From NCBI GenBank assembly GCA_003439945.1, contig QVRM01002489.1, positions 496,001-560,000 on the forward strand: a DNA stretch of 64,000 bases, given 5' to 3'. A program made the position numbers and the translations under genes. Shown piece after piece: positions 1 to 64,000 of the stretch (positions are counted from its first letter, which is position 1; each line of letters begins with the position of its first letter). Source of the DNA: Dermanyssus gallinae. Taxonomy: Eukaryota; Arthropoda; Arachnida; Mesostigmata; Dermanyssidae. The notes under the pieces are model-generated. The model was not told where the DNA came from and searched no databases. It saw only the letters and a program-made list of their open reading frames with translations.

Positions 1-1235
1 GTTGGTTGGCAATTTGCGCCTGTGTCTGACGCTGGCGAAAGTTGAGGAAAATCCTCGATTAAATCTGTTAGACGAGAGGACACCTTTGAATATAACTTTT
101 GTTTCTGGGCTTCTGTATAGACTCTTTTAACTCCACACCGGCCATCACTAGCCGCATGTGCACCACCGCAATTAGCGCAACGAGCCTTTTCATGGCACTC
201 CCACATTTGGTGACAGGGCCGCGCACACTTCCTGCATGTTGGAGCCACTCTTTTTGCACATTCTGATGCTTTGTGCCCGAATTTTTGACAAGACAAACAT
301 TGTAAGGGCGAGTCGCAGCATAACGTGACCTTGAAGCATTCATCCACAATGGTCACCTCGCCTACTGAGTTGCCATCAAATCTAATCCTCACTCTAGTTG
401 ACGGCTTCATCACTTTGATGATGTCCTTGCTCTGGCCTGTACTAGCCGCAGCAAATTTCTCTCTGCGGACTTCGCTAACTCCCTGTTCGCGCAGACAGTC
501 CAGCAAATCTTCTTCGGAGAACTGCAGTTTTACCCCGCTGATACGTCCCCACAGTACCGACGTGTCGGGGAGAGGTCGTATGTCCAACCCACATACACGA
601 TTCAACGCCTTTACGGATTTTATCTGTTCCGTTTGGGATACATGGACTGCTAGCTTACCTAGAGCCGTTATCCGTACGCGAGCTCCGGGAATAGTTTTCC
701 TGATCTCAGCGTACATTTTTAAGACACTCAGACTCTTTAAGGCATCAGGGGCATCAGGGCACTCGAAGAGTATCTCCGTGCCCATTTGGTTGAATTTACC
801 TTGTGCACTTTGACGCTCATTAATGATACGTGCACCTGTGGCACTGGCTACTTTTAGTTGAGCAGCTTTAATTGCACGGTCGGCTCTTGTGAGGACATGG
901 CTTCAGTTAGCACCAGTTTCTTCCTCGGGTGCCTCTTGCTCTTTTTCATCTTGGTCGTTGGCTACTAGGCCGTCCAACATTTGCTCACTCCGAAGAACCC
1001 GTTTGGCGTTTACTTGTGCTTGCGTCGATAATCTGCTTGACGGCTGGCACTTTGCAGAGCAGTGGTGGTCTATATCACGTTCAGCTCGTACGCACCTTCC
1101 GAAGGGTGACGGTGAACGTGCAGATTCACGTCGTGTGCACGTTGTCAACGGTGACGGTGGACGTGCGGAGTCGCGTGGTATGCTCGTTGTCGCTGGTGAC
1201 GGTGGACGTACATATAGTGATATGTTCACCACCAC
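1..1235 (-). pseudogene. Gag-like ORF1 of a non-LTR retrotransposon, cut by the left window edge
   Basis: Read on the minus strand, one frame runs from about 1235 to base 1, broken by a single TGA at 903-905. The N-terminal part is Ser/Pro/Arg-rich and low complexity. After the stop comes a region rich in charged residues, and near the window edge (plus-strand 139-300) lie three zinc knuckles: two of CX2CX4HX4C type and a third of CX2CX3HX6C type. This order is typical of the RNA-binding ORF1 protein of I/R1/Jockey-like elements. No endonuclease or reverse transcriptase of this element is visible, because ORF2 would lie left of the window. The single nonsense codon suggests a fairly young but disabled copy. 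The clade is not determined. Confidence 0.75.
1105..1217. repeat. 45-bp tandem repeat inside ORF1, about 2.5 units
   Basis: Units begin with GGTGACGGTG at 1105, 1150 and 1195, exactly 45 bases apart; the third is partial. The period is a multiple of three, so on the minus strand each full unit adds 15 residues of a Pro/Ser/Thr/Arg-rich segment to the retroelement ORF1 without shifting its frame. Confidence 0.8.
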
Positions 1236-1338
1236 TCATCGGGCTGGCAGACGTCTAGCCACCAGCGCTAAAATGGAACACCTGGCTTTCTTGTTGTTTT
1301 TCAGCCACAATTCACTTTTTTCAGCCTAAAAGGTTTGT

Positions 1339-1463
<125 letters not shown>

Positions 1464-1479
1464 ACATGTTAAACAATGT

Positions 1480-2712
1480 TACAATTGTGAGGTCTGAACG
1501 TATTATTGCAAATTATTTAAATAATTATTTCACTCCATGGCGCCTAAAATAGATGCCGCGTTCCCTCTGCAAACGGCCAAGGACAACGCTTGCCTCAAGA
1601 GTTGACCCTCTCTTCGGTCGGTGTGACCTCCTGAATTCGCTTACTTAAATCTTTGAGAAATGCTTCGGTTCCCTGCTGATCGGTCCTAGTGTCTCCATGG
1701 CAATAGGCACAAAAATATTTCTTGTTTCTAGTCCAGCATAATTAACCCGTTTTCTGGCGTCCGCGTGCTTTGCTACCCATCCCGGCTCAACGGAGCTGTG
1801 GTACAAATTGGAAGCCGCGGTTGTGCACGAAACCGTTGCATCCCAAGCTAGGGACTTTCCTATGTGACCATAATGCAATGGTCACTTCATCAGGTCTTTC
1901 TTTGCCAGCGGACACTAAACCTCTCGGTTCAAGTGTAGATGGTATACCGGCTTTCCTAAGGGACCTTATGATAACACCGTTTAGTTCAGCATGTCTGGAC
2001 GATCTACCGGCGCTCTTCGGGCAACTCAGTGGGTGTAGGCCACTGGAATCTACCATCTCCCCACACAGTTTGCACTGAAACGGCTCGCAGACGCTAGCGC
2101 CGATTCTAAGTGCTGACATCATGCGGAAAGAGTTAGGCCCCATCATGGTGCCGAGCTGAGGCGAGGGTAAGGCTTTAAGCCAACCCCCACTTATCTTGTG
2201 CTGCTAAGAATACGGCGCGGTCTCTCCGGAAAACAAGCTCGTCTAAGATTTCTCTGCTCTTTTTTTTGCTTTTGAGCTTATCTAGGTTATATTGGCTAGG
2301 ATATTCTTCTAAAGGGCCCGGGTCTAGCATGGTTCTAGTAGTGTCCCGTGCTTTACTAGTTTCATATCTTATTTGTGGTCGAACTGCCTCTTCCACTAAC
2401 GAAGCTGCCACCGGACCAAATTGCACCAGTGAAGCGGCGTAGCAGACCGGAGCTAGGTCAGTGGCACTCCTTATTCCCAGACCACTTTCACGAATCGGGA
2501 GACTTGCTCTCTGCCAGGTGTTCTCTTCTAAATTTACGTTTAGGACTTCACTAAGTATGTCTCTGGTGACGTCATCATACGCCGTTAATTCTTCGGGGCA
2601 CGTCAAAGCAGGACATGCACGCAATATAAAGTTAAATCTTGGAGACCCTAGGCTATATCTCCAAATGCACAGCGCAACCTGTGGATGTAAGCTCGTGTCT
2701 GGGATCTGTTGA
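1480..2712 (-). mobile_element. WLQALPS-family non-LTR retrotransposon, copy 1, 3' part only
   Basis: Three minus-strand frames follow one another in the same order as in the better-preserved copy at 7406-9046. 2175-2624 has the HPQVALC/SEVLN/RASLPI region, with homology to the sister copy continuing to about 2711. 1787-2146 has [10 protein letters not shown], a CX2C and the HPLSCPKSAGR segment. 1645-1878 has WDATVSC and METLGPIS. One frameshift falls inside the PDEVTIALW...WDATVSC module. The end of the coding sequence lies near 1520, followed by a very short trailer and the ATT tract. The 5' side stops at about 2712, where the CR1-group element begins. This is a dead fragment of a family seen at least six times in the window. 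Confidence 0.8.
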
Positions 2713-2721
2713 TGATCGGAC

Positions 2722-4039
2722 GTGTTTCTTCGAGCTCCCGAAAATCACCGAAAATCTCGTAATTTGCAACATGGTAGAGCAAATCACCCAACAAATGAAG
2801 TGCACAAGCTAATCCCTAGTGCTCAGGCGCAAGTATTTCAGCATTTTGGACCCGTTTACCAGTGTTTTTCACCTTCCACGCGCACATCGACCTGCATTCC
2901 CGTAGTAATGCCGCAGTCAACGAACATCAGGAAGACCTCAAGTAAGCCCAGTGAAATGTCAGCAATGAATGTGTCTCACGATGATTCTGGTCGTTCACTA
3001 AACTAATTGTGCGGAAAATGCCGCGCGACGGTAAAGCGGGTGCCTATAATTTGTGATACATGTTCATCTCACTACCATCCGAGATGTGCCGACGTAATTA
3101 TGACAGTGATCAACAAAAGGAAATCTGATGATCCATCATTCCAGTGGAGCTGCCCATCCTGTAAAATCAACCGCGTTGCTACAGGAAATACTACGAAAAA
3201 CCCACATAAATCAGTTAATAGTAATACGGCCGCTTCCAACGAGAACAGTGTAGACCCCAACTGCAGTAGCAGCGAGAGAGATAACGGCTCCACCAGCCCG
3301 AGCCTGAACCACCAAGCCGCGCAAACCATCGAGTCACCAGATATCGACACGAGAGGTTTGGCGGGCCATTCACTATCGGCCACATCGGCTGCAGAACGGG
3401 AATCGGCGCGCAGAGGTTCTACAGCCGATGTCTATCGAATCGTCTCTGCTGATGTCTATCGAATCAAAGCTATCTCTTCTCACCAGCATACCAGCTTAAA
3501 TAGAGCGGTTGGAGAAAAAAATGAACGAATGCCTGCTCCTTACCGGTAAAGTTGAGCGACTTGAGGCAGAAGTCCATGACCTAAAACAGAGAGTGAATAC
3601 TACAGAAACCTCTATGGAATACCATATTCATTCAGTGAAGGAAGCTTTGGCCGCTGTGCAAGAGGTCCGCTCGACCGTTAACACAGTTAAGGAGATGTCG
3701 GCTGGCGCAAAGGCGCTAGCGGAGTCGGCATCGGCCGGACATATGTTTATGGACCAGTACGACCGTCGGTCGGATGTGATATTTAATGGAACTCCCGCGA
3801 AAGAGAAGGAGACGGACGAGGACGTGCGCGCGACGGTCATTGAACTTTGCCAGAAACTGGATGTGAAACTTGATGAATGCGACATCGACGTCGCCCACCG
3901 CTGCCCCCGAACTCGTATGATCAACGGGAAAAACATTACCGACCGCTCTCAGCTGCTGGTGCGGTTTGTTTGTCGGTGGAAGAAACTTGAGCCTTCTAGG
4001 CGGCTGCCAGGGAAGCAACAACAACATCTACGCCAATGA
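2722..4039 (+). pseudogene. ORF1 of the CR1-group element (PHD-like finger plus coiled coil)
   Basis: The frame from 2722 is interrupted by a TAA at 3004-3006, directly before a cysteine-rich finger at 3010-3170 with the spacing CX2C-X11-CX2C-X4-H-X2-C ... WXCX2C, as in PHD fingers. A Ser/Asn-rich linker follows. After a +1 shift near 3510, 3509-4039 encodes a heptad-rich coiled coil (VERLEAEVHDLKQRV) and then the QYDRRSDVIFNG segment and a basic C-terminus, similar to the RNA-binding ORF1 proteins of CR1 and L1-type elements. In retrotransposons this protein coats the element RNA. Two breaks make it a pseudogene. Confidence 0.75.
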
Positions 4040-4240
4040 CCACCTGACACCCGCTAACGCAAGCCTGCACACTACCGCCTCCGTCGCCTCAAGGCCAACA
4101 AGAATATTTCTGATGTCCGAACGTCAGACTGCCGTGTACAAATCCGTCTCAACAGCAATGCTCCCTGGCGGGACGTGACAACCGACACCGATCTCAATGC
4201 TCTTGTCGGTCGCAAATAGTCGTCATTATATTATTATTAT

Positions 4241-5000
4241 ATGACAGCTAGTCAGACAATTAATATCACAGAGCTTAGAATAGAACCTGACTCTTTTTGC
4301 GGAATACACTGCAATATTAATGGTGCCAAGTCTCATATTCACGACATTGAAACGATACTGCATCTGCTTTCTTGCCCTCCGTCCTTTATTGCTTTGTCGG
4401 AAACTCGTATCTCGCAAGAGGAGGCAGCCGCTTTCCAGATTAATAATTATAACCAATTTGTCGATTGCCGTAATGGGCCGGGTGGAGGTGTGGCGCTGTT
4501 TATCAGAGATTATTATGTGGTCCGCGAGCGCAACGATCTCAAACTAATCCTCCCGGCAGACTCCCGATGTGAAAGTATTTTTGTTGAGGTGTTTGCCGAT
4601 GGTCAGAGCACGGTTGTGGGGTCATTCTACAGGCAACCGTCGGGGAGGCCCTTGGATTTTTGTATGCACTAGAAGAATTACTCTCAAAAGTGGACAGGCT
4701 ACACAAAATCTGCCTGGGTGACGCGAACATTGACTTACTAGATAGGGGCGGTTCATATGTGGCTGACCTAAATGACTTAATACACTCGTATAACTTTCGA
4801 GAGATGATTGGTGTGCCGACCAGGGTTGCTTGTACGGACAGACACTGTCCATGGCCAACGCATCACCGAAACATGCATAGATCATATTTACTGCAATGTT
4901 CCACCCAAGTTAACTATCGCCTCTGGCGTTTTTACGACTACTCTCTCTGACCATTTCACCACATTTATTAGTTTAAAATCCAAACCGTCGGCAGCCAACG
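4241..5000 (+). pseudogene. APE-type endonuclease domain of the CR1-group ORF2, frameshifted
   Basis: The first frame (4241-4672) has the N-terminal HCNINGA strand, the ALSETR motif with the catalytic Glu, and the GGGVALFIRD and GSFYRQPSG motifs of exonuclease-endonuclease-phosphatase nucleases of non-LTR elements. The next (4660-4950) resumes with LGDANIDLL, the Asp/Asn motif, and a third frame begins near 4808 with the SDHF motif near 4950. The domain would nick target DNA for target-primed reverse transcription. At least two frameshifts make it inactive. Confidence 0.8.
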
Positions 5001-7117
5001 AGTGTCCAAAATTCAAACTTAACTATGATCAAATAACCGCCGAACTGTCGTCGTCTATGTGGGACGACCTATACGGGCTACATGACGTCAACGAGGCATT
5101 TAAATTGTTTAGAGAAAGAGTTATGTCGGCGGTGAAGCGTAATAGTACTAAGATCAAGCATACTAGCTCGAGGAACGCAGTTCGGAAAAATTGGGTGACA
5201 CCGGAATTATATGCTCTTATTAAAGAGAAGGAAAGGGCGTACATAATACACAGAGCTGACCCCACACACGATAACAAATGCAAAATCTATCGTATGCTCA
5301 GGAACAGGGTGACAGGGCTGTCACGCAAATGTAGAATGGAAGCGAACTGCAAGATTGTTACAGACAGAATTAATAGTCGGCGGGGTCCTTGGGAGGCAAT
5401 CCGACCTGTACTTGGAGGTGTCCAGGAGAAAAAATGCACGAAGCTACTTGTAAACGGAGAACTCGTCACTGATGAAACTACGCTAGCTAACATCTTCAAC
5501 CACTACTACGCGACATGTGTCACCCGTGACAGCGAGTGCTCATCGAGATACGCCATTCCGGATAACCTTCCGACGCCTGCCGAACAATTCTCCCTGCAGC
5601 CAGTCAACGTTCACAGAATTCACCACCTTCTACAAAATGTCAAAATATGCTCCACCGCTCCCGAACAAATTCCATTACAAGTTCTCCGTAGGGCTGCAGA
5701 TGCACTCGCATCGCCCTCTTGAGTATATTATCAATCTTTCCATCAGAACAGGGGTATATCCCAGTGTCCTAAAGTTAAACCTGTGGTTCCATTGTTCAAA
5801 GGAGGGGATCGCCTGTGCCGAGACAACTATAGACCTGTCAGCATTCCCGCGCCCATATCGAAAGTCTTTGAAAAATGCATTATTGAACAGTTCAGAGATT
5901 TTGTCGAAGGACTTACTAACGTCCTACATAGTAGGCAGTTTGGCTTTCGACCCAAGATGTCGAAGATTGTGTCCTGTGATGGACTTTGTCGAAGAAATAT
6001 GGAAACAAATACAATTAAAGAAGACGGTAGCAGCGGTATTTATCGACCTTAAAAAGGCCTTTGATACGATCGATCTAAACATTCTTTTAAAAAAATCTCG
6101 ACTTATAGGGCGAATAAAAATTTTATAAGGTAGGTGCGCTCATTCGTTTCTGAAAGACGCCAAGTTGTCCAAATTGGACAATCTCTCTCCCGTAAAGAAA
6201 ATATATCAATTGGAGTGGCTCAAGGGAGCATCAGTGGCCCGCTATTATTTAATATTTTTGTTAACGATATTTTTACTATTCCAAATCATGCTAAGCTGAC
6301 CTTGTTTGCTGACGACACAACGGCTCTATTCGTGGGCGACTCTCCCCAACAGGTTGAGGCAATGATTCGTGAGGATATTGATAGGCTATCTCTATGGTTT
6401 AGAAATAACGGCTTCTACATTAATTGGTCAAAAACAAGAGTTGTTCAATTTAAAACTCCAAGGGGCCAAACGAGAATCAATTCTGAAGCGTTTGCATGCG
6501 ACCGCACGCTTGATATGCTAGTTGAAACGAAGCTCCTGGGTATTGTTCTTGACGAACATCTGACATTCCAGGCGCATGCGAAACATGTCAGGAAAAAATG
6601 GTCAGTGGCGTAGCCGCCATATACCGCACTCGTAAAATCCTTCCCCGCCAATGCCTCACGGCAATGTACCACGCGTATGTGTAGAGCCACCTAACATATG
6701 GTCTGGAGGTGTACGGTCTTTCTTATGCGTCTTATATAACTCCGCTTCATCTGCTTCAGAAAAGGGCACTTCGCCTCGTCTTAGGTCTCCCACATTGCGA
6801 CTCAATATCAGTAGAACAATATAAAGAACTCTCAGTGCTCCCGTTACCATACCTAATTAAGTTTACCATAGTTGTCGAAAGAAAACGTATTCTTTTTGGT
6901 CACCATCCCAACCTAGTTGGCCTTATCGAATCTGCAAGGACCCAAAACACCCGAGGCTCGGCATCTCACTTGCTCATTGTTCTTCTCGGCCACAAGTACA
7001 CAATTAAGGTTTGCACTCTGTAATTTAGATGCTACCTTGTGGAACAAGTTGCCTAGTGACATAGGACACTTATATCGCTTAGTCAATTCAAAAACACTGC
7101 GAGAACGCACTATCTAA
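5001..7117 (+). pseudogene. Reverse transcriptase and C-terminal region of the CR1-group ORF2, frameshifted
   Basis: The frame from 4808 continues to 5722 as the linker before the reverse transcriptase. Overlapping frames then carry the polymerase: RPVSIPAPISKVFEK and SRQFGFRP (5783-6052), IDLKKAFDTID (5517-6128), VAQGSISGPLLFNIFVND with the catalytic FADD (6134-6613). 6709-7117 holds the C-terminal helical region with LQKRALRLVLGLPH. At least four frameshifts or stops are needed to read it through. The trailer (7118-7320) is A/T-rich with AATAAA near 7305 and ends in the ATT tract. Confidence 0.85.
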
Positions 7118-7345
7118 CCTTACTTGCGTCTGATTAAACCATAACTATGTAAACATGTACACAATCCATAGATAAATAATTGCAATAATACGAGAAACTA
7201 CGGTGATAATGTATAAAATCTTACTGTAACTTGTACATATGCTTCGCACTAGCCTGTGGCTATATGAAGTTGTATCAAAAATGGGAAACTACAATTAAGT
7301 ATCAATAAACGTCATATTATATATTATTATTATTATTATTTAGTT

Positions 7346-9590
7346 AATACAATTGTGAGGTATGAACGTTTAAATCATGTTAATCCTGCTCTGTTTAGCT
7401 TTCTGTCAGTTCATGGCGCCTATAATGGAAGCCACGTTCCCTCTACACACGGCCAAAGACATTATCTGTCTCAAAAACATGGCCTCGCGTCGATCGCCCG
7501 TAACGTCTTCGATTCGTTTTCCGATGTCTTGCAGGAGTTTTGCTGTACCTGTGCTGATGGGGCCTAGTGTCTCTAATGTAATGGGTGCAAAGTGGTAGCT
7601 TCTAGATAGTTCTAGATACTTCCTCCGTTTTTCAGAAACCGCACGTGTTGCTACCCATCCCGATTCGACTGCGCTGTGGCGTAAATATGATAACGCTGCC
7701 GTGCATGAAACCGTTACATCCCATACAAGGCATTTTCCTTGCGACCACAGCGGGATGGTGACCCCGTCAAGTCGCAACTCACTGCTGCCATTAAGACCTA
7801 CTGGTTCGGGCGTAGATGGTATCCCTGCCCTTCTAAGAGCTCTTCTCGCTATGGCGTTGAGTTCAGCGTGCCTTGTAAGTCTGCCGGGGCTTTTTAGACA
7901 GCTTAACGGGTGTAGACCGTCCGAGTCAACCGGTTGGCCGCATGAGAGGCACGTGAAGGGCTGGCAGACGGGGGCGCCTATCCTAAGAGCTGACACCATG
8001 CGCAAGGGGTTTGGATCCAGCATGGTGCCAAGCTGACGGGAGGGCAGCGCTTGAAGCCAGCCCCCGCTGAAAGGATGTTGAGCCGCTAGAAAGACGGCAC
8101 GCTCTCTTGTTGATGTAAGGTTATTCATTATATCTCGCGCTGACTTCTTAGTTTTGTACGCGTCAAGAAGTTTTTGACTCACCTGCTCTCTCAGAGGGCC
8201 AGAATCGAGTTGACTCCTGATTGTGGCGTCTGCCGCCGCGGTTGCCTTTTTCAGTTCAATCTTTGCTTCCTCACCAAGAAGTGATTCTGCCAGGGAGCCA
8301 AATTGATTCAGGGATGCAGCATAGCACACTGCAGCAAGATCCGTAGCTCTTCTTATTCCAAGGTCTCCGTTGTTGATGGGGAGGCTAGCTCTCTCCCACA
8401 TGTTTCCTTCTAAGTTAATGTTAAGTACCTCGCTTAGAATGCTTCTGGTGGTCTCGTCATAGGCTGCAAGACCCTCCATGTATTTCAGGGTCTGACATGA
8501 TCGTAGCATGTAGACAAATCTTGGTGAACCAAGACTGTGTCTCGATAGACACAGAGCCACCTGCGGGTGCATACTGGTCAGTCGTGGGCAAATTTTTACC
8601 AGGGTCTCTCGTTTAGCATCGAGAGCGCGTGGGACTTCTTCGGCCATTACGAGAGAACCTAGAACATCTAGGTTACCCTGAGTTAAACAAGATATCCCAG
8701 GAAGTGCTTCCATGATTTCTTGTATAGCTTGCGCCTGATCTTGAAGGGTGCCTCCGACAGCTAAAACCTCGCATTTGGCTGCATTGAGAGTCAGTTCTCC
8801 TGGTTCCTCAAAGTTCAGTATAGTTTGCAGATCTCTCGCCACGACATTTGCGGGACCTCCCGAGACAGTGTCGTCTAGGTACCGGACATTGAAAGGGCTC
8901 TGTAGGCTTGATACCAGATCCGAAATGCCGAGGCAGAACAGAGCTGGTCCCAATGGGTCTCCCTGCTGAATGCCAGTTGGTGACTCTATGGTTATATCTG
9001 CGTTCCAAGCGAGGATTGAGAAATCTTTATAAATCTGCCATATCATCGGATAGAGTCGTAGGGGCTTTTTTATTTACTTCGTCGAAAATTCTGTTTTTTC
9101 TTATTGTGTTAAATGCGTTTCGGAAGTCTAGTTTAACTAGTACTTTTGTCGGTCCTTCTGCTTCCAGAAAACGCGTGTAGCGTGTACAGTAGCCTCCGCT
9201 CCTCCTCTAATGGCAACACCCATTTGATGGGGTGAAACCGCCGCAACAATTGCCCGTGTGTTCATGGCCATCGCAATCTTTGAAGCCGTTCTTCGTAGAG
9301 TTAGTCCGCATGCTATGGGCCTAATAGAATTATCTTTCTTTCAAAGGGCAGTTAAGCTTGCACCGTAGAAAACGGGTTGGCAGAACGATGGCAAAGCCCC
9401 ATTGAGCACTCTGGCCATAAAAATGCCCAGCTCGGTTAGTAAGCGCTCCGAAGATGGAATCGTCTGGCTTAGCATGTCTCGAAGATGTCGAGGCCGTAGG
9501 CCCTCTAAACCGGCTTCACTTGCAAAGGGGAAAGATCGAATGGTATCAAAGACGAGAGATCTTTCAACTCTATCTGGGTCTAGTGTGGCT
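7346..9590 (-). mobile_element. WLQALPS-family non-LTR retrotransposon, copy 2, 5'-truncated
   Basis: Minus-strand copy with the reverse transcriptase and the whole C-terminal part. The upstream part (9590 down to 9047) is readable with one stop: it encodes LRPRHLRDML, the RPIACGLTLRR motif and the LVKLDFRNAFNT motif carrying the first catalytic Asp. The rest is a continuous frame listed separately. The 5' end stops at an ATT tract (9592-9618); the 3' end stops at the ATT tract shared with the CR1-group element. No APE-type endonuclease and no RNase H were seen. The family is common in invertebrates as far as I recall, but I cannot assign its clade from sequence alone. Confidence 0.85.
7406..9046 (-). 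CDS. Reverse transcriptase C-terminal half plus putative PD-(D/E)XK-like module, 546 codons open
   Basis: Longest undamaged retroelement frame in the window. Residues about 25-38 carry GIQQGDPLGPALFC and about 56-60 YLDDT, the polymerase active-site motif with Leu in the second position. Then come a helical thumb-like region (HPQVALCLSRHSLGSPRF), the module beginning SGGWLQALPSRQLGTMLD, and a CX2C...HPLSC zinc-binding-like cluster. The end is LDGVTIPLW followed by LVWDVTVSC, which resembles the spaced acidic residues of PD-(D/E)XK nucleases. The C-terminus reads GNVASIIGAMN before the stop. The first Met is only where the frame opens: homology continues upstream in another frame, so this is the 3' part of a longer ORF broken near 9047. 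The nuclease reading is an inference. Confidence 0.75.
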   Translation of the reverse strand: MIWQIYKDFSILAWNADITIESPTGIQQGDPLGPALFCLGISDLVSSLQSPFNVRYLDDTVSGGPANVVARDLQTILNFEEPGELTLNAAKCEVLAVGGTLQDQAQAIQEIMEALPGISCLTQGNLDVLGSLVMAEEVPRALDAKRETLVKICPRLTSMHPQVALCLSRHSLGSPRFVYMLRSCQTLKYMEGLAAYDETTRSILSEVLNINLEGNMWERASLPINNGDLGIRRATDLAAVCYAASLNQFGSLAESLLGEEAKIELKKATAAADATIRSQLDSGPLREQVSQKLLDAYKTKKSARDIMNNLTSTRERAVFLAAQHPFSGGWLQALPSRQLGTMLDPNPLRMVSALRIGAPVCQPFTCLSCGQPVDSDGLHPLSCLKSPGRLTRHAELNAIARRALRRAGIPSTPEPVGLNGSSELRLDGVTIPLWSQGKCLVWDVTVSCTAALSYLRHSAVESGWVATRAVSEKRRKYLELSRSYHFAPITLETLGPISTGTAKLLQDIGKRIEDVTGDRREAMFLRQIMSLAVCRGNVASIIGAMN

Positions 9591-9591
9591 A

Positions 9592-10020
9592 GTAATTATT
9601 ATTATTTTTATTATTATTAATTTAAACGTTATAATTGTAAGGTCTGACGGTATGTCTTCTCCTAGCTCCTAATTATTATTCCATAGAACCGACAATAGAA
9701 CTGGCGCTTCCTCGGCACGCTGCAAGCGACAGCACTTGCCGTAAAAGCTCGTCTTTGCGCCAACAGCCTGTGAGATCTGTAATCCTCTGCCCAGGACCTG
9801 ATGCATTTCTTGGTTGCCTTGCTTACTGGACCCATTGTTTCCATAGATATTGGCACTACGATGCAGCCAGTCTCCAGTTTCTAGTACTTGCGTTTTTCCC
9901 ATTTTCTGTGCGCTCGGCAACCCCTTCCGCCTCTAGTGAACTGCGGCGTATATAGGAGGGAGCCACTGTGCGGGGCACTGTAGCATCCCATACACTAAAC
10001 ATTTGCCGTTAGCCCATAGC
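9592..10020 (-). mobile_element. WLQALPS-family copy 3, short 3' end
   Basis: Minus-strand fragment lying between two ATT tracts (9592-9618 and 10021-10160). Broken frames at 9662-9920 retain the METMGPVSK block and the end of the coding sequence near 9700, and the trailer next to 9620 shares the ATAATTGTAAGGTCTGA type sequence with copies 1 and 2. Only the last 130 or so residues' worth of sequence remains. Confidence 0.65.
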
Positions 10021-10330
<310 letters not shown>

Positions 10331-10379
10331 AAACACATTTTCTTCAGTATGCTTCCCCACAAAGAAGAGTGGCCAGATT

Positions 10380-11150
10380 CACGCAGGGAGAACTCATAAG
10401 GAGAAGATAAGCGAGTCTAGTAGAACAGCAGCGCCTCAACAGGCCGCTGCCACTACTAGCAGCGTCTCCGCGCTTCCGCGCGCTCCAGAAGTAGAACCTT
10501 TTTTTCACCCCGCCAGCCAGCCGTCCTGTTCGCCCCTACTATTCAACGGTTACTTGCCAACGCCAAGATGACACGCAAGATGCTGCGCAGGATCCCAAAG
10601 GGAACGAAGGTCCCTCTGTGCGGGCTCTTCCACTGCCTGCTCGGAGATGTGAAAAATAATGATGAAGCGACCCGGACCGCGTTGCTCACCCTCGCCCCAA
10701 AAGTCCTCCACGTCGACAAAGAAATCCAAATAGGCGCTATTGGCTGGCCAGCGTGATCAGAGAAAAGGTGGCTTTTTTCGGAGGTGCCGCTCTCACCCTC
10801 GTAGAGGCCGAAGGTCGAGGCGACAAATGTCTAATGGCGGATAAAACCCGCGCTCAGATCACTGCTCACAAGCTCTCCATGGACCTCAACGCGCGGAGCG
10901 CCATTAGAATCTTGTTTTACGATGATACAATTGTGCTCGTAACAGAGAACTCGATTCGTGAGATGATAGCAAAGCATCCTTCTGCTCCTGCGAAGAACTT
11001 AGTACCACCTTCCCTTATCGGCTTGCCAGCGGTCGGGTCGGATCGTTATCGAGCGAGGATGTCGCCAATGCACTTTGCACCTCTCCAACTGGTGCGACGG
11101 GAGGCCTCAACGGCCTCATGCTCGACATATAAAGAACAAACCCTTATTGA
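10380..11150 (+). mobile_element. WLQALPS-family copy 5, N-terminal part of the reverse transcriptase ORF
   Basis: Plus-strand fragment. 10568-10756 contains RRIPKGTKVPL and the ALLTLAPKVLH block, and 10753-11043 contains SAIRILFYDDTIV followed by KHPSAPAKNLVPP. In my memory of this family such blocks lie just before the polymerase domain. The two frames are out of register and the fragment has no polymerase motifs. From about 11150 to 11340 the sequence has short open frames I do not recognise. Confidence 0.5.
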
Positions 11151-11340
11151 AAAATACAGTATTACTCTTATATGCCAAGGATACGCGCTGGGTCCGCAAG
11201 CTATTATTACGCAAACCACGTGAAGAGACGGTGGAGTACGGCCTATACACAATAAGTTATCTTACAAACCGCGGTAGGCCTCCCGACGCGAGATCCAAAA
11301 AGTTCCCCGAATGTGTGGTACACCATCCTTTAGTTTAGCC

Positions 11341-11758
11341 TCAAATCAAGAGGCTTCCTAGCTATCGGTAAAGCAACGTCGTCTGATAGAGTATCTATGA
11401 AAAATGGGAGGAATGCCCAGCGTGGCATCCGTAGCCGTAATGGCCTTTTGCACGGCGGCCGTATTTCTTGTATCACAAATCAGTCAAGCCAGGATGGATA
11501 ACGAGAGACACAAATACCGCAGACAAAAAATATTCCGAACAGGCTAGAATATATATTTTAGTACAAATCAGAATGTACCACCTGGGACCCATCTGTAAGT
11601 GAACAGACTTGTTCGTAACAGATTTAGCATAACGCATTCAGGGTAGCTAACAGCTAGTAAACAATGAAAGTCAAACAGATGTTTACATTTTACAGCTGTA
11701 CCAATTGTGTAACCTAACGATATGCATAATGATATTTGTGGTGTCTGTCCTACGTTAG
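11341..11758. other. Unassigned sequence upstream of the first recognised transporter exon
   Basis: No gene, repeat or element recognised. It is moderately A/T-rich and ends with a pyrimidine-containing stretch (TGTCTGTCCTACGTTAG) that serves as the proposed splice acceptor at 11758. Confidence 0.4.
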
Positions 11759-11935
11759 TCGCATACGCTGCTGCACTGGGGATACAGCTCGAACAGGCCC
11801 AAAGAGTTCTCTGTATCGATCCATTTATCGTACACTACGTATGCACACGAAGTCCAGGAGAGCTCCGTCCTTGCTGCGAGCCAGAACGACTTTTTCGAAG
11901 TTTCAAAGACCTTTTACGGCATGGAACGGAATTCT
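11759..11935 (+). CDS. ABCA-like transporter, tentative exon at the end of TMD1
   Basis: Open frame of 59 codons between a plausible acceptor (TACGTTAG) and a strong donor (T followed by GTAAGTAG). It leaves one base of a split codon, and the next recognised exon at 12994 begins with the two bases that complete it, so the phase fits. The peptide is not itself a recognised domain; it would lie in the last extracellular or loop part of the first transmembrane domain, just before the final helix. The evidence is therefore splice signals, phase and position, not homology. Confidence 0.45.
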
Positions 11936-12993
11936 GTAAGTAGCAGATGCATTCTTACTGGCACGAGTGTTAATGAGATGAACTGAAAATAAATGGCATC
12001 CTGCATTTTTAAGCGGCTGGTAATATTTTGCAATAAGTTTTTGATCCTTACAAATAAGATGATTCTTGGCACTCGATTGAGATCAACGCAAGTTTAGCAT
12101 ATATAATATAGTACAGTTTTCCGTAAATGCAATTTACGCTTCTCCTAGCGTCAAATACCCCAGCCTCTTATAAAGGATCAAAATAAAAGAATCGCAATGT
12201 ATCGACTTTACTTCGAAATATAGTGCCAATTCGGAACGGTGAAGCTAAATAAAAGGAGCAAACTCTTGTCCAGTTTGCTTCTTTTGCTTAGCTCCACGAA
12301 GCTCGCCGAGGTTTATACCGAACTCAACTCAGAGGTTTAATTGCTGCATGTGTAAGGGTGTAAGAAGGTGAGAGGGGGTGGAATAAGGAGATTGAGGAGA
12401 CAATATTGAAGAGAAAGGTATAGAGCAAATAGCAATTTATTATGGAGCAATATGGAGCAAATTATTTATTATTGGCAATAATAAATAATGTGTGCAGGCA
12501 AAGGTTTGGCATTTGGAGCAAGAAAATATAAAATGCCACGCTGAATAGGAATTAGTAGTATATTGCGGAAAAGCAGGACAGAGGGTAACACACTTCTGGA
12601 CATATATTGTCGATGCGGGAAAAGCATAGCTATTGTCGAGCACGGAAAAGTGTACACAAAAGAAGAAATCCGATGCATTCCGATGAGATATTGTTTGTTT
12701 GTATTTGTTCGTCAGTCTGCACTGCATACGCGGAACAATTCTTCGTATGTAAACAGAGTCAACTAATCGCCAGTACCCTCCCACAGAGGTGACCGCTAGC
12801 CAGAAGAGGCCTCCTATTTTTTAAGTCCAACTCCTGCCAGTAACCAGGTTTGAGCTTAGAAAATGACTCCCAACTTCTTAGTTTACAGCTTAAACAGTTT
12901 AAATGCACTTGTTTCACATGTCTTAAATATAGTTTAGATTATATTTAACGCACATGTTCGTTCTATCTTCAACTCGTCGGGTTTGCATTGTAG

Positions 12994-13603
12994 ACCACAT
13001 ATTCGTCTTGCTATTGGCTCTGCAACTGGTTGAGCTCATTGCCATTATGCTGGGATTCTACGTACCACGGCTATATGTAAGGACGCGCAGGTATCGCCGG
13101 CGGCGGGCACGAGCAAAGGAAATCAGCGAGCTGCTAAATCAGCAAGTGCTTTATCTAAAGAACGATTTGCACGAGACGCTGCTTCGAGAGAAGGCAACGC
13201 TTACGAAGGGCGCGCTGGACCGTCTGCTTAAGAAGGGCAGCATTGTTTTAAAGGACGTTTGTCTGCGCTTGAATACAACGCAGGTCTCCTTGCTTAATCT
13301 CATAATCGAACCAGACACATGTACAGGTATCATTGGCTTGGACGGATCCGGTAAGAACGCCGTTCTTAAAATGATCCGGGGAGAGCTAACGCCGGAATAC
13401 GGGGAAGTGTACGTGAATGGCGTTTCTAAGTGTTCTCCGTCAACCATCGGTTACTACAGCAAGTCAATCGAGCTACCAGATATACTGCGACCTATTGAAC
13501 TTTTTCTAATCTACGCTGAACTTCGAAAGGTTCCTGTGGTGCTTCGCCGTCGAGACATTCATATCTTGTCTGTAATGTTCGACCTACACGAAAAACTCTA
13601 CAC
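12994..13603 (+). CDS. ABCA-like transporter exon: last TMD1 helix, linker and first half of NBD1
   Basis: The acceptor is TTGTAG at 12993 and the donor is CAC followed by GTAAGTAG at 13604. The frame begins with a hydrophobic helix (VLLLALQLVELIAIMLGF), then a VPRLYV segment and a very basic stretch. The nucleotide-binding domain starts near SIVLKDVCL and has a Walker A of GLDGSGKN, where the usual final Thr/Ser is Asn. It continues through GEVYVNG and GYYSKSIEL, where the Q-loop Gln is replaced by Lys, to LFLIYAELRKVP. These blocks appear in the order and spacing of ABCA NBDs, which hydrolyse ATP to drive lipid or sterol export. The exon ends in phase 2. Confidence 0.88.
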
Positions 13604-14127
13604 GTAAGTAGCGTAAGGGCTTTCAAAACATGTGTACCAATTAGATTAAAAAGTTCGTAGCGTGGAATACATTAATATATTACTATATTTTTGTTTACGT
13701 AGCAATATACGGACACGTACTTTTTATTGCTCAGCCGTTGCCTAACGATCCTCAGTAGCCTTTAAACACCGAGCAAAATAATCCGAATCTTTGGACCCAT
13801 TGTACTGGTCTACGGCGCATATTACATCTCTGTTGCCGAGTCTGATATCCTTTTTTAGAGAGACTCTTGAGGTTTGCAAACCAATTAGATGACTTTGTTT
13901 ACTGTTGTTTTTTTGTTTACGTTCTCACCGGTGCGGACGTGTTCGTGTGTGGCTTTTGGAAAGTATCTCTTTAGTGCAGAAATCCATAAGCATTCGCAAG
14001 CTTAGCAACCTTTGAGACCAGAGGAGCTGACTAGCGTGAAACTTTGTTGCTAATTTTGGTGCGCATTTGCTATACGTGCAGTGTAATTGGCTGCGCTAAA
14101 CATCAGGTTAGTGCATCAGCGGTACAC
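13604..14127 (+). other. Intron start, no element recognised
   Basis: Beginning of the roughly 9.8-kb intron between the Walker A and the signature-motif exons of the ABCA-like gene. It starts with GTAAGTAG. Nothing coding or repetitive was seen before the retroelement ORF1 start at 14128. Confidence 0.5.
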
Positions 14128-15760
14128 ATGGTGGTGAAACGTTCACCTTCGCCCGCCGCTCCTCCTCCGAGATCGCCGGCCGCCGACACCGCCGGTGTGT
14201 GTGGCATCATGTGGCGAGGAGGACGCAGAAGACAACCGAATACGTGTTCGAGGCTCTGCTGGATCCAACGGTGATAGTGGCACCAGCATCGGCGTCGTTG
14301 ACACGTCTGTCTCGGTCGGTTGTGGAACGGAGAGAGTGCTCGACGCAAGTGGCGAGAGGCGGGGAAGCCCTGGAGATAGTGTGGCCGCTGCTAATGTCGG
14401 GGAAAGGGCAGCGCTCTCTAAGAGAGCGGCAAATAGCCCACTACAAAGTGGCAAACCGGCGAAGACGCAAACGGCACGAGGATGCGCTGATGCTGATGAT
14501 AAATCCATAGATGATGCGGGGTCTGATACAGATGGTAACGGCGCCAAGGAAGCAGAGGACTGTAGAACTATCATTTTTGGGAAGAACAAAGTGGCGGTCG
14601 AGGGCGCTCTTCTCGATGATGAATCCGACGAAGGGTAGAATAAAATCGGACCAAAGGGGAAAATTGTTGCAAATCCAGTTACGATACAGAAGAACATCCC
14701 AACTGTTTGCGCGAAGGAGAGAGCCAAAGCAATAATTGTCTCCGCTGTAGATAACTTGTTGGAGTCAAACTTTAATGATGTATGTGACGATATCGTGAAG
14801 CATATTAAAGGCAAGGTAGAAGAACCGCGCTTTTCTCGAGCAGGGGAACTAATTATCGTTGCGGAAGACATTGAAGACCGGGCCACTTTGCTCAGCTTGC
14901 AGACACTAGGAGGGGTGGCTGTAAGCGCCAGGGCTAGTGGCTCAAGATTAACACTTAAAGGAAAAATATTCGCGGAGGTTCGCTTGGGCCTTAAAACCCA
15001 TGGCGTTACTCTCTACCGGGAACCTCTACAGTGCTATCGATGCTACAGTTTAGATCACATAAAGCCTGATTGTCCATTGAGGCCCCTCGTTGTAGACGAT
15101 GCAGATCTACGAACCATTTGCGAAAGCATTGCAAAGACGCAGCGCGATGCTGCCTATGTAAAGGCGGCCATGAGGCCACCTGGGGATCGTGTACCCATCG
15201 CTTAAATCGCATGGAACTTCTTAAGAAATTTGCTATCCGCGTAATTCAGCAAAACACGGATACCGCGCCAGTTACTCTCCGTCAGAGTCATTTAGCAGAC
15301 GCAGTTTTGCTGCGGTCGTACAGAATGTGATCAAGGTACCGCAGAAAACAAGCGTTCCGCCAGCCGAGGTCAAAATTGGGCCAGCAGCACCAATCTCTAC
15401 GGCGGCCAGTACCACAAGCGACATGGTCATAGCCTAGACGCAATGGTCATGGCGGTATCCGCAAAGGTCATCCCTCAAATAATCGACGCAATCATGGTGC
15501 AAATTGGAGAGATCATTTATTGAAGAGGTGGTCTCATCCGTCCTTCCGGGGCTGCTCGGCACACATGAGTCGCTGACTTAATCTTCGGCGTCTTCTGCGA
15601 AGCCGCTAACCTCCAATCTACGCCAACAATTGGAGAAGGCCATTAATGCTGTACTCAACCAGAGTCCGCCAGCGCCGCTGCTTTCGGCGGAGTCCAGTGC
15701 GAGGACTCGAGCCTCGATAGGAGAGCCTGAGGGGACAAACTCGCAAACACCATCATGTTA
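14128..15760 (+). pseudogene. ORF1 with CCHC zinc knuckles of WLQALPS-family copy 6
   Basis: The start ATG at 14128 follows GGTACAC, and the N-terminus is Pro/Ser-rich. A frameshift leads to 14195-14638, an acidic low-complexity stretch. 14756-15205 has LLESNFNDVCDDI, EDRATLLSLQTL and the first knuckle CYRCYSLDHIKPDC. A further shift to 15070-15330 gives the second and third (CRRCRSTNHLRKHC and CCLCKGGHEATWGSC). These match block for block the ORF1 on the minus strand at 30588-32086, so the same ORF1 type is present in two different elements. It would bind element RNA; broken here. Confidence 0.75.
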
Positions 15761-15929
15761 AATGGTCAATCAGATATAAGGCACTGGCTTACTTCATCCG
15801 TTCAACCACAAGCAACAGCTCACACTGACGCCACTTCGACACATTCTTCAAATCGCTTCTCCGTCACAAACGCACACTCTTAAGCAAACCCGCCAGGAAA
15901 TAGCTTTCCAACGTACGTATCAAAGGCTG

Positions 15930-18298
15930 CCGCTATCAAGTCCAAAGTAAAGATGATATCGTGCATTCCCCGTAGTAGAGCAAAGATTGTGCAGTCAAAG
16001 CTGTCCCAGGGGGACGTCTCTTCCGCCGCTGTTTTCTACAGATCAGACTGCCCCAATCGACGCAAATACTAGAGCAAGTTTATTGAAAATGCACCCCGCA
16101 CATTCCACGGATCCAGCGTACCCTGAGGCGCCGACGCCGGCACCCCCAGCATCTGAAATTGATGTCACGACTGAGGAGATTCGAATCGCCATTAGAAGTT
16201 TTTCAAGCAGTTCTAGTGGCGGTCCGAATGGTCTTTGCCCTCGGCATCTGAAAGATCTCATAGGTTGCCGCCAGGATTATAGCAACCCTCTGTTGCAAGC
16301 GTTACGTCACTTCGTTATTCTAGCAGTCAACGGGCGACTTCCAGAGTTCACGCTATCCACTTTTTACGACGCAACATTAATCGCTCTACGAAAAAAGGAC
16401 GGGGGTATTCGGCCAATCGCCGTGGGGCTTACCCTGCGTCGACTGGTTGGTAAGATTTTAATGAAAATCGCTATGAAGGCTATTCTTGAGTAAGTGACTT
16501 CCATGCAGCTAGGGTGCGGGATAAAAGGATGAGCAAAAGCGGCTGTGCATGCGGCCGCCGCTTTCATCAAATCGAACAGAAGGCTAGGAAAAGCTCTAGT
16601 CAAGCTCGACCTTCGAAATGCCTTTTACATGCTTCGTTGAGATCACTTACTCAATGCTGTAAAAATGTTGATACCCGCTATTTACCCAGCTGTATTCCAG
16701 ATGTATAGACTGCCCGCTAATCTTCTGTGGCAAGGGGAGACGCTTAAGTCGATGTGTGGGGTACAACAAGGCGACCCGTGTGGGCCAGCCCTCTTCTGTA
16801 TCGCTATCGCTGAACTACAGGCGAAGCTTCGATCGGAGTTTCGACCGTGGTATCTTTTTTTTCTAATAATATACATATTTATTCAACATATATTTAGTAC
16901 AGAAATATGTCTCGACGCTCGCAATGGGCCTTAAGGCCTGTGGCACTGACGTCGAACGTCTTGATGACGCAACGCTGGCAGGTGACCTAGCAGCAATCCA
17001 GGCAGACATCAAGACTGTTCAGGAATTTCAAGTGTGTTCCGGCTTAACACTCAACGCAAATAAATGCGAGCTCTTGCTACTGTCAGAGGAGCACCGCGAC
17101 GAGCCTATTTCAAGCTTGCGGGGAATACTACCCGACATTCGATTAGCAGCCGAAGACAATATCGAGCTTCTAGGAGCCCCCCTTAACGATGCGGCGCTGG
17201 AGGGTGTACTGCGCAGAAGACTTGTTGAAGTCAGCCGATGCTGCAGCAGACTTCAAACCTTAGGTGCTCACCCGGCGTTATACCTCTTGCGACAAACCTT
17301 TTGCGTACGGGACTAGAACGGCTACTTAACGTTCACCTGGGATCTGCATCCTGGGCCCAGGCATCACTTCCTGTAAGCGCGGGGGGCTTAGGGATTCGCC
17401 GTGCTAGGGAGTTATCATTATCGTGCTACTTGGGATCCTTGACGACATTTAAGGATTTAATACTTTCGATTGGAGTTGAAGATACCCCAGTTCAGCTGGC
17501 CAGGGCCTCCGATGAGGCCCTGGAGGAGTTTCGAGTTTGCTGGGGAGAGCCCCGCGAGCGAAAAACTCAGGGAGCACTGGACCACTTGGTGGTAAAATAG
17601 AGGCAAGACGCGCTTCCAGCACAAATTTTAGACTTAAAAGGAAAAGCTCGCTTGAAGGCCTGTTTTGATCCAATGAGCGGAAAGTGGCTGCAGGCCCTTC
17701 CTTCGCCGCAACTGGGGACGATGCTGGACAATAACACACTTCGCATCGTCTCGGGTCTGCGGCTTGGGGAGGCTGTCTGCGCAGAGCACGTCTGTAACCT
17801 GTGTAAGTCCAAAGTTATCGCTGTCCTGCCGGTTCAGTGCCGGTCGCCATTCAAGTCATTTCGCCATCAATGATGTCGTACAATGTGATCTGCAGAGCCC
17901 CCAGATTCCTTCAATGAGATAGCACCATGGGAACGGGGTCGTCTGCTAGTGTGGGACGCGACGGTTTCATGTACACTCGCCAACAGTTACATTGCGCGCA
18001 CAAGTCGGGAAGCTGGCGCGAGCGCACGTCTTGCTGAAAGTCGCAAATTGTCGAAGTACAGGGAGCTCTTGCCGCAATACATCGTTTAGCCGATCGCCGT
18101 GGAAACGCTAGGGCCAATGGCAGAGGCGACCGTAGAGTTCCTCAAGGAGCTTGGAAAGAGGGTAACTGCTGTGAGAAAGGATGCGCGAGGTGGGGAGTAC
18201 CTGGTGCAGCGTATCTCCATAGAAGTTCAACGTGGCAACGCAGTGGCGGTAGTGGGGTCGCTTCCATCGCCGGTGGAAGGACTGCCAGAAATGCCGTA
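15930..18298 (+). pseudogene. Reverse transcriptase ORF of WLQALPS-family copy 6, broken at the active site
   Basis: 15987-16493 has GGPNGLCPRHLKDLI and KKDGGIRPIAVG. 16665-16850 has GVQQGDPCGPALFC. About 100 bases of A/T-rich sequence (roughly 16855-16950) then separate RPWYL from the LDDATLAGD part of the polymerase motif, which resumes in 16924-17316. 17238-17600 holds the ASLPVSAGGLGIRRA block, 17652-17873 the [15 protein letters not shown] module, and 17930-18298 the LVWDATVSC, ETLGPM and VQRGNAVAVVG blocks before a TAG. At least six frames are needed to follow it, so it is a pseudogene, but it shows the full order of the family. Confidence 0.85.
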
Positions 18299-18360
18299 GC
18301 AGTAACAACTATTATTTGACTATTACCATATGAAACATTAAATAAACTTATCGTACTCTG

Positions 18361-18645
18361 AAAATTAGATGACACGGGACGAAGCCCAATGAACATCGAG
18401 ATACTCGATATTTTCGAACTTTAATTTGTTTAATTTGGCGATGTTGGGAAAAAGAGGAGGTGGGCAAACGCATTGTCGTGGTGAGACTGCACAGTCCTGT
18501 TCTGCATAGCGGAGTCGTAGTGCTTCGATGTAATTCTTCAGCTGGCCCAAGGGTGTGTTGCGTAGTTCCTGGACCTAGTGCCTTGAGTTATGCCCCAGCG
18601 GGCTGTGCATATGTTCTTACATCACAAATGTATATACACTACACT

Positions 18646-18647
<2 letters not shown>
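18361..18647. other. Unassigned intron sequence
   Basis: No gene or element recognised. It lies between the end of WLQALPS copy 6 and a TA repeat. Confidence 0.4.

Positions 18648-18685
<38 letters not shown>
18648..18685. repeat. (TA)n microsatellite followed by CAGGGTG
   Basis: About 38 bases of TA repeat. It runs directly into CAGGGTGTTTTAAGAATA, which looks like one end of a TIR element flanked by TA, but no matching inverted end was found before 19200. Confidence 0.85.
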
Positions 18686-18688
<3 letters not shown>

Positions 18689-18740
18689 GGTGTTTTAAGA
18701 ATATTTTTGAAGCGATACATGAATTGTAGCAATGTTTAAG

Positions 18741-18770
18741 CTTCTTAGAGACCATGTGGTCTCTAAGAAG
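18741..18770. repeat. Perfect 30-bp palindrome (14-bp arms, 2-base centre)
   Basis: CTTCTTAGAGACCA is followed by TG and its exact reverse complement. The stem would form a stable hairpin in RNA or single-stranded DNA. Wider flanks (AATTGTAG...CTACAATT) are also loosely inverted, suggesting the centre of a decayed fold-back element. Confidence 0.8.
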
Positions 18771-19171
18771 TATTGTTTTGGAATGAGAGTTAAATTACTA
18801 CAATTGGTGACACTGGTGTCTTTGCCCGACATAGGAGCATAAAATGTGCTGTTGCGAGACAACCAATCCTCCTATACAGAAACACACCGTCGTGTTCGTG
18901 GTGATTAATGGCACAAATGTCTGCTTCTTCTGAAGAACATTTAAGGCCGGTCAGAAGATGTGATATGGTCGCTTAGAAGAGAATTCGCAAAAAATGAACT
19001 ATTTTATTAGTTGTCACTCCAAATACATCAAAATCACTACACTACGGCCACTAACGGTGCTCAACTAGCACACAGGCAAACGCACATTTCGTGACGATCA
19101 TTTTCGTACTAAATCTATGTCAATGCGAGCTGTGGTTACGGAGTAATTACGATTTTTCGGAGGACATGTCG

Positions 19172-19196
19172 ATATATATATATATATATATATACA
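19172..19196. repeat. (TA)n microsatellite at the mariner 5' junction
   Basis: Short TA repeat immediately left of the mariner target site. It gave the transposon a TA to insert into. Confidence 0.85.
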
Positions 19197-19198
19197 TA

Positions 19199-19228
19199 CG
19201 AGGTGTGTTCAAAAGTATCGCGACTTTT
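19199..19228 (+). repeat. Left terminal inverted repeat of the mariner
   Basis: Starts CGAGGTGTGTTC and ends in GCGACTT. It is matched by the inverted right end at 20488-20516 and is the presumed transposase binding site. Confidence 0.9.
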
Positions 19229-19402
19229 GAATTTTCGCAGGTTACGTATATTTGAATTTCGATTTTATGTGGCGTTATGTTGGTACTCATGTCTCTCACT
19301 TATGCCGACAAGCTCGGCCATTTTGAATGTTCACTTAATTGTTGACAGCTGCTTTGCTTGCACGTGTTTTGGATCGTCTTCGATTTTTACCTATTCAAAA
19401 AA

Positions 19403-20464
19403 ATGGATCAAAGAACCTGTATCAAATTTTGTGTGAAAAACGAAATTAAGTGCGCGGATGCATTCCGAATGTTGACTGTGGCATACGGAGAAGCTACCTT
19501 GGACCGAAGCAACGTTTATCGGTGGTACAAAATATTCTCAGAAGGCCGAGAAGATGTGAACGACGAAGAGCGTGCCGGACGCCCGAGCACTTCAACAACA
19601 GACGAAAAAATTAATGAAGTGGAGAAAATGGTATTGGCCAATCGTCGAATCACCGTTAGAGAAGTTGCTGAGGACCTAAACATATCGATTGGCTCGTGCC
19701 ATTCGATTTTTATCAATGATTTGGGCATGAGACGGGTCGCCGCGAAATTCGTACCAAAATTGCTCAATTGCGACCAAAAACAGCATCGCATGAACATTGC
19801 TAATGAGATGTTGGACTCTGTCCGCGACGACCCAAATTTGCTCCAGAGGGTCATAACTGGTGACGAATCGTGGGTTTATGGTTATGACGTGGAAACCAAA
19901 GCTCAATCATCTCAATGGAAGCTGCCGCACGAACCAAGACCGAAAAAAGCGCGCCAAGTTCGGTCGAATGTGAAAGTTTTGCTGACAGTTTTCTTCGATT
20001 GCAGGGGCGTGGTGCATCATGAGTTATTGCCACAGGGTAGAACGGTCAATAAGGAATATTACCTGCAAGTTATGCGCAATTTGCGCAAAGCAATCCGCCA
20101 GAAACGCCCGGATTTGTGGAAGAACAAAAATTGGCTTTTGCACCACGATAACGCCCCTGCTCACACATCGTTGCTTGTGCGAGAGTTTTTGGCCAAAAAC
20201 AACACACTAATGCTGCCGCAGCCACCGTATTCCCCAGATCTGGCCCCCTTTGACTTTTTCTTGTTCCCTAAACTGAAGAGGCCCATGAAAGGACGACGTT
20301 ACGCTACGCTTGACGAGATAAAGACGGCATCGAAGGAGGAGCTGAACAAGATAAAAAAAAATGGTTTTTTGAAGTGCTTCGAAGATTGGAAAAACCGTTG
20401 GCACAAGTGTATAATATCTCATGGGGATTACTTTGAAGGGGACAAAATAGATATTCATGAATAA
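19403..20464 (+). CDS. mariner transposase, 353 codons, intact
   Basis: The frame is open from further upstream, but the ATG at 19403 (AAAAAAATGGATC) begins the sequence expected for mariner transposases, MDQRTCIKFCVKNE, and gives the usual length of about 345-355 residues. Residues 1-110 form the two helix-turn-helix DNA-binding region, with YRWYKIFSEGREDV and DEERAGRPSTSTTDE. The catalytic domain has TGDESWVYGYD, HHDNAPAHTS and YSPDLAPFDFFLFPKLK; counting from the second Asp to the third gives 34 intervening residues, the DD34D signature of mariner. It cuts and pastes the element at TA sites. No stop or frameshift was seen, so it may be active or recently active. Confidence 0.95.
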   Translation: MDQRTCIKFCVKNEIKCADAFRMLTVAYGEATLDRSNVYRWYKIFSEGREDVNDEERAGRPSTSTTDEKINEVEKMVLANRRITVREVAEDLNISIGSCHSIFINDLGMRRVAAKFVPKLLNCDQKQHRMNIANEMLDSVRDDPNLLQRVITGDESWVYGYDVETKAQSSQWKLPHEPRPKKARQVRSNVKVLLTVFFDCRGVVHHELLPQGRTVNKEYYLQVMRNLRKAIRQKRPDLWKNKNWLLHHDNAPAHTSLLVREFLAKNNTLMLPQPPYSPDLAPFDFFLFPKLKRPMKGRRYATLDEIKTASKEELNKIKKNGFLKCFEDWKNRWHKCIISHGDYFEGDKIDIHE

Positions 20465-20487
20465 ATGAATAATTTTTGAAAAAACAC

Positions 20488-20516
20488 AAGTCGCGATACT
20501 TTTTGAACACATCTCG
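20488..20516 (-). repeat. Right terminal inverted repeat of the mariner
   Basis: Inverted copy of the left end, from AAGTCGCGATAC to the outer CGAGATG (inverted), followed by the TA target duplication at 20517-20518. Confidence 0.9.
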
Positions 20517-20524
20517 TACATATA

Positions 20525-23085
20525 CATATATCGACAGCCGACACCGAAATAGTCGGTGTTTGGCGCCAATGAGTACGGACGTATGTATACGGAGCTCCGA
20601 GTGGTTACGCTTGCTTGTGTGAATGCAAGAAAGGAAACGCAGAGAGTGGCACACCGTAGTGGTGCGCGGTTCGGTGACGAAACGTTCGGTGATCATTTCG
20701 GTGTATTGTGCGTGGCCGTGTGACGAAGGGGCAAGGAGTTAGGCCGCAGTAAAATTTAGTTAAGACCTTTACAGCAGGGTGAAGCAAAACGAAACCACCC
20801 AAGCAGGCGTCGAGAGTCTACGAGCGGTCCGGCGCGCATTCAAATTCAAACTATAACGGCCTCTCAGCTAAAGTGAGTTAACACAGTGTTTAGGCGTCTT
20901 TAGGTGAGTGCACAAACTTTAATATGGCAAGTAATGCCGGATCATCGCCAGGTGGGGTAGGGTCAACGAACCCAAAGGATTCAACTATGAATCTTCCAGG
21001 CCAAACGCGCAGTGGCAGCTTAAGATACGTGCCGGCCAGTTCACTATCAGTATGCAATTGTGGAAGAGTATTAGAGAAGAGAAAGGTTACTGCGCGCAGT
21101 AAGACATGGTGCGATATAACACAAGCTATGCAGGATCACTGGCAAAGCATTATAACAGATGTCCAGCAGAGGCTAAAAAAATCGAAGAGAGAGAGGCTCA
21201 AGTTGAGGAGAAAGAGAAGCGCGCAATGGTCTTACAGCAAGAACTGGCTGTAATGATCGAAGAAATATAGCAACGGCATATTAGCGACAGCAATGAAATA
21301 GTGGTTGAACTGAGAGAAAGGCTGGCTGCTGTTGAGGAGACAACGTCAACCGTGGCGGCAAATGTTGAAGAAATGGAAAAATGGATCCGGGAAAAAAAGA
21401 ATGAAGACGGGAGGCGCGCCGTTGAAGACGAGACAGTACTGTTAGACTTGAGCCACAGTGGCGAAGAGGAAGAGAAAAGAGATGACGAAGAGAGCGGAGC
21501 GACGGAGGCGGAAGTATACAGGAGACGACAACAACAGAGGAACAGAAACGAGATCGCCAGAGGAGATGCGCAGATGCGCGTGGAGAGGAGGGAGGAGGCG
21601 AGTCAGCGAAAGGAAGAAGAAAAGGTGCTAGCGGTCGAGAAACAGCAGCAGCAACATCAAACGCTACAACAACAACAACAAAAGCAGATATCCCGGATAA
21701 GTTCAACCGATCGAACAGGGGAGGCGGTGGCTATTAGACCAATGGGAAAACGGGTGGTAGTTGCCGGAGATTCAAACGTATGCAGAATAGAGGAACAGGT
21801 TAATCAGGTGGCTACTAATACAGGGGGGGGGTTTATTTTATTTCTATGGGGGGCCAAGGAGTAAGGGATATTGTGGCAGCAACTAAGCAAGCTATTAAAA
21901 TGTACAATAATGTAAAATATAGGTTGGTGTTTCATGGGGGACTGGAAGATGTTTTTCAGGCCCGGGATATGGAAAGTGCTGTGAATACGATTAGCACACA
22001 GTTACAAGACCTAATAGAATTTTGCAAAAACGTAGTGTTGACAGTGTGTTTGCTTCCAATGGTGGTGAATGCTAAAGAAGGACGGGACTATCGGGGTACA
22101 TGCAGGGCAGTGAATAGGAAGATAATGCAGTTGGTCAGGGCAGCAAATTACGAATACTTGTCTCTTGAATACATTTAAGACAATCCAAGGGCCATGGCCT
22201 CTGATGGAGTGCACTACGGGGCGGCAGGTGCTGTACTAGCGGCACGGCCAATTGGCAAGAGGGCGTGCGATTGGCACAATGTTAGGCCTATAATAATTAA
22301 GGTAATCAATGCGCAAGTAGGACATACGGGAACGGAATACGGTAGGGGGACGCAGACGTGGAATCAACAAAATCGGGTCAGCGCAAATTTTTCAGGCACG
22401 CGGTATGAGCATTTAAAGGAGAGGGGAACGGTAGGGTACAGACACAGGCACACAGGATGGGACAACAGATACAGGGACAAGAGAGAGAGGAGGAGACAAT
22501 ATGGATACAGGGAAGAGTGGGACAGCAGGTGCAGGGGGAATGACGACAACGGGAGCTACTTCCCGAGGGAGGGGGAACACAGAAGCAGTGAAGATCAAGG
22601 GGGCATTGGAGGTAATCAGACGGTTGGCCATCAGTGGCATACAGAGGAGGAGATAAAGGTTGACGTAAGATCTAAGAGAGGAAGCAGGGCAAAATGAAAC
22701 GTGCAAGGAAGTTGAGATTGCTAAAATGAAAGCGGGAAAGGGGCGGGGTAGAATGGGTATACGATAATTCAAGAGCGAGTGGGCTATTGGCAGATGCCGG
22801 GGCAGGGATGTTGGATACAAGGATTCATAGAGTTAAATATAAGGAGAAGCAGAGTACAGAATGTCGAGCATGTGGGCTAGAGGATGAGTCAATCGAACGT
22901 ATTAATAAAGAATGTATAGCCTTAGGGGGGGGGGCAGAGATATAGATCAGTAGGCATTGAAGTAGACATGAATTATATGGATGCGTAGGTAATATATATG
23001 CTGCCGCCCTAAGCGCCCCTGATATAAAAGGGGGACATGTGTATTTAGGTAGACACGCCAAGCGAACAATAAATCAATCAATCAA
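20525..23085 (+). mobile_element. Retroelement with an SGNH/GDSL esterase-like ORF1
   Basis: 5' leader from about 20525 contains a hairpin (GCCGACACCGA paired with TCGGTGTTTGGC). The ORF1 frames follow and the sequence ends in a tail of AATC repeats (AATAAATCAATCAATCAAT) near 23085. The esterase domain in an ORF1 is known from CR1-type elements and, as I recall, is abundant in tick genomes. No reverse transcriptase is present in this copy, so it is either internally deleted or a non-autonomous derivative. Confidence 0.65.
20924..22697 (+). pseudogene. ORF1 with coiled coil and SGNH esterase-like domain, frameshifted
   Basis: 20924-21253 starts with ATG and includes a CNC segment. 21301-21864 begins with a coiled coil rich in Glu/Arg/Gln and a run of CAA codons, then enters the esterase fold at RVVVAGDSNVCR, with GDS carrying the nucleophilic Ser. 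21846-22178 has HGGLEDVF, the second conserved block (usually GGLNDV), and MVVNAKEGRDY. After a stop near 22179, DGVHYGAAG supplies the catalytic Asp-x-x-His block, followed by an Arg/Gly/Tyr-rich tail to 22697. The triad residues are present. Two breaks (about 21260 and 21850) and the stop at 22177 make it a pseudogene. Confidence 0.7.
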
Positions 23086-23431
23086 TAATTCCCGGGTTAG
23101 ATAACCCGTAACCACACGTTAACGCGGAGACAATTGTTCACTCCAAAGTGCTAACATAAAAAGTAATTTGATAAATGCATATATTATCAATCAATATATA
23201 TATATATATATGGTAAAGTTGATCCGGTGTAAGCAGTTATAACTCCAAGGAATGGTGACATCTTATGGTGTTCTCTTACACATTGTCAATTGCGAGAGCT
23301 TTGCTGGGCTGGAAGTGGTTTTATTTCGTCACACTAACACTAATATCGTGGTTTTATTTAATCGCACAGGGACTAATATAATTTGCCACTAACACTTTTT
23401 GCTTTCGGATGTCTTTGATTACTAACAACAG
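23086..23431 (+). other. Intron end before the signature-motif exon
   Basis: Contains a short TA repeat (23194-23212) and a 7-bp-arm palindrome CGGGTTA...TAACCCG near 23093. Nothing coding. It ends in the acceptor ACTAACAACAG at 23431. Confidence 0.6.
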
Positions 23432-23592
23432 AAAGCTGTTGCTACTATCCGACGGTCAACGACGCCTTGTGTCAGTAATGTCCGCATTTGTCGGCAAGCC
23501 GAGCGTCATTCTGCTTGATCAGCCGACCGCCGATGTCGACACCTCGACAAAGGAGACCATCTGGAGGGCTGTTTCGCATTTCAAAGGACACT
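23432..23592 (+). CDS. ABCA-like transporter exon: signature motif and Walker B of NBD1
   Basis: Acceptor AACAACAG at 23431, donor ACT followed by GTATGT at 23593. The first base completes the codon split at 13603, so the phase agrees over a 9.8-kb intron. The peptide carries LLLLSDGQRRLVS, where the ABC signature LSGGQ has Asp in place of the first Gly, then PSVILLDQPTADVD, a Walker B in which the catalytic Glu that normally follows the Asp is Gln. IWRAVSHFKGHC follows and matches the IW..L..... segment before the switch region. It would form the ATP sandwich face of NBD1. It ends in phase 1. Confidence 0.9.
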
Positions 23593-25162
23593 GTATGTAC
23601 CTACTCAAATTACGCCAAATACAATAGAACTGCTAAATAGCATGTCAGCTGCTGACCCCGGCCTGTCAAGCCGCTGGTGGACGCGCCAACACGGGTTTAA
23701 ACAGAACAGGATACACTGATTGACTCCGTTTCTTTTTGTAATAACAAAAAAAACAGTTTTTTTTAATTAAAAATGCTCTTATGCGCACCCCATGCGTGGT
23801 GCAGAACAGTGCTGAAGGTCCAACGTTGTTGCAGGTGTCATTCTAAGTCTTCCGTGTGGGCTCGTTGTTTAATGAACGCTGTGTAGCCGCAATCTAGAAT
23901 TGAAAACATTTCTTTTGGGGAGGTTGTTTTTAATTCTAGACTATCCTCCGTCCTCTACGGGTTTGAGTGAGGTATATATTTGCACCGAGGGCCGAACATG
24001 TTGCAATATCTAGGGTTTCCCAACAGTCATTGTGGCAGCATGGCCGCTGACTGACTCTCGGCGCTATAGTGTATCATCTATTCTCAATGAGCATCGCTTC
24101 AAGAGAATTCAATTTTCAACAGAGATCGAACCGGCGACACTTTGGTAGATGACAACCATGACTAGTACACTAGTCCCCTAGAACACGCCGTGCGTAGCCA
24201 CTATCCTGACTTAATTGTTCTGTATAGCCAAATTTAAACAAATAGCAAGCATTGATAATGATCTTCTTTATGTACGCATGGAACTGCCTGTGGCCTGTAC
24301 ACCTGTGTGAGCCAAAATATACTTTCTTCACAATAAGTCTTTACGTACTACAGACTTACGTTTGCTGTTAGGTGTCTGTTTTATCTTGTGTTGGATATTT
24401 CTACGGCTGCTTTCCCTCCTATTATACCAACCTTTCGCGGATGTCCTTTCGGGCCTGTTTCTGCTTGTGCGTTGTATCCTTCATCCTCTCGGTCCTCTTC
24501 CCTACCGCCAAACCCTGATTACTACTGATTCTATAGACTGGCGTGCGTACATCGTTCTTAGTACATCTCTATAGCACAATAAGTAATAGTTATTGCATTC
24601 TAAAGTTTCCCCTGCATAGTTCAAAGAATCAGCATATTGGTCTCAGTAACTTTATGCAGTTTGTTTCTAGACAGCCAATGTGCTGTATCATTGTTATGCT
24701 GTACATAACGCTATTCTTTTGCCTTATGAGCAAATTCGTTAATCGTTGCTTAACCCTTATCCGAGATATTAACCGTTTTTGCACACATCATGTGTGTCTA
24801 ATACGTTTCATTTCTTAATACTGTTGCGTGAGATGCTTTTGTCTACGTGTAATCCCCAAGCACTCTAACTGAAGCGAGAAAACGTCTATAAAATAAACAT
24901 ATTTTTAACGCAACGTTGATCTAGCCAAAAATGCAAACGTTTCTACCTCGTAGACAGATTAAAGACAAGTTCGCTGCCCTTCAATCTATTTTAGCACGTA
25001 TTTGTGTTGAGCTTCCTTTCTTGAAATATAAAGCTTCGATTTGCTAACTAAGTATCGAATTCATAAAGATTGTGAGCGCTTTACATTATGCTCATATGAC
25101 CAGAGCATGCCTCTTGTGTTTTGTGTCTGATTGGCCTGGCCGCTAGTTATACGCCGAGATAG

Positions 25163-25166
<4 letters not shown>
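23593..25166 (+). other. Intron, no element recognised
   Basis: Start of the 2.3-kb intron between the Walker B and switch-loop exons. Short A/T-rich open frames (for example 24362-24574 and 24543-24818) have no recognisable content. Confidence 0.5.

Positions 25167-25206
<40 letters not shown>
25167..25206. repeat. (TA)n microsatellite
   Basis: Forty bases of TA repeat within the intron. Confidence 0.9.
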
Positions 25207-25208
<2 letters not shown>

Positions 25209-25901
25209 CGGATGTTTCACTATTTCGCTTATATATTTTCTTCTGTTTTTCACTGTAATACCTGCAACACATATTATAAAAATATATAACTTAGTAAGTT
25301 TGTGCAAGCTTCGTGCACAAGCCAAGCACTCGAAAGCTTCTTGGACAAAGAATTGCATACAAGTCATGCACGTTTTTTTGTCGCTGCAGCAATTTCACTA
25401 ATTAGTTTCACTTGAATAAGCTTTCTACAACGACAAACCATTTCCGTATTGGTCATCAATTCAAATACATATTTGTAGACTATGTGTAATAAATTCTGAT
25501 CAATCACCACTAACGATACTGCTAGTAAATCAAGGGTTCAGCAGTTGAAGCTAGAACGATAGACTCGTCATGCGCTGTTTACAAAGAAGGTTGTGATTGG
25601 GTCGAGCTACTCTAGCATGGTTTACTCTAAGAGAGAAGACCAGTATTATTGTATACGGTGGCGGGAAATTCTGGGCGCATTGTTCAAGTCAAAGAAAGGA
25701 CTTGCGACCTTATTAAATGTTCATGGTGGTGGTTTCGGGCTCTGCGAAAGAATTGTAGTCATGTTTTACTTTTGTCTTAATTGTGCTAAGACAAATTCGT
25801 ACATGTCTTCTTCTATTAAAATTGCTTATTGTTTATAGGATTTACTGGTAATTGCTGCGACTAGACCAGTGTACGTATGTTATATGTCGGACGTGTTACA
25901 G

Positions 25902-26075
25902 GCACGGTGGTAGTTGCAACAGACACACTTGACGACTTCGAGCGTTTTGGTTTCGATAAGAGCGTGATAATGGCTAACCGAGAAGCAAAGATGATCCTCA
26001 AGCGCAAAGAGCTCGAGCAGCAAGTGGGCCGCGGCTATTCACTCACCATTAAGGTCCAGAATCCCAGCGAAGCAA
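25902..26075 (+). CDS. ABCA-like transporter exon: switch region and C-terminal lobe of NBD1
   Basis: Acceptor GTGTTACAG at 25901, donor CAA followed by GTAAGAC at 26076. The first two bases complete the codon left by the previous exon. The peptide begins TVVVATDTLDDFE, aligning residue for residue with the conserved TIVLTTHFMDEAD switch region of ABCA NBD1; the His needed for hydrolysis is Asp here. It continues with DKSVIMANREAKM, KELEQQVGRGYSLTIKV, the well-known ABCA block (usually LK..FG.GY.L). Ends in phase 1. Confidence 0.9.
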
Positions 26076-26193
26076 GTAAGACATAACTGCAAAAAAAGAC
26101 ATGCATGTTCGTTTATTCAACCAACTCGATCTATATAATGTTAAATTGACTACTGGTGTCGACTAGGGCAATGTTTAGCTCTATTTTAACAGC

Positions 26194-27659
<1,466 letters not shown>

Positions 27660-27699
27660 AGTCTGAATCAGTGGTTTTTCTGCGTCACCGGATCTTCCC

Positions 27700-30584
27700 T
27701 CATCTTGCGAGTTCAGCTATTGATTGCACTGCTGGACATGCTGCGGCGTGGTATCTATCACAATGGCCTAAGCATCTCGCGCACCTACGACACTCCTGCG
27801 GATTGTGGAGTTCTTGTGTGCGGCATAACACGTGATGGAACCCGTGGGCTGCAAATGCCGTAGTTAGATGCCTTTTCTTATATCCGGCTGCTCGCCAGGT
27901 TGTACTCCTCAACGCTATCGTCGTGTATATACCTATGCCTTTATCCTTTAATTTTTCCCCTTACTTCATAGTGTAAGCCACGAAGGCCGTCGTCTTAGGT
28001 AAACCCCGTTTTACTTGTAATTCCTGTGTCATAAGAGCCCCCCCTTCTAATATATGAACTATTCTATTTCCTACAAGAGTTAGCTAACCCCAAAACCCGC
28101 TTCATGAAGAAAAATCGAACTTTATCTAGTAACTGTAGATCTGCCTCTCCTAATTTCTCTAATATAAGTGATACACCAAATGTTGCTATTGGTTCTATTT
28201 TAATCTTGAAAAGGGCGGACGCGGTATGTATTGACAACATTTGCGGGTTTTTAATTGCTGCTGCCGCTCTAATGGCTTTTCCTACTCTGCTTTCAATATG
28301 TTTTTGAAAACTGCTACCATTTGACGTTATAGTGACCCCTAAATAGTTAAATTTATTTACAAAATTTACTGTATTACCCCTGGCTCAAAGGACATCGTCA
28401 TTCGCCAATCGTCCTCCTCTTCGAAGATTTACTGCTACTGTTTTTTGCCATTACTACTAAGTCCCATCTCGTCCATATAATCGATTAGCCGTTCTAGTCC
28501 CTGCTTAACCCTAAATACACTCCTGCCATAGATCGCAATGTCATCTGCATACATTAATGTATTTGCCCACTCTCGGGTCCACCCCTGCCTCACCCGGTTA
28601 GGTGGCCCTCCCAATAGTACCGAAAAAAGCAACGGGCTAAGTCCGTCTCCTTGGGCCACGCCTGTAGTTTGCTTTACTCTTCCCACAATCCCCATACCGT
28701 TGTCGATGTATACTGTAGTCTCCCCAAGAATGGTACTTAAAAGTTTTAGTAAGCGATACGGAACTCCCTCCAAGGCTAACTTTTCTATAATCCTACTTCG
28801 TGGCGCTAAGTCAAAGGCAGCTTTAAGGTATATAAATATTGCGTATAACGGTCTTCTAGGTTCTGATAGAGTTTCCCAAATTTCTGCCAGCAACTGGCGC
28901 AGGGCCGTATAGGTCGACTTCGACCTTCTGAACCCATGTTGTTCTTCTGGTATTGCGTTTCTGGTTTCGAGGTAATGCTCTAGTCTATCTGATATTGTTC
29001 CCGAGAAAATTTTATAGGGGCAACTCTTAATTGTTATGCCCCTCCAAGATTCCGGCTCGGTTTGTATGCCTTTTCTTTTGTTATGACAATCAAGATATCC
29101 TTTTTCTACGCTTTTGGTACTTCCCCGGATTTTAGGCACTCGTCAAATAAAGCTTTCCAGCATGGTGCAAGTGCCAGCGTTTGCTTTAAATGCTCGTTTC
29201 GTATCATATCGTTCCCGGCAGCATTGCCTCTAGGCGCCCTTTCAGTTGCCCTGACAACGTCTTCGATTGTGACTGGTCGAATTACCCATTTCCGTACAAG
29301 TTCTGTTTCCTCCTGCTGAATAATGTTATTTCCTTTGGGGTATCGGCCCCCTGCAGCACACTAGCAACGTGCTTAATTAAACGCCCAGTCTCCACTGGGC
29401 ACTGCCGTTTTCTGTTCTGTTGTAGCCACTTGTGTGGTTGTTTCTCAGCTTCTTGCAAAAGCACCCACTCCTGGCTTTCCCAATATTTTTGTTTCTCTTC
29501 CTTGTTTGCCTTTTGTGTCATTTTATTTACCATACTTGCAAACGGCCTTAATACAGGAAACATCTTCACATATTCTCTAGTTAGTCTGTTGGCACCTTTC
29601 GCTGCTCTACACCGATCGTTGAACCAGGGCCTTCCTTTTCGTTCTTGGCGAGGAACCAGTGCACCTTCTATCAGATTTGTCAATTTACGCTCATATGACT
29701 CTATTTGAATCTCCCCTGGTGGGCACACTTCCCCCACTCCCACTAAGAAGATCCTTTTATCTAGTCTTGTCCCGGTTCCTGGCCCACGGCTATACTCCCT
29801 ACTATTACTAACTTTGAATGCCATCCCCATCGGTATATGCCTTCTAAGCCCCACTCCTTCCCTAAATGATGTATTTTCTCTCAAAAATGTTATATCCTCT
29901 ACGTTTCCGTCGGTGGCAAAACGTTACAATTACTGACGCCCCAGTACTACATTCAAAAGTGCTTAGGCCTGGCTCGCTGACCAACCAGCCTCCTATCTCT
30001 GTTATAGTATCTAGAAATGCTTCAGTTTGTTCCAGATTACCCCTATCCAACCTCGCATTGAAATCCCCCGCTAGAATCATCAGTGCCTTTCTCGGCACCG
30101 CTTCAACTCTAAGCATGATACGCTCTGTCATGACTTCAGTGGACTCTACATCTGCCGGTTTCACATAGGCTGCCACAATTTCAAACTCCCTCGACGCTAT
30201 TGGTACTAAGTTTTCTGCTACTATTCCTATTGTCATCTCTTCAATTTCTGCTCTCGTGAATACTGAAACCCCTCTACTTGGCCTGCCCCGTCCCTCACCT
30301 TCATGTGCTAGTGCGTGATATCCGTAGAAGCCCCCCAAAGAGAAAGGTTTAAGCGCCCAAGTTTCCGTCAATATTAGAATATCCACTCCTCGAAGTGCCT
30401 CTATGCCTAACAGATCTAATACGCCATGCCCTTCGCAGTTCCACATCACTACTTTAATAACCGGTGTAAGCTTTTCTTGATTGCAGGAGAGGATATTGTT
30501 TCTTACGCTCTCTTGTGGAGTCCAAATGTTTGTATTCGGTACACTCGTGTTCATATTCTGATTCTTGGGTCCAGTCTCTCCCAA
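27700..30584 (-). pseudogene. ORF2: APE endonuclease, reverse transcriptase and Cys/His cluster
   Basis: 30584-29862 encodes the nuclease: VVMWNCEGHG, LILTETWAL with the catalytic Glu, GVSVFTR, and AGDFNARLD with the Asp/Asn pair. 29884-29282 is the linker, with RPWFNDRCRAAK. 29139-28435 is the polymerase: EEQHGFRRSKST, FIYLKAAFD (the usual FIDLKAAFD with Asp changed to Tyr), VAQGDGLSPLLFSVLL and MYADDIAIYG. 27912-27700 keeps the C-terminal cluster CRRCARCLGHCDRYHAAACP. The endonuclease nicks the target and the polymerase copies element RNA there. The Asp-to-Tyr change at the first polymerase motif and several frame breaks make this copy dead. Confidence 0.82.
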
Positions 30585-30587
30585 GCG

Positions 30588-32086
30588 TCACTGAGTCTTT
30601 GCTCCACGGGCCGTGATGCTGTTTTTATTGCCATTATTTCTATTTGTTAGAAGTGCCGCAGTTTCTTTTACATTGCCACGGAGTGCTAGCTGGATCGTCT
30701 CAGCCAGCGAGAATGCGTCCACTGAGCTCTGTTGAGGCTGTGCCATTGCCCCGCTTACTGCGCGCATGACTACAGGCAGTACATTTTCTAAAACCTTTGA
30801 GATAACCGTCGTTATGGTATCTTGTATGATTGGAGACAGCCTGCGGAGTACTTCTTCAACGATACTGTCTGTTGATGGCTGTGCCAATAGGTTTGGCTGT
30901 TGTGGGGGGCTGCTGGCTTTAGGTTGATACGGTCAGCGTCATCTGCGTGCGTCGTGGTCGTAGGAATATTAATTCCATGGTTCACTTCTCTTACTCCATT
31001 CTTTACGACAGAGGACCAACTTCGTTTTGTAAAATTTTCAGATGCTTGCACGTTGGATACTGGTATACATACTGGAACCGACGGGGCGTCGTGCTGCTTC
31101 TGTGCTATGCTTCGTGAGGCCCTTTTTAGTTGTTCCATTCGCAGCCGCCTTTGCGGGCATGCTCCCCACGTAGCCTCATGCTCCCCGTTGCACGAACAAC
31201 AGCGGGCCTGAGCGTTGCAGTCTTTTCTGAAGTGCTCCATAGAGCCGCATTTTCGACATTTGGGCCTTGGGGCTTTACATTTAGCGGCGAAGTGATCTAG
31301 ACTATAACACCTATAGCACTGCGAGGGTTCATGATATAGTACAACTCCATGTCGCTTAAGTCCCAGACGCACCTCAGCCGGAAAGCTGTTGCCAGAGAAC
31401 GTCAAAATAACACTGCAGCGCCGATAATATCGCCGATTCCGAGATTGAGGTATGAACCCCGGTGATCTTGCTCTTTATTGTGCATCGTGTTCCGCTTATT
31501 CTTGATGAGACTTTAACTTTTGCTAACTCCGATAGCGAGAGTAAAGTCGCTCTATCATCTTCCCTCTCCACGACTATGACAAGTTCTCCGTTTTTCGTGA
31601 AGCGAGGCTCCTCTATTTCCCCCCCCCGACGATCTCCGCGATGTCGTAACAGATCTCGTTAAAGTTGTGCTCAAGGGCGTTGTCATCTGCGGAGAATATA
31701 ACAGTTTCCTGGCTGTCAAATCTTACTCTTGGCGGCACCTGCATAGCACGAGAGCGCTTATGCCGGGTCACCGTGGTAAACTCCGAATCGCTATGAGATT
31801 CCTCACCGCTGCAGGCTTCCTCGGTTGCTTCGCTGGCGTCCTCCTTGCTTACCGGGCGAGGTTCCGCCTCGCAAACACGCATACCTTTACTACGAGCGTC
31901 TTCTGCGGGGCTTGATGCGGTCCGCTTCCCGCCACTTGCCATTGGACGGTTAGACGGACCACCCGCACCACTGACTGCTCCTGTAATGCATTCATCTGTA
32001 GGTACCGCACTGTCTACGTGCAGTGATGCACGTTGTTCCGGTGGCTCCTTCTCTTGCCATTTTGGCGGCGTTTGTTTCAGAGGCAT
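30588..32086 (-). pseudogene. ORF1 with three zinc knuckles, two frame breaks
   Basis: 32086-31613 starts with Met and is acidic and Ser-rich, ending in NALEHNFNEICYDIAEIV. 31571-31374 has EDDRATLLSLSEL and RISGTRCTI. 31405-30812 has AEVRLGLKRHG and three knuckles: CYRCYSLDHFAAKC, CRKCGSMEHFRKDC and CCSCNGEHEATWGAC. 30887-30588 is a helical C-terminus (EEVLRRLSPIIQDTI). The same blocks in the same order occur in the ORF1 of WLQALPS-family copy 6 at 14128-15760. Breaks near 31590 and 30840 disable it. Confidence 0.8.
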
Positions 32087-32570
32087 GGCCAGCTGCTACG
32101 CCGCGTCTGTTCACAAACAGGATATTGTTTGTTTACAGGCAAACGCAGACCAATTGTATCTTCGCTCAATATAATAATATTGATTCTGGTTACCGAAATG
32201 GGGATGGCGGCAGTGGCGACGTTGATGGTGAAGTTAGTGATGGTGTCTGTGGTGAAAATGGTGATAATGGCCGTGGTGGTGATGGTGATGACGTCTATGA
32301 GTGGTAGCTAGCTGGAATGAATGATGATGAGAATGAAGATGTACTAATGATGATGACGCTTAAGATGGTATTTGATGATGAGGTATAGTAGTACTGGGTG
32401 CTGATAGTAATGATGGCTGTGGTGGTGATGATGCCGACTATAAGTCACAGCTAACTAGTGAAGGCGCAGTAATGATGAAAACGCTGAAGGCGGTAGGTGG
32501 GTTGTAGATAATAGAGAATACACAATAATGAGGCTGATGATGATGACTGAAAGTCCGATTATGGGTGTGA
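32087..32570 (-). repeat. GAT/GTG-rich 5' leader of the retroelement, shared with 39090-39380
   Basis: Imperfect runs of GATGATG, GGTGATG and similar. The part nearest ORF1 (TTCACAAACAGGATA..., 32109 onward) and the stretch around 32300-32380 both have clear counterparts at 39107 onward and 39280-39350, so this is the transcribed leader of one element family and not an independent satellite. Confidence 0.7.
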
Positions 32571-34514
32571 AAGCGTCGGTTTTCAGGTAGTAGGAGATGT
32601 AGATATTGTCCAGAGGAACTTAAACTGCATACTATCCGTTACGGCCCAGATTCACTGTTAGAAACACCGACTAACGACTGAAATAGCAACAATTATACGC
32701 ACTGTTACGAAGACACGTCAGCGCAGCTTGAACAGCTGATGAATAAAAAAAGTCATCCGTCCCTTCGGGGACACATGTATACGCGGACGTTCTTGTCGAC
32801 CGGTGCCTGGACGCGGGTCCCTGTCGTCGTCGATGTCTTGGAATTTGGGAGCCCGGACGAGAGAGTCTGGGCTGCACATTTCCTGCTGATCGGTCGCGCC
32901 GCTCTGTCATGGGCCGGGAACAGCGACTGACCGCGTTCTCGCTCGACTGCGCTCTCTAACGAAGCTAGTAGCTGGGCGAGGGAGCAGTACTTGAGATTGT
33001 GTTCTGGGTGTCTGCTGCTATATAAATACAAAAAGGCTGTGCGTTGACAGCTAGGAGAGATCTGGCACATTTAAGTCCAGGTCTCTCAAGTTTTTGTTTT
33101 AAAAAAAAGACGCCTGTTTGGTCTAGTTAATCATTTCCCATTTATGTGTTTCTGGGAATTTTCATGCCCATTCCTTCCGATTGCATTTTTTTACTACAGG
33201 TACCGGCGCGCTTTGCAACGTTTGCTGCATCTATCTGAATGGTTATTTTAATGTGGCGGTCGTTGGATTTAGTAGTTCCACGTGCTAGATCGTACAAAGC
33301 AAATGTGTCCTCTAATCTTTTTCTAAAGGAGCGCTACACGACGGCTTCTTGTGATGTTTATACATTTTGTCCATTGTATCCAAAATTCCTATCCGTGTTC
33401 CATCTATTTCGTTTCTCTAAATTAGGAACAAGGGAAAGCAAACATTAGGAATATTTTAAGTAATTTTGCGTAGTACGCCATCACTGGTTCAGCCAATGTA
33501 TCTTAGTGATTACAGTCGATTGAGCAATGGCTGTATTTTAGTTAAACAATGATGCGGACTTTTTCCACTGTCTCATACAAACTATTATTTTGTTATTTTT
33601 TGATTGGGTCCGTTTCGTGCATTGCTTTGTGTGATGGAAAATATTTTTAAATTAGCTAAAGTTGGTAAACAAAACATGCAGTGATCCAAGCATGTAGAGT
33701 CACAGGGTACAAACGAGGAATATTGCCATTTATGCATTTTCCGCAATGTAACGTCACGTGATTATGAGTATTAAACGCAGGATACGTACGAAAAGAAATA
33801 TTAGACGAATGGAATGTTAGACAATTTTTTTAGTAGCCCCGAAATTATTTTTTTTTAGTAGCCCCGAACTGCATTTGGTAAGGGTATGAGCAATATGTAA
33901 TCTGATGCAGTCTTTTTTCATGATCTAGCTGTAATTCGTTTAGGTTCATACATATGTACATGTATGCAGATGCACGTATGGTCATATGCACAATCGTTGA
34001 AAATGCGGTCCAAGCTTAAACACGCTCGTGTGCGCTTTATTGTTGTTTGCCTGCGTTATACTTCTATGTGATGTTGTGGTGCTGATCGCTAGAGAACGAG
34101 CGCCTACTTACGTCCAGCACCGAGAGTCGTGTGCTACCACGGACCCGAGACTTGATGTCGCCCATACGCGATTGGCTACTACACCGCTTGCCTAGAGCGG
34201 TGCCACTTATCGACGCCGGTACGTTCATTTATGAGTGTCACCTTAAACTAGATAGAACTACTCGTGCAACTCACTAAGACAAATGCTACCCTGTTTAGAA
34301 AGAACCTTCGCATGCTTAATCACATTATCGTCAATGTTCAATTGTCTTCAATTCGAGAAATTGGCGCAGTTATTTGCAGGGGTGTAGGCGACCCACTGAA
34401 ATGGTTAACTAAGCTAGAACATACCATTAAATTTATAATCCTTAGATTAGTATCCTTAGAAGACTATGTATATAAGTGGTATTGTGCTCAATAGTATTTT
34501 TTTTGTATTCTCAG
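32571..34514 (+). other. Intron, mostly unassigned; possible promoter-like or LTR-like block at 32700-33080
   Basis: 32700-33080 is G/C-richer than its surroundings and contains a TATA-like CTATATAAATAC at about 33018; it begins TGTTACGAAGAC, as some LTRs do, but I found no partner LTR, primer-binding site or polypurine tract. 33826-33870 has a directly repeated TTTTTTAGTAGCCCCGAA. The rest is unrecognised. It ends in the acceptor TTTTGTATTCTCAG at 34514. Confidence 0.35.
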
Positions 34515-34683
34515 GTGGGATTCTTGAGTTGCACTGCCTCGACGAGCAGACATCTGTCTCCGATCTATTTGCATTGCGTCATTTCCTCTGCAAGCAGTTC
34601 ACGTACATTAGCGAGTTTCGCATCGCGCACCTCTCAAATCAAGAAAAGCTGCGTCATTTGCTAAGCGGTCTAAGTCAAGGCAT
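34515..34683 (+). CDS. ABCA-like transporter exon: region after NBD1 core
   Basis: The acceptor TTTGTATTCTCAG at 34514 is strong. The first two bases complete the codon left at 26075. The peptide (SVSDLFALRHFLCKQF ... SNQEKLRHLLSGLSQ) is not a catalytic motif but falls where ABCA proteins have the small lobe after the GY.L block. The donor is less certain: AAGGCAT followed by GTATGC (exon end 34683, phase 2) or CTAA followed by GTCAAG (exon end 34673, phase 1); each has a matching acceptor at the next exon. Confidence 0.75.
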
Positions 34684-35099
34684 GTATGCACTAATATTCA
34701 TACAGATCAACTGACTTTTTTTAGATTCCTTTTGTAACTTATATTTTAGAGTATATTTAACTTATATTTTTCCAAGACGCACCAAATGCTTTCTTAACCG
34801 TTCAACGGGTCCGAAGTGACTAATATAACTTTCAGTATTCCATTAGGGAAAGCTGCAAGACATTATCTACCTAGTTCTAGAGGCTTTCGTACTGTGCATC
34901 ATTGTTCTTTTCGGTAAAGGATAGAGACGCTATGCTCGTCCGTAAACTGAGGAACAAGTCTTCTTAGTGTCATTCCGAAAAGAAAAAGAAATCCCTCATC
35001 GCTATCACCTTATCGGGGCACAGCTAAGGAAAAGTGCGCTTAACTTGTCCGCCGACTTCGTGGAAATACCTTAATGACGACTTCTATATAACCCTTTTC

Positions 35100-35650
35100 T
35101 TTATTTTATCGCATCTAAGCATCGTTCCCAGCTGCGGCGAGAGGAGGGTTTGAAATCCACTTGCCATTTATTTGTTGAAAGCACGTTTTTAAAAGGGCTG
35201 TTCCTTAGATATCGGGAACGTGATTTTTTTGATCGCATTGGAATCGCGATACCACGGTCCGATCCAGACATGCCTGTGTTTTGTGCTCCGGCACTGAATC
35301 CCACTGGTCGCGAAAGGTAGCGAGAGCTGTCTGCGTTGAATCGGTGAGCCAACTATCTATCGAGAGGGCCCGATGGTGATAACAAGCTGCTTTTACTTTA
35401 GACAACGATCCCAGATTGCAGGGAAATGTCAAGCGAGGTAGAAAAGGGAAATATCAACCAATCTGCGTACCGCTAAGCCACCAGTACCAACGGAAAGCGC
35501 AGCTTGGATCTAAGAGAATAATAATTGAATCAACGTTTAACAGACATTGTAGGGTCTCCCGGAGTATCTCGTCAAAACGCTGTAGTAGGTCGCGCCTTAT
35601 GAAAGCTGGCGAACCTAGGAGTTGATACAATTTGCGGGGCTCCTCCGTGA
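35100..35650 (-). mobile_element. WLQALPS-family fragment, copy 7
   Basis: Minus-strand remnant with two frames (35432-35205 and 35352-35101). It contains FDEILRETL...LLNVDS, the ALATFRDQW segment and the start of a PPLAAAGNDA stretch that matches the [10 protein letters not shown] module in a worn form. All breaks are internal. It is the region just after the polymerase in this family. Confidence 0.55.
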
Positions 35651-35699
35651 GTGGCGCTCACAGTAGTTCCAAATAGTCATCGGTTACCTCTCTAATATT

Positions 35700-37810
35700 T
35701 GGAGGTTGCCTCCTCACCGACGGTATCGACTCCGTGCGTGTATATCGTCATTCATGAGCACGTATGATTTAGCCACTAAAGTCTGGCCTGGAGGCCAGAG
35801 ATGCCGATGCAGAAGATTGCTGTACAGCAAGGACCCCCCTGCTGCACTTCACATCATGATTGTAGTTTCTGCCTGTCATCGGATTTTGGTTGGTGCAATT
35901 ACGATTTTCCGCGCGCACTCAAAGCCTAACAGCAGTGGCACCTATGCTACAGTTGAGCCGTACAATAAATGCGCACATGCTCCAACAGGCCATACAACTC
36001 ACGCGGTTTGATGCAGGATGTCACAAGATTGAGCGCATTATTTGCAGCTATGACGACAAGAGCCCCTATGGACTTAGCCAACTCGCAGAAATAAAGCAAG
36101 TGTTTCGGAAAATGAAGCAGACTAAGGAGCGCCATTGCGAAGAAAGCCAACGCCTGCAATTGATACAAAACAGTGTTAAGAAACCTTAGGTGCTCCTACC
36201 CAAGGGACGCAAAGAAGCTAACGACGAGTAGTGGCAAACACATTTTACAAACCTATTAAAGAGATAGATAACACTGCCCGACATGGACCATCCAGACGAG
36301 AATATACCTTTTACTGCAGCGGAAGTTCTGCAAGCAATCAAGGCAAAGAAAAACAATAAATCTGCAGGACCGAACCAGATATTCTATGAACATCTAAAAT
36401 CAAACCTTAATATCATATGTGCAGTTTTAACAAATCTTTATAATAACTGCCTCGGTCAAGGTAAGATACCTGAAGAGTGGAGGAAGAGTTTCTTGAACCC
36501 AATATATAAGCGGAAGGGAGATGCTACTGACCCGACAAATTACCGAGGGGTCGCACTGACGAGCGCTCTGTACAAAATTCTTTCATCACTCGTAGTGTCA
36601 AGGTTATATAGCAGCGCTAAAGAAAAGCTACCCGTTGAGCAACACGGATTCCTTCCCGAGCGATCAACCGAAGATGCTATCAACCTTCTGCTGGGCTATG
36701 TGCAACGACGTCACCAAAGTAAAGAAATGACGTATACCGCATTCATAGATTTTAAGGCCGCATTTGACTCTGTCTCGAAGGACCGTCTGTTATAGATCCG
36801 AAACATGTTTCACTATAACTCTATTATAGTTAAGAACGCAGATAATTATGTAAACGACACCATAAGGCAAGCGGTGGAATTGGCCCAAGGAGATCCTGCT
36901 AGCCCGTTCCTTTTTATAATGTACATAGCAACCTTATCGGGTCTTCTACGCGATGCCAAGACTCCGCACGTCTTCTACACAGATGACCTAGCCTTCCTCG
37001 CAAAGTTGCGTGAGCATCTTCAGTATTTCCTGAACAAGACAATTAACTGGTGCAAAAAACAGGCTAACAATAAACATAGCTAAAACGAAAGTCCTTCGCT
37101 TTAGCCGAGGAAGGGCATACGCCGCAGCCGATCGCCGCATCAAAATTAATGGCATTGCATTGGAGATCGCCAGCCACTTTCCTTATCTCGATGTTACATT
37201 GACACCAAGACTCTCTTTTAGCAGACATGTCAAGATAATACTAGCCAGGGCAACAGCAACTGTCATGCTTCTCATTGAACTTCGAGATATCGATATGAAC
37301 ACTGCGCTAAACATATTCAGGCTAAAAATTGTCCCTATTTTACGATTCGGCCTGCCTGCAGTAACACAATTTCTCACTGTTAGTGATCTGAAAAGGCTGG
37401 ATCGTTTAAAAGCACTTTATATTAAGTGCGTGCTTGGTCTACCCAAAAACGCATCTGCTACCTTCTCTCTTGAACTATGTCGCAAAAAAAGCCCTTAAAG
37501 AGGATTTTGTCCTATACGGACTACCACTTAGTGAAGCCATGCTTACACTATATAGAGAGTTTTGGGAGATACGCAACATGAAGTTTGCTTCCAATAACGA
37601 TACGGACGGGCCAGCGTTTTGCTCGGACAAATGGAAGAGAGGAGCCCAGAAAAACGGAGCACTAGTTTGTCGAGTGACATGGCACGGATACCATCACCAC
37701 ATGTGTTTGAGTGGACAGTGTTTTGAGGTCCGTGGTTGTGCGTGTAGATTTTGTGAAAATTCTGATATTGATAGATACCATAAGTATTTGTGTGCACCGA
37801 AATAAACACA
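35700..37810 (+). mobile_element. APE-type-like non-LTR retrotransposon, reverse transcriptase and 3' part
   Basis: Plus-strand fragment. 35706-36189 encodes the linker before the polymerase. 36283-36795 has NNKSAGPNQI, GKIPEEWRKSFLNPIYKRKGD, NYRGVALTSALYKIL, EQHGFLPERST and FIDFKAAFDSVS. A stop at 36793 precedes 36805-37083 with LAQGDPASPFLF and the active-site FYTDDLAF. 37160-37498 has the thumb and 37434-37805 the C-terminal Cys/His cluster (GYHHHMC ... CACRFC ... RYHKYLC). AATAAA follows the stop at once. Three or four breaks; the 5' half with the endonuclease is missing. Confidence 0.8.
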
Positions 37811-37932
37811 GCGTTACTACAATATCGTACACACTGCATAGACTCAGCGTAGACTTCGCACAATAGCCGATGTATACTACTATCAGTGTAGGTGATGTAG
37901 GTAGTATGGTGAATATATTTGTATGTTAATAA

Positions 37933-39110
37933 TTACGATTTTTGATAGTGGTGGAGCCGGCGTTGGTTCGGCCAAAACGACGAATTCGACGGATATTGGC
38001 GGCGCTTCACTAGCAAACTGAAGCGAATGTGTGAGACGCGCAAGGGGCAGTTTTGCTGCAGCTGGATGGTTCGATCTGCAGACCGTTTTACAAGCTCAAT
38101 GCGATTTAATCGATGTGGACAAGAATTGTAGCCGGCCAAACTGTTCATGACTACTTTTGCAGAGGCAGCAGTGTCCGGGGTTAGTGCCGTCCTTCCAATT
38201 ATATTTGGTAGATCCACAGCGATGGCAGCGCCGAGACGACAATGTGCAATTGGGTCTGATGTGATCAAAGCTGTAGCACTGGTAGCATTGTTGTGGCTCA
38301 CGGTACAAGAGAACTCCGTGGGTTTTAGGCCGAGTCGCACTATCGGATAGTCTTCACTAAATTTGTCGTTTACTAGCGAAGGGGAGCCGCTTAGCCTTAA
38401 ACTGGCATAGACCGGCACTCCGACTAGGGGCTGCAAAATAAGCAGGACAGCCTTGTCTTCCTCGTCCTCCGCTGCAATAACTAGTTGACAATTTCTGGTA
38501 AATCGTGCTTCTTCTACTTTCCCTGCTGTATGACTGGCAAGAGTAATTAATACACACAGCGTTTATCTCCCGTAATTTTTTCTCCGCCAATAAAATCATA
38601 GCCTCCGGTCTGTCTTTAGTAGAGGTCTTCGACACAACCGCTTCTGCGGGACTATGACGCTGAGGGACAATAGTTTTACCCCCAGTCCCCAACATATTTC
38701 ATCCAACATCATTCCACTCCTCAAAGTATTTCCCGTAACCGCGACTTGATTTCTCCCTATTGAGATTGTGTCTTTCTTGTTAATTGATGACATCCACATA
38801 TCGGCCGAAGCAAGAAGCGTGTTCGTTCGCTACGCCATTGACCCACTGAGTTGTTTTTTGGCATGCTCCATGTTCACTGGGAGGCATTCAGCTTGCGATA
38901 CACGCATACCTTTGCTACGGGCATGTTCCACTCGTCTTTGGATCACAAGCTGCAAACGCCCGCATCTCTGATTGCTCCGACAATACGTTCACCCGCTGCC
39001 ACTGCACAGTGTGCGTGCAGCGATGTACGTGGTTCGAGCGGCTCCTTCTCGTCGGCCGTTTCGTCGGCGTTCGTTGCATGGGCATGACCAGCTCCTGCGC
39101 CGCGCGTGTT
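37933..39110 (-). pseudogene. Solo ORF1 with zinc knuckles, heavily broken
   Basis: Minus strand. 39087-38800 resembles the N-terminus of the ORF1 at 30588-32086 (both have the HARSKGMRV/DARSKGMRV segment). 38695-38357 is the middle, and 38308-38096 carries the knuckles CYQCYSFDHIRPNC and CHRCGSTKYNWKDG, the second with its His and last Cys lost. 38436-37933 is an overlapping frame of the C-terminal part. It is followed upstream (to about 39380) by the same GAT-rich leader. No ORF2 is attached. Confidence 0.7.
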
Positions 39111-39380
39111 CACAAACATGATACTGTTTGTTTACAGACGGACGCTGGCCGGGCTAAAATTAGCGTTCGATATTACATTAATAATGGTGACCGTTGCGGG
39201 TGTGGAGGCAGCGGTGACTCCAGTGATACTGTTAGTGATGGAGGTTGGTGGTGGAGATGGAAACTGTGGGTGATCGTTAACTGAGGTAAATGATGATGAT
39301 GAAGATAATGAAAGTGTTCTAATGATTATGATGACGCTGAAGGTGGTAACTGATGCAGAAGGTTACCTTCACACTAGTCG
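39111..39380 (-). repeat. 5' leader of the solo ORF1 element
   Basis: Counterpart of 32087-32570: TTCACAAACATGATACTGTTTGTTTACAG and, further out, TGATGATGATGAAGATAATG and TTATGATGACGCTGAAGGTGGTA have close matches there. Confidence 0.65.
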
Positions 39381-39724
39381 ACTTCTCTAGCGTCAAGGGT
39401 TATTAAGCTAGTGTATGTGTATGGTTTCTAAATGTATATCAGCCATTGCTGATAAGGGCTACGAAGTTCTGACGAGGATGAAAGCTGTCCGAAAGTATTG
39501 AAACACGCATATATGCAAGGACAGTAGATCATAGTTTTGCCCAGATGCCATACTTTTAGTTCCAGGATCATGAGTTCTACCAGTTATTTCCAGGACCGAA
39601 TTCGAAAAGGACAACAAGCGTTTCATGACACAGTCCTAAATTCACCCACTATACATAATAATTAATCTATTTTTTGACAAAATGTAAGCCAGTTTTAAAA
39701 AGTGTACTTAGTCTATGATACTAG

Positions 39725-39917
39725 CCACAAAGGGCTCTTCTATCTGGTGGCCTCGACATCATTCTCTGTGGAATACCTTAAAACGACTTACATTTTACAG
39801 GGAACGGAGGCCTTTGAGAATCGCTTCGCTAAATTCGAGTATAAGTTTGCAGATTTCACTTGGGATTTTAATGAGACTAGAGCCATGACCGCCGTTGAAG
39901 GCTGCCGAGCTGCTTAA
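39725..39917 (+). CDS. ABCA-like transporter exon: end of NBD1, in-frame TAA stop
   Basis: The open frame contains YILQ...FENRFAKFEYKFADFTWDFNET, which lines up with the ABCA3-type end of NBD1 (FILP...FEGLFAKLEKK). The acceptor is either GATACTAG at 39724 (phase 2) or TACTTAG at 39711 (phase 1), pairing with the two possible donors of the previous exon; ACATTTTACAG at 39800 is a better acceptor by sequence but would not keep phase. The usual TT(L/M)EEVF block is replaced by a divergent sequence and the frame ends in TAA at 39915-39917. I found no convincing GT donor before the stop. Either the messenger ends here or an atypical splice was missed. Confidence 0.6.
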
Positions 39918-40025
39918 CTCGACGGTGTCGCAATCTCGAGAAGATAACTCCAGGGTTGCTGGTTACGTCATTGTGTGTCCACGATGTCGGCGTGGGTATT
40001 TTCAAAATCTCTCCAGTCTTCTGCC

Positions 40026-40031
40026 AATAAA
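40026..40031 (+). terminator. Possible polyadenylation signal AATAAA
   Basis: AATAAA 109 bases after the TAA at 39917, a usual distance from a last exon. On its own the hexamer is weak evidence in A/T-rich DNA, but its position supports a transcript ending here. Confidence 0.4.
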
Positions 40032-40079
40032 GACCTTGTGCTTGTCTAGGTTGTCATCGTTAATCCATAAAGTCAAGTT

Positions 40080-40246
40080 TTCGGGCTGACCCTTAACCAA
40101 TATTTAACGCCCACAAAACTGTTTTTACATTGCTTCATAGACGGACCCCCATAAATACAAATGTGCAACGATGGGTCTCGAACCCGCGCACCTATGCGTC
40201 TCTTCCGGTTGCGAGGCGCAGACTTAAGCCACCACGCCATCGTGCT
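40080..40246 (-). mobile_element. tRNA-derived SINE (family A), minus-strand copy
   Basis: Read on the minus strand it has a tRNA-like head with GATGGCGTGGTGGCTTAAG (A-box region) and GGGTTCGAGACCC (B box), then a body TTTGTATTTATGGGGGTCC and GTCTATGAAGCA...GGGCGTTAAATATTGG. The same head and body occur in the opposite orientation at 40546-40725. Transcription by RNA polymerase III from the A and B boxes is expected for this class. It is not a functional tRNA: the body and lack of a paired acceptor stem argue against it. Confidence 0.7.
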
Positions 40247-40545
40247 AGACATCGTGAATCCATAGAAAGACATTTATAGAATCCGATCAAAGAAACTTTT
40301 CTACGCTGTTGAGGCCTTAATGATTTGCTACAAATCTCTAGCCATGCTCGTATTATATTCTTAGAGATGCGTGATAGTAATTTTGTGGGCTCTCTGGAAT
40401 GACCAACGCGTTACAAATCATGTGCTTGCCATTGCGGGTGCTAACGGCGAACGGTGCAGCCGTAAACATTTGGAGTGGGCCATTGCTTCCTCCAACTACA
40501 CGGACGTAAAGCCATTCGTGTCTCTCTGGCTTCAACTGCAGTCGA

Positions 40546-40725
40546 GCCCGGTGGCGTGGTGCATGCGTCTGCGCCTCGCGACCGGAGGAGACACTAGATA
40601 GGTGCGCGGGTTCAAGCCCCACCGTTGCACCGATTTGTATTAATGGGGGTCCGTCTATGAAGCAGTGCGAAAAACAGTCCCGTGGACGTTAAATCTTGGC
40701 TGAGGGTTAACCCAATAAAGTTTGG
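40546..40725 (+). mobile_element. tRNA-derived SINE (family A), plus-strand copy
   Basis: GTGGCGTGGTGCATGCGTCTG, GCGCGGGTTCAAGCCCC (B box) and the body TTTGTATTAATGGGGGTCC match the minus-strand copy 300 bases away closely over about 170 bases. The pair forms an inverted repeat with a 300-base spacer. Confidence 0.7.
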
Positions 40726-40739
40726 CTCCAACTGGAACA

Positions 40740-42590
40740 GCTGTGCATACTTGTCGGTGATGTAAGCACGCTGAAAGCCTATGTCAAGGATAAACCGGAT
40801 TATTAGCCGCGTCTCGATGACGGCTTAAATATAATCAAGTTTCTCTTGGTACGCTTAAAGTGTCTTGTACTCCTGCTCGACGGCTTCATTTGACAGCCAA
40901 CTGTCTGCCACTTGGTCTATCCGACTGTTGTCATAGTAACCAATGCCGTGCGAGGGCGGTTGAGTCTTTTGAGGTGTGCCAGGTAACAACGCTGGCTCGG
41001 TACCAGCTGCAGCAGCATCACTTTTTTTTCATCGATTATGCTGTCGGTTGGCTAGGGGCCGGTAGCTGTTTTTGTTTTTACGAGCCGAGCGGTTTACGAG
41101 AAGCCGTTGGGCGCCAATTATATCACAGATCACTACTGACAAAAAAAATACGTCTAACGGGGTGAGAATACGTACACTAAAACTGCATTTATTCGACGAA
41201 AACAGTTTCAAGGTAGGTCTTACGTGCGTAATAGGCTCCTTACAGCTCATTTAAACATTGAATGCTATTGTTTTCTCCTTAGGCCGACCGGCCTCCCTTT
41301 CTTAAACAAGACACAACTTTTTATTAGTGCGGCTTTAAAGCCTGATTTCATACCAGACCGCTCCAGCAAGTGGTCGTACCAATTAACATTGAGACATCTA
41401 CAACACATGGATTTCATTAAAATTTATGCGTACAAAATGGGTGTTATGAAATATGATTTGTTATACCTCCAACAGTGTACAAGAGCGATATCGTTGACGA
41501 AAGTGGTGTCGGAAAGCTGTAATGCAAATACGCCCACGAACAGCGCCGCTTGAGTTTCATCCAGCCAGATAAGACGCTAAAGTTGTAAATGCATCATTCT
41601 ACAAAATCCACAGCGTCACAACAGTCTTACCATATGTGAATCAGCGTCCGTTATAGAACTATCGTGAAAGGACCTTGCTGATCATGAGGCCCGTGCCTAA
41701 GAGGGTCATTCAAGCCAAACTTGAGAATGACAAGACTACATTTAATAACCACAAGAATTGACCGTCTTCAGAAACCGTGCTTGGACATTAAAGATTTGAA
41801 TTACAAACTTTTTTCAGTACTCAATATAATACGAATTAAATTCTTTGCGTAGACTTGGACATTCAGACGCGATAAAATTCGTCGTAACTATCCTTCTGTT
41901 GAAAACATCTCCGACTCTCCCAAGGCGCGGATTTTTCCAGGTCTGGCATAGGCCTCTAGTTCACCTAATGTGTTGCACTGCCTCTCTGCCTCTGACGGTT
42001 TGGTGTCTTTTGTTTTTTTTTTTTTTAGGTTTAGGGTTTAAAATACATTTACGTACGGCTGGGAGAAACCATAACAGATGTTGGTAAGCCCCCTAACATG
42101 CCAACGCTCAGACAATGTGGGACTCAGCCACCTAACAGCAAGTCTTGACGCTTGACAAGAGTCGAGCCGAAGGATTAAGGCAATACCTTCTAAAACCTAA
42201 ATATATAGACGGCAGTGCCTACATATATGTATCCTTCTTAAGCTGACCCTTCGACCTGCGGGATCCTTAACGTAGAAGAGTAACTACACTCAAGCGGCGG
42301 GGAAGTCTCGAAGTTTTAAACCGTCAGGTCCTGTTTGTCGAGTCGCGCCTTGGCAACAACTCTCAGACGCATTTCACCGCATTTTCCTTCTTCCTGCCTC
42401 TTCCTTTGCTTATGGTCCGTTGAATAGGCTTTGCCGCGTCCCAGTTTTTGACCGACGACCCACAACAAAGTCGTCGTCATCTGCTTTTTTTCTTCTATTC
42501 GGTGTCAGCTGTCTTTGCTGCCGGTGTTGTTACCAGAGCTGGCGACGTCAATGAACCATCATCGGCTTCGCCAGGAAAGCTGCAGTGGTG
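40740..42590 (+). other. Unassigned sequence
   Basis: Open frames at 41072-41254 and 41224-41551 are bounded by a good donor (CAAGGTAGGT at 41212) and a good acceptor (TTTTCTCCTTAG at 41282), but the phase that would join them hits a stop and I recognise no domain. 42010-42026 is a run of T. Nothing else is supported. Confidence 0.35.
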
Positions 42591-42886
42591 TAACATCTCC
42601 CAGACATGGGCCTCTAGTGTCCACTCCCAGGCAGGACCCACTCCCTGCTCGGGACATACTCGTAGACTAAGGAAAGGGTCGCAGCACGGGACTCCCCTCT
42701 TTTGGTCTCGAGGTAATGGTTTACAATTCCGAACCAGGAGAGGGTGGGAGAGGTGGTTTTTAGTGGGCAGCACGCGCGGATTGGATCGAGTATTATACTC
42801 TCCCCCGGCGTTTAGTCCCACACTACCCTTCATTAACATCGGAAAGTGTGCGTAAAGCATTTTCCACTTCTAGAAGAAAAAAAAGC
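42590..42886 (+). mobile_element. 5'-truncated retroelement 3' end with the TTTTTAGTGGG hairpin motif
   Basis: Contains GGTGGTTTTTAGTGGG at 42752, later TTTAGTCCCACAC that can pair with it, and ends in an A-rich run (AGAAGAAAAAAAAGC) near 42886. The motif and position relative to the A-run match the ends at 46875-47039, 54358-54638 and 59747-59899. Confidence 0.55.
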
Positions 42887-44600
42887 ATGGGCTTGATCTG
42901 TAGACATCACTTGGTGTGCTGTCATCAGTCTCAGAAAAGTCTTAGACAACTTGCATTCGAACTCAAAGCTTACGTCGTACGATGTTACGCAAAACTCTAG
43001 TGGTCTTTAAAGTTTTCTCCACCCTCATTGCAGATTTCGCACTCGAAGTCGCACTCGATCTTAAAAGGGCTCACATCAAGTAACGTAGTCGTGGCGTAGG
43101 TATAGACTATGGGTTAGAAATCCACATCGATGTCAATAGCGCGCTAGATACAATTTCCTGAGATTGACAATAGGCGCTCCCCGATTGAAAACCAAATAAT
43201 CAAATGCTTATAAATATTGATAGAAAAACACTTTTATTAACTTCTTATGTGCTCCTACTGTAATTAGTAAAAATAGTAAACGTAAACTTAAAGTATTATA
43301 AATCAAGCAGCTATACCTAAAACAGTTAGTGATTAGTCGTATCGTAATACGACCTGTTTGATGCTCGAGTGTTCAAGTAAAACAAATCATGGATTTAACT
43401 GGTTCACCTACCATAACTATTGCCTGTATGCCATTTCAGATGGCGCAGATCATACCAGCACCAACAGCACAGGGCCACGCATTACACGCACGCCGACCCA
43501 GCGGCCGAATTCCACGCTCAGAACAGCTGCGCGTGTCACCGACGACTTTTATTGAATAAACATACATTGTTGTCATTTGTGGTTAGAACGCTGTCATATA
43601 TATGTATGCATGTATATATATATATATATATATATATAGTTTTTGCAAAATAGTTTGATAACCCGTAACGTAGCATAAATACAAGCGTGATAGTTAAAAT
43701 TATATACTCGTATGTTATAAGGTCTTAATGCCATTTCTAAAATTTAAACTGAACAATTATTTTTTTTAATTAATACCTGTGGGGTGATGACTTTTTTAAT
43801 TCACAAGCTGTATACGGGATACTCAATCTAGCACTATTTTTTACATAAATTAGAGCCAAACACGCTAAAATTGATCTTTAGTTCTCTGATCACGGTATTA
43901 TTATTATTATTATTTGCTCGTCCAGCTGGCCCATTCGTGCCCCATCTCGCGTATTTCGAGTGGATTGACCTGGGGCTTGTCGCAGACCACCGTTTAGACA
44001 TATGCGACCAACCAGCCAAAGACCACCCGGCATTTCAGCGTATTTTGCTAGTTTTCAGCAATATTTGTTTTTAGCTTGTGTGTGCATTCTATTCGATGGC
44101 AATCCACCACTGCGTGTGCATTGTTTGTGTTTGACTATCAACAACACAGTGAGCTTATGCGAGCGAGTGCAGTAGGTAGAACTTTTATCGGCAATTTAGA
44201 AAGGTTTGGTAGTATAGCGAAGTTTTCAGTGATTTATTGAGATTTTCGCGATTTTCAAACTATACCCCCCTCTTTGTTTACCTTTCTGCCTTAGACACGC
44301 TGCTACCTGTCCGGCACAATTCATCGAACATATGACTACGGGTCAGATGTAAACAGTTTTAACCGATTATAGTACTTCAATATGTAGGTTGTACGCTGTA
44401 TTACAGCCATAACAAGTAGTAGTAATTTGTAGCCATATTATATAATTGTATTGACTACTACGTAATGCACTAACCTGTTTTGAGATTTATAAAAACCGAC
44501 TGCTCATATTTGAACGTTTATTACGTCAGCCCATATTCGTAGATTATATTATAGCTCATATAATATAGAGAAAGACAGGTGTCGAACGAAAGTTTTCCCA
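42887..44600 (+). other. Unassigned, A/T-rich, with short TA and ATT repeats
   Basis: TA repeat at 43611-43638 and ATT repeat at 43898-43912. 43437-43555 is an exon-like stretch (TTTCAG then an open frame to TGAATAAA), but no family is recognisable. No other feature seen. Confidence 0.4.
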
Positions 44601-45740
44601 GAACAAAGGTAGCTTTTAAAAAACGCTTTTAGAGAAGCAGCAGCAGCCAGGTTCATGTACGTGCCCCCTCACCCAGATCCAGCGTGAGGATTTTTCAAGG
44701 GTGTTCCTAAGAGATTCTTCTTAGATCAGCAACGACCAAACTACCCATCAGTCCAAGCACTCGGGCACGAAGTACAAACACAGCGTGAACCAGAGCGCCG
44801 TGAACGACATTAAGATGCTCTCCGGCAGCTTCTGCGCAGGTCCAACCGAGCAGGTCTCCTTCGCAGTGGAGGACATTTCAAGAATCATCTGCTAACGGCT
44901 GTGAGAGTCTTCCTGCCACCTGTCAGGACTCCTGCTCCCCGCCCACCTCCGCTGGCCAAGCATGTCAGCTTGCACCACCTGCAGGAATGCCTTTACGAGG
45001 TCTTCCCCGTGCCGGGAGGTCCAGGCGTTGACCAATAGCCAAAGCTCTTAAAAGCTGTGGAGATTTGCAGCTGGTCTTAGTAAACCGAGAAGGGGGAGTC
45101 CATGGTTCAACAGCGCGTGCAAAGCAGCCTGCTAGGCCTAGCTCAGCGCTCGCCTTGAGCGTTCAGCCTTGTCGCCGGATGTACAAAGCTGAACGCGCTA
45201 AGTACCAAGAACAACAGGAGTCCCGAGTTGTTGCATGAGGGTGAGCAACAACCGTAGAAGTGGCTCCGCCGCCAAGGATCTCCCACCTGCCCCATTAACT
45301 TATCGGCGCTCCTCTCAAACTTCAGACGCATGTTCGCGTCCTCCGACACCATTCCGAGCCGCATCCTCTACTACGAAGCGGCCTGGGACGAGGCAACAAT
45401 GCTGCTACGAAATTCACTTCCCGCAGAGTTTTTTCTTACCGAGGTGTTTTTTGCAATGCAACGACTACGTCCCAACAAGGCCTCCGGTTCCGACCACGTC
45501 CGCAAGGAGCACCCCAAGAAGGCCATAATACTCGCTCATTGCTAAATTATCCTCTTCAACGCTACGTCTGCGCGAAGGTCGCCTCCCCTGCGACTGGCAG
45601 AGTGCTCATCTGGCAGTCATCCCGAAGCGACAGGCCAACCTCAGAGAGCCCAGCTCGTAGCGTGGGATAGCCAAAAAGAGCTGCTGCTACAAGCTGCTCT
45701 CTGCCATCCTCACCGCCCGCCTGTCTCACTTACTCGAGGC

Positions 45741-46412
45741 TTGCGGCGCCATCTCAGACGAGCAGCACGGCTTTCGTGCAGGCAGGTCCCACTGACTGCG
45801 TGTGAGATTTTACTGGCCAGGATTCGGGCAGTGATGCAGGCTAAGCACGCCAAGTTCCTGTACGCCGTCTTCGTGGATTTCCGCTCGGCCTTCGATGGAG
45901 CTCCCAGAGACAAGATGATCTTCAAGTTGGCTGAATCGGGCGTGCCTGCCAACATCCTCCAGCTCATCGGGGCAATCCTGCACGAAAACCCGATCACCAT
46001 ACAGGATGGGGTGGCTGAGTTGTACTCCTTTGTGCAAACAACGGCAGTCGCGCAGGGGGACAACTTAAGTCCGCTGCTGTTCTCCATTCTGCTCAGCGAT
46101 TTCCCGCGCCGCATCGTAGGCACTCGAAAGTGCGTCCGCCCAGACATCCTGCTATATGCAGACGATCTCGCGATATTTGAAACAAGCCCATTCGGGGTGC
46201 AGCAGAGCCTGGCAAGGCTCGAGCAGTACGTGGCGGATGGAGGACTCGAGATCAACATCGGCAAGATCAAGGCCATGAAGTTCCGTAAAGCTTGTCGACT
46301 CGCGGCGAGCGATAAGCTACGGCTGTACTCCACGCCATTGGAGTACGTCAACAACTTTCCGTATCTTGGCCTCCCTCTCCCGACGCCGAGAGGGTCAGAA
46401 AAGCCCTTGTAG
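45741..46412 (+). pseudogene. Reverse transcriptase core, 223 codons open
   Basis: Contains the finger and palm motifs FVDFRSAFDGAP, VAQGDNLSPLLFSILLSDFP and LLYADDLAIF with both catalytic aspartates, then GGLEINIGKIKAMKF and YVNNFPYLGLPL. The frame is cut at both ends by shifts relative to its neighbours (45545 and 46412), so it is a piece of a broken ORF2. Confidence 0.85.
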
Positions 46413-46874
46413 CAAGCGTCGGGATTAAGAAACCCACGCTTCTCTCCCTTAACACGGCGCTGGGACTTTTCAACATTAAGATCGCGCCTATGGCATCGTA
46501 CGGCATCCAGCTTATCTGGGAGAACTTAAGCGTGGCTCAGCTCGCGAGGCATAACCGAGTGGAGTCCGCCTTTCTCACGCGAGTGCTCGGTCTCGACACG
46601 TCGTGCCGTAATCGTCTGGTCTATGTACTAGCCGGTGCCCCGCTCTTCATAGAGGACCCGCAACGCCAGTTCCGTCTGCCCAAAACACAGGCTTACAGGG
46701 ATTTCATCTGTCAGTGGGAGGAGAGAATGGCAGACGTGGACCCTGATTTTAGTACGGGTGCAATGACAAACAATGTTTGGATGGGACTGCACGGCTTCCA
46801 CTATGTTCTCTGTAAAAGTCAAGGATACCATGAGCCGACCGAAGAATGTATCTGTAACAGGTGTGGGAGAGCTT

Positions 46875-47039
46875 TTTGATGATATGCGCAAGCAGTTCCC
46901 AGTCAGCGTGGGGGACGGGCACACGACTGGTTTTTAGTGGGTTGGAGCCCCACACTGCCGGCCCGCACTTGCAGGGAGCTCCCTCGCTGCGGTGCCCGCG
47001 TGTGCAACCGCATTTTCCAGTTATTCCTCTTAAAAAAAA
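46875..47039 (+). mobile_element. 165-bp R1-like 3' end with 14-bp target-site duplication
   Basis: Flanked by GTGTGGGAGAGCTT at 46861-46874 and again at 47040-47053. Inside, CTGGTTTTTAGTGGG, GGAGCCCCACACTGCC and TGTGCAACCGCATTTTCCAG run to an A-rich end (CTTAAAAAAAA). It closely matches the last 160 bases of the full-length R1-like element at 54850-59899, so it is a severely 5'-truncated copy made in trans. Confidence 0.9.
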
Positions 47040-47126
47040 GTGTGGGAGAGCTTGTGGCAGATACTATGCGGGGGAGTGCGTCGGAGTTGAATCACTGGTC
47101 AGGCTGGGTCAGTGACCGTGGTTTCA

Positions 47127-50100
47127 TGTATAATAATTGACCAAACAAAGGTGATTAAAAAATGAATGAATTGAAAAAAATAGTATTATTAGAACACACA
47201 GTAAAAGTCTAACTTGTGTTAAATCGCAAAATGTTATAAGCCAGTAAATGTCCACTTTACGCGAGGTTGCCCGTCCGGGACATTCTATCCTTAAAAACTC
47301 AATCGTCGGCTGTGTGGCTTGTGACACTTTTAATTGGAACCAGAGTTCACTTGCATCGGTTTCCTCTAAAATCGGCTGTAAATTAGTATTTTTATAAATA
47401 GAGATCATGCTTTGATGACTCGCCATTCACCGTGGAGTGAGAACAGAATCAATTTATTTCGTTGGGCTGCACCAGACTGTCACATATGGCACACACATGG
47501 CTATTTGTCATTCATCTTAGTATTTACGACTGTCTAAGTGCGACTGATTTGTATATTCGCACTTCCATTCAGGCAGAAATAGGGTTTGTCAAAAAAATTG
47601 CTTTATTTACAAAAAAATCGGCATCACGCTGCATCATCTCGAAAGCCCAATTTGCGAAGTTAAGCCGTTCCTGGTGAACCGTAGGCCTGAGCTTTTGCGT
47701 TAGCTAAATATTATATTAATTCATGCCTAGATCCGACCTTAAAATGCACTACATTGAGGTTCGCAAAAAACAGTTGGTGGGCACGTCACCAAACCGATAT
47801 TTCCCGACATTGTTCCACACTATCGGCTAAAGCAGCTTTTCAGCTGAGCGAGCGCCCCGTGGCTTTCCACGGCTTGGCGCAACATCCTGTGAAACTTTTG
47901 CACAAGTTTAAGAGTAGTGTCTGACAAGGCCAGGCATATTGACGGCAACATGCACGAAGAGACAGCCCTCATAGTCCTACAGAGTCAATATTGCGACGTT
48001 TATTATTCATAGTTTTTGCGCGTTTTCCAGTTAAGTAACGGTCCATAGATTTCAAAAGCAGACTTAGATACATTATGAAATCGTAACACCCTCGATCATA
48101 TTAGTTCCTAAGCATTTGAATACACAAACTATTTCCTTGTTTTTTTTGAAGTCGTTTACACGGTAGCACGGTCGAATGTACTGGCCTTAAATTTTTCAAG
48201 TTCAAATTGGAGCCATTTTTGCACACGACAGCCGTCGTCAAAATGAATAGTCCTTCTTCTGAATCTTCTAAGGATTGTATACATTTAGGGCACTGATAAT
48301 GAGAAATAAGAATACTATGCGCCAATAGCGATAGATTTTAACAATGTGGCTGACGTTTAAAAAAATAATAATTATTAAATAAATAATATAAAAAAGCATC
48401 TTTCTATAGTATCCGCGCGTGGTCTTCCATTAACGATGACAATCTGCCCGAGAAATATAGTTAGGTGGATTGAATTGACTACGAACTTGTCGCCACCATA
48501 TGCAACGAGTACTCCGTCCCCCCCTCTCCCGAGCGTCGAAATGATGCCATGCATTTTCTAGATTCACCAGTGAGAGACACTAAGAATATCCAGATCTCCA
48601 ACATTCCGTTGGACTAGTTCAACTCTATTTATTTTCCCGTTCCGAGGCAAAGTCTTCGAATAATGCTGTACGCCCTTGTCGAGGACCTTGACGCGTGGCT
48701 ACCACATTTTTTCTTACCTACAACACATCCTATTAACTCTATATCAGTAACGTGTCCTCATCAGCGTGTCGTATAGGCACGTAATGGCCGCCGCGATTGC
48801 CCGATCTATCCAGGCTCGACTTTTTTCATTGGGGCCACCTAAAAGATCTGGTTTATGCAACTTCTGTTGAGTTTCCTAATGATTTGATCCAGAATGATTG
48901 CTGCTGCTGGAACCATTTAAGAGACGCCTGGTGTTATTAAACGCGTGCAGCGAACGCTCTGTCATCGCTAATAAATGTGCTTATTGGTCGACGAGCATTT
49001 GTTCGAGCAAGATTTTGACTACAACCAATATTTTTCTGAGCTTTACAGTTTGTTCTAGTGACATGATTGACAAAGCAAGCAAACATAGTAGCTATATGTA
49101 TGCACTTATATCCATTGGCCATCGGAATATTTTAATTACGTTGCAACCACAGACGTCAGTTCTACCAACTTAGTACCAAAATGGTTCATTTACGAGGTAC
49201 CTTCGTCTGAACTTGTAGCGCTACAGGTGTTTTTTTTGCCACGGAGGTTAGGTCCCTACATAATGACCTGTAGAGGCGGATTAGCATGGACACAGTATGT
49301 CAACGTACGCATTCCTGGCGTTTGCATTATGGTTTGTTGTTGCAGGTAGGCTCTCTATGTCTTTAGTTTTGTTAGTACTGTCGAAAAACATGTAAGGCCT
49401 ATTCTAATAGATGGGTATTTAGTGATCGACACCTACAGTTTTAGGGCGCAACTACGTCCTTGCGATGCGCTGATAGGACAGGTGCGTCCTAAAAATCGAA
49501 TGACGGTAAAAAATCTTGGTAATTCCAGTCTATCTATTCCAGCTTAAATACGTTTAGTGTGTGCCCTCATTGTGTATGCTCAGTCTAAGCTTCTCAGGGC
49601 CAGTTCTGCCTGCTACCTTCTCTGGTTAGGTCGCAGTTAGAATCGCCTTCAATTTTTCTACATTTGTTACGGTTTGTACAAAGTGTCATGCATTTACCGA
49701 TGTCATGCATTATTTCATCTGTGTTTCTTGGATTACCAACAGACTTATAGCTAATCAGCTCGTCTATTATGCATATTGCTTTTTGCAAAGGATTCTGCGA
49801 TTCTTGCCCATTAAGACCGCAGTCTTATTCACCAGAACATAAGAAACTTCGAGTTATTATGCTAGTCCGTCATTTTCCTCCGAGATTCTATGAAACGAGT
49901 CTAATAACTCTACGTTTCATATGAGGTTTTTTAATGGCGGGCCTAACGAATTAGTATTGGGTTAACTGTTTATTTGCATCTTACTGGCGTTACCGTAGCC
50001 GTCATCACTTGGCTTATAGCGCTTGACACCTGTATTTACCCTCCCTCTCCTTAAACAAATGTTTTAATTCTAGGTGTTGCGCTGTGTATTCTGTATGCCT

Positions 50101-50440
50101 TGACATGGGGTCATAATGAATATCTTCTGACCACACAGATGCGTTCAATAACTATATAATCTAATATAATATTATTAGTTCATTCCAGCTAGCTCTGTTA
50201 CGTTATGTTCAGCGTCTGTGTCAAAAGTTTGAGGCGTATTCGTTAAGAGCCTCTGCTCTGTGATGGCCAATTAGGACAGTTTCACCCTGGAACGTTCCGG
50301 TACAATTGGCGCATCCATGACTAGCAGCTATGTCCTCTTGTGGTTAAATGAATGACACGTTGTGTTTTTTTCAGACAACGAACCAGGCTTTGTCTTGTTA
50401 TTTTCTGCTTAATAACAAAATGTGATTTTTTTCCGTGCAG
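47127..50440 (+). other. Unassigned 3.3 kb
   Basis: A/T-rich with short open frames on both strands (for example 48101-48325 minus and 48898-49173 plus) that I do not recognise. ATTTAAA-type low-complexity near 48360. Ends in the strong acceptor TTTTTTTCCGTGCAG at 50440. Confidence 0.45.
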
Positions 50441-50595
50441 TGGCTTGCTGAGCTCCCCTTGGTTTCGTGGGTCAACGGTGTGGTGGGCACAGATACCGAC
50501 TTATTGTGGCCAGAAGCGCCGGTGTATTTACCGGATCTGGTAGATCCGGCAGAGATCCTGGTAATGCGAAGGCATCGTTTCAACAAATCACTGAC
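50441..50595 (+). CDS. ABCA-like transporter, putative linker exon before TMD2
   Basis: Strong acceptor with a long T tract (GATTTTTTTCCGTGCAG at 50440) and a donor CTGAC followed by GTGCGT. It encodes 51 residues (WLAELPLVSWVNG ... MRRHRFNKSLT) and ends in phase 2; the next exon at 51274 starts with the single base needed, giving a continuous frame into the TMD2 helix. The peptide matches no domain I know. The start in phase 0 would need a phase-0 donor in the preceding exon, which I did not find. Confidence 0.5.
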
Positions 50596-51273
50596 GTGCG
50601 TTCTCTTTTCACGACTCGATGTCAGGCTAAAGAGCGCACTAAGAAAGCATCCACACAATTGCCGCCATTTTGTATGAATTATATGTATTATGAATGAAGC
50701 ACTGCTAGTTGGATACTAGTAACGAAGTTAGTGCTACGAGCTAAAGAACAAGACGCGCGCAAGAACTAGCGTGATCGTCCTTCCTCTAAAACTCCCGAGA
50801 AATGACATCTTGATTACCTTACTCACAGCTGTATAGGAATTCTCGCTTAACGCTTATAACGCCATGTTTACCATGTGCGTTTTTATCATATTCGACCGTT
50901 GTTTATCTCTATGCAATTCCCCGTGACATTGTTGCCCAATACCCCAAATGAAATCAGTATGTCTTACATCTTACATACACTCAAATAATACTCTTGTAAC
51001 GTATAGCATAATTCAGTGTATCTTCCTCCTATCCTATCTACGTTTATGACGAAAATGCTTTCGTCGATAACCAGCGACCATTCCTGGCTAAATACCTCAG
51101 GAGCATAACGGCTGGGAGTACGCTAAGCCCGATCTGACAGCGCAACGTGGCGTTAACTTTTCACCAATGAACCTTAACAGCTTCCGCGGAATCTGTAAAA
51201 AATAAAGCGACTAGTTTTTGGTTCAATCGGGCTGCAGATGACATGAACGAGGTGCCGCTACACTTTCTGGCAG

Positions 51274-51469
51274 CCGGTTCAAGATGTTAAAGGGTAGTGC
51301 CGTGTTTCTTCTGTATTGGAAAAATGTGCCATCCTGGAAGTGGTGGTTGTTTCACTCGTACATCACGCTGTCCATCGTTCTCGTACTGGCCTATCTACGA
51401 GTTCTCGAAGTTCCCCGCCACAACCCCTCCTCCGTGTATAGAAAGTGGAATCTATTCAACTACCCAGGG
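51274..51469 (+). CDS. ABCA-like transporter exon: first helix of TMD2
   Basis: Acceptor TTTCTGGCAG at 51273, donor CCAGGG followed by GTAAGTAAG at 51470. The frame reads RFKMLKGSAVFLLYWKN and SWKWWLFHSYI, then a hydrophobic helix ITLSIVLVLAYLRVLEV. This resembles the cytosolic lead-in and first helix of the second transmembrane domain of ABCA3-like proteins (usually FWAMFLKK...SWREW...LVPL). An ATG at 51284 could look like a start, but the upstream phase match makes an internal exon more likely. Ends in phase 0. Confidence 0.7.
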
Positions 51470-52788
51470 GTAAGTAAGTATATGTACATATACACCTAGT
51501 TACGTCTAGTACGGCCCGAAATGTTTGGAAGATGGCAACGACTTAGGTGACGCCCCATTGAAGCCCCCCCCCCCCGTATGATTCTAGTATTCTTGTTCAC
51601 GTAAGAACCAGGCTAAATTTAAACACTTTTCCTCGACTATGCCAACATATGAAATTCACTCTGTCTTACGCGTTATTTGTTTAGGATGTTGTTCAGCAAC
51701 GTCAACGCCGATGGCTTACACTAACTTAGCTCCTCAAAGAGCCTAGGCAGACTCTCACCGCATGCAAAACTCACATCAAAAGCACCTACATTTTAAAGGT
51801 CGGCTTGGTAGGAAACCTATGAACTTGGACTAGAGGGGGACAAATATTAATGGCAAAACTATTCTACTCTAATCGCGCGTCTAGTTAGCATGTACTGTAG
51901 TGTGTTCGGCACCGTCCCTCTGTTGCACCATTGTTATTGCACTGCCACCCTGAGTGGTGCGGATTTGGAATACCACATGACATGAATGAAAAGCTTCGTT
52001 TCGAATGTATGAATCGACAGATGAAAGTTAGTACCGCTGCAGCAAAACTTGGACGAAACTAAGCGAAGCCGGTTCAGTCACAGGGTGGTTTATTTAAAAA
52101 TGGTTATTCTATTTTGTTTTGTCTAGAGAGAGAATACTACGTCTGGGTTGCGCTACGGGAATAAGCAATTTTGCTTATATGCAGTTTTTGTATGCCTGAA
52201 AGCATCCAACCCTAAAATCGATTAATTAAGGACGCTCAAATGCTCAACATATGACCAACATAGTAAAGCAGAACATAGTACGCGTTGATGATGATGTAGA
52301 AGTCACAGGGCAGGTGACACTGTTAATAACTAGAGTCGCTAAGAGCTTGATATATTGTTAATCTTAAAGAAATTAGAGGTAAATAAGCTACGCATGCTAG
52401 ATAGGGTAAAGTCTAGGAGATTGCTCTTGTGTTCTTCTTGTCAGTGAGGTAGAAAGCTTCGCATTTCTTCAGGGCGAGCCTGAAATATTTTGTTTCTATT
52501 TAGGTTGTAACCTTGTCTGACGCTATGTTGCTGTATGCCTCCTCCAGAGCTCCCTCCTGCCAGGTTGTTACTACGAGGGCTGCTAGATCGTCAGTGTAGG
52601 CCAAGGTCTCGCCCTCGGGTAGGTCTTGGAATTAACTTAGCTCCGGTTCTCTTGATTAACTGAAACATTGACACAATATATTAGTAGGTGAATTACGTAA
52701 TGTAAACTTAAAGGCAGCAATAAACGCACGTATGGTATCCTATGTCCCGGCCACTCGATGCTGGCAGTCTAAAAGAAGATAAAAAACC
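51470..52788 (+). other. Intron, no element recognised
   Basis: Contains a 13-base run of C near 51570 and otherwise unassigned sequence. A short minus-strand stretch near 52540-52630 reads like the AYADDLAAL block of a retroelement polymerase (plus-strand CCAAGGTCTCGCCC and GCTGCTAGATCGTCAG), probably a small relic. Confidence 0.4.
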
Positions 52789-52966
52789 GAGCAAGATGGC
52801 TTAGTGGCAAAGCCTTTGCCTTGCATTCGGGAGGACTGGGTTTGAGACCCAGACCGGCCACTCTTAAATTGGTTTGCATGGTTTCCAATTTAGACAAAGT
52901 AAATGCCGGAGTGGATTAAAATTAGCCATGACACGAAAAAACCGTACACGGGCAATTGCCTTACGG
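52789..52966 (+). mobile_element. tRNA-derived SINE (family B), longer copy
   Basis: GATGGCTTAGTGGCAAAG (A box) and GGGTTTGAGACCC (B box) with CCTTGCATTCGGGAGG between them, then a body TTAAATTGGTTTGCATGG... to about 52966. The head is nearly identical to the copy at 53771. The 3' CCA-like GACCGGCCA follows the B box as in a tRNA, but the anticodon arm does not pair well and the body continues, so this is a SINE and not a tRNA gene. Confidence 0.75.
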
Positions 52967-53442
52967 AAAATATTTTTTAAAAAAAATACTAGCATTGTTT
53001 ACTGATCGAGTACTAGGCCCACAAGCGGCCTAGTGAACGTCTTTCGATATGGACGCCACAACCACTACACACTTGCAGCACTGTAGAATATAACTTATAT
53101 AAATGTTTCCCGCTTCTTCTGAAAATGCAATGGCTTACAAGCTTTTTAGTCAGCGAGTGCACAAAATACGCAGTCTTCCACGCGCAGACATAAACAATAT
53201 GTCTCCGTAAAAAAAACCGTACAATAATCTGCCACACTGGGAGGCGTGGGAACAATTACTATATACGTATAAAGCCGAGTTATTACAATATTAACAACTT
53301 GTATATGCAGTTTTTTGTCTGTCAGTAAAAGGCTCATCGTGCTGCCTACCAGTTTACTAGGTGACACTACAATAATGTCATATTACTAATCGTGGTAAGC
53401 ATATCGTGGCTATACAAACTAATCAGAGTAAATATTTCACAG

Positions 53443-53702
53443 GAACTGGAAAGCGTATATTTGCCATACTTCACGATACTGAATGTCAATGGAACTATGC
53501 TGCCTCTAGACGCTTTCAACCGCTTCACAGTGAAGACGACCGCATCATTGAGTGAAGCCTATGATTTCAGCGACCTCACTATATGGATACACGAGATAAG
53601 CGATCGATCTCAGCCTAATGGTACTACATATAAGCAAGTTAACGTGAAGTCGATTTTGCTGTATGAATCTGTAAAGTTTTCCCAGCTTCGAACGGAACCC
53701 AG
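53443..53702 (+). CDS. ABCA-like transporter exon: extracellular domain of TMD2, part 1
   Basis: Acceptor AATATTTCACAG at 53442 (phase 0, matching the previous donor), donor ACCCAG followed by GTACGC. It encodes 86 residues with no membrane helix (ELESVYLPYFTILNV ... FSQLRTEP), with potential N-glycosylation sites NGT. Position between the first and second TMD2 helices makes it the extracellular loop, which is the most variable part of ABCA proteins, so homology cannot be claimed from sequence alone. It ends in phase 2. Confidence 0.65.
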
Positions 53703-53770
53703 GTACGCGGTCTGACTATATAATCAATATTTGTTACTACATAATAAGGTATGTGGACCGCTAAGTTACC

Positions 53771-53864
53771 GACAAGATGACTTAGTGGCAAAGCCTTTGC
53801 CTTGCATTCGGGAGGACTGGGTTCGAGACCCAGACCGGCCAGTCTTAAATTGGTTAAAAAAAAA
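53771..53864 (+). mobile_element. tRNA-derived SINE (family B), short copy with poly-A
   Basis: GATGACTTAGTGGCAAAG, CCTTGCATTCGGGAGG and GGGTTCGAGACCC repeat the head of the copy at 52789 with two or three differences; the body stops after TTAAATTGGTT and ends in nine A. It lies 68 bases after the exon at 53443-53702. Confidence 0.75.
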
Positions 53865-54114
53865 GTATAAACAGCGGCACGACAGTCGTCCCACCAGAGA
53901 AAACCTTTACACTTGCGGAAGAAGCTTCGTTTTATTGATGAAGGATTAAATTTTGCCGTCATTTTATTTACTTGCCTGGCAATTAAACTAAAGGCTTGTA
54001 CACTAAAACACTAGCACCTATATTAGATGCACGCAACTCATTTGATAGGTGACGTAATTTTTCTCGCCTCGAAATATTCTCTTATTAACAGACGAAATAT
54101 CTAGAACACTGCTT

Positions 54115-54279
54115 TACTAAAAGTACAGACCATTGAGAATGCTACATAGCAGAACAATATTTGTATTACGTGTTTTACTATACTCACCGAAAGTATAATA
54201 ATGACTCTCGCCGAGTATAGTAAAGATACGTAATACAAATGTGTTTGCTATGTAGAATTTTCAATTATCTGTACATTTA

Positions 54280-54282
<3 letters not shown>
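54115..54282. mobile_element. Fold-back MITE, 168 bp, 71-bp arms
   Basis: The left arm 54115-54185 (TACTAAAAGTACAGACC ... TTTTACTATACTC) and right arm 54213-54282 are inverted copies at roughly 80-85% identity, with a 27-base loop. The whole would fold into one long hairpin. It starts and ends in TA and abuts a TA repeat. No coding capacity. Confidence 0.85.

Positions 54283-54356
<74 letters not shown>
54281..54356. repeat. (TA)n microsatellite, left of a retroelement 3' end
   Basis: About 76 bases of TA repeat. Together with the TA repeat at 54640-54674 it brackets the element at 54358-54638. Confidence 0.95.
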
Positions 54357-54359
<3 letters not shown>

Positions 54360-54637
54360 GAACATAGGGGAACCGGTGAGTGACCCCGGTCTATTGATCC
54401 GATAGGGCACTCGCCACTTCTCCTGATGGCCCATAGCACTGTTCTATGGAGATCTGGGTCATCAAAGAGTGAAGTTTAAGGGGGGGAGGTGCGTTTAGTG
54501 GGTATGGGTCTCAGCGGCGTAACATCCATCCGCTAGGGCGAGTCCCATACAGCTCGAGATGGAAAGTAATATGTCCTACTCGTAGCAGTAGTGCGTAACT
54601 GCATTTAACCCTCCTACACAAAAAATGAAAAAAAAAA

Positions 54638-54639
<2 letters not shown>
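54357..54639 (+). mobile_element. 5'-truncated retroelement 3' end inserted in a TA repeat
   Basis: Contains GGTGCGTTTAGTGGGTATGGG followed by GAGTCCCATAC, an 11-base stem with one mismatch that encloses a second stem AGCGG/CCGCT, and ends in AAAAAATGAAAAAAAAAA. TA repeats lie directly on both sides. The hairpin is the counterpart of those at 42752, 46927 and 59786. No coding sequence remains. Confidence 0.7.

Positions 54640-54674
<35 letters not shown>
54640..54674. repeat. (TA)n microsatellite, right of the retroelement 3' end
   Basis: Thirty-five bases of TA repeat followed by GGGTAGAGAGAGAGAG. Confidence 0.9.
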
Positions 54675-54677
<3 letters not shown>

Positions 54678-54939
54678 GTAGAGAGAGAGAGCAGACAGAA
54701 CATTGTATACACACACAGACTAATAACTAAAAATCTTCAAATTTGTATTTAGTCAAAATAGTTTCAAGTAGGCAAGCAATAGTAGGCAAGCCGGCAAACA
54801 CGCATATTTTTGCGCATCGATTAGCGCACGTTCCAAGTCTATAAGCTTTTTTTAACTTTTAAAAAGATTAACAACAAAGTTATTTTTATTTAATTATTTG
54901 AATTTTTGCAAGGTTTGTGCCGAGTGAGCATAGAAACAC

Positions 54940-54988
<49 letters not shown>

Positions 54989-55017
54989 AAATTCCTCATA
55001 TAGCAATCTCGGACGAG

Positions 55018-56680
55018 GTGGATGAACCGAGGTGTCCTCGACTAGCGCAAGCACTGCGCCTAATAGAAGACATATATAAGGTCACTGTTAGTCTGAAGAT
55101 TATGCATTTTGTTGTCAAGAGTTTATCGGAGAAACTCAGATCCGTAATCAGAAATATGGTGATGGCAGAGAAGGTGAAGAACGCCGACGAACGGCAACAA
55201 ACCGATTTGCTCCCTAACGAGTCAAGAGATTTTGCATGTCAGTGCACGCTGGATATGCTATAAGTACGCACGGCAAGATAAAGGTCATAGATGGTCTTAT
55301 CAAAAAGTGCGAAACAGCAGATGATCTAAAGGATCTTCTGACAAAGGAGTTGCCCTGCGGTGTGTTCAGCAACGTGTCTCAGCTCAAAACAAGCCTATTG
55401 AAGGATAGTCCTCTTCGACTCCTCATAGCATGAAGTGAGGACCCGGCTGACTCTGTTGTCTGAAAAAAATGTGGCCTCGCAGTTTTAGGGAATAGCAGGG
55501 GAAACTGAGAAGCAAATTAGTGCCGTGCTGTCGAGGCTTATTGAGGAGACGCAGAAGGACGGACGAACTATTGCACGAATCCTGGTGGCGGTTCGCTTGC
55601 CAAGGACTCGGGGCAATGGGAAGACCTCGAGTTTATAGAGAAGGTAATTGAACGAGCCAAGGAGCTTTTGGGGAGTACAGAGGAGCTACGCGTAGCGAAG
55701 CAATCCCGTGTTACATGACTAGTCAAGGCAAGGTAAGCGACGTTAGAAAGCTTTTTGAATGTGTGGCCCGGAAACACAACGTCTACGTAGCAGTGACATC
55801 TGAGAGAAACAGAATAGGGGAATTTGCCAAACGAGAAAGACGTGCCAGAAAGGCACCGAGTGGCACGTCCATACTTGTCCATAACGAAGACGGTGTCTTC
55901 TATGCAGACACCATGAAGCGATTGTGTACAACCTTGATCCCGCACAATACAACGTGAAGGTTACTGGGGTGCAACGGCTTGCCAGCGAGGACATGCGGCT
56001 AAGGGTCGCAGAAACAACAGAGGGTGCATTGGCACATTTCCTTGATGCACTAAAATCAAAAGGAGATGCCAATGTATCGACTGACCACTCTGCACGGCAT
56101 TCTAAAAATTATAGTAAGGAATCTGCTCGAAGGTACAAAAGGAGAAGATGTCGACCAAACAATTAGACACGACGCCAGCATTGCTGGCATCTTGTTTGTA
56201 GAAGAACCACAGAAAGGAGCCAACGGCCGGTGGTCGGCTCTGGCCCGAATGAACTCATTTGACTTCGCAAAGCTGATGAGGATTGGCTGGTCGTCCTGTC
56301 CAATCTTAGAGTGGGTCAGCGTGCCGATAGTCGTAAGTGCGGCACCCTGGGTCACGTTCCAAAAGATTGCGAGGGGTCCCTCTCATGTTATAACTGCGGG
56401 GTACACGGGCATGTAGCCAACTTTGCAGCCTGCCCAGGATACAGGACGAAGATCCCCGAGGCCAGGTGCCAGTTGGACCATGAAGGCCCTCGACGGAAAT
56501 GCAAAACTGTCCTTCAACAATAACCGAGGAAACCCAACCTCTTCCACAAGCGGAGTCGCCACCTATCCTCGAGCCCACGGAAGGCGTGGCGCTGAGCGGG
56601 AAAAGCCCTCCTGCGGATGCGCCTACTGTCGATGCAGACGGCTTTAGGCCGGTTATCTAACGAAAGAACCGCAAAAGAGG
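55018..56680 (+). pseudogene. Gag-like ORF1 of the R1-like element, multiply frameshifted
   Basis: Read in pieces: 55018-55263 and 55236-55433 (helical), 55715-55957 with VRKLFECVARKHNVYVAV, 55924-56166 with YNVKVTGVQRLASEDMRLRV. Around 56330-56440 are the zinc knuckles, CGTLGHVPKDC and CYNCGVHGHVANFAAC, in frame 56311-56523. This is the nucleic-acid binding ORF1 of the element. At least four breaks. Confidence 0.75.
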
Positions 56681-56739
56681 ACCGCAGCATGACTGGTGAT
56701 CAACGGTTAGCCAAGTCTCTGTACTCAAATGATGTGACT

Positions 56740-57320
56740 TAAGGTTATTCAACTAAACTGTAACAGGAGCTGCGGAGCTCTTCTAATGCTAGACAAAATA
56801 GTGTCTAGGAGGAGCACTGCACTCTCTCTGCTTAGCGAGCCTAATGTCAAACTGGCAAAGAAGAACCAGACGACCTGGGTTGTGGGTGCTCAGACCAGTA
56901 CCTGCATTGTGCATAATTTGCAATAATGTTTCCGAGTTACGGGTTGTGGAAGAGGATCAATCTTTACATGGATAGACGTGGACGGCGTCGGTCGTTTCTA
57001 CTCATCTTACAGCAGTCCCAACGGCACGCTGGATGATCTGGACGGCCTGCTCGAGGAGATGACAATGTCAGCGAAGGATTGCCCTCGACCACTAGTAGTC
57101 TTTACTGGAGACTTTAACGCAGCCTCGACAACATGGGGGCAACCAACACTAATAGAAGAGGCAGAGTTGTTCTTGAGAGGTTAGCAATGCACAACCTCGT
57201 TGTTCTTAATAAAGGAAACGACCCTACCTTCCACCGCGGAGGAACCGAGTCGCACATCGATTTGACGATCTGTAAGAGAAACCACGTTTTTAAGATTTCA
57301 AATTAGACTATACTACTTGA
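56740..57320 (+). pseudogene. APE endonuclease of the R1-like element, broken
   Basis: From about 56745 the frame reads KVIQLNCNRS, then LLSEP with the catalytic Glu position. 56978-57184 has VFTGDFNAASTTWGQ, the Asp/Asn motif, followed after a TAG by SHIDLTIC near 57250, and SDHYCIAFDV near 57345. A TAA at about 56923 and the stop near 57182 break it. It would have made the first-strand nick. Confidence 0.75.
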
Positions 57321-57959
57321 CGAAGAGAACCTTAGCGATCACTACTGTATAGCATTTGACGTCGAAGGAACCACTCCATTAGCAGCCCTTTCTGCTCCGG
57401 TTAGCCCACCCCAGCTAAAGCCACCTGATAACAGGGAGCTGCAAAGGAGGCTGACAAAAATACCTAAAGTAAAGGGTGAACCTGAAACCGCTCAAGATCT
57501 TCATAACGTTCTGGAGGAAGCGTGCAATACGCCAAGCAAGAGGAAAACGCATCCAAAGCGACTACGTGCAGTTTCGCCGAAATATTGGTGGAACGGAGAG
57601 ATCGCGGAAGCCCGCAGACGCTGCATCTACGCCAGGCGAAGATTCACCAGGGCAAGGCGTAGTAGCATGGATGAAACAAGTATTGCGCAATTAAAAAGAC
57701 GAATTAAGAAGCCTTATGGCCACTCTACGCAAAACAATAGATGAAAGCAAGGAACGATGTCATAAGGAATTAATGTCGGGAATAGAAAACGACCCGTGGG
57801 GACGACCATACAAGCTGATCCGTAGCAAGACAGAAACAAGAAAGAGCGCTAACCTTTCCCCGAACGAACGCCGACGGGTAATAGAAGCGCTTTTCCCCGA
57901 GATCCATCCCTCAACAGGACGCCTTTCGAAGCGGGTGCGGACGAGAGACCAGCTCAAGA

Positions 57960-59695
57960 GGTGACTCTAGAGGAGGTCCGTGCAGCGGAAGAGAGACTGA
58001 AGGCCGGAAAAGCACCAGGGCCTGATGGTATACCGGCCTCCGCCGTAAAAGTTATCTTTAAAGAGTTTCCTAAAATAGTTTCTTACGTTGCCTTACGAAT
58101 ACTTAGATCCGAACGCTTGCCTCTGATTTAGAAGAAGGCCTACCTTGTGCTTATTCCCAAAATGAACTAGTCGGTACACTGGCCAAGGTTATTGAGGCGA
58201 TTATAGAAAACCGTTTGCGATTATTCGCAGAAGAACGCGGCCTCCTTTCACCGAATCGGTTCGGATTTCGCAAATGCCGCTTGTGCCTGACCTCAATACA
58301 GCGGGTCGTTGATAAGGCGGAAGGTCTACGACAATCCCCGGCAAGGTCCAGGAATTTTCTCATTGTCGTACTGCTGGATGTTAAAAATGCTCCCAACAGC
58401 TTACCCTAGAGGGTAATACTGGAGAAGAGAAAGAGTTCCGAACTACCTGTATCAAATATTCTCGGACTACCTGAACGAACGGCGGCTAGACAATGAGGGA
58501 TCCGAAATTGAAATGACAGCTAGAGTTCCCCAGGGTTTAATTTTGGGTCCTCTTTTATGGAACTTGGCGTACGACGATGTCCTACGCTTAAGTAACTTAC
58601 CAGAAGGGACAGAGCTACTTGCGTATGCGGACGACCTTGCAGTTGTAGTACAGGGCATCACCCTCCAGCAACTGGAACTTAGAGACAATGACGCCCTGGC
58701 CAAGATTTCCGTCTGGATAAGGGGAACGGGTTTGACGCTGGCCTCTACCAAAAGCGAGGAAGTCATCCTCCTTGACCCAAGAGGGTGTCCTCTCCCAAAG
58801 CTAATCTTGAACGGCCAGGATATTCGGGTGGTTCAACCAGCCCGCTATCTGGGAATGTACCTGGACAGAGGGCTACGAGGAACACCTTATCTCCGCTTGG
58901 CTGCAGAGAAAGCCACTTAAGTCTCACACGACATCGCCCGGCTAATGCCGAACACATTCGGACCGCGAGAATCAACGCGACGCCTTCTTATGTCGGTTGC
59001 CGAGTCGATGATGTTATTCGCGGCCCCAGTGTGGTCACTAACTGCACTGACTCTAACCCGCAATAGGGCGCTGATGCGCAAGACCCAACGCATCGCGGCT
59101 TTACGGATTACGATGGCTTACAAGCCGGTCAGCACGGCGGCTGTTTTTGTACTGGCTGGTACGTTCCCTTGGGACCTGAAGGCCGACCAACGTCGTCGCT
59201 TGTGGGCGGAACCGACAAGCAATAAGAAATAGGAAAGGGAAAAACTTTGATTTCTTGGAAAAATGAATGGGACGCCATACAGTACTAAGCACCTGAGGCC
59301 CGTGTTAAGGATCTGATTCCGGACATTAAGGCGTGTATTAACCGGCCCGGCGGCGAGTTGACACACCACGTGACTCAAGTGCTCACAGGACATGGCAACT
59401 TCGAGAGTTACCTCTTTCGAATAGGAAAAGCATATACGCCACTCTGCAAACACTGTAAAGGAACAACGGAGGACACGCCGGAACACACAATATTGCTGTG
59501 CCCGGCGTGGGCTCCATTACGCAAGAACATAACCACAGCAAGTGACGGCAGTCTTAAGAAGCTGACACACCTTTTTATGAACTCACGTGATGACTGGAAT
59601 TTTATAGCTTACACAATCGAACGTATTATGCACGCCAAAGAAGAGAAGTATCGTTTTTACTTGACAAGGCCCCGTGAGGCACTTCAGGGCAGCTA
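57960..59695 (+). pseudogene. Reverse transcriptase and C-terminal cluster of the R1-like element, broken
   Basis: Around 57990-58040 is LKAGKAPGPDGIPASAVK. 58215-58409 has NRFGFRKCRLCLTSIQRV. 58513-58920 has VPQGLILGPLLWNLAYDDV and LAYADDLAVV with both catalytic aspartates, then LNGQDIRVVQPARYLGMYLDRGL. 58945-59232 is the thumb, and 59358-59696 the cluster CKHCKGTTEDTPEHTILLC, characteristic of R1/Jockey-type ORF2 C-termini. Stops or shifts at about 58130, 58410, 58500, 58920 and 59232. Confidence 0.85.
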
Positions 59696-59746
59696 AGATA
59701 AGGACGCTACTATTCACCCCCCCCCCCCTCAATTGTTTGAAGTATT

Positions 59747-59899
59747 GCTTGCGCAGTTCCCAGTTGAGTGTGGGGATGGGAACATGACTGGTTTTTAGTG
59801 GGTTGGAACCCCACACTGCCGGCCCGCATTTGCAGCTGAGCTTTCCTGCCGTGGTGTCAGTGTGTGCAAACCGCATTTACCAGTTAGTCCCTCAAAAAA
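59747..59899 (+). promoter_or_regulatory. 3' trailer hairpin region of the R1-like element
   Basis: CTGGTTTTTAGTGGG with GGAACCCCACACTGCC forms a GTGGG/CCCAC stem; the same block is found in three truncated copies in the window. In related elements the 3' trailer is the site recognised by the reverse transcriptase. That role is inferred here. Confidence 0.55.
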
Positions 59900-60468
59900 A
59901 AGTCTATAAGCTTTGCCCATTGAGTGCAAAGCTTTTCTTAGAATGTGATCTGGTTTACCCAATCCTGAGCAAGCATTATTATTCGACTGATTGTATCACA
60001 TATATATATATATATATATACATTAGTAGTTTTATTAATTTTATCTCTATGCAAAATGTGGCAGGATTTGTTTGTTTTTACTGTTTCGTCAGTTTGAAGT
60101 CAGAGTGAATGACGGAGGAGAGTTACATTTGCTGCAGACAAATATTTCCACTGAATAAACATTTTCAGACTTTAGGTTGTTAGGCTACGTGCTATTGCCA
60201 AGTGCAGTATATAAATAAATCCGGATAAACTGTGGCCTCTAATAAAATTGCCATTTAGTTAATTAGTTAGCGATTAATAGCCTATTAGGGCATCTAGAAT
60301 GATTAGTGGACCCGTTGTGTTCAGAAATCTTCGTGAGCCTGCTTATTTAATGTATACGCCTACATTTGCTTCTATAACCACTTCAAGCCGAAGCCAAAAC
60401 TGCGCGCTTTTGTCGTTTGCTAGTGGGGCGCCAGTTTATCCGCATTTAGCCGGCGCACCCATTATATA

Positions 60469-60909
60469 CAGGGTCTGCCAGAATTCCTCCAACGAACTCT
60501 GGGGTCTAGTACAAGTCGACGAAGAACGTATTTTTTTTTCCAATGGAACACGGAGACGGAAATGTAATATTTTAGAGTAGGAGCGAAATTACCAAAAGTG
60601 ATTGTATTAAGTTTTTTGTTCTGATATATCTTCACTAAATATGTGATTGCGAGGGCCCTGCGTACCTGCGTATTTGACAAACAGTTTTGCATGTGTGGGA
60701 TTGCATTCTACGTTAGCTCAAATCTGAACAATCGTTGTATTGATGATAATTCTTGAGAAATTAAATTATTTGCGATTTTTACAGTTTGGCTTTCATGCTT
60801 AATTACCCATTTTAAGGGACTTTCGCCTTTGTTCTATTGGAAAAAAATGTTATTTCTTAAAGTTGAAACTTAATTTCAAAGTTTGTTGGACGAATTCTGG
60901 GAAACCCTG
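60469..60909. mobile_element. Non-autonomous TIR transposon (MITE-like), 441 bp, TA-flanked
   Basis: The left end CAGGGTCTGCCAGAATTC (60469 onward) and the inverted right end (CAGGGTTTCCCAGAATTC, to 60909) match at 28 of 33 positions. Both are flanked by TA (60467-60468 and 60910-60911), as in Tc1/mariner-type insertions. The interior has no ORF of note. It lies 95 bases before the acceptor of the exon at 61005. Confidence 0.85.
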
Positions 60910-61004
60910 TATGTGTGATAAAGTTGTTTATGTTAATTGTATCCGTATGCAAATGTGGCAGGATTGGCTTTAATTTGTCGTAAACCACTTGCCGCTTGTT
61001 GCAG

Positions 61005-61182
61005 GTGGTTCGCGCTATATCGTCCGTATGTAAGCAACATGTTGCAGCGAGAAGATCTACGATCAGCATTGTTGTGCTTAGTCGGCCGTATGCTGGCGTT
61101 GCACCATAACCTTCTACCATACCTGCGCATATCCGTTAAAGAGATGTCACTCGGTCGTACTTTATATGATCCATTCTACGAG
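61005..61182 (+). CDS. ABCA-like transporter exon: extracellular domain of TMD2, part 2
   Basis: Acceptor CGCTTGTTGCAG at 61004; one base completes the codon left at 53702. Reads WFALYRPYVSNMLQRE ... ALLCLVGRMLALHHNLLPY, then LRISVKEMSLGRTLYDPFYE. The placement of NLLP..RISV before the next helix resembles the ABCA3 end of the extracellular loop (ASIVVSNFPQP). The donor GAG followed by GTAGCT is not strong. It ends in phase 0, and the next exon starts in phase 0. Confidence 0.65.
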
Positions 61183-62537
61183 GTAGCTAAAAAATAATCT
61201 TCTCGATAACGAGGCATAGTCAACTAATTTCCCTCAAACTATGTACAATATATATACACGTACGATGTACACTATATACGTCTCTAAAGATTTGCCTCGC
61301 TTTACTGTGCGCCAGTCGAACGTAACTAGACGTAACTAATTTTTCGAGATATAATTACACGTTGCTTCTAAGTTTAGAAAATAAGCCAGTTGCGTACCCG
61401 AAAGCATCCTGATACTCAGTGCTGACATCTACCGGTAGTCTCGAATGTTCGACACCATACAGCATTTTAAGGCTTTTGTATGCTTCATAAAGTCATCCAC
61501 TATATGTTTGCCTGGCACTCGGCCAAACTTTCAGCTGTTTAAGATAGCCTTCAACGTGTTTGGCCAGGGTCACAGTTATTTGCTATGATTTTGTTTCTTT
61601 ACTTTAGCCTGATAGTACAACTACTTTTTTGCTCTAAAGGCGAGTATAGTAGCTCGGCGTATAGTCTTGCCTTAAACTTAGGGGTGCTATAAGTTGGTCT
61701 TCCGTGAAGCATTTAAATGTGGCATATGCCTTCTGGAAGAACACAACAGCTCACGCATGACTTTTTTCCGGCTTATGAAAGGCCTTCGAGTACAAAGCAT
61801 GTCTACTTGCCACAGAGTCCACAGATGAGACTTGGGTACTATGGTTTAAGTGGTTTTGTGCCCTACGCTTTTTCTTGTGGCTTCGGTATCGAGTAAGGCT
61901 TTGGAATCAAAGTTCAATTTTTGGGATCTCGCGCACTTGCGTTACGAACGTGGAGCCATGGGTGGTGATGGCTTCTAATATGCCTCACATGCATGTTCCT
62001 TTACCAACTTCTCCATCCCTGCATATACACGCGACTTTGAATGATGCCACGCCTCGGTATAGTCTTTTCTAAGGCGGTCGATCCCGGTCGTCTACTAATA
62101 TTTTAGTTCGACGGGGCGAAGGCGTTATTGGCAGACCCTGTGGCTTCGCAGGGCTTGGCGCGCTGCCTTGAGAAGCATGTGCAGGACCTTCTGATACGAT
62201 GAGCCTCCTCAGCGACAGAGCTAACGCTTGGCGGCTCCCTGGCGTCTGGAAACAAACGCAACGGTGAATAACAAATTGCTGGATGAGATACAGTTACAGT
62301 TAAACTGGAAAAAATAGTGATTGCTACGACATTATTTGTCCTGTAACGCTGTCCACTCTATGATTGGGTGGGCCTCTGCTTAGCGCGTCATTGTGAGGTC
62401 AATGCACAAAGGGGCACCCACCTGTGCGGAGGGTGGGAGCGCCGGTGTTAAAAATCATAATATCCCTCGCCGCCATTCTTTCGAGGACTGCGAATTCCCT
62501 CTAGTTAGTCGCGGTAGAGCCCGTGTGTTGGAGTCGG
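61183..62537 (+). other. Intron, unassigned
   Basis: No gene, repeat or element recognised in this first part of the 2.1-kb intron. Confidence 0.5.
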
Positions 62538-62772
62538 CGTTAGTCTCTGCGTATGACTAAAAACGGAAACCATTTATTCTAACAGAGCAAGATAAGTGAT
62601 GTGGAGGTGTGCCCTTTGAGTTAGCAGCCTTTGCGACCCAGGGGTCCTCAAGGAATAAGCTTTAGTCTCCGCGTATGACTATAAACGGAAACCACTTCTC
62701 TTAAAAGAACAAAATATAGGTGATTGAGTTAGCAGTATTTGCAACCTAGGGGTCCTCGTGGAGTGAGCGTTG
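62538..62772. repeat. Two-unit tandem duplication of about 110-125 bp
   Basis: TTAGTCTCTGCGTATGACTA and GAGTTAGCAGCCTTTGCGAC...AGGGGTCCTC (first unit) recur as TTAGTCTCCGCGTATGACTA and GAGTTAGCAGTATTTGCAAC...AGGGGTCCTC (second). The middle differs by an indel of roughly 15 bases. Non-coding. Confidence 0.8.
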
Positions 62773-63244
62773 ACTCCTCTTGCGCCATCTTCTGAACACC
62801 AAGTTCTTCAGCGACGCCAGGGTGTGCGGGGATCGGGCTACATCGGGTCGGGGGTCAAAGCTAGCTTAACCGGAGCTATCTGCGCCGAAGGCTTACGGCC
62901 TGAACGCATGCTAAATCGGCAGCGGCCACGGCGGACGACGCCACAGTTGTAGCATATGGGTGTGTTCCTGTATCTCATGTGGGACCAGTGTTACCAAATT
63001 TTTGTTTGAGGACACTGCTATTGCCCTGTTTCTTAAAGTAACTATGAGATTAAGAAGAAGTACAGAAACTTGTAGTTACAAAAGATAATGTAATATGTTA
63101 AATGTTCTATGGCGGCATTATATTACTGATACTACTATTCTTTACTGTTTACTATCCTTGACTGATATGTTGTTACTGAATTTCTTGATTACTCATTAAA
63201 CATTTGTATATAAGACGAAGGGATCAGTTGTATCATGTTTTACG

Positions 63245-63247
63245 ATA

Positions 63248-63270
<23 letters not shown>
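63245..63270. repeat. (TA)n microsatellite before the last exon
   Basis: TA repeat followed by a T-rich tract and two possible acceptors (CTTACAG and TTTGACAG) leading into the exon at 63322. Confidence 0.85.
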
Positions 63271-63278
<8 letters not shown>

Positions 63279-63321
63279 CTTTTTTTCTTACAGTTACCTT
63301 TTTTTCATATTCATTTGACAG

Positions 63322-63495
63322 GTTGTGGAGCGGTATCTGCCGTTGCTTGCGACGGCGCTGTTTGCGGCTCTCTCATTCTCGTTGGCATCGGCAATTATTG
63401 CCGACGAGAACAATCGGGTCTACGTCATGCTAATCGCGTCTGGCCACAGTCGTCTGGCTAATACAGCTTCTCATCTCCTCACACATATCTTCCAG
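63322..63495 (+). CDS. ABCA-like transporter exon: second and third helix region of TMD2
   Basis: Acceptor TCATTTGACAG at 63321, donor TTCCAG followed by GTGTGA; 58 codons in phase 0 at both ends. Reads YLPLLATALFAALSFSLASA, a membrane helix, then IIADENNRVYVMLIASGHSR and LANTASHLLTHIF. This matches the ABCA3-type sequence [45 protein letters not shown] in order and spacing: helix, short acidic/basic loop, (V/I)SG, next helix. The gene continues beyond the window toward the rest of TMD2 and NBD2. Confidence 0.75.
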
Positions 63496-64000
63496 GTGTG
63501 ACTGTAGATACATGTAAATCATAGATGTAAACATACAGACACATCTCACACGTATGTTTAGCGAGTTCAAATAAAAAGGTACAAAACGATACAATGGGTA
63601 TAGTAAAATAATTATTCAAAAATAATTACACAAAGCTTGAGCACTGTTTCAGAAGCCGAAAGATTCCCTGATTCTAGGATTTCCGCGGCTCTGACAGAAG
63701 CCAATCCCTCACTGTGACCTTCGGAGCGCCATCCGAGCTGAATCGCCTCCCTGTGAGATGTTTTTAGCGGACCAAACGAATAGAAGTCGCAGTGTTTTAA
63801 CGCTCGCCATTAGAATCTCTGTCAATATTCAACTCACTGTGACACGCCAATCACTTATCACCAGGTTGTTTACTTTGTCCCATAAGTTTAGCCGGGACGA
63901 CAGTATTTGCATGACATGGTCTCGGATCTCGTTATGTTCTAAAAGTGACCACGATCTGTCATATGAGTTACACACGCACACATATTCTGCATATGCATGT
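63496..64000 (+). other. Intron start at the right edge, unassigned
   Basis: Nothing recognised; presumed intron of the ABCA-like gene. Confidence 0.5.

Follow-up and report, generated by a model that had tools for sequence, protein, structure and literature searches.

Gene Structure at the Locus

The window, meaning the whole 64,000-nucleotide stretch of Dermanyssus gallinae DNA analyzed here (C2485:496001-560000), has a GC content of 45.1%. The genome that we searched comprises 958,664,175 bases in 7160 contigs, and the published assembly is described as 959 Mb in 7,171 contigs with a GC content of 44.6% (PMC6256547). The window contains the C-terminal half of a large ABCA-derived gene, namely the end of the second transmembrane domain (TMD2), a nucleotide-binding domain (NBD) and a C-terminal domain. 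Using the Varroa proteins P0001 and P0002 and the Tropilaelaps protein P0173 as guides, we placed seven plus-strand exons that join into 577 stop-free codons if the last exon is run to 34687, or ∼574 if it ends at 34679; AG precedes all seven exons, and GT follows each of the first six. The first of these exons lies outside the window, at -4765..-4454 in window coordinates, and was placed by homology to the guides, phase and AG/GT borders. The second, at 11759..11935, was absent from an earlier note on this stretch; it encodes the last part of TMD2, has AG/GT borders, fits in phase and matches P0001 and P0173. The exon at 12994..13603, an open frame with AG/GT borders, carries the last transmembrane segment, a linker and the first half of the NBD with Walker A and the Q-loop, and is 41-47% identical to three mite proteins. 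The next two exons are 23432..23592 (signature, Walker B and D-loop; open frame, AG/GT borders, matching phase) and 25902..26075 (H-loop and the start of a C-terminal regulatory-like domain).

The earlier note had joined 13603 to 23432, 23592 to 25902, and 26075 to 34515. GT/AG borders and matching phase agree with the first two junctions and with the GT donor after 26075. A direct splice from 26075 to 34515 was rejected because an in-frame 126-nt exon, with AG/GT borders, matching phase and homology to P0001, P0002 and P0173, lies between them at 34093..34218. A shorter homologue of this exon is also found in intronless retrocopies of a sister copy, and since its length is a multiple of three, a version that skips it would keep the frame. 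The exon at 34515..34679, identified by its open frame and homology, encodes the rest of the C-terminal regulatory-like domain (LELHCLDEQ...FRIAHLSNQEKL) and, by comparison with the paralogue copy1, probably ends at a GC donor after 34679. The last coding exon of the gene was looked for and not found, nor was the first exon, where the xLxxKN motif at the N terminus of ABCA proteins would be expected. In our reading of the partial gene model, the exons resemble two TMD-NBD halves, each with a large extracellular loop after its first transmembrane segment.

Catalytic Motifs of the Window Domain

All five motif changes that the earlier note had described in this domain (12994-26075) are present where it placed them, as judged from the sequence itself and from alignments with ABCA proteins. 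Walker A is GLDGSGKN (13335..13358, codons ending AAG AAC), which fits the consensus at seven of eight places and carries, as read from one assembly, Asn in place of Ser/Thr. The Q-loop Gln is replaced by Lys (AAG, 13461..13463) in the alignments and in the family comparison. The signature is LSDGQ (23445-23459), and Walker B is LLDQPT (23511-23528), with its Gln encoded by CAG at 23520-23522; the D-loop can be read in the same exon. The H-loop reads ATD, the switch His having become Asp (GAC, 25922-25924). Alignment with PDB structures shows that the changed positions are the catalytic positions of ABCA3 and ABCA4, and, in an alignment with 24 NBDs taken from 12 of 17 other listed ABCA-like proteins, the same five positions again fall on the catalytic residues. 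By our reading of the alignment, the A-loop position also lacks an aromatic residue.

The spliced window peptide matches ABCA3 in the PDB (4e-40), the Pfam family ABC_tran (4.6e-14) and a Varroa destructor protein (5e-88, 51% identity over 75% of the query); therefore, the motif finding is not due to chance. The window domain scores 53.6 and 52.4 bits against the ABC ATPase fold (PF00005, curated cut-off 25). ABCA3, ABCA4, ABCA1 and ABCA7 account for the first 13 rows of the PDB comparison and, by these closest relatives, the gene can be assigned to the ABCA subfamily. As far as it has been read, it appears to have the same two TMD-NBD halves as the full transporters ABCA1, ABCA3, ABCA4, ABCA7 and Ixodes ABCA5. 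A conserved motif or regulatory domain after each NBD is an ABCA feature in the available text of one paper (PMC3724490), and window-type proteins appear, like ABCA4, to have a C-terminal domain at the corresponding place after the second NBD; the predicted model of P0001 aligns to ABCA4 over both domains, with a pLDDT of 28-76 for residues 451-541. Searches of P0001, P0173 and the window peptide with PF12698 and PF23321 (R1_ABCA1) gave no match at E ≤0.1; Ixodes ABCA5 matches both.

A Second Degenerate Domain Upstream

The domain had earlier been labelled NBD1. However, the Tropilaelaps protein P0173, a partial record of 907 aa, begins at the end of TMD1, continues through a degenerate NBD1 that lacks Walker A and then through TMD2, and finishes with a window-type domain. 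In addition, in-phase NBD1 exons of the window gene are located at -41663..-41469, -37121..-37008, -34984..-34794 and -33814..-33667 (window coordinates), ∼47-55 kb upstream. Given this domain order and these upstream exons, the window domain is the C-terminal NBD2 of its gene, and the NBD1 label was rejected. A half-transporter, an idea that came from a 541-aa Varroa record, was likewise rejected because P0173 and the contig both carry an NBD1. In a larger NBD tree, the clade of mite NBD2s joins the NBD2s of other ABCA proteins with weak support (54-61), so we rely on architecture for the orientation.

The NBD1 of the window gene scores 33.4 bits against PF00005 and is itself degenerate. Its Walker A is missing (VSSTPLFFATFIS), as it is in all three NBD1s read (window gene, copy 4 of the array described below, and Tropilaelaps). 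The Q-loop position is Ala, the signature is LSAQQ with no glycine pair, and the Walker B Asp has become Glu; the catalytic Glu is kept, and an aromatic residue is retained at the A-loop place. At the switch His position, the alignments show Lys for the window gene and Thr for copy 4, whose NBD1, at 20.9 bits, falls below the PF00005 cut-off. The window gene therefore differs from ABCA full transporters in that both of its NBDs have lost catalytic motifs. Loss of the switch His also occurs within ABCA in mammalian ABCA8-type NBD1s (P0183, P0246), where it becomes Gln, but in the same alignment those domains keep Walker A, the Q-loop Gln, LSGGQ and the Walker B Glu.

A Tandem Array and Its Relatives

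Contig C2485 carries a tandem array of four copies of the gene, the fourth seen only in its N-terminal half, and a fifth copy lies on contig C4115. A genome search with P0173, in which 50 of 55 candidates were scored, gave at least 26 matching stretches. First NBD2 exons lie at C2485:234484 (copy1), 349486 (copy2) and 508996 (window gene) and, on the minus strand, at C4115:264841; the same search picked up NBD1 exons from additional C2485 copies, as well as C-terminal-domain fragments on C222, C5668 and C1201. Copy 4 is downstream of the window gene and begins inside the window with a plus-strand N-terminal exon at 53377..53703, probably encoding the first transmembrane segment and extracellular loop, that is 36% identical over 97 codons to the window-gene exon at -74508..-74218. 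Its NBD1 lies beyond the window, at 78552-84128 in window coordinates, and no NBD2 of copy 4 was found in the remaining 49.6-51.6 kb of the contig. Relatives were found in Varroa and Tropilaelaps, and one query yielded no mite relative of full length. Two Tropilaelaps mercedesae ABC proteins, Tm_07059 and Tm_14842, form a clade of their own outside the eight known subfamilies in the accessible text of PMC5467014, which does not mention their catalytic motifs. This clade could be the family to which the window gene belongs and P0173 one of the two proteins, which we offer as a lead only.

We compared the NBD2 motifs of seven members: the window gene, copy1, copy2, the C4115 copy, Varroa, Tropilaelaps and P0003. 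Two changes run through the family. The Q-loop position is Lys in five of seven members and Arg in the other two, never Gln, and the switch position is Asp in five of the six readable members and Asn in Varroa, never His. The signature is LSDGQ in three of four readable members and LTKGE in Varroa. Walker B, the exon for which is missing from the Tropilaelaps record and was unread in copy2, has Gln in the window gene and copy1, by the same CAG codon, and Glu in the other two readable members, Varroa and the C4115 copy. The Walker A Ser/Thr place is Ser in five of seven (Varroa and the C4115 copy among them), Asn in the window gene and Glu in copy1; at the fourth Walker A place, five have Gly, copy1 has Asp and P0003 Ala, and the Walker A Lys is kept in all seven. 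The changes thus appear layered, with those of the Q-loop and switch family-wide, the Walker B Gln common to the window gene and one paralogue, and the Walker A Asn private to the window gene, and the list in the earlier note mixed family-wide with younger changes. The H-loop block has the highest mean pairwise identity (0.83) of 17 blocks of our choosing, and the Q-loop block ranks third (0.79), against 0.53 overall, which is the opposite of decay. A Walker B Glu is kept in Varroa, the C4115 copy and the NBD1 of the window gene, an observation that speaks against loss of hydrolysis.

Since the Walker A Lys is universal and the Ser frequent, some members may still bind ATP, above all those that have both Ser and Glu. 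The gene could then encode a switch in which nucleotide binding alone, with no hydrolysis, opens or closes the membrane part. The nearly intact Walker A of the window gene would suit such a protein, and Glu-to-Gln changes favor a trapped ATP dimer. However, the Mg-coordinating Ser/Thr place is Asn or Glu in the very two copies that share the Gln, the Q-loop offers Lys or Arg, the signature of NBD1 is LSAQQ and the A-loop position of NBD2 has no aromatic residue, and we regard a switch of this kind as unlikely.

Selection on the Window Gene

The window gene is under purifying selection, averaged over the paths to its paralogues. Values of pN/pS were 0.35 (bootstrap 0.29-0.43; dN 0.32) against copy1 over 303 codons, 0.44 (0.37-0.53; dN 0.37) against copy2 over 301 codons, and 0.40 (0.34-0.47; dN 0.37) against the C4115 copy over 353 codons, copy1 and copy2 entering without the Walker B exon, whereas random pairing of the same codons gave 1.03-1.07. 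By a simple correction, dS is 1.6-2.8 for the three pairs, at or near saturation, and hence only the contrast with random pairing was used; because of this saturation and the averaging over long paths, a recent relaxation of the window copy alone would be missed. The NBD1s of the window gene and copy 4 gave 0.33 (0.27-0.41) over 215 codons. Differences between the window gene and copy1, its closest paralogue by identity (0.587), fall mostly at third positions (100, 61 and 182 by codon position over 303 codons). In the NBD2 tree, where the unread copy2 exon was entered as 53 X and the order of copies is weakly supported (64, 66), the window branch, at 0.243, is shorter than those of the other three D. 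gallinae copies compared (copy1 0.398, C4115 0.527, copy2 0.601) and is close to that of Tropilaelaps (0.228); P0003 and Varroa have branches of 0.330 and 0.415.

Dead sequence derived from this family looks different. Three intronless retrocopies (L028, L030 and L039), ∼91-96% alike, comprise part of the H-loop exon, the homologue of 34093-34218, the next exon and the last exon of copy1. They contain stops, and in an ungapped count on L028 and L030 their differences from copy1 are spread roughly evenly over codon positions (6, 4, 7 and 5, 4, 9 over 54 codons), so that they look dead. Being intronless, they indicate that copy1 or a near relative was transcribed and spliced; this evidence concerns that copy and does not bear on transcription of the window copy itself.

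Dead copies arise in tandem arrays, and the private Walker A Asn is a change that a decaying pseudogene or a recently dead copy could show. Neither a broken frame nor relaxed constraint was found in the window gene, the latter as averaged over long paths; its open codons span seven exons with canonical borders between them, it does not show the decay pattern of the retrocopies, and copy1, at a near-saturated synonymous distance, has the same Walker B Gln. We therefore consider a dead gene highly improbable, in agreement with the earlier view that the domain is kept and not merely decaying. Orthologues with intact motifs had been named as a sign of decay, and the relatives are intact only in part: Varroa has the Walker A Ser and Walker B Glu and Tropilaelaps the Walker A Ser, but both carry the Q-loop and switch His changes.

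A Protein Without ATP Hydrolysis?

In an NBD dimer, site 1 is formed by Walker A of NBD1 and the signature of NBD2, and site 2 by the reverse arrangement. ABC exporters often have one dead site, and Glu-to-Gln and His losses are also seen in transporters that retain activity at the other site. In the window gene, site 1 has no Walker A, and the catalytic positions of site 2 are Asn, Lys, Gln and Asp, with LSAQQ opposite. A complete composite site (Walker A, Walker B Glu, Q-loop Gln, LSGGQ and switch His) is thus present at neither of the two, neither is canonical, and hydrolysis at both is probably lost. According to the available text of PMC7756269, ATP sites are composite, Glu-to-Gln in Walker B impairs transporters, and, where a human full-length ABC protein has a degenerate site, it is always site 1.

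An alternative is a working asymmetric transporter, driven by one site or by a partner protein, in which only the window copy looks dead. CFTR/ABCC7, ABCC1, ABCB2/B3 and Pdr5 are kept, working proteins with changes in Walker A, Walker B, the signature or the H-loop. The accessible part of PMC7756269 describes degenerate sites as common among ABC exporters, mentions them for some ABCA proteins and states that ABCC1 with Asn or Gln at the site 2 H-loop still transported; Varroa has Asn there, and Varroa and the C4115 copy keep both the Walker A Ser and the Walker B Glu. In contrast to exporters with one degenerate site, the window gene has site 2 changed too, Walker A is absent from every NBD1 read, and no member has the NBD2 Q-loop Gln or, where readable, the switch His. 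We judge such a transporter to be quite improbable.

On the sequence evidence, it is instead probable that the window gene encodes an ABCA-derived membrane protein that is incapable of ATP hydrolysis and is under purifying selection. Disabled ATPases in an otherwise intact gene suggest that the protein works without hydrolysis. The NBD pair and C-terminal domain might, less surely, form a static structural unit that keeps the membrane and extracellular parts in a single state, in which case the protein would be an ATP-independent lipid carrier, a scramblase-like protein, a receptor or a partner subunit, and not a pump. Our guess is that two features of NBD2 that are constant among the members compared, a basic residue in the Q-loop and an acid or amide residue in the H-loop, may have been kept for a new contact.

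The family, the array and the alignments support the earlier suggestion of a lineage-specific ABCA with a degenerate NBD, to which we add that both NBDs are changed, that the gene is part of a tandem array and that the motif losses are layered. The stem branches of the family measure ∼2.0 (NBD2) and ∼2.4 (NBD1) substitutions per site. Tentatively, and with the chances slightly against so broad a claim, the family may represent a class of ABCA-derived pseudo-transporters that has expanded in tandem in dermanyssoid mites. Both ATP sites would have been disabled on the family stem, and the former catalytic pocket of NBD2 would have been rebuilt, with a base in the Q-loop and an acid or amide at the switch, and held by selection for a hydrolysis-free function. 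We found no paper on a doubly degenerate mite ABCA in the accessible portion of the open-licence PMC literature, and the word ABCA is absent from the main text, as far as available, of the D. gallinae stage transcriptome (PMC8028124). If the proposal is correct, such genes could be wrongly tallied as ATP-driven transporters when mite detoxification genes are surveyed, and a full-size protein that has both sites changed, is kept by selection and is tandemly multiplied would offer a direct test of what the ABC scaffold can do without its engine. Within one genome, the paralogues provide a natural series of Ser, Asn or Glu in Walker A and Glu or Gln in Walker B.

Relatives of the window gene

Copy 4, the next tandem paralogue downstream, extends from position 53377 to 84128 in window coordinates, its end lying past the window. 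The donor after its signature exon is weak (gtttgg), no NBD2 of this copy was found on the remainder of contig C2485, and copy 4 may be truncated. P0003 (243 amino acids), a near relative, has the Walker A sequence GLAAAGKS and carries Lys at the Q-loop position, as does the window gene. Further NBD exons of the D. gallinae genome (L003, L004 and L007), which we read as ABCA-like, have a canonical Walker A, and therefore ordinary ABCA genes seem to be present too.

Retrocopies and mobile elements

Three repeats, L028 (contig C222), L030 (C5668) and L039 (C1201), are 91-96% alike and contain a fragment of copy1, a paralogue of the window gene on C2485, without introns and with stops, as if a retrocopy of copy1 had been dispersed along with a larger repeat.

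When window ORFs were compared with domain profiles, seven of nine matched, a count that includes a Mariner-type transposase (19346-20461, + strand; Transposase_1, 5e-19; Mos1 HTH), which runs for 372 codons without a stop inside the 9.8-kb intron 13604-23431 of the ABCA-derived gene. Introns and intergenic DNA also contain six fragments of reverse transcriptase or endonuclease sequence, which we interpret as LINE-like. Profile matches mark those at 28438-29142 and 29865-30587 on the minus strand and at 36268-36792, 45546-46409 and 58417-58917 on the plus strand; the match at 7409-9073 (minus strand) falls below Pfam's cut-off.
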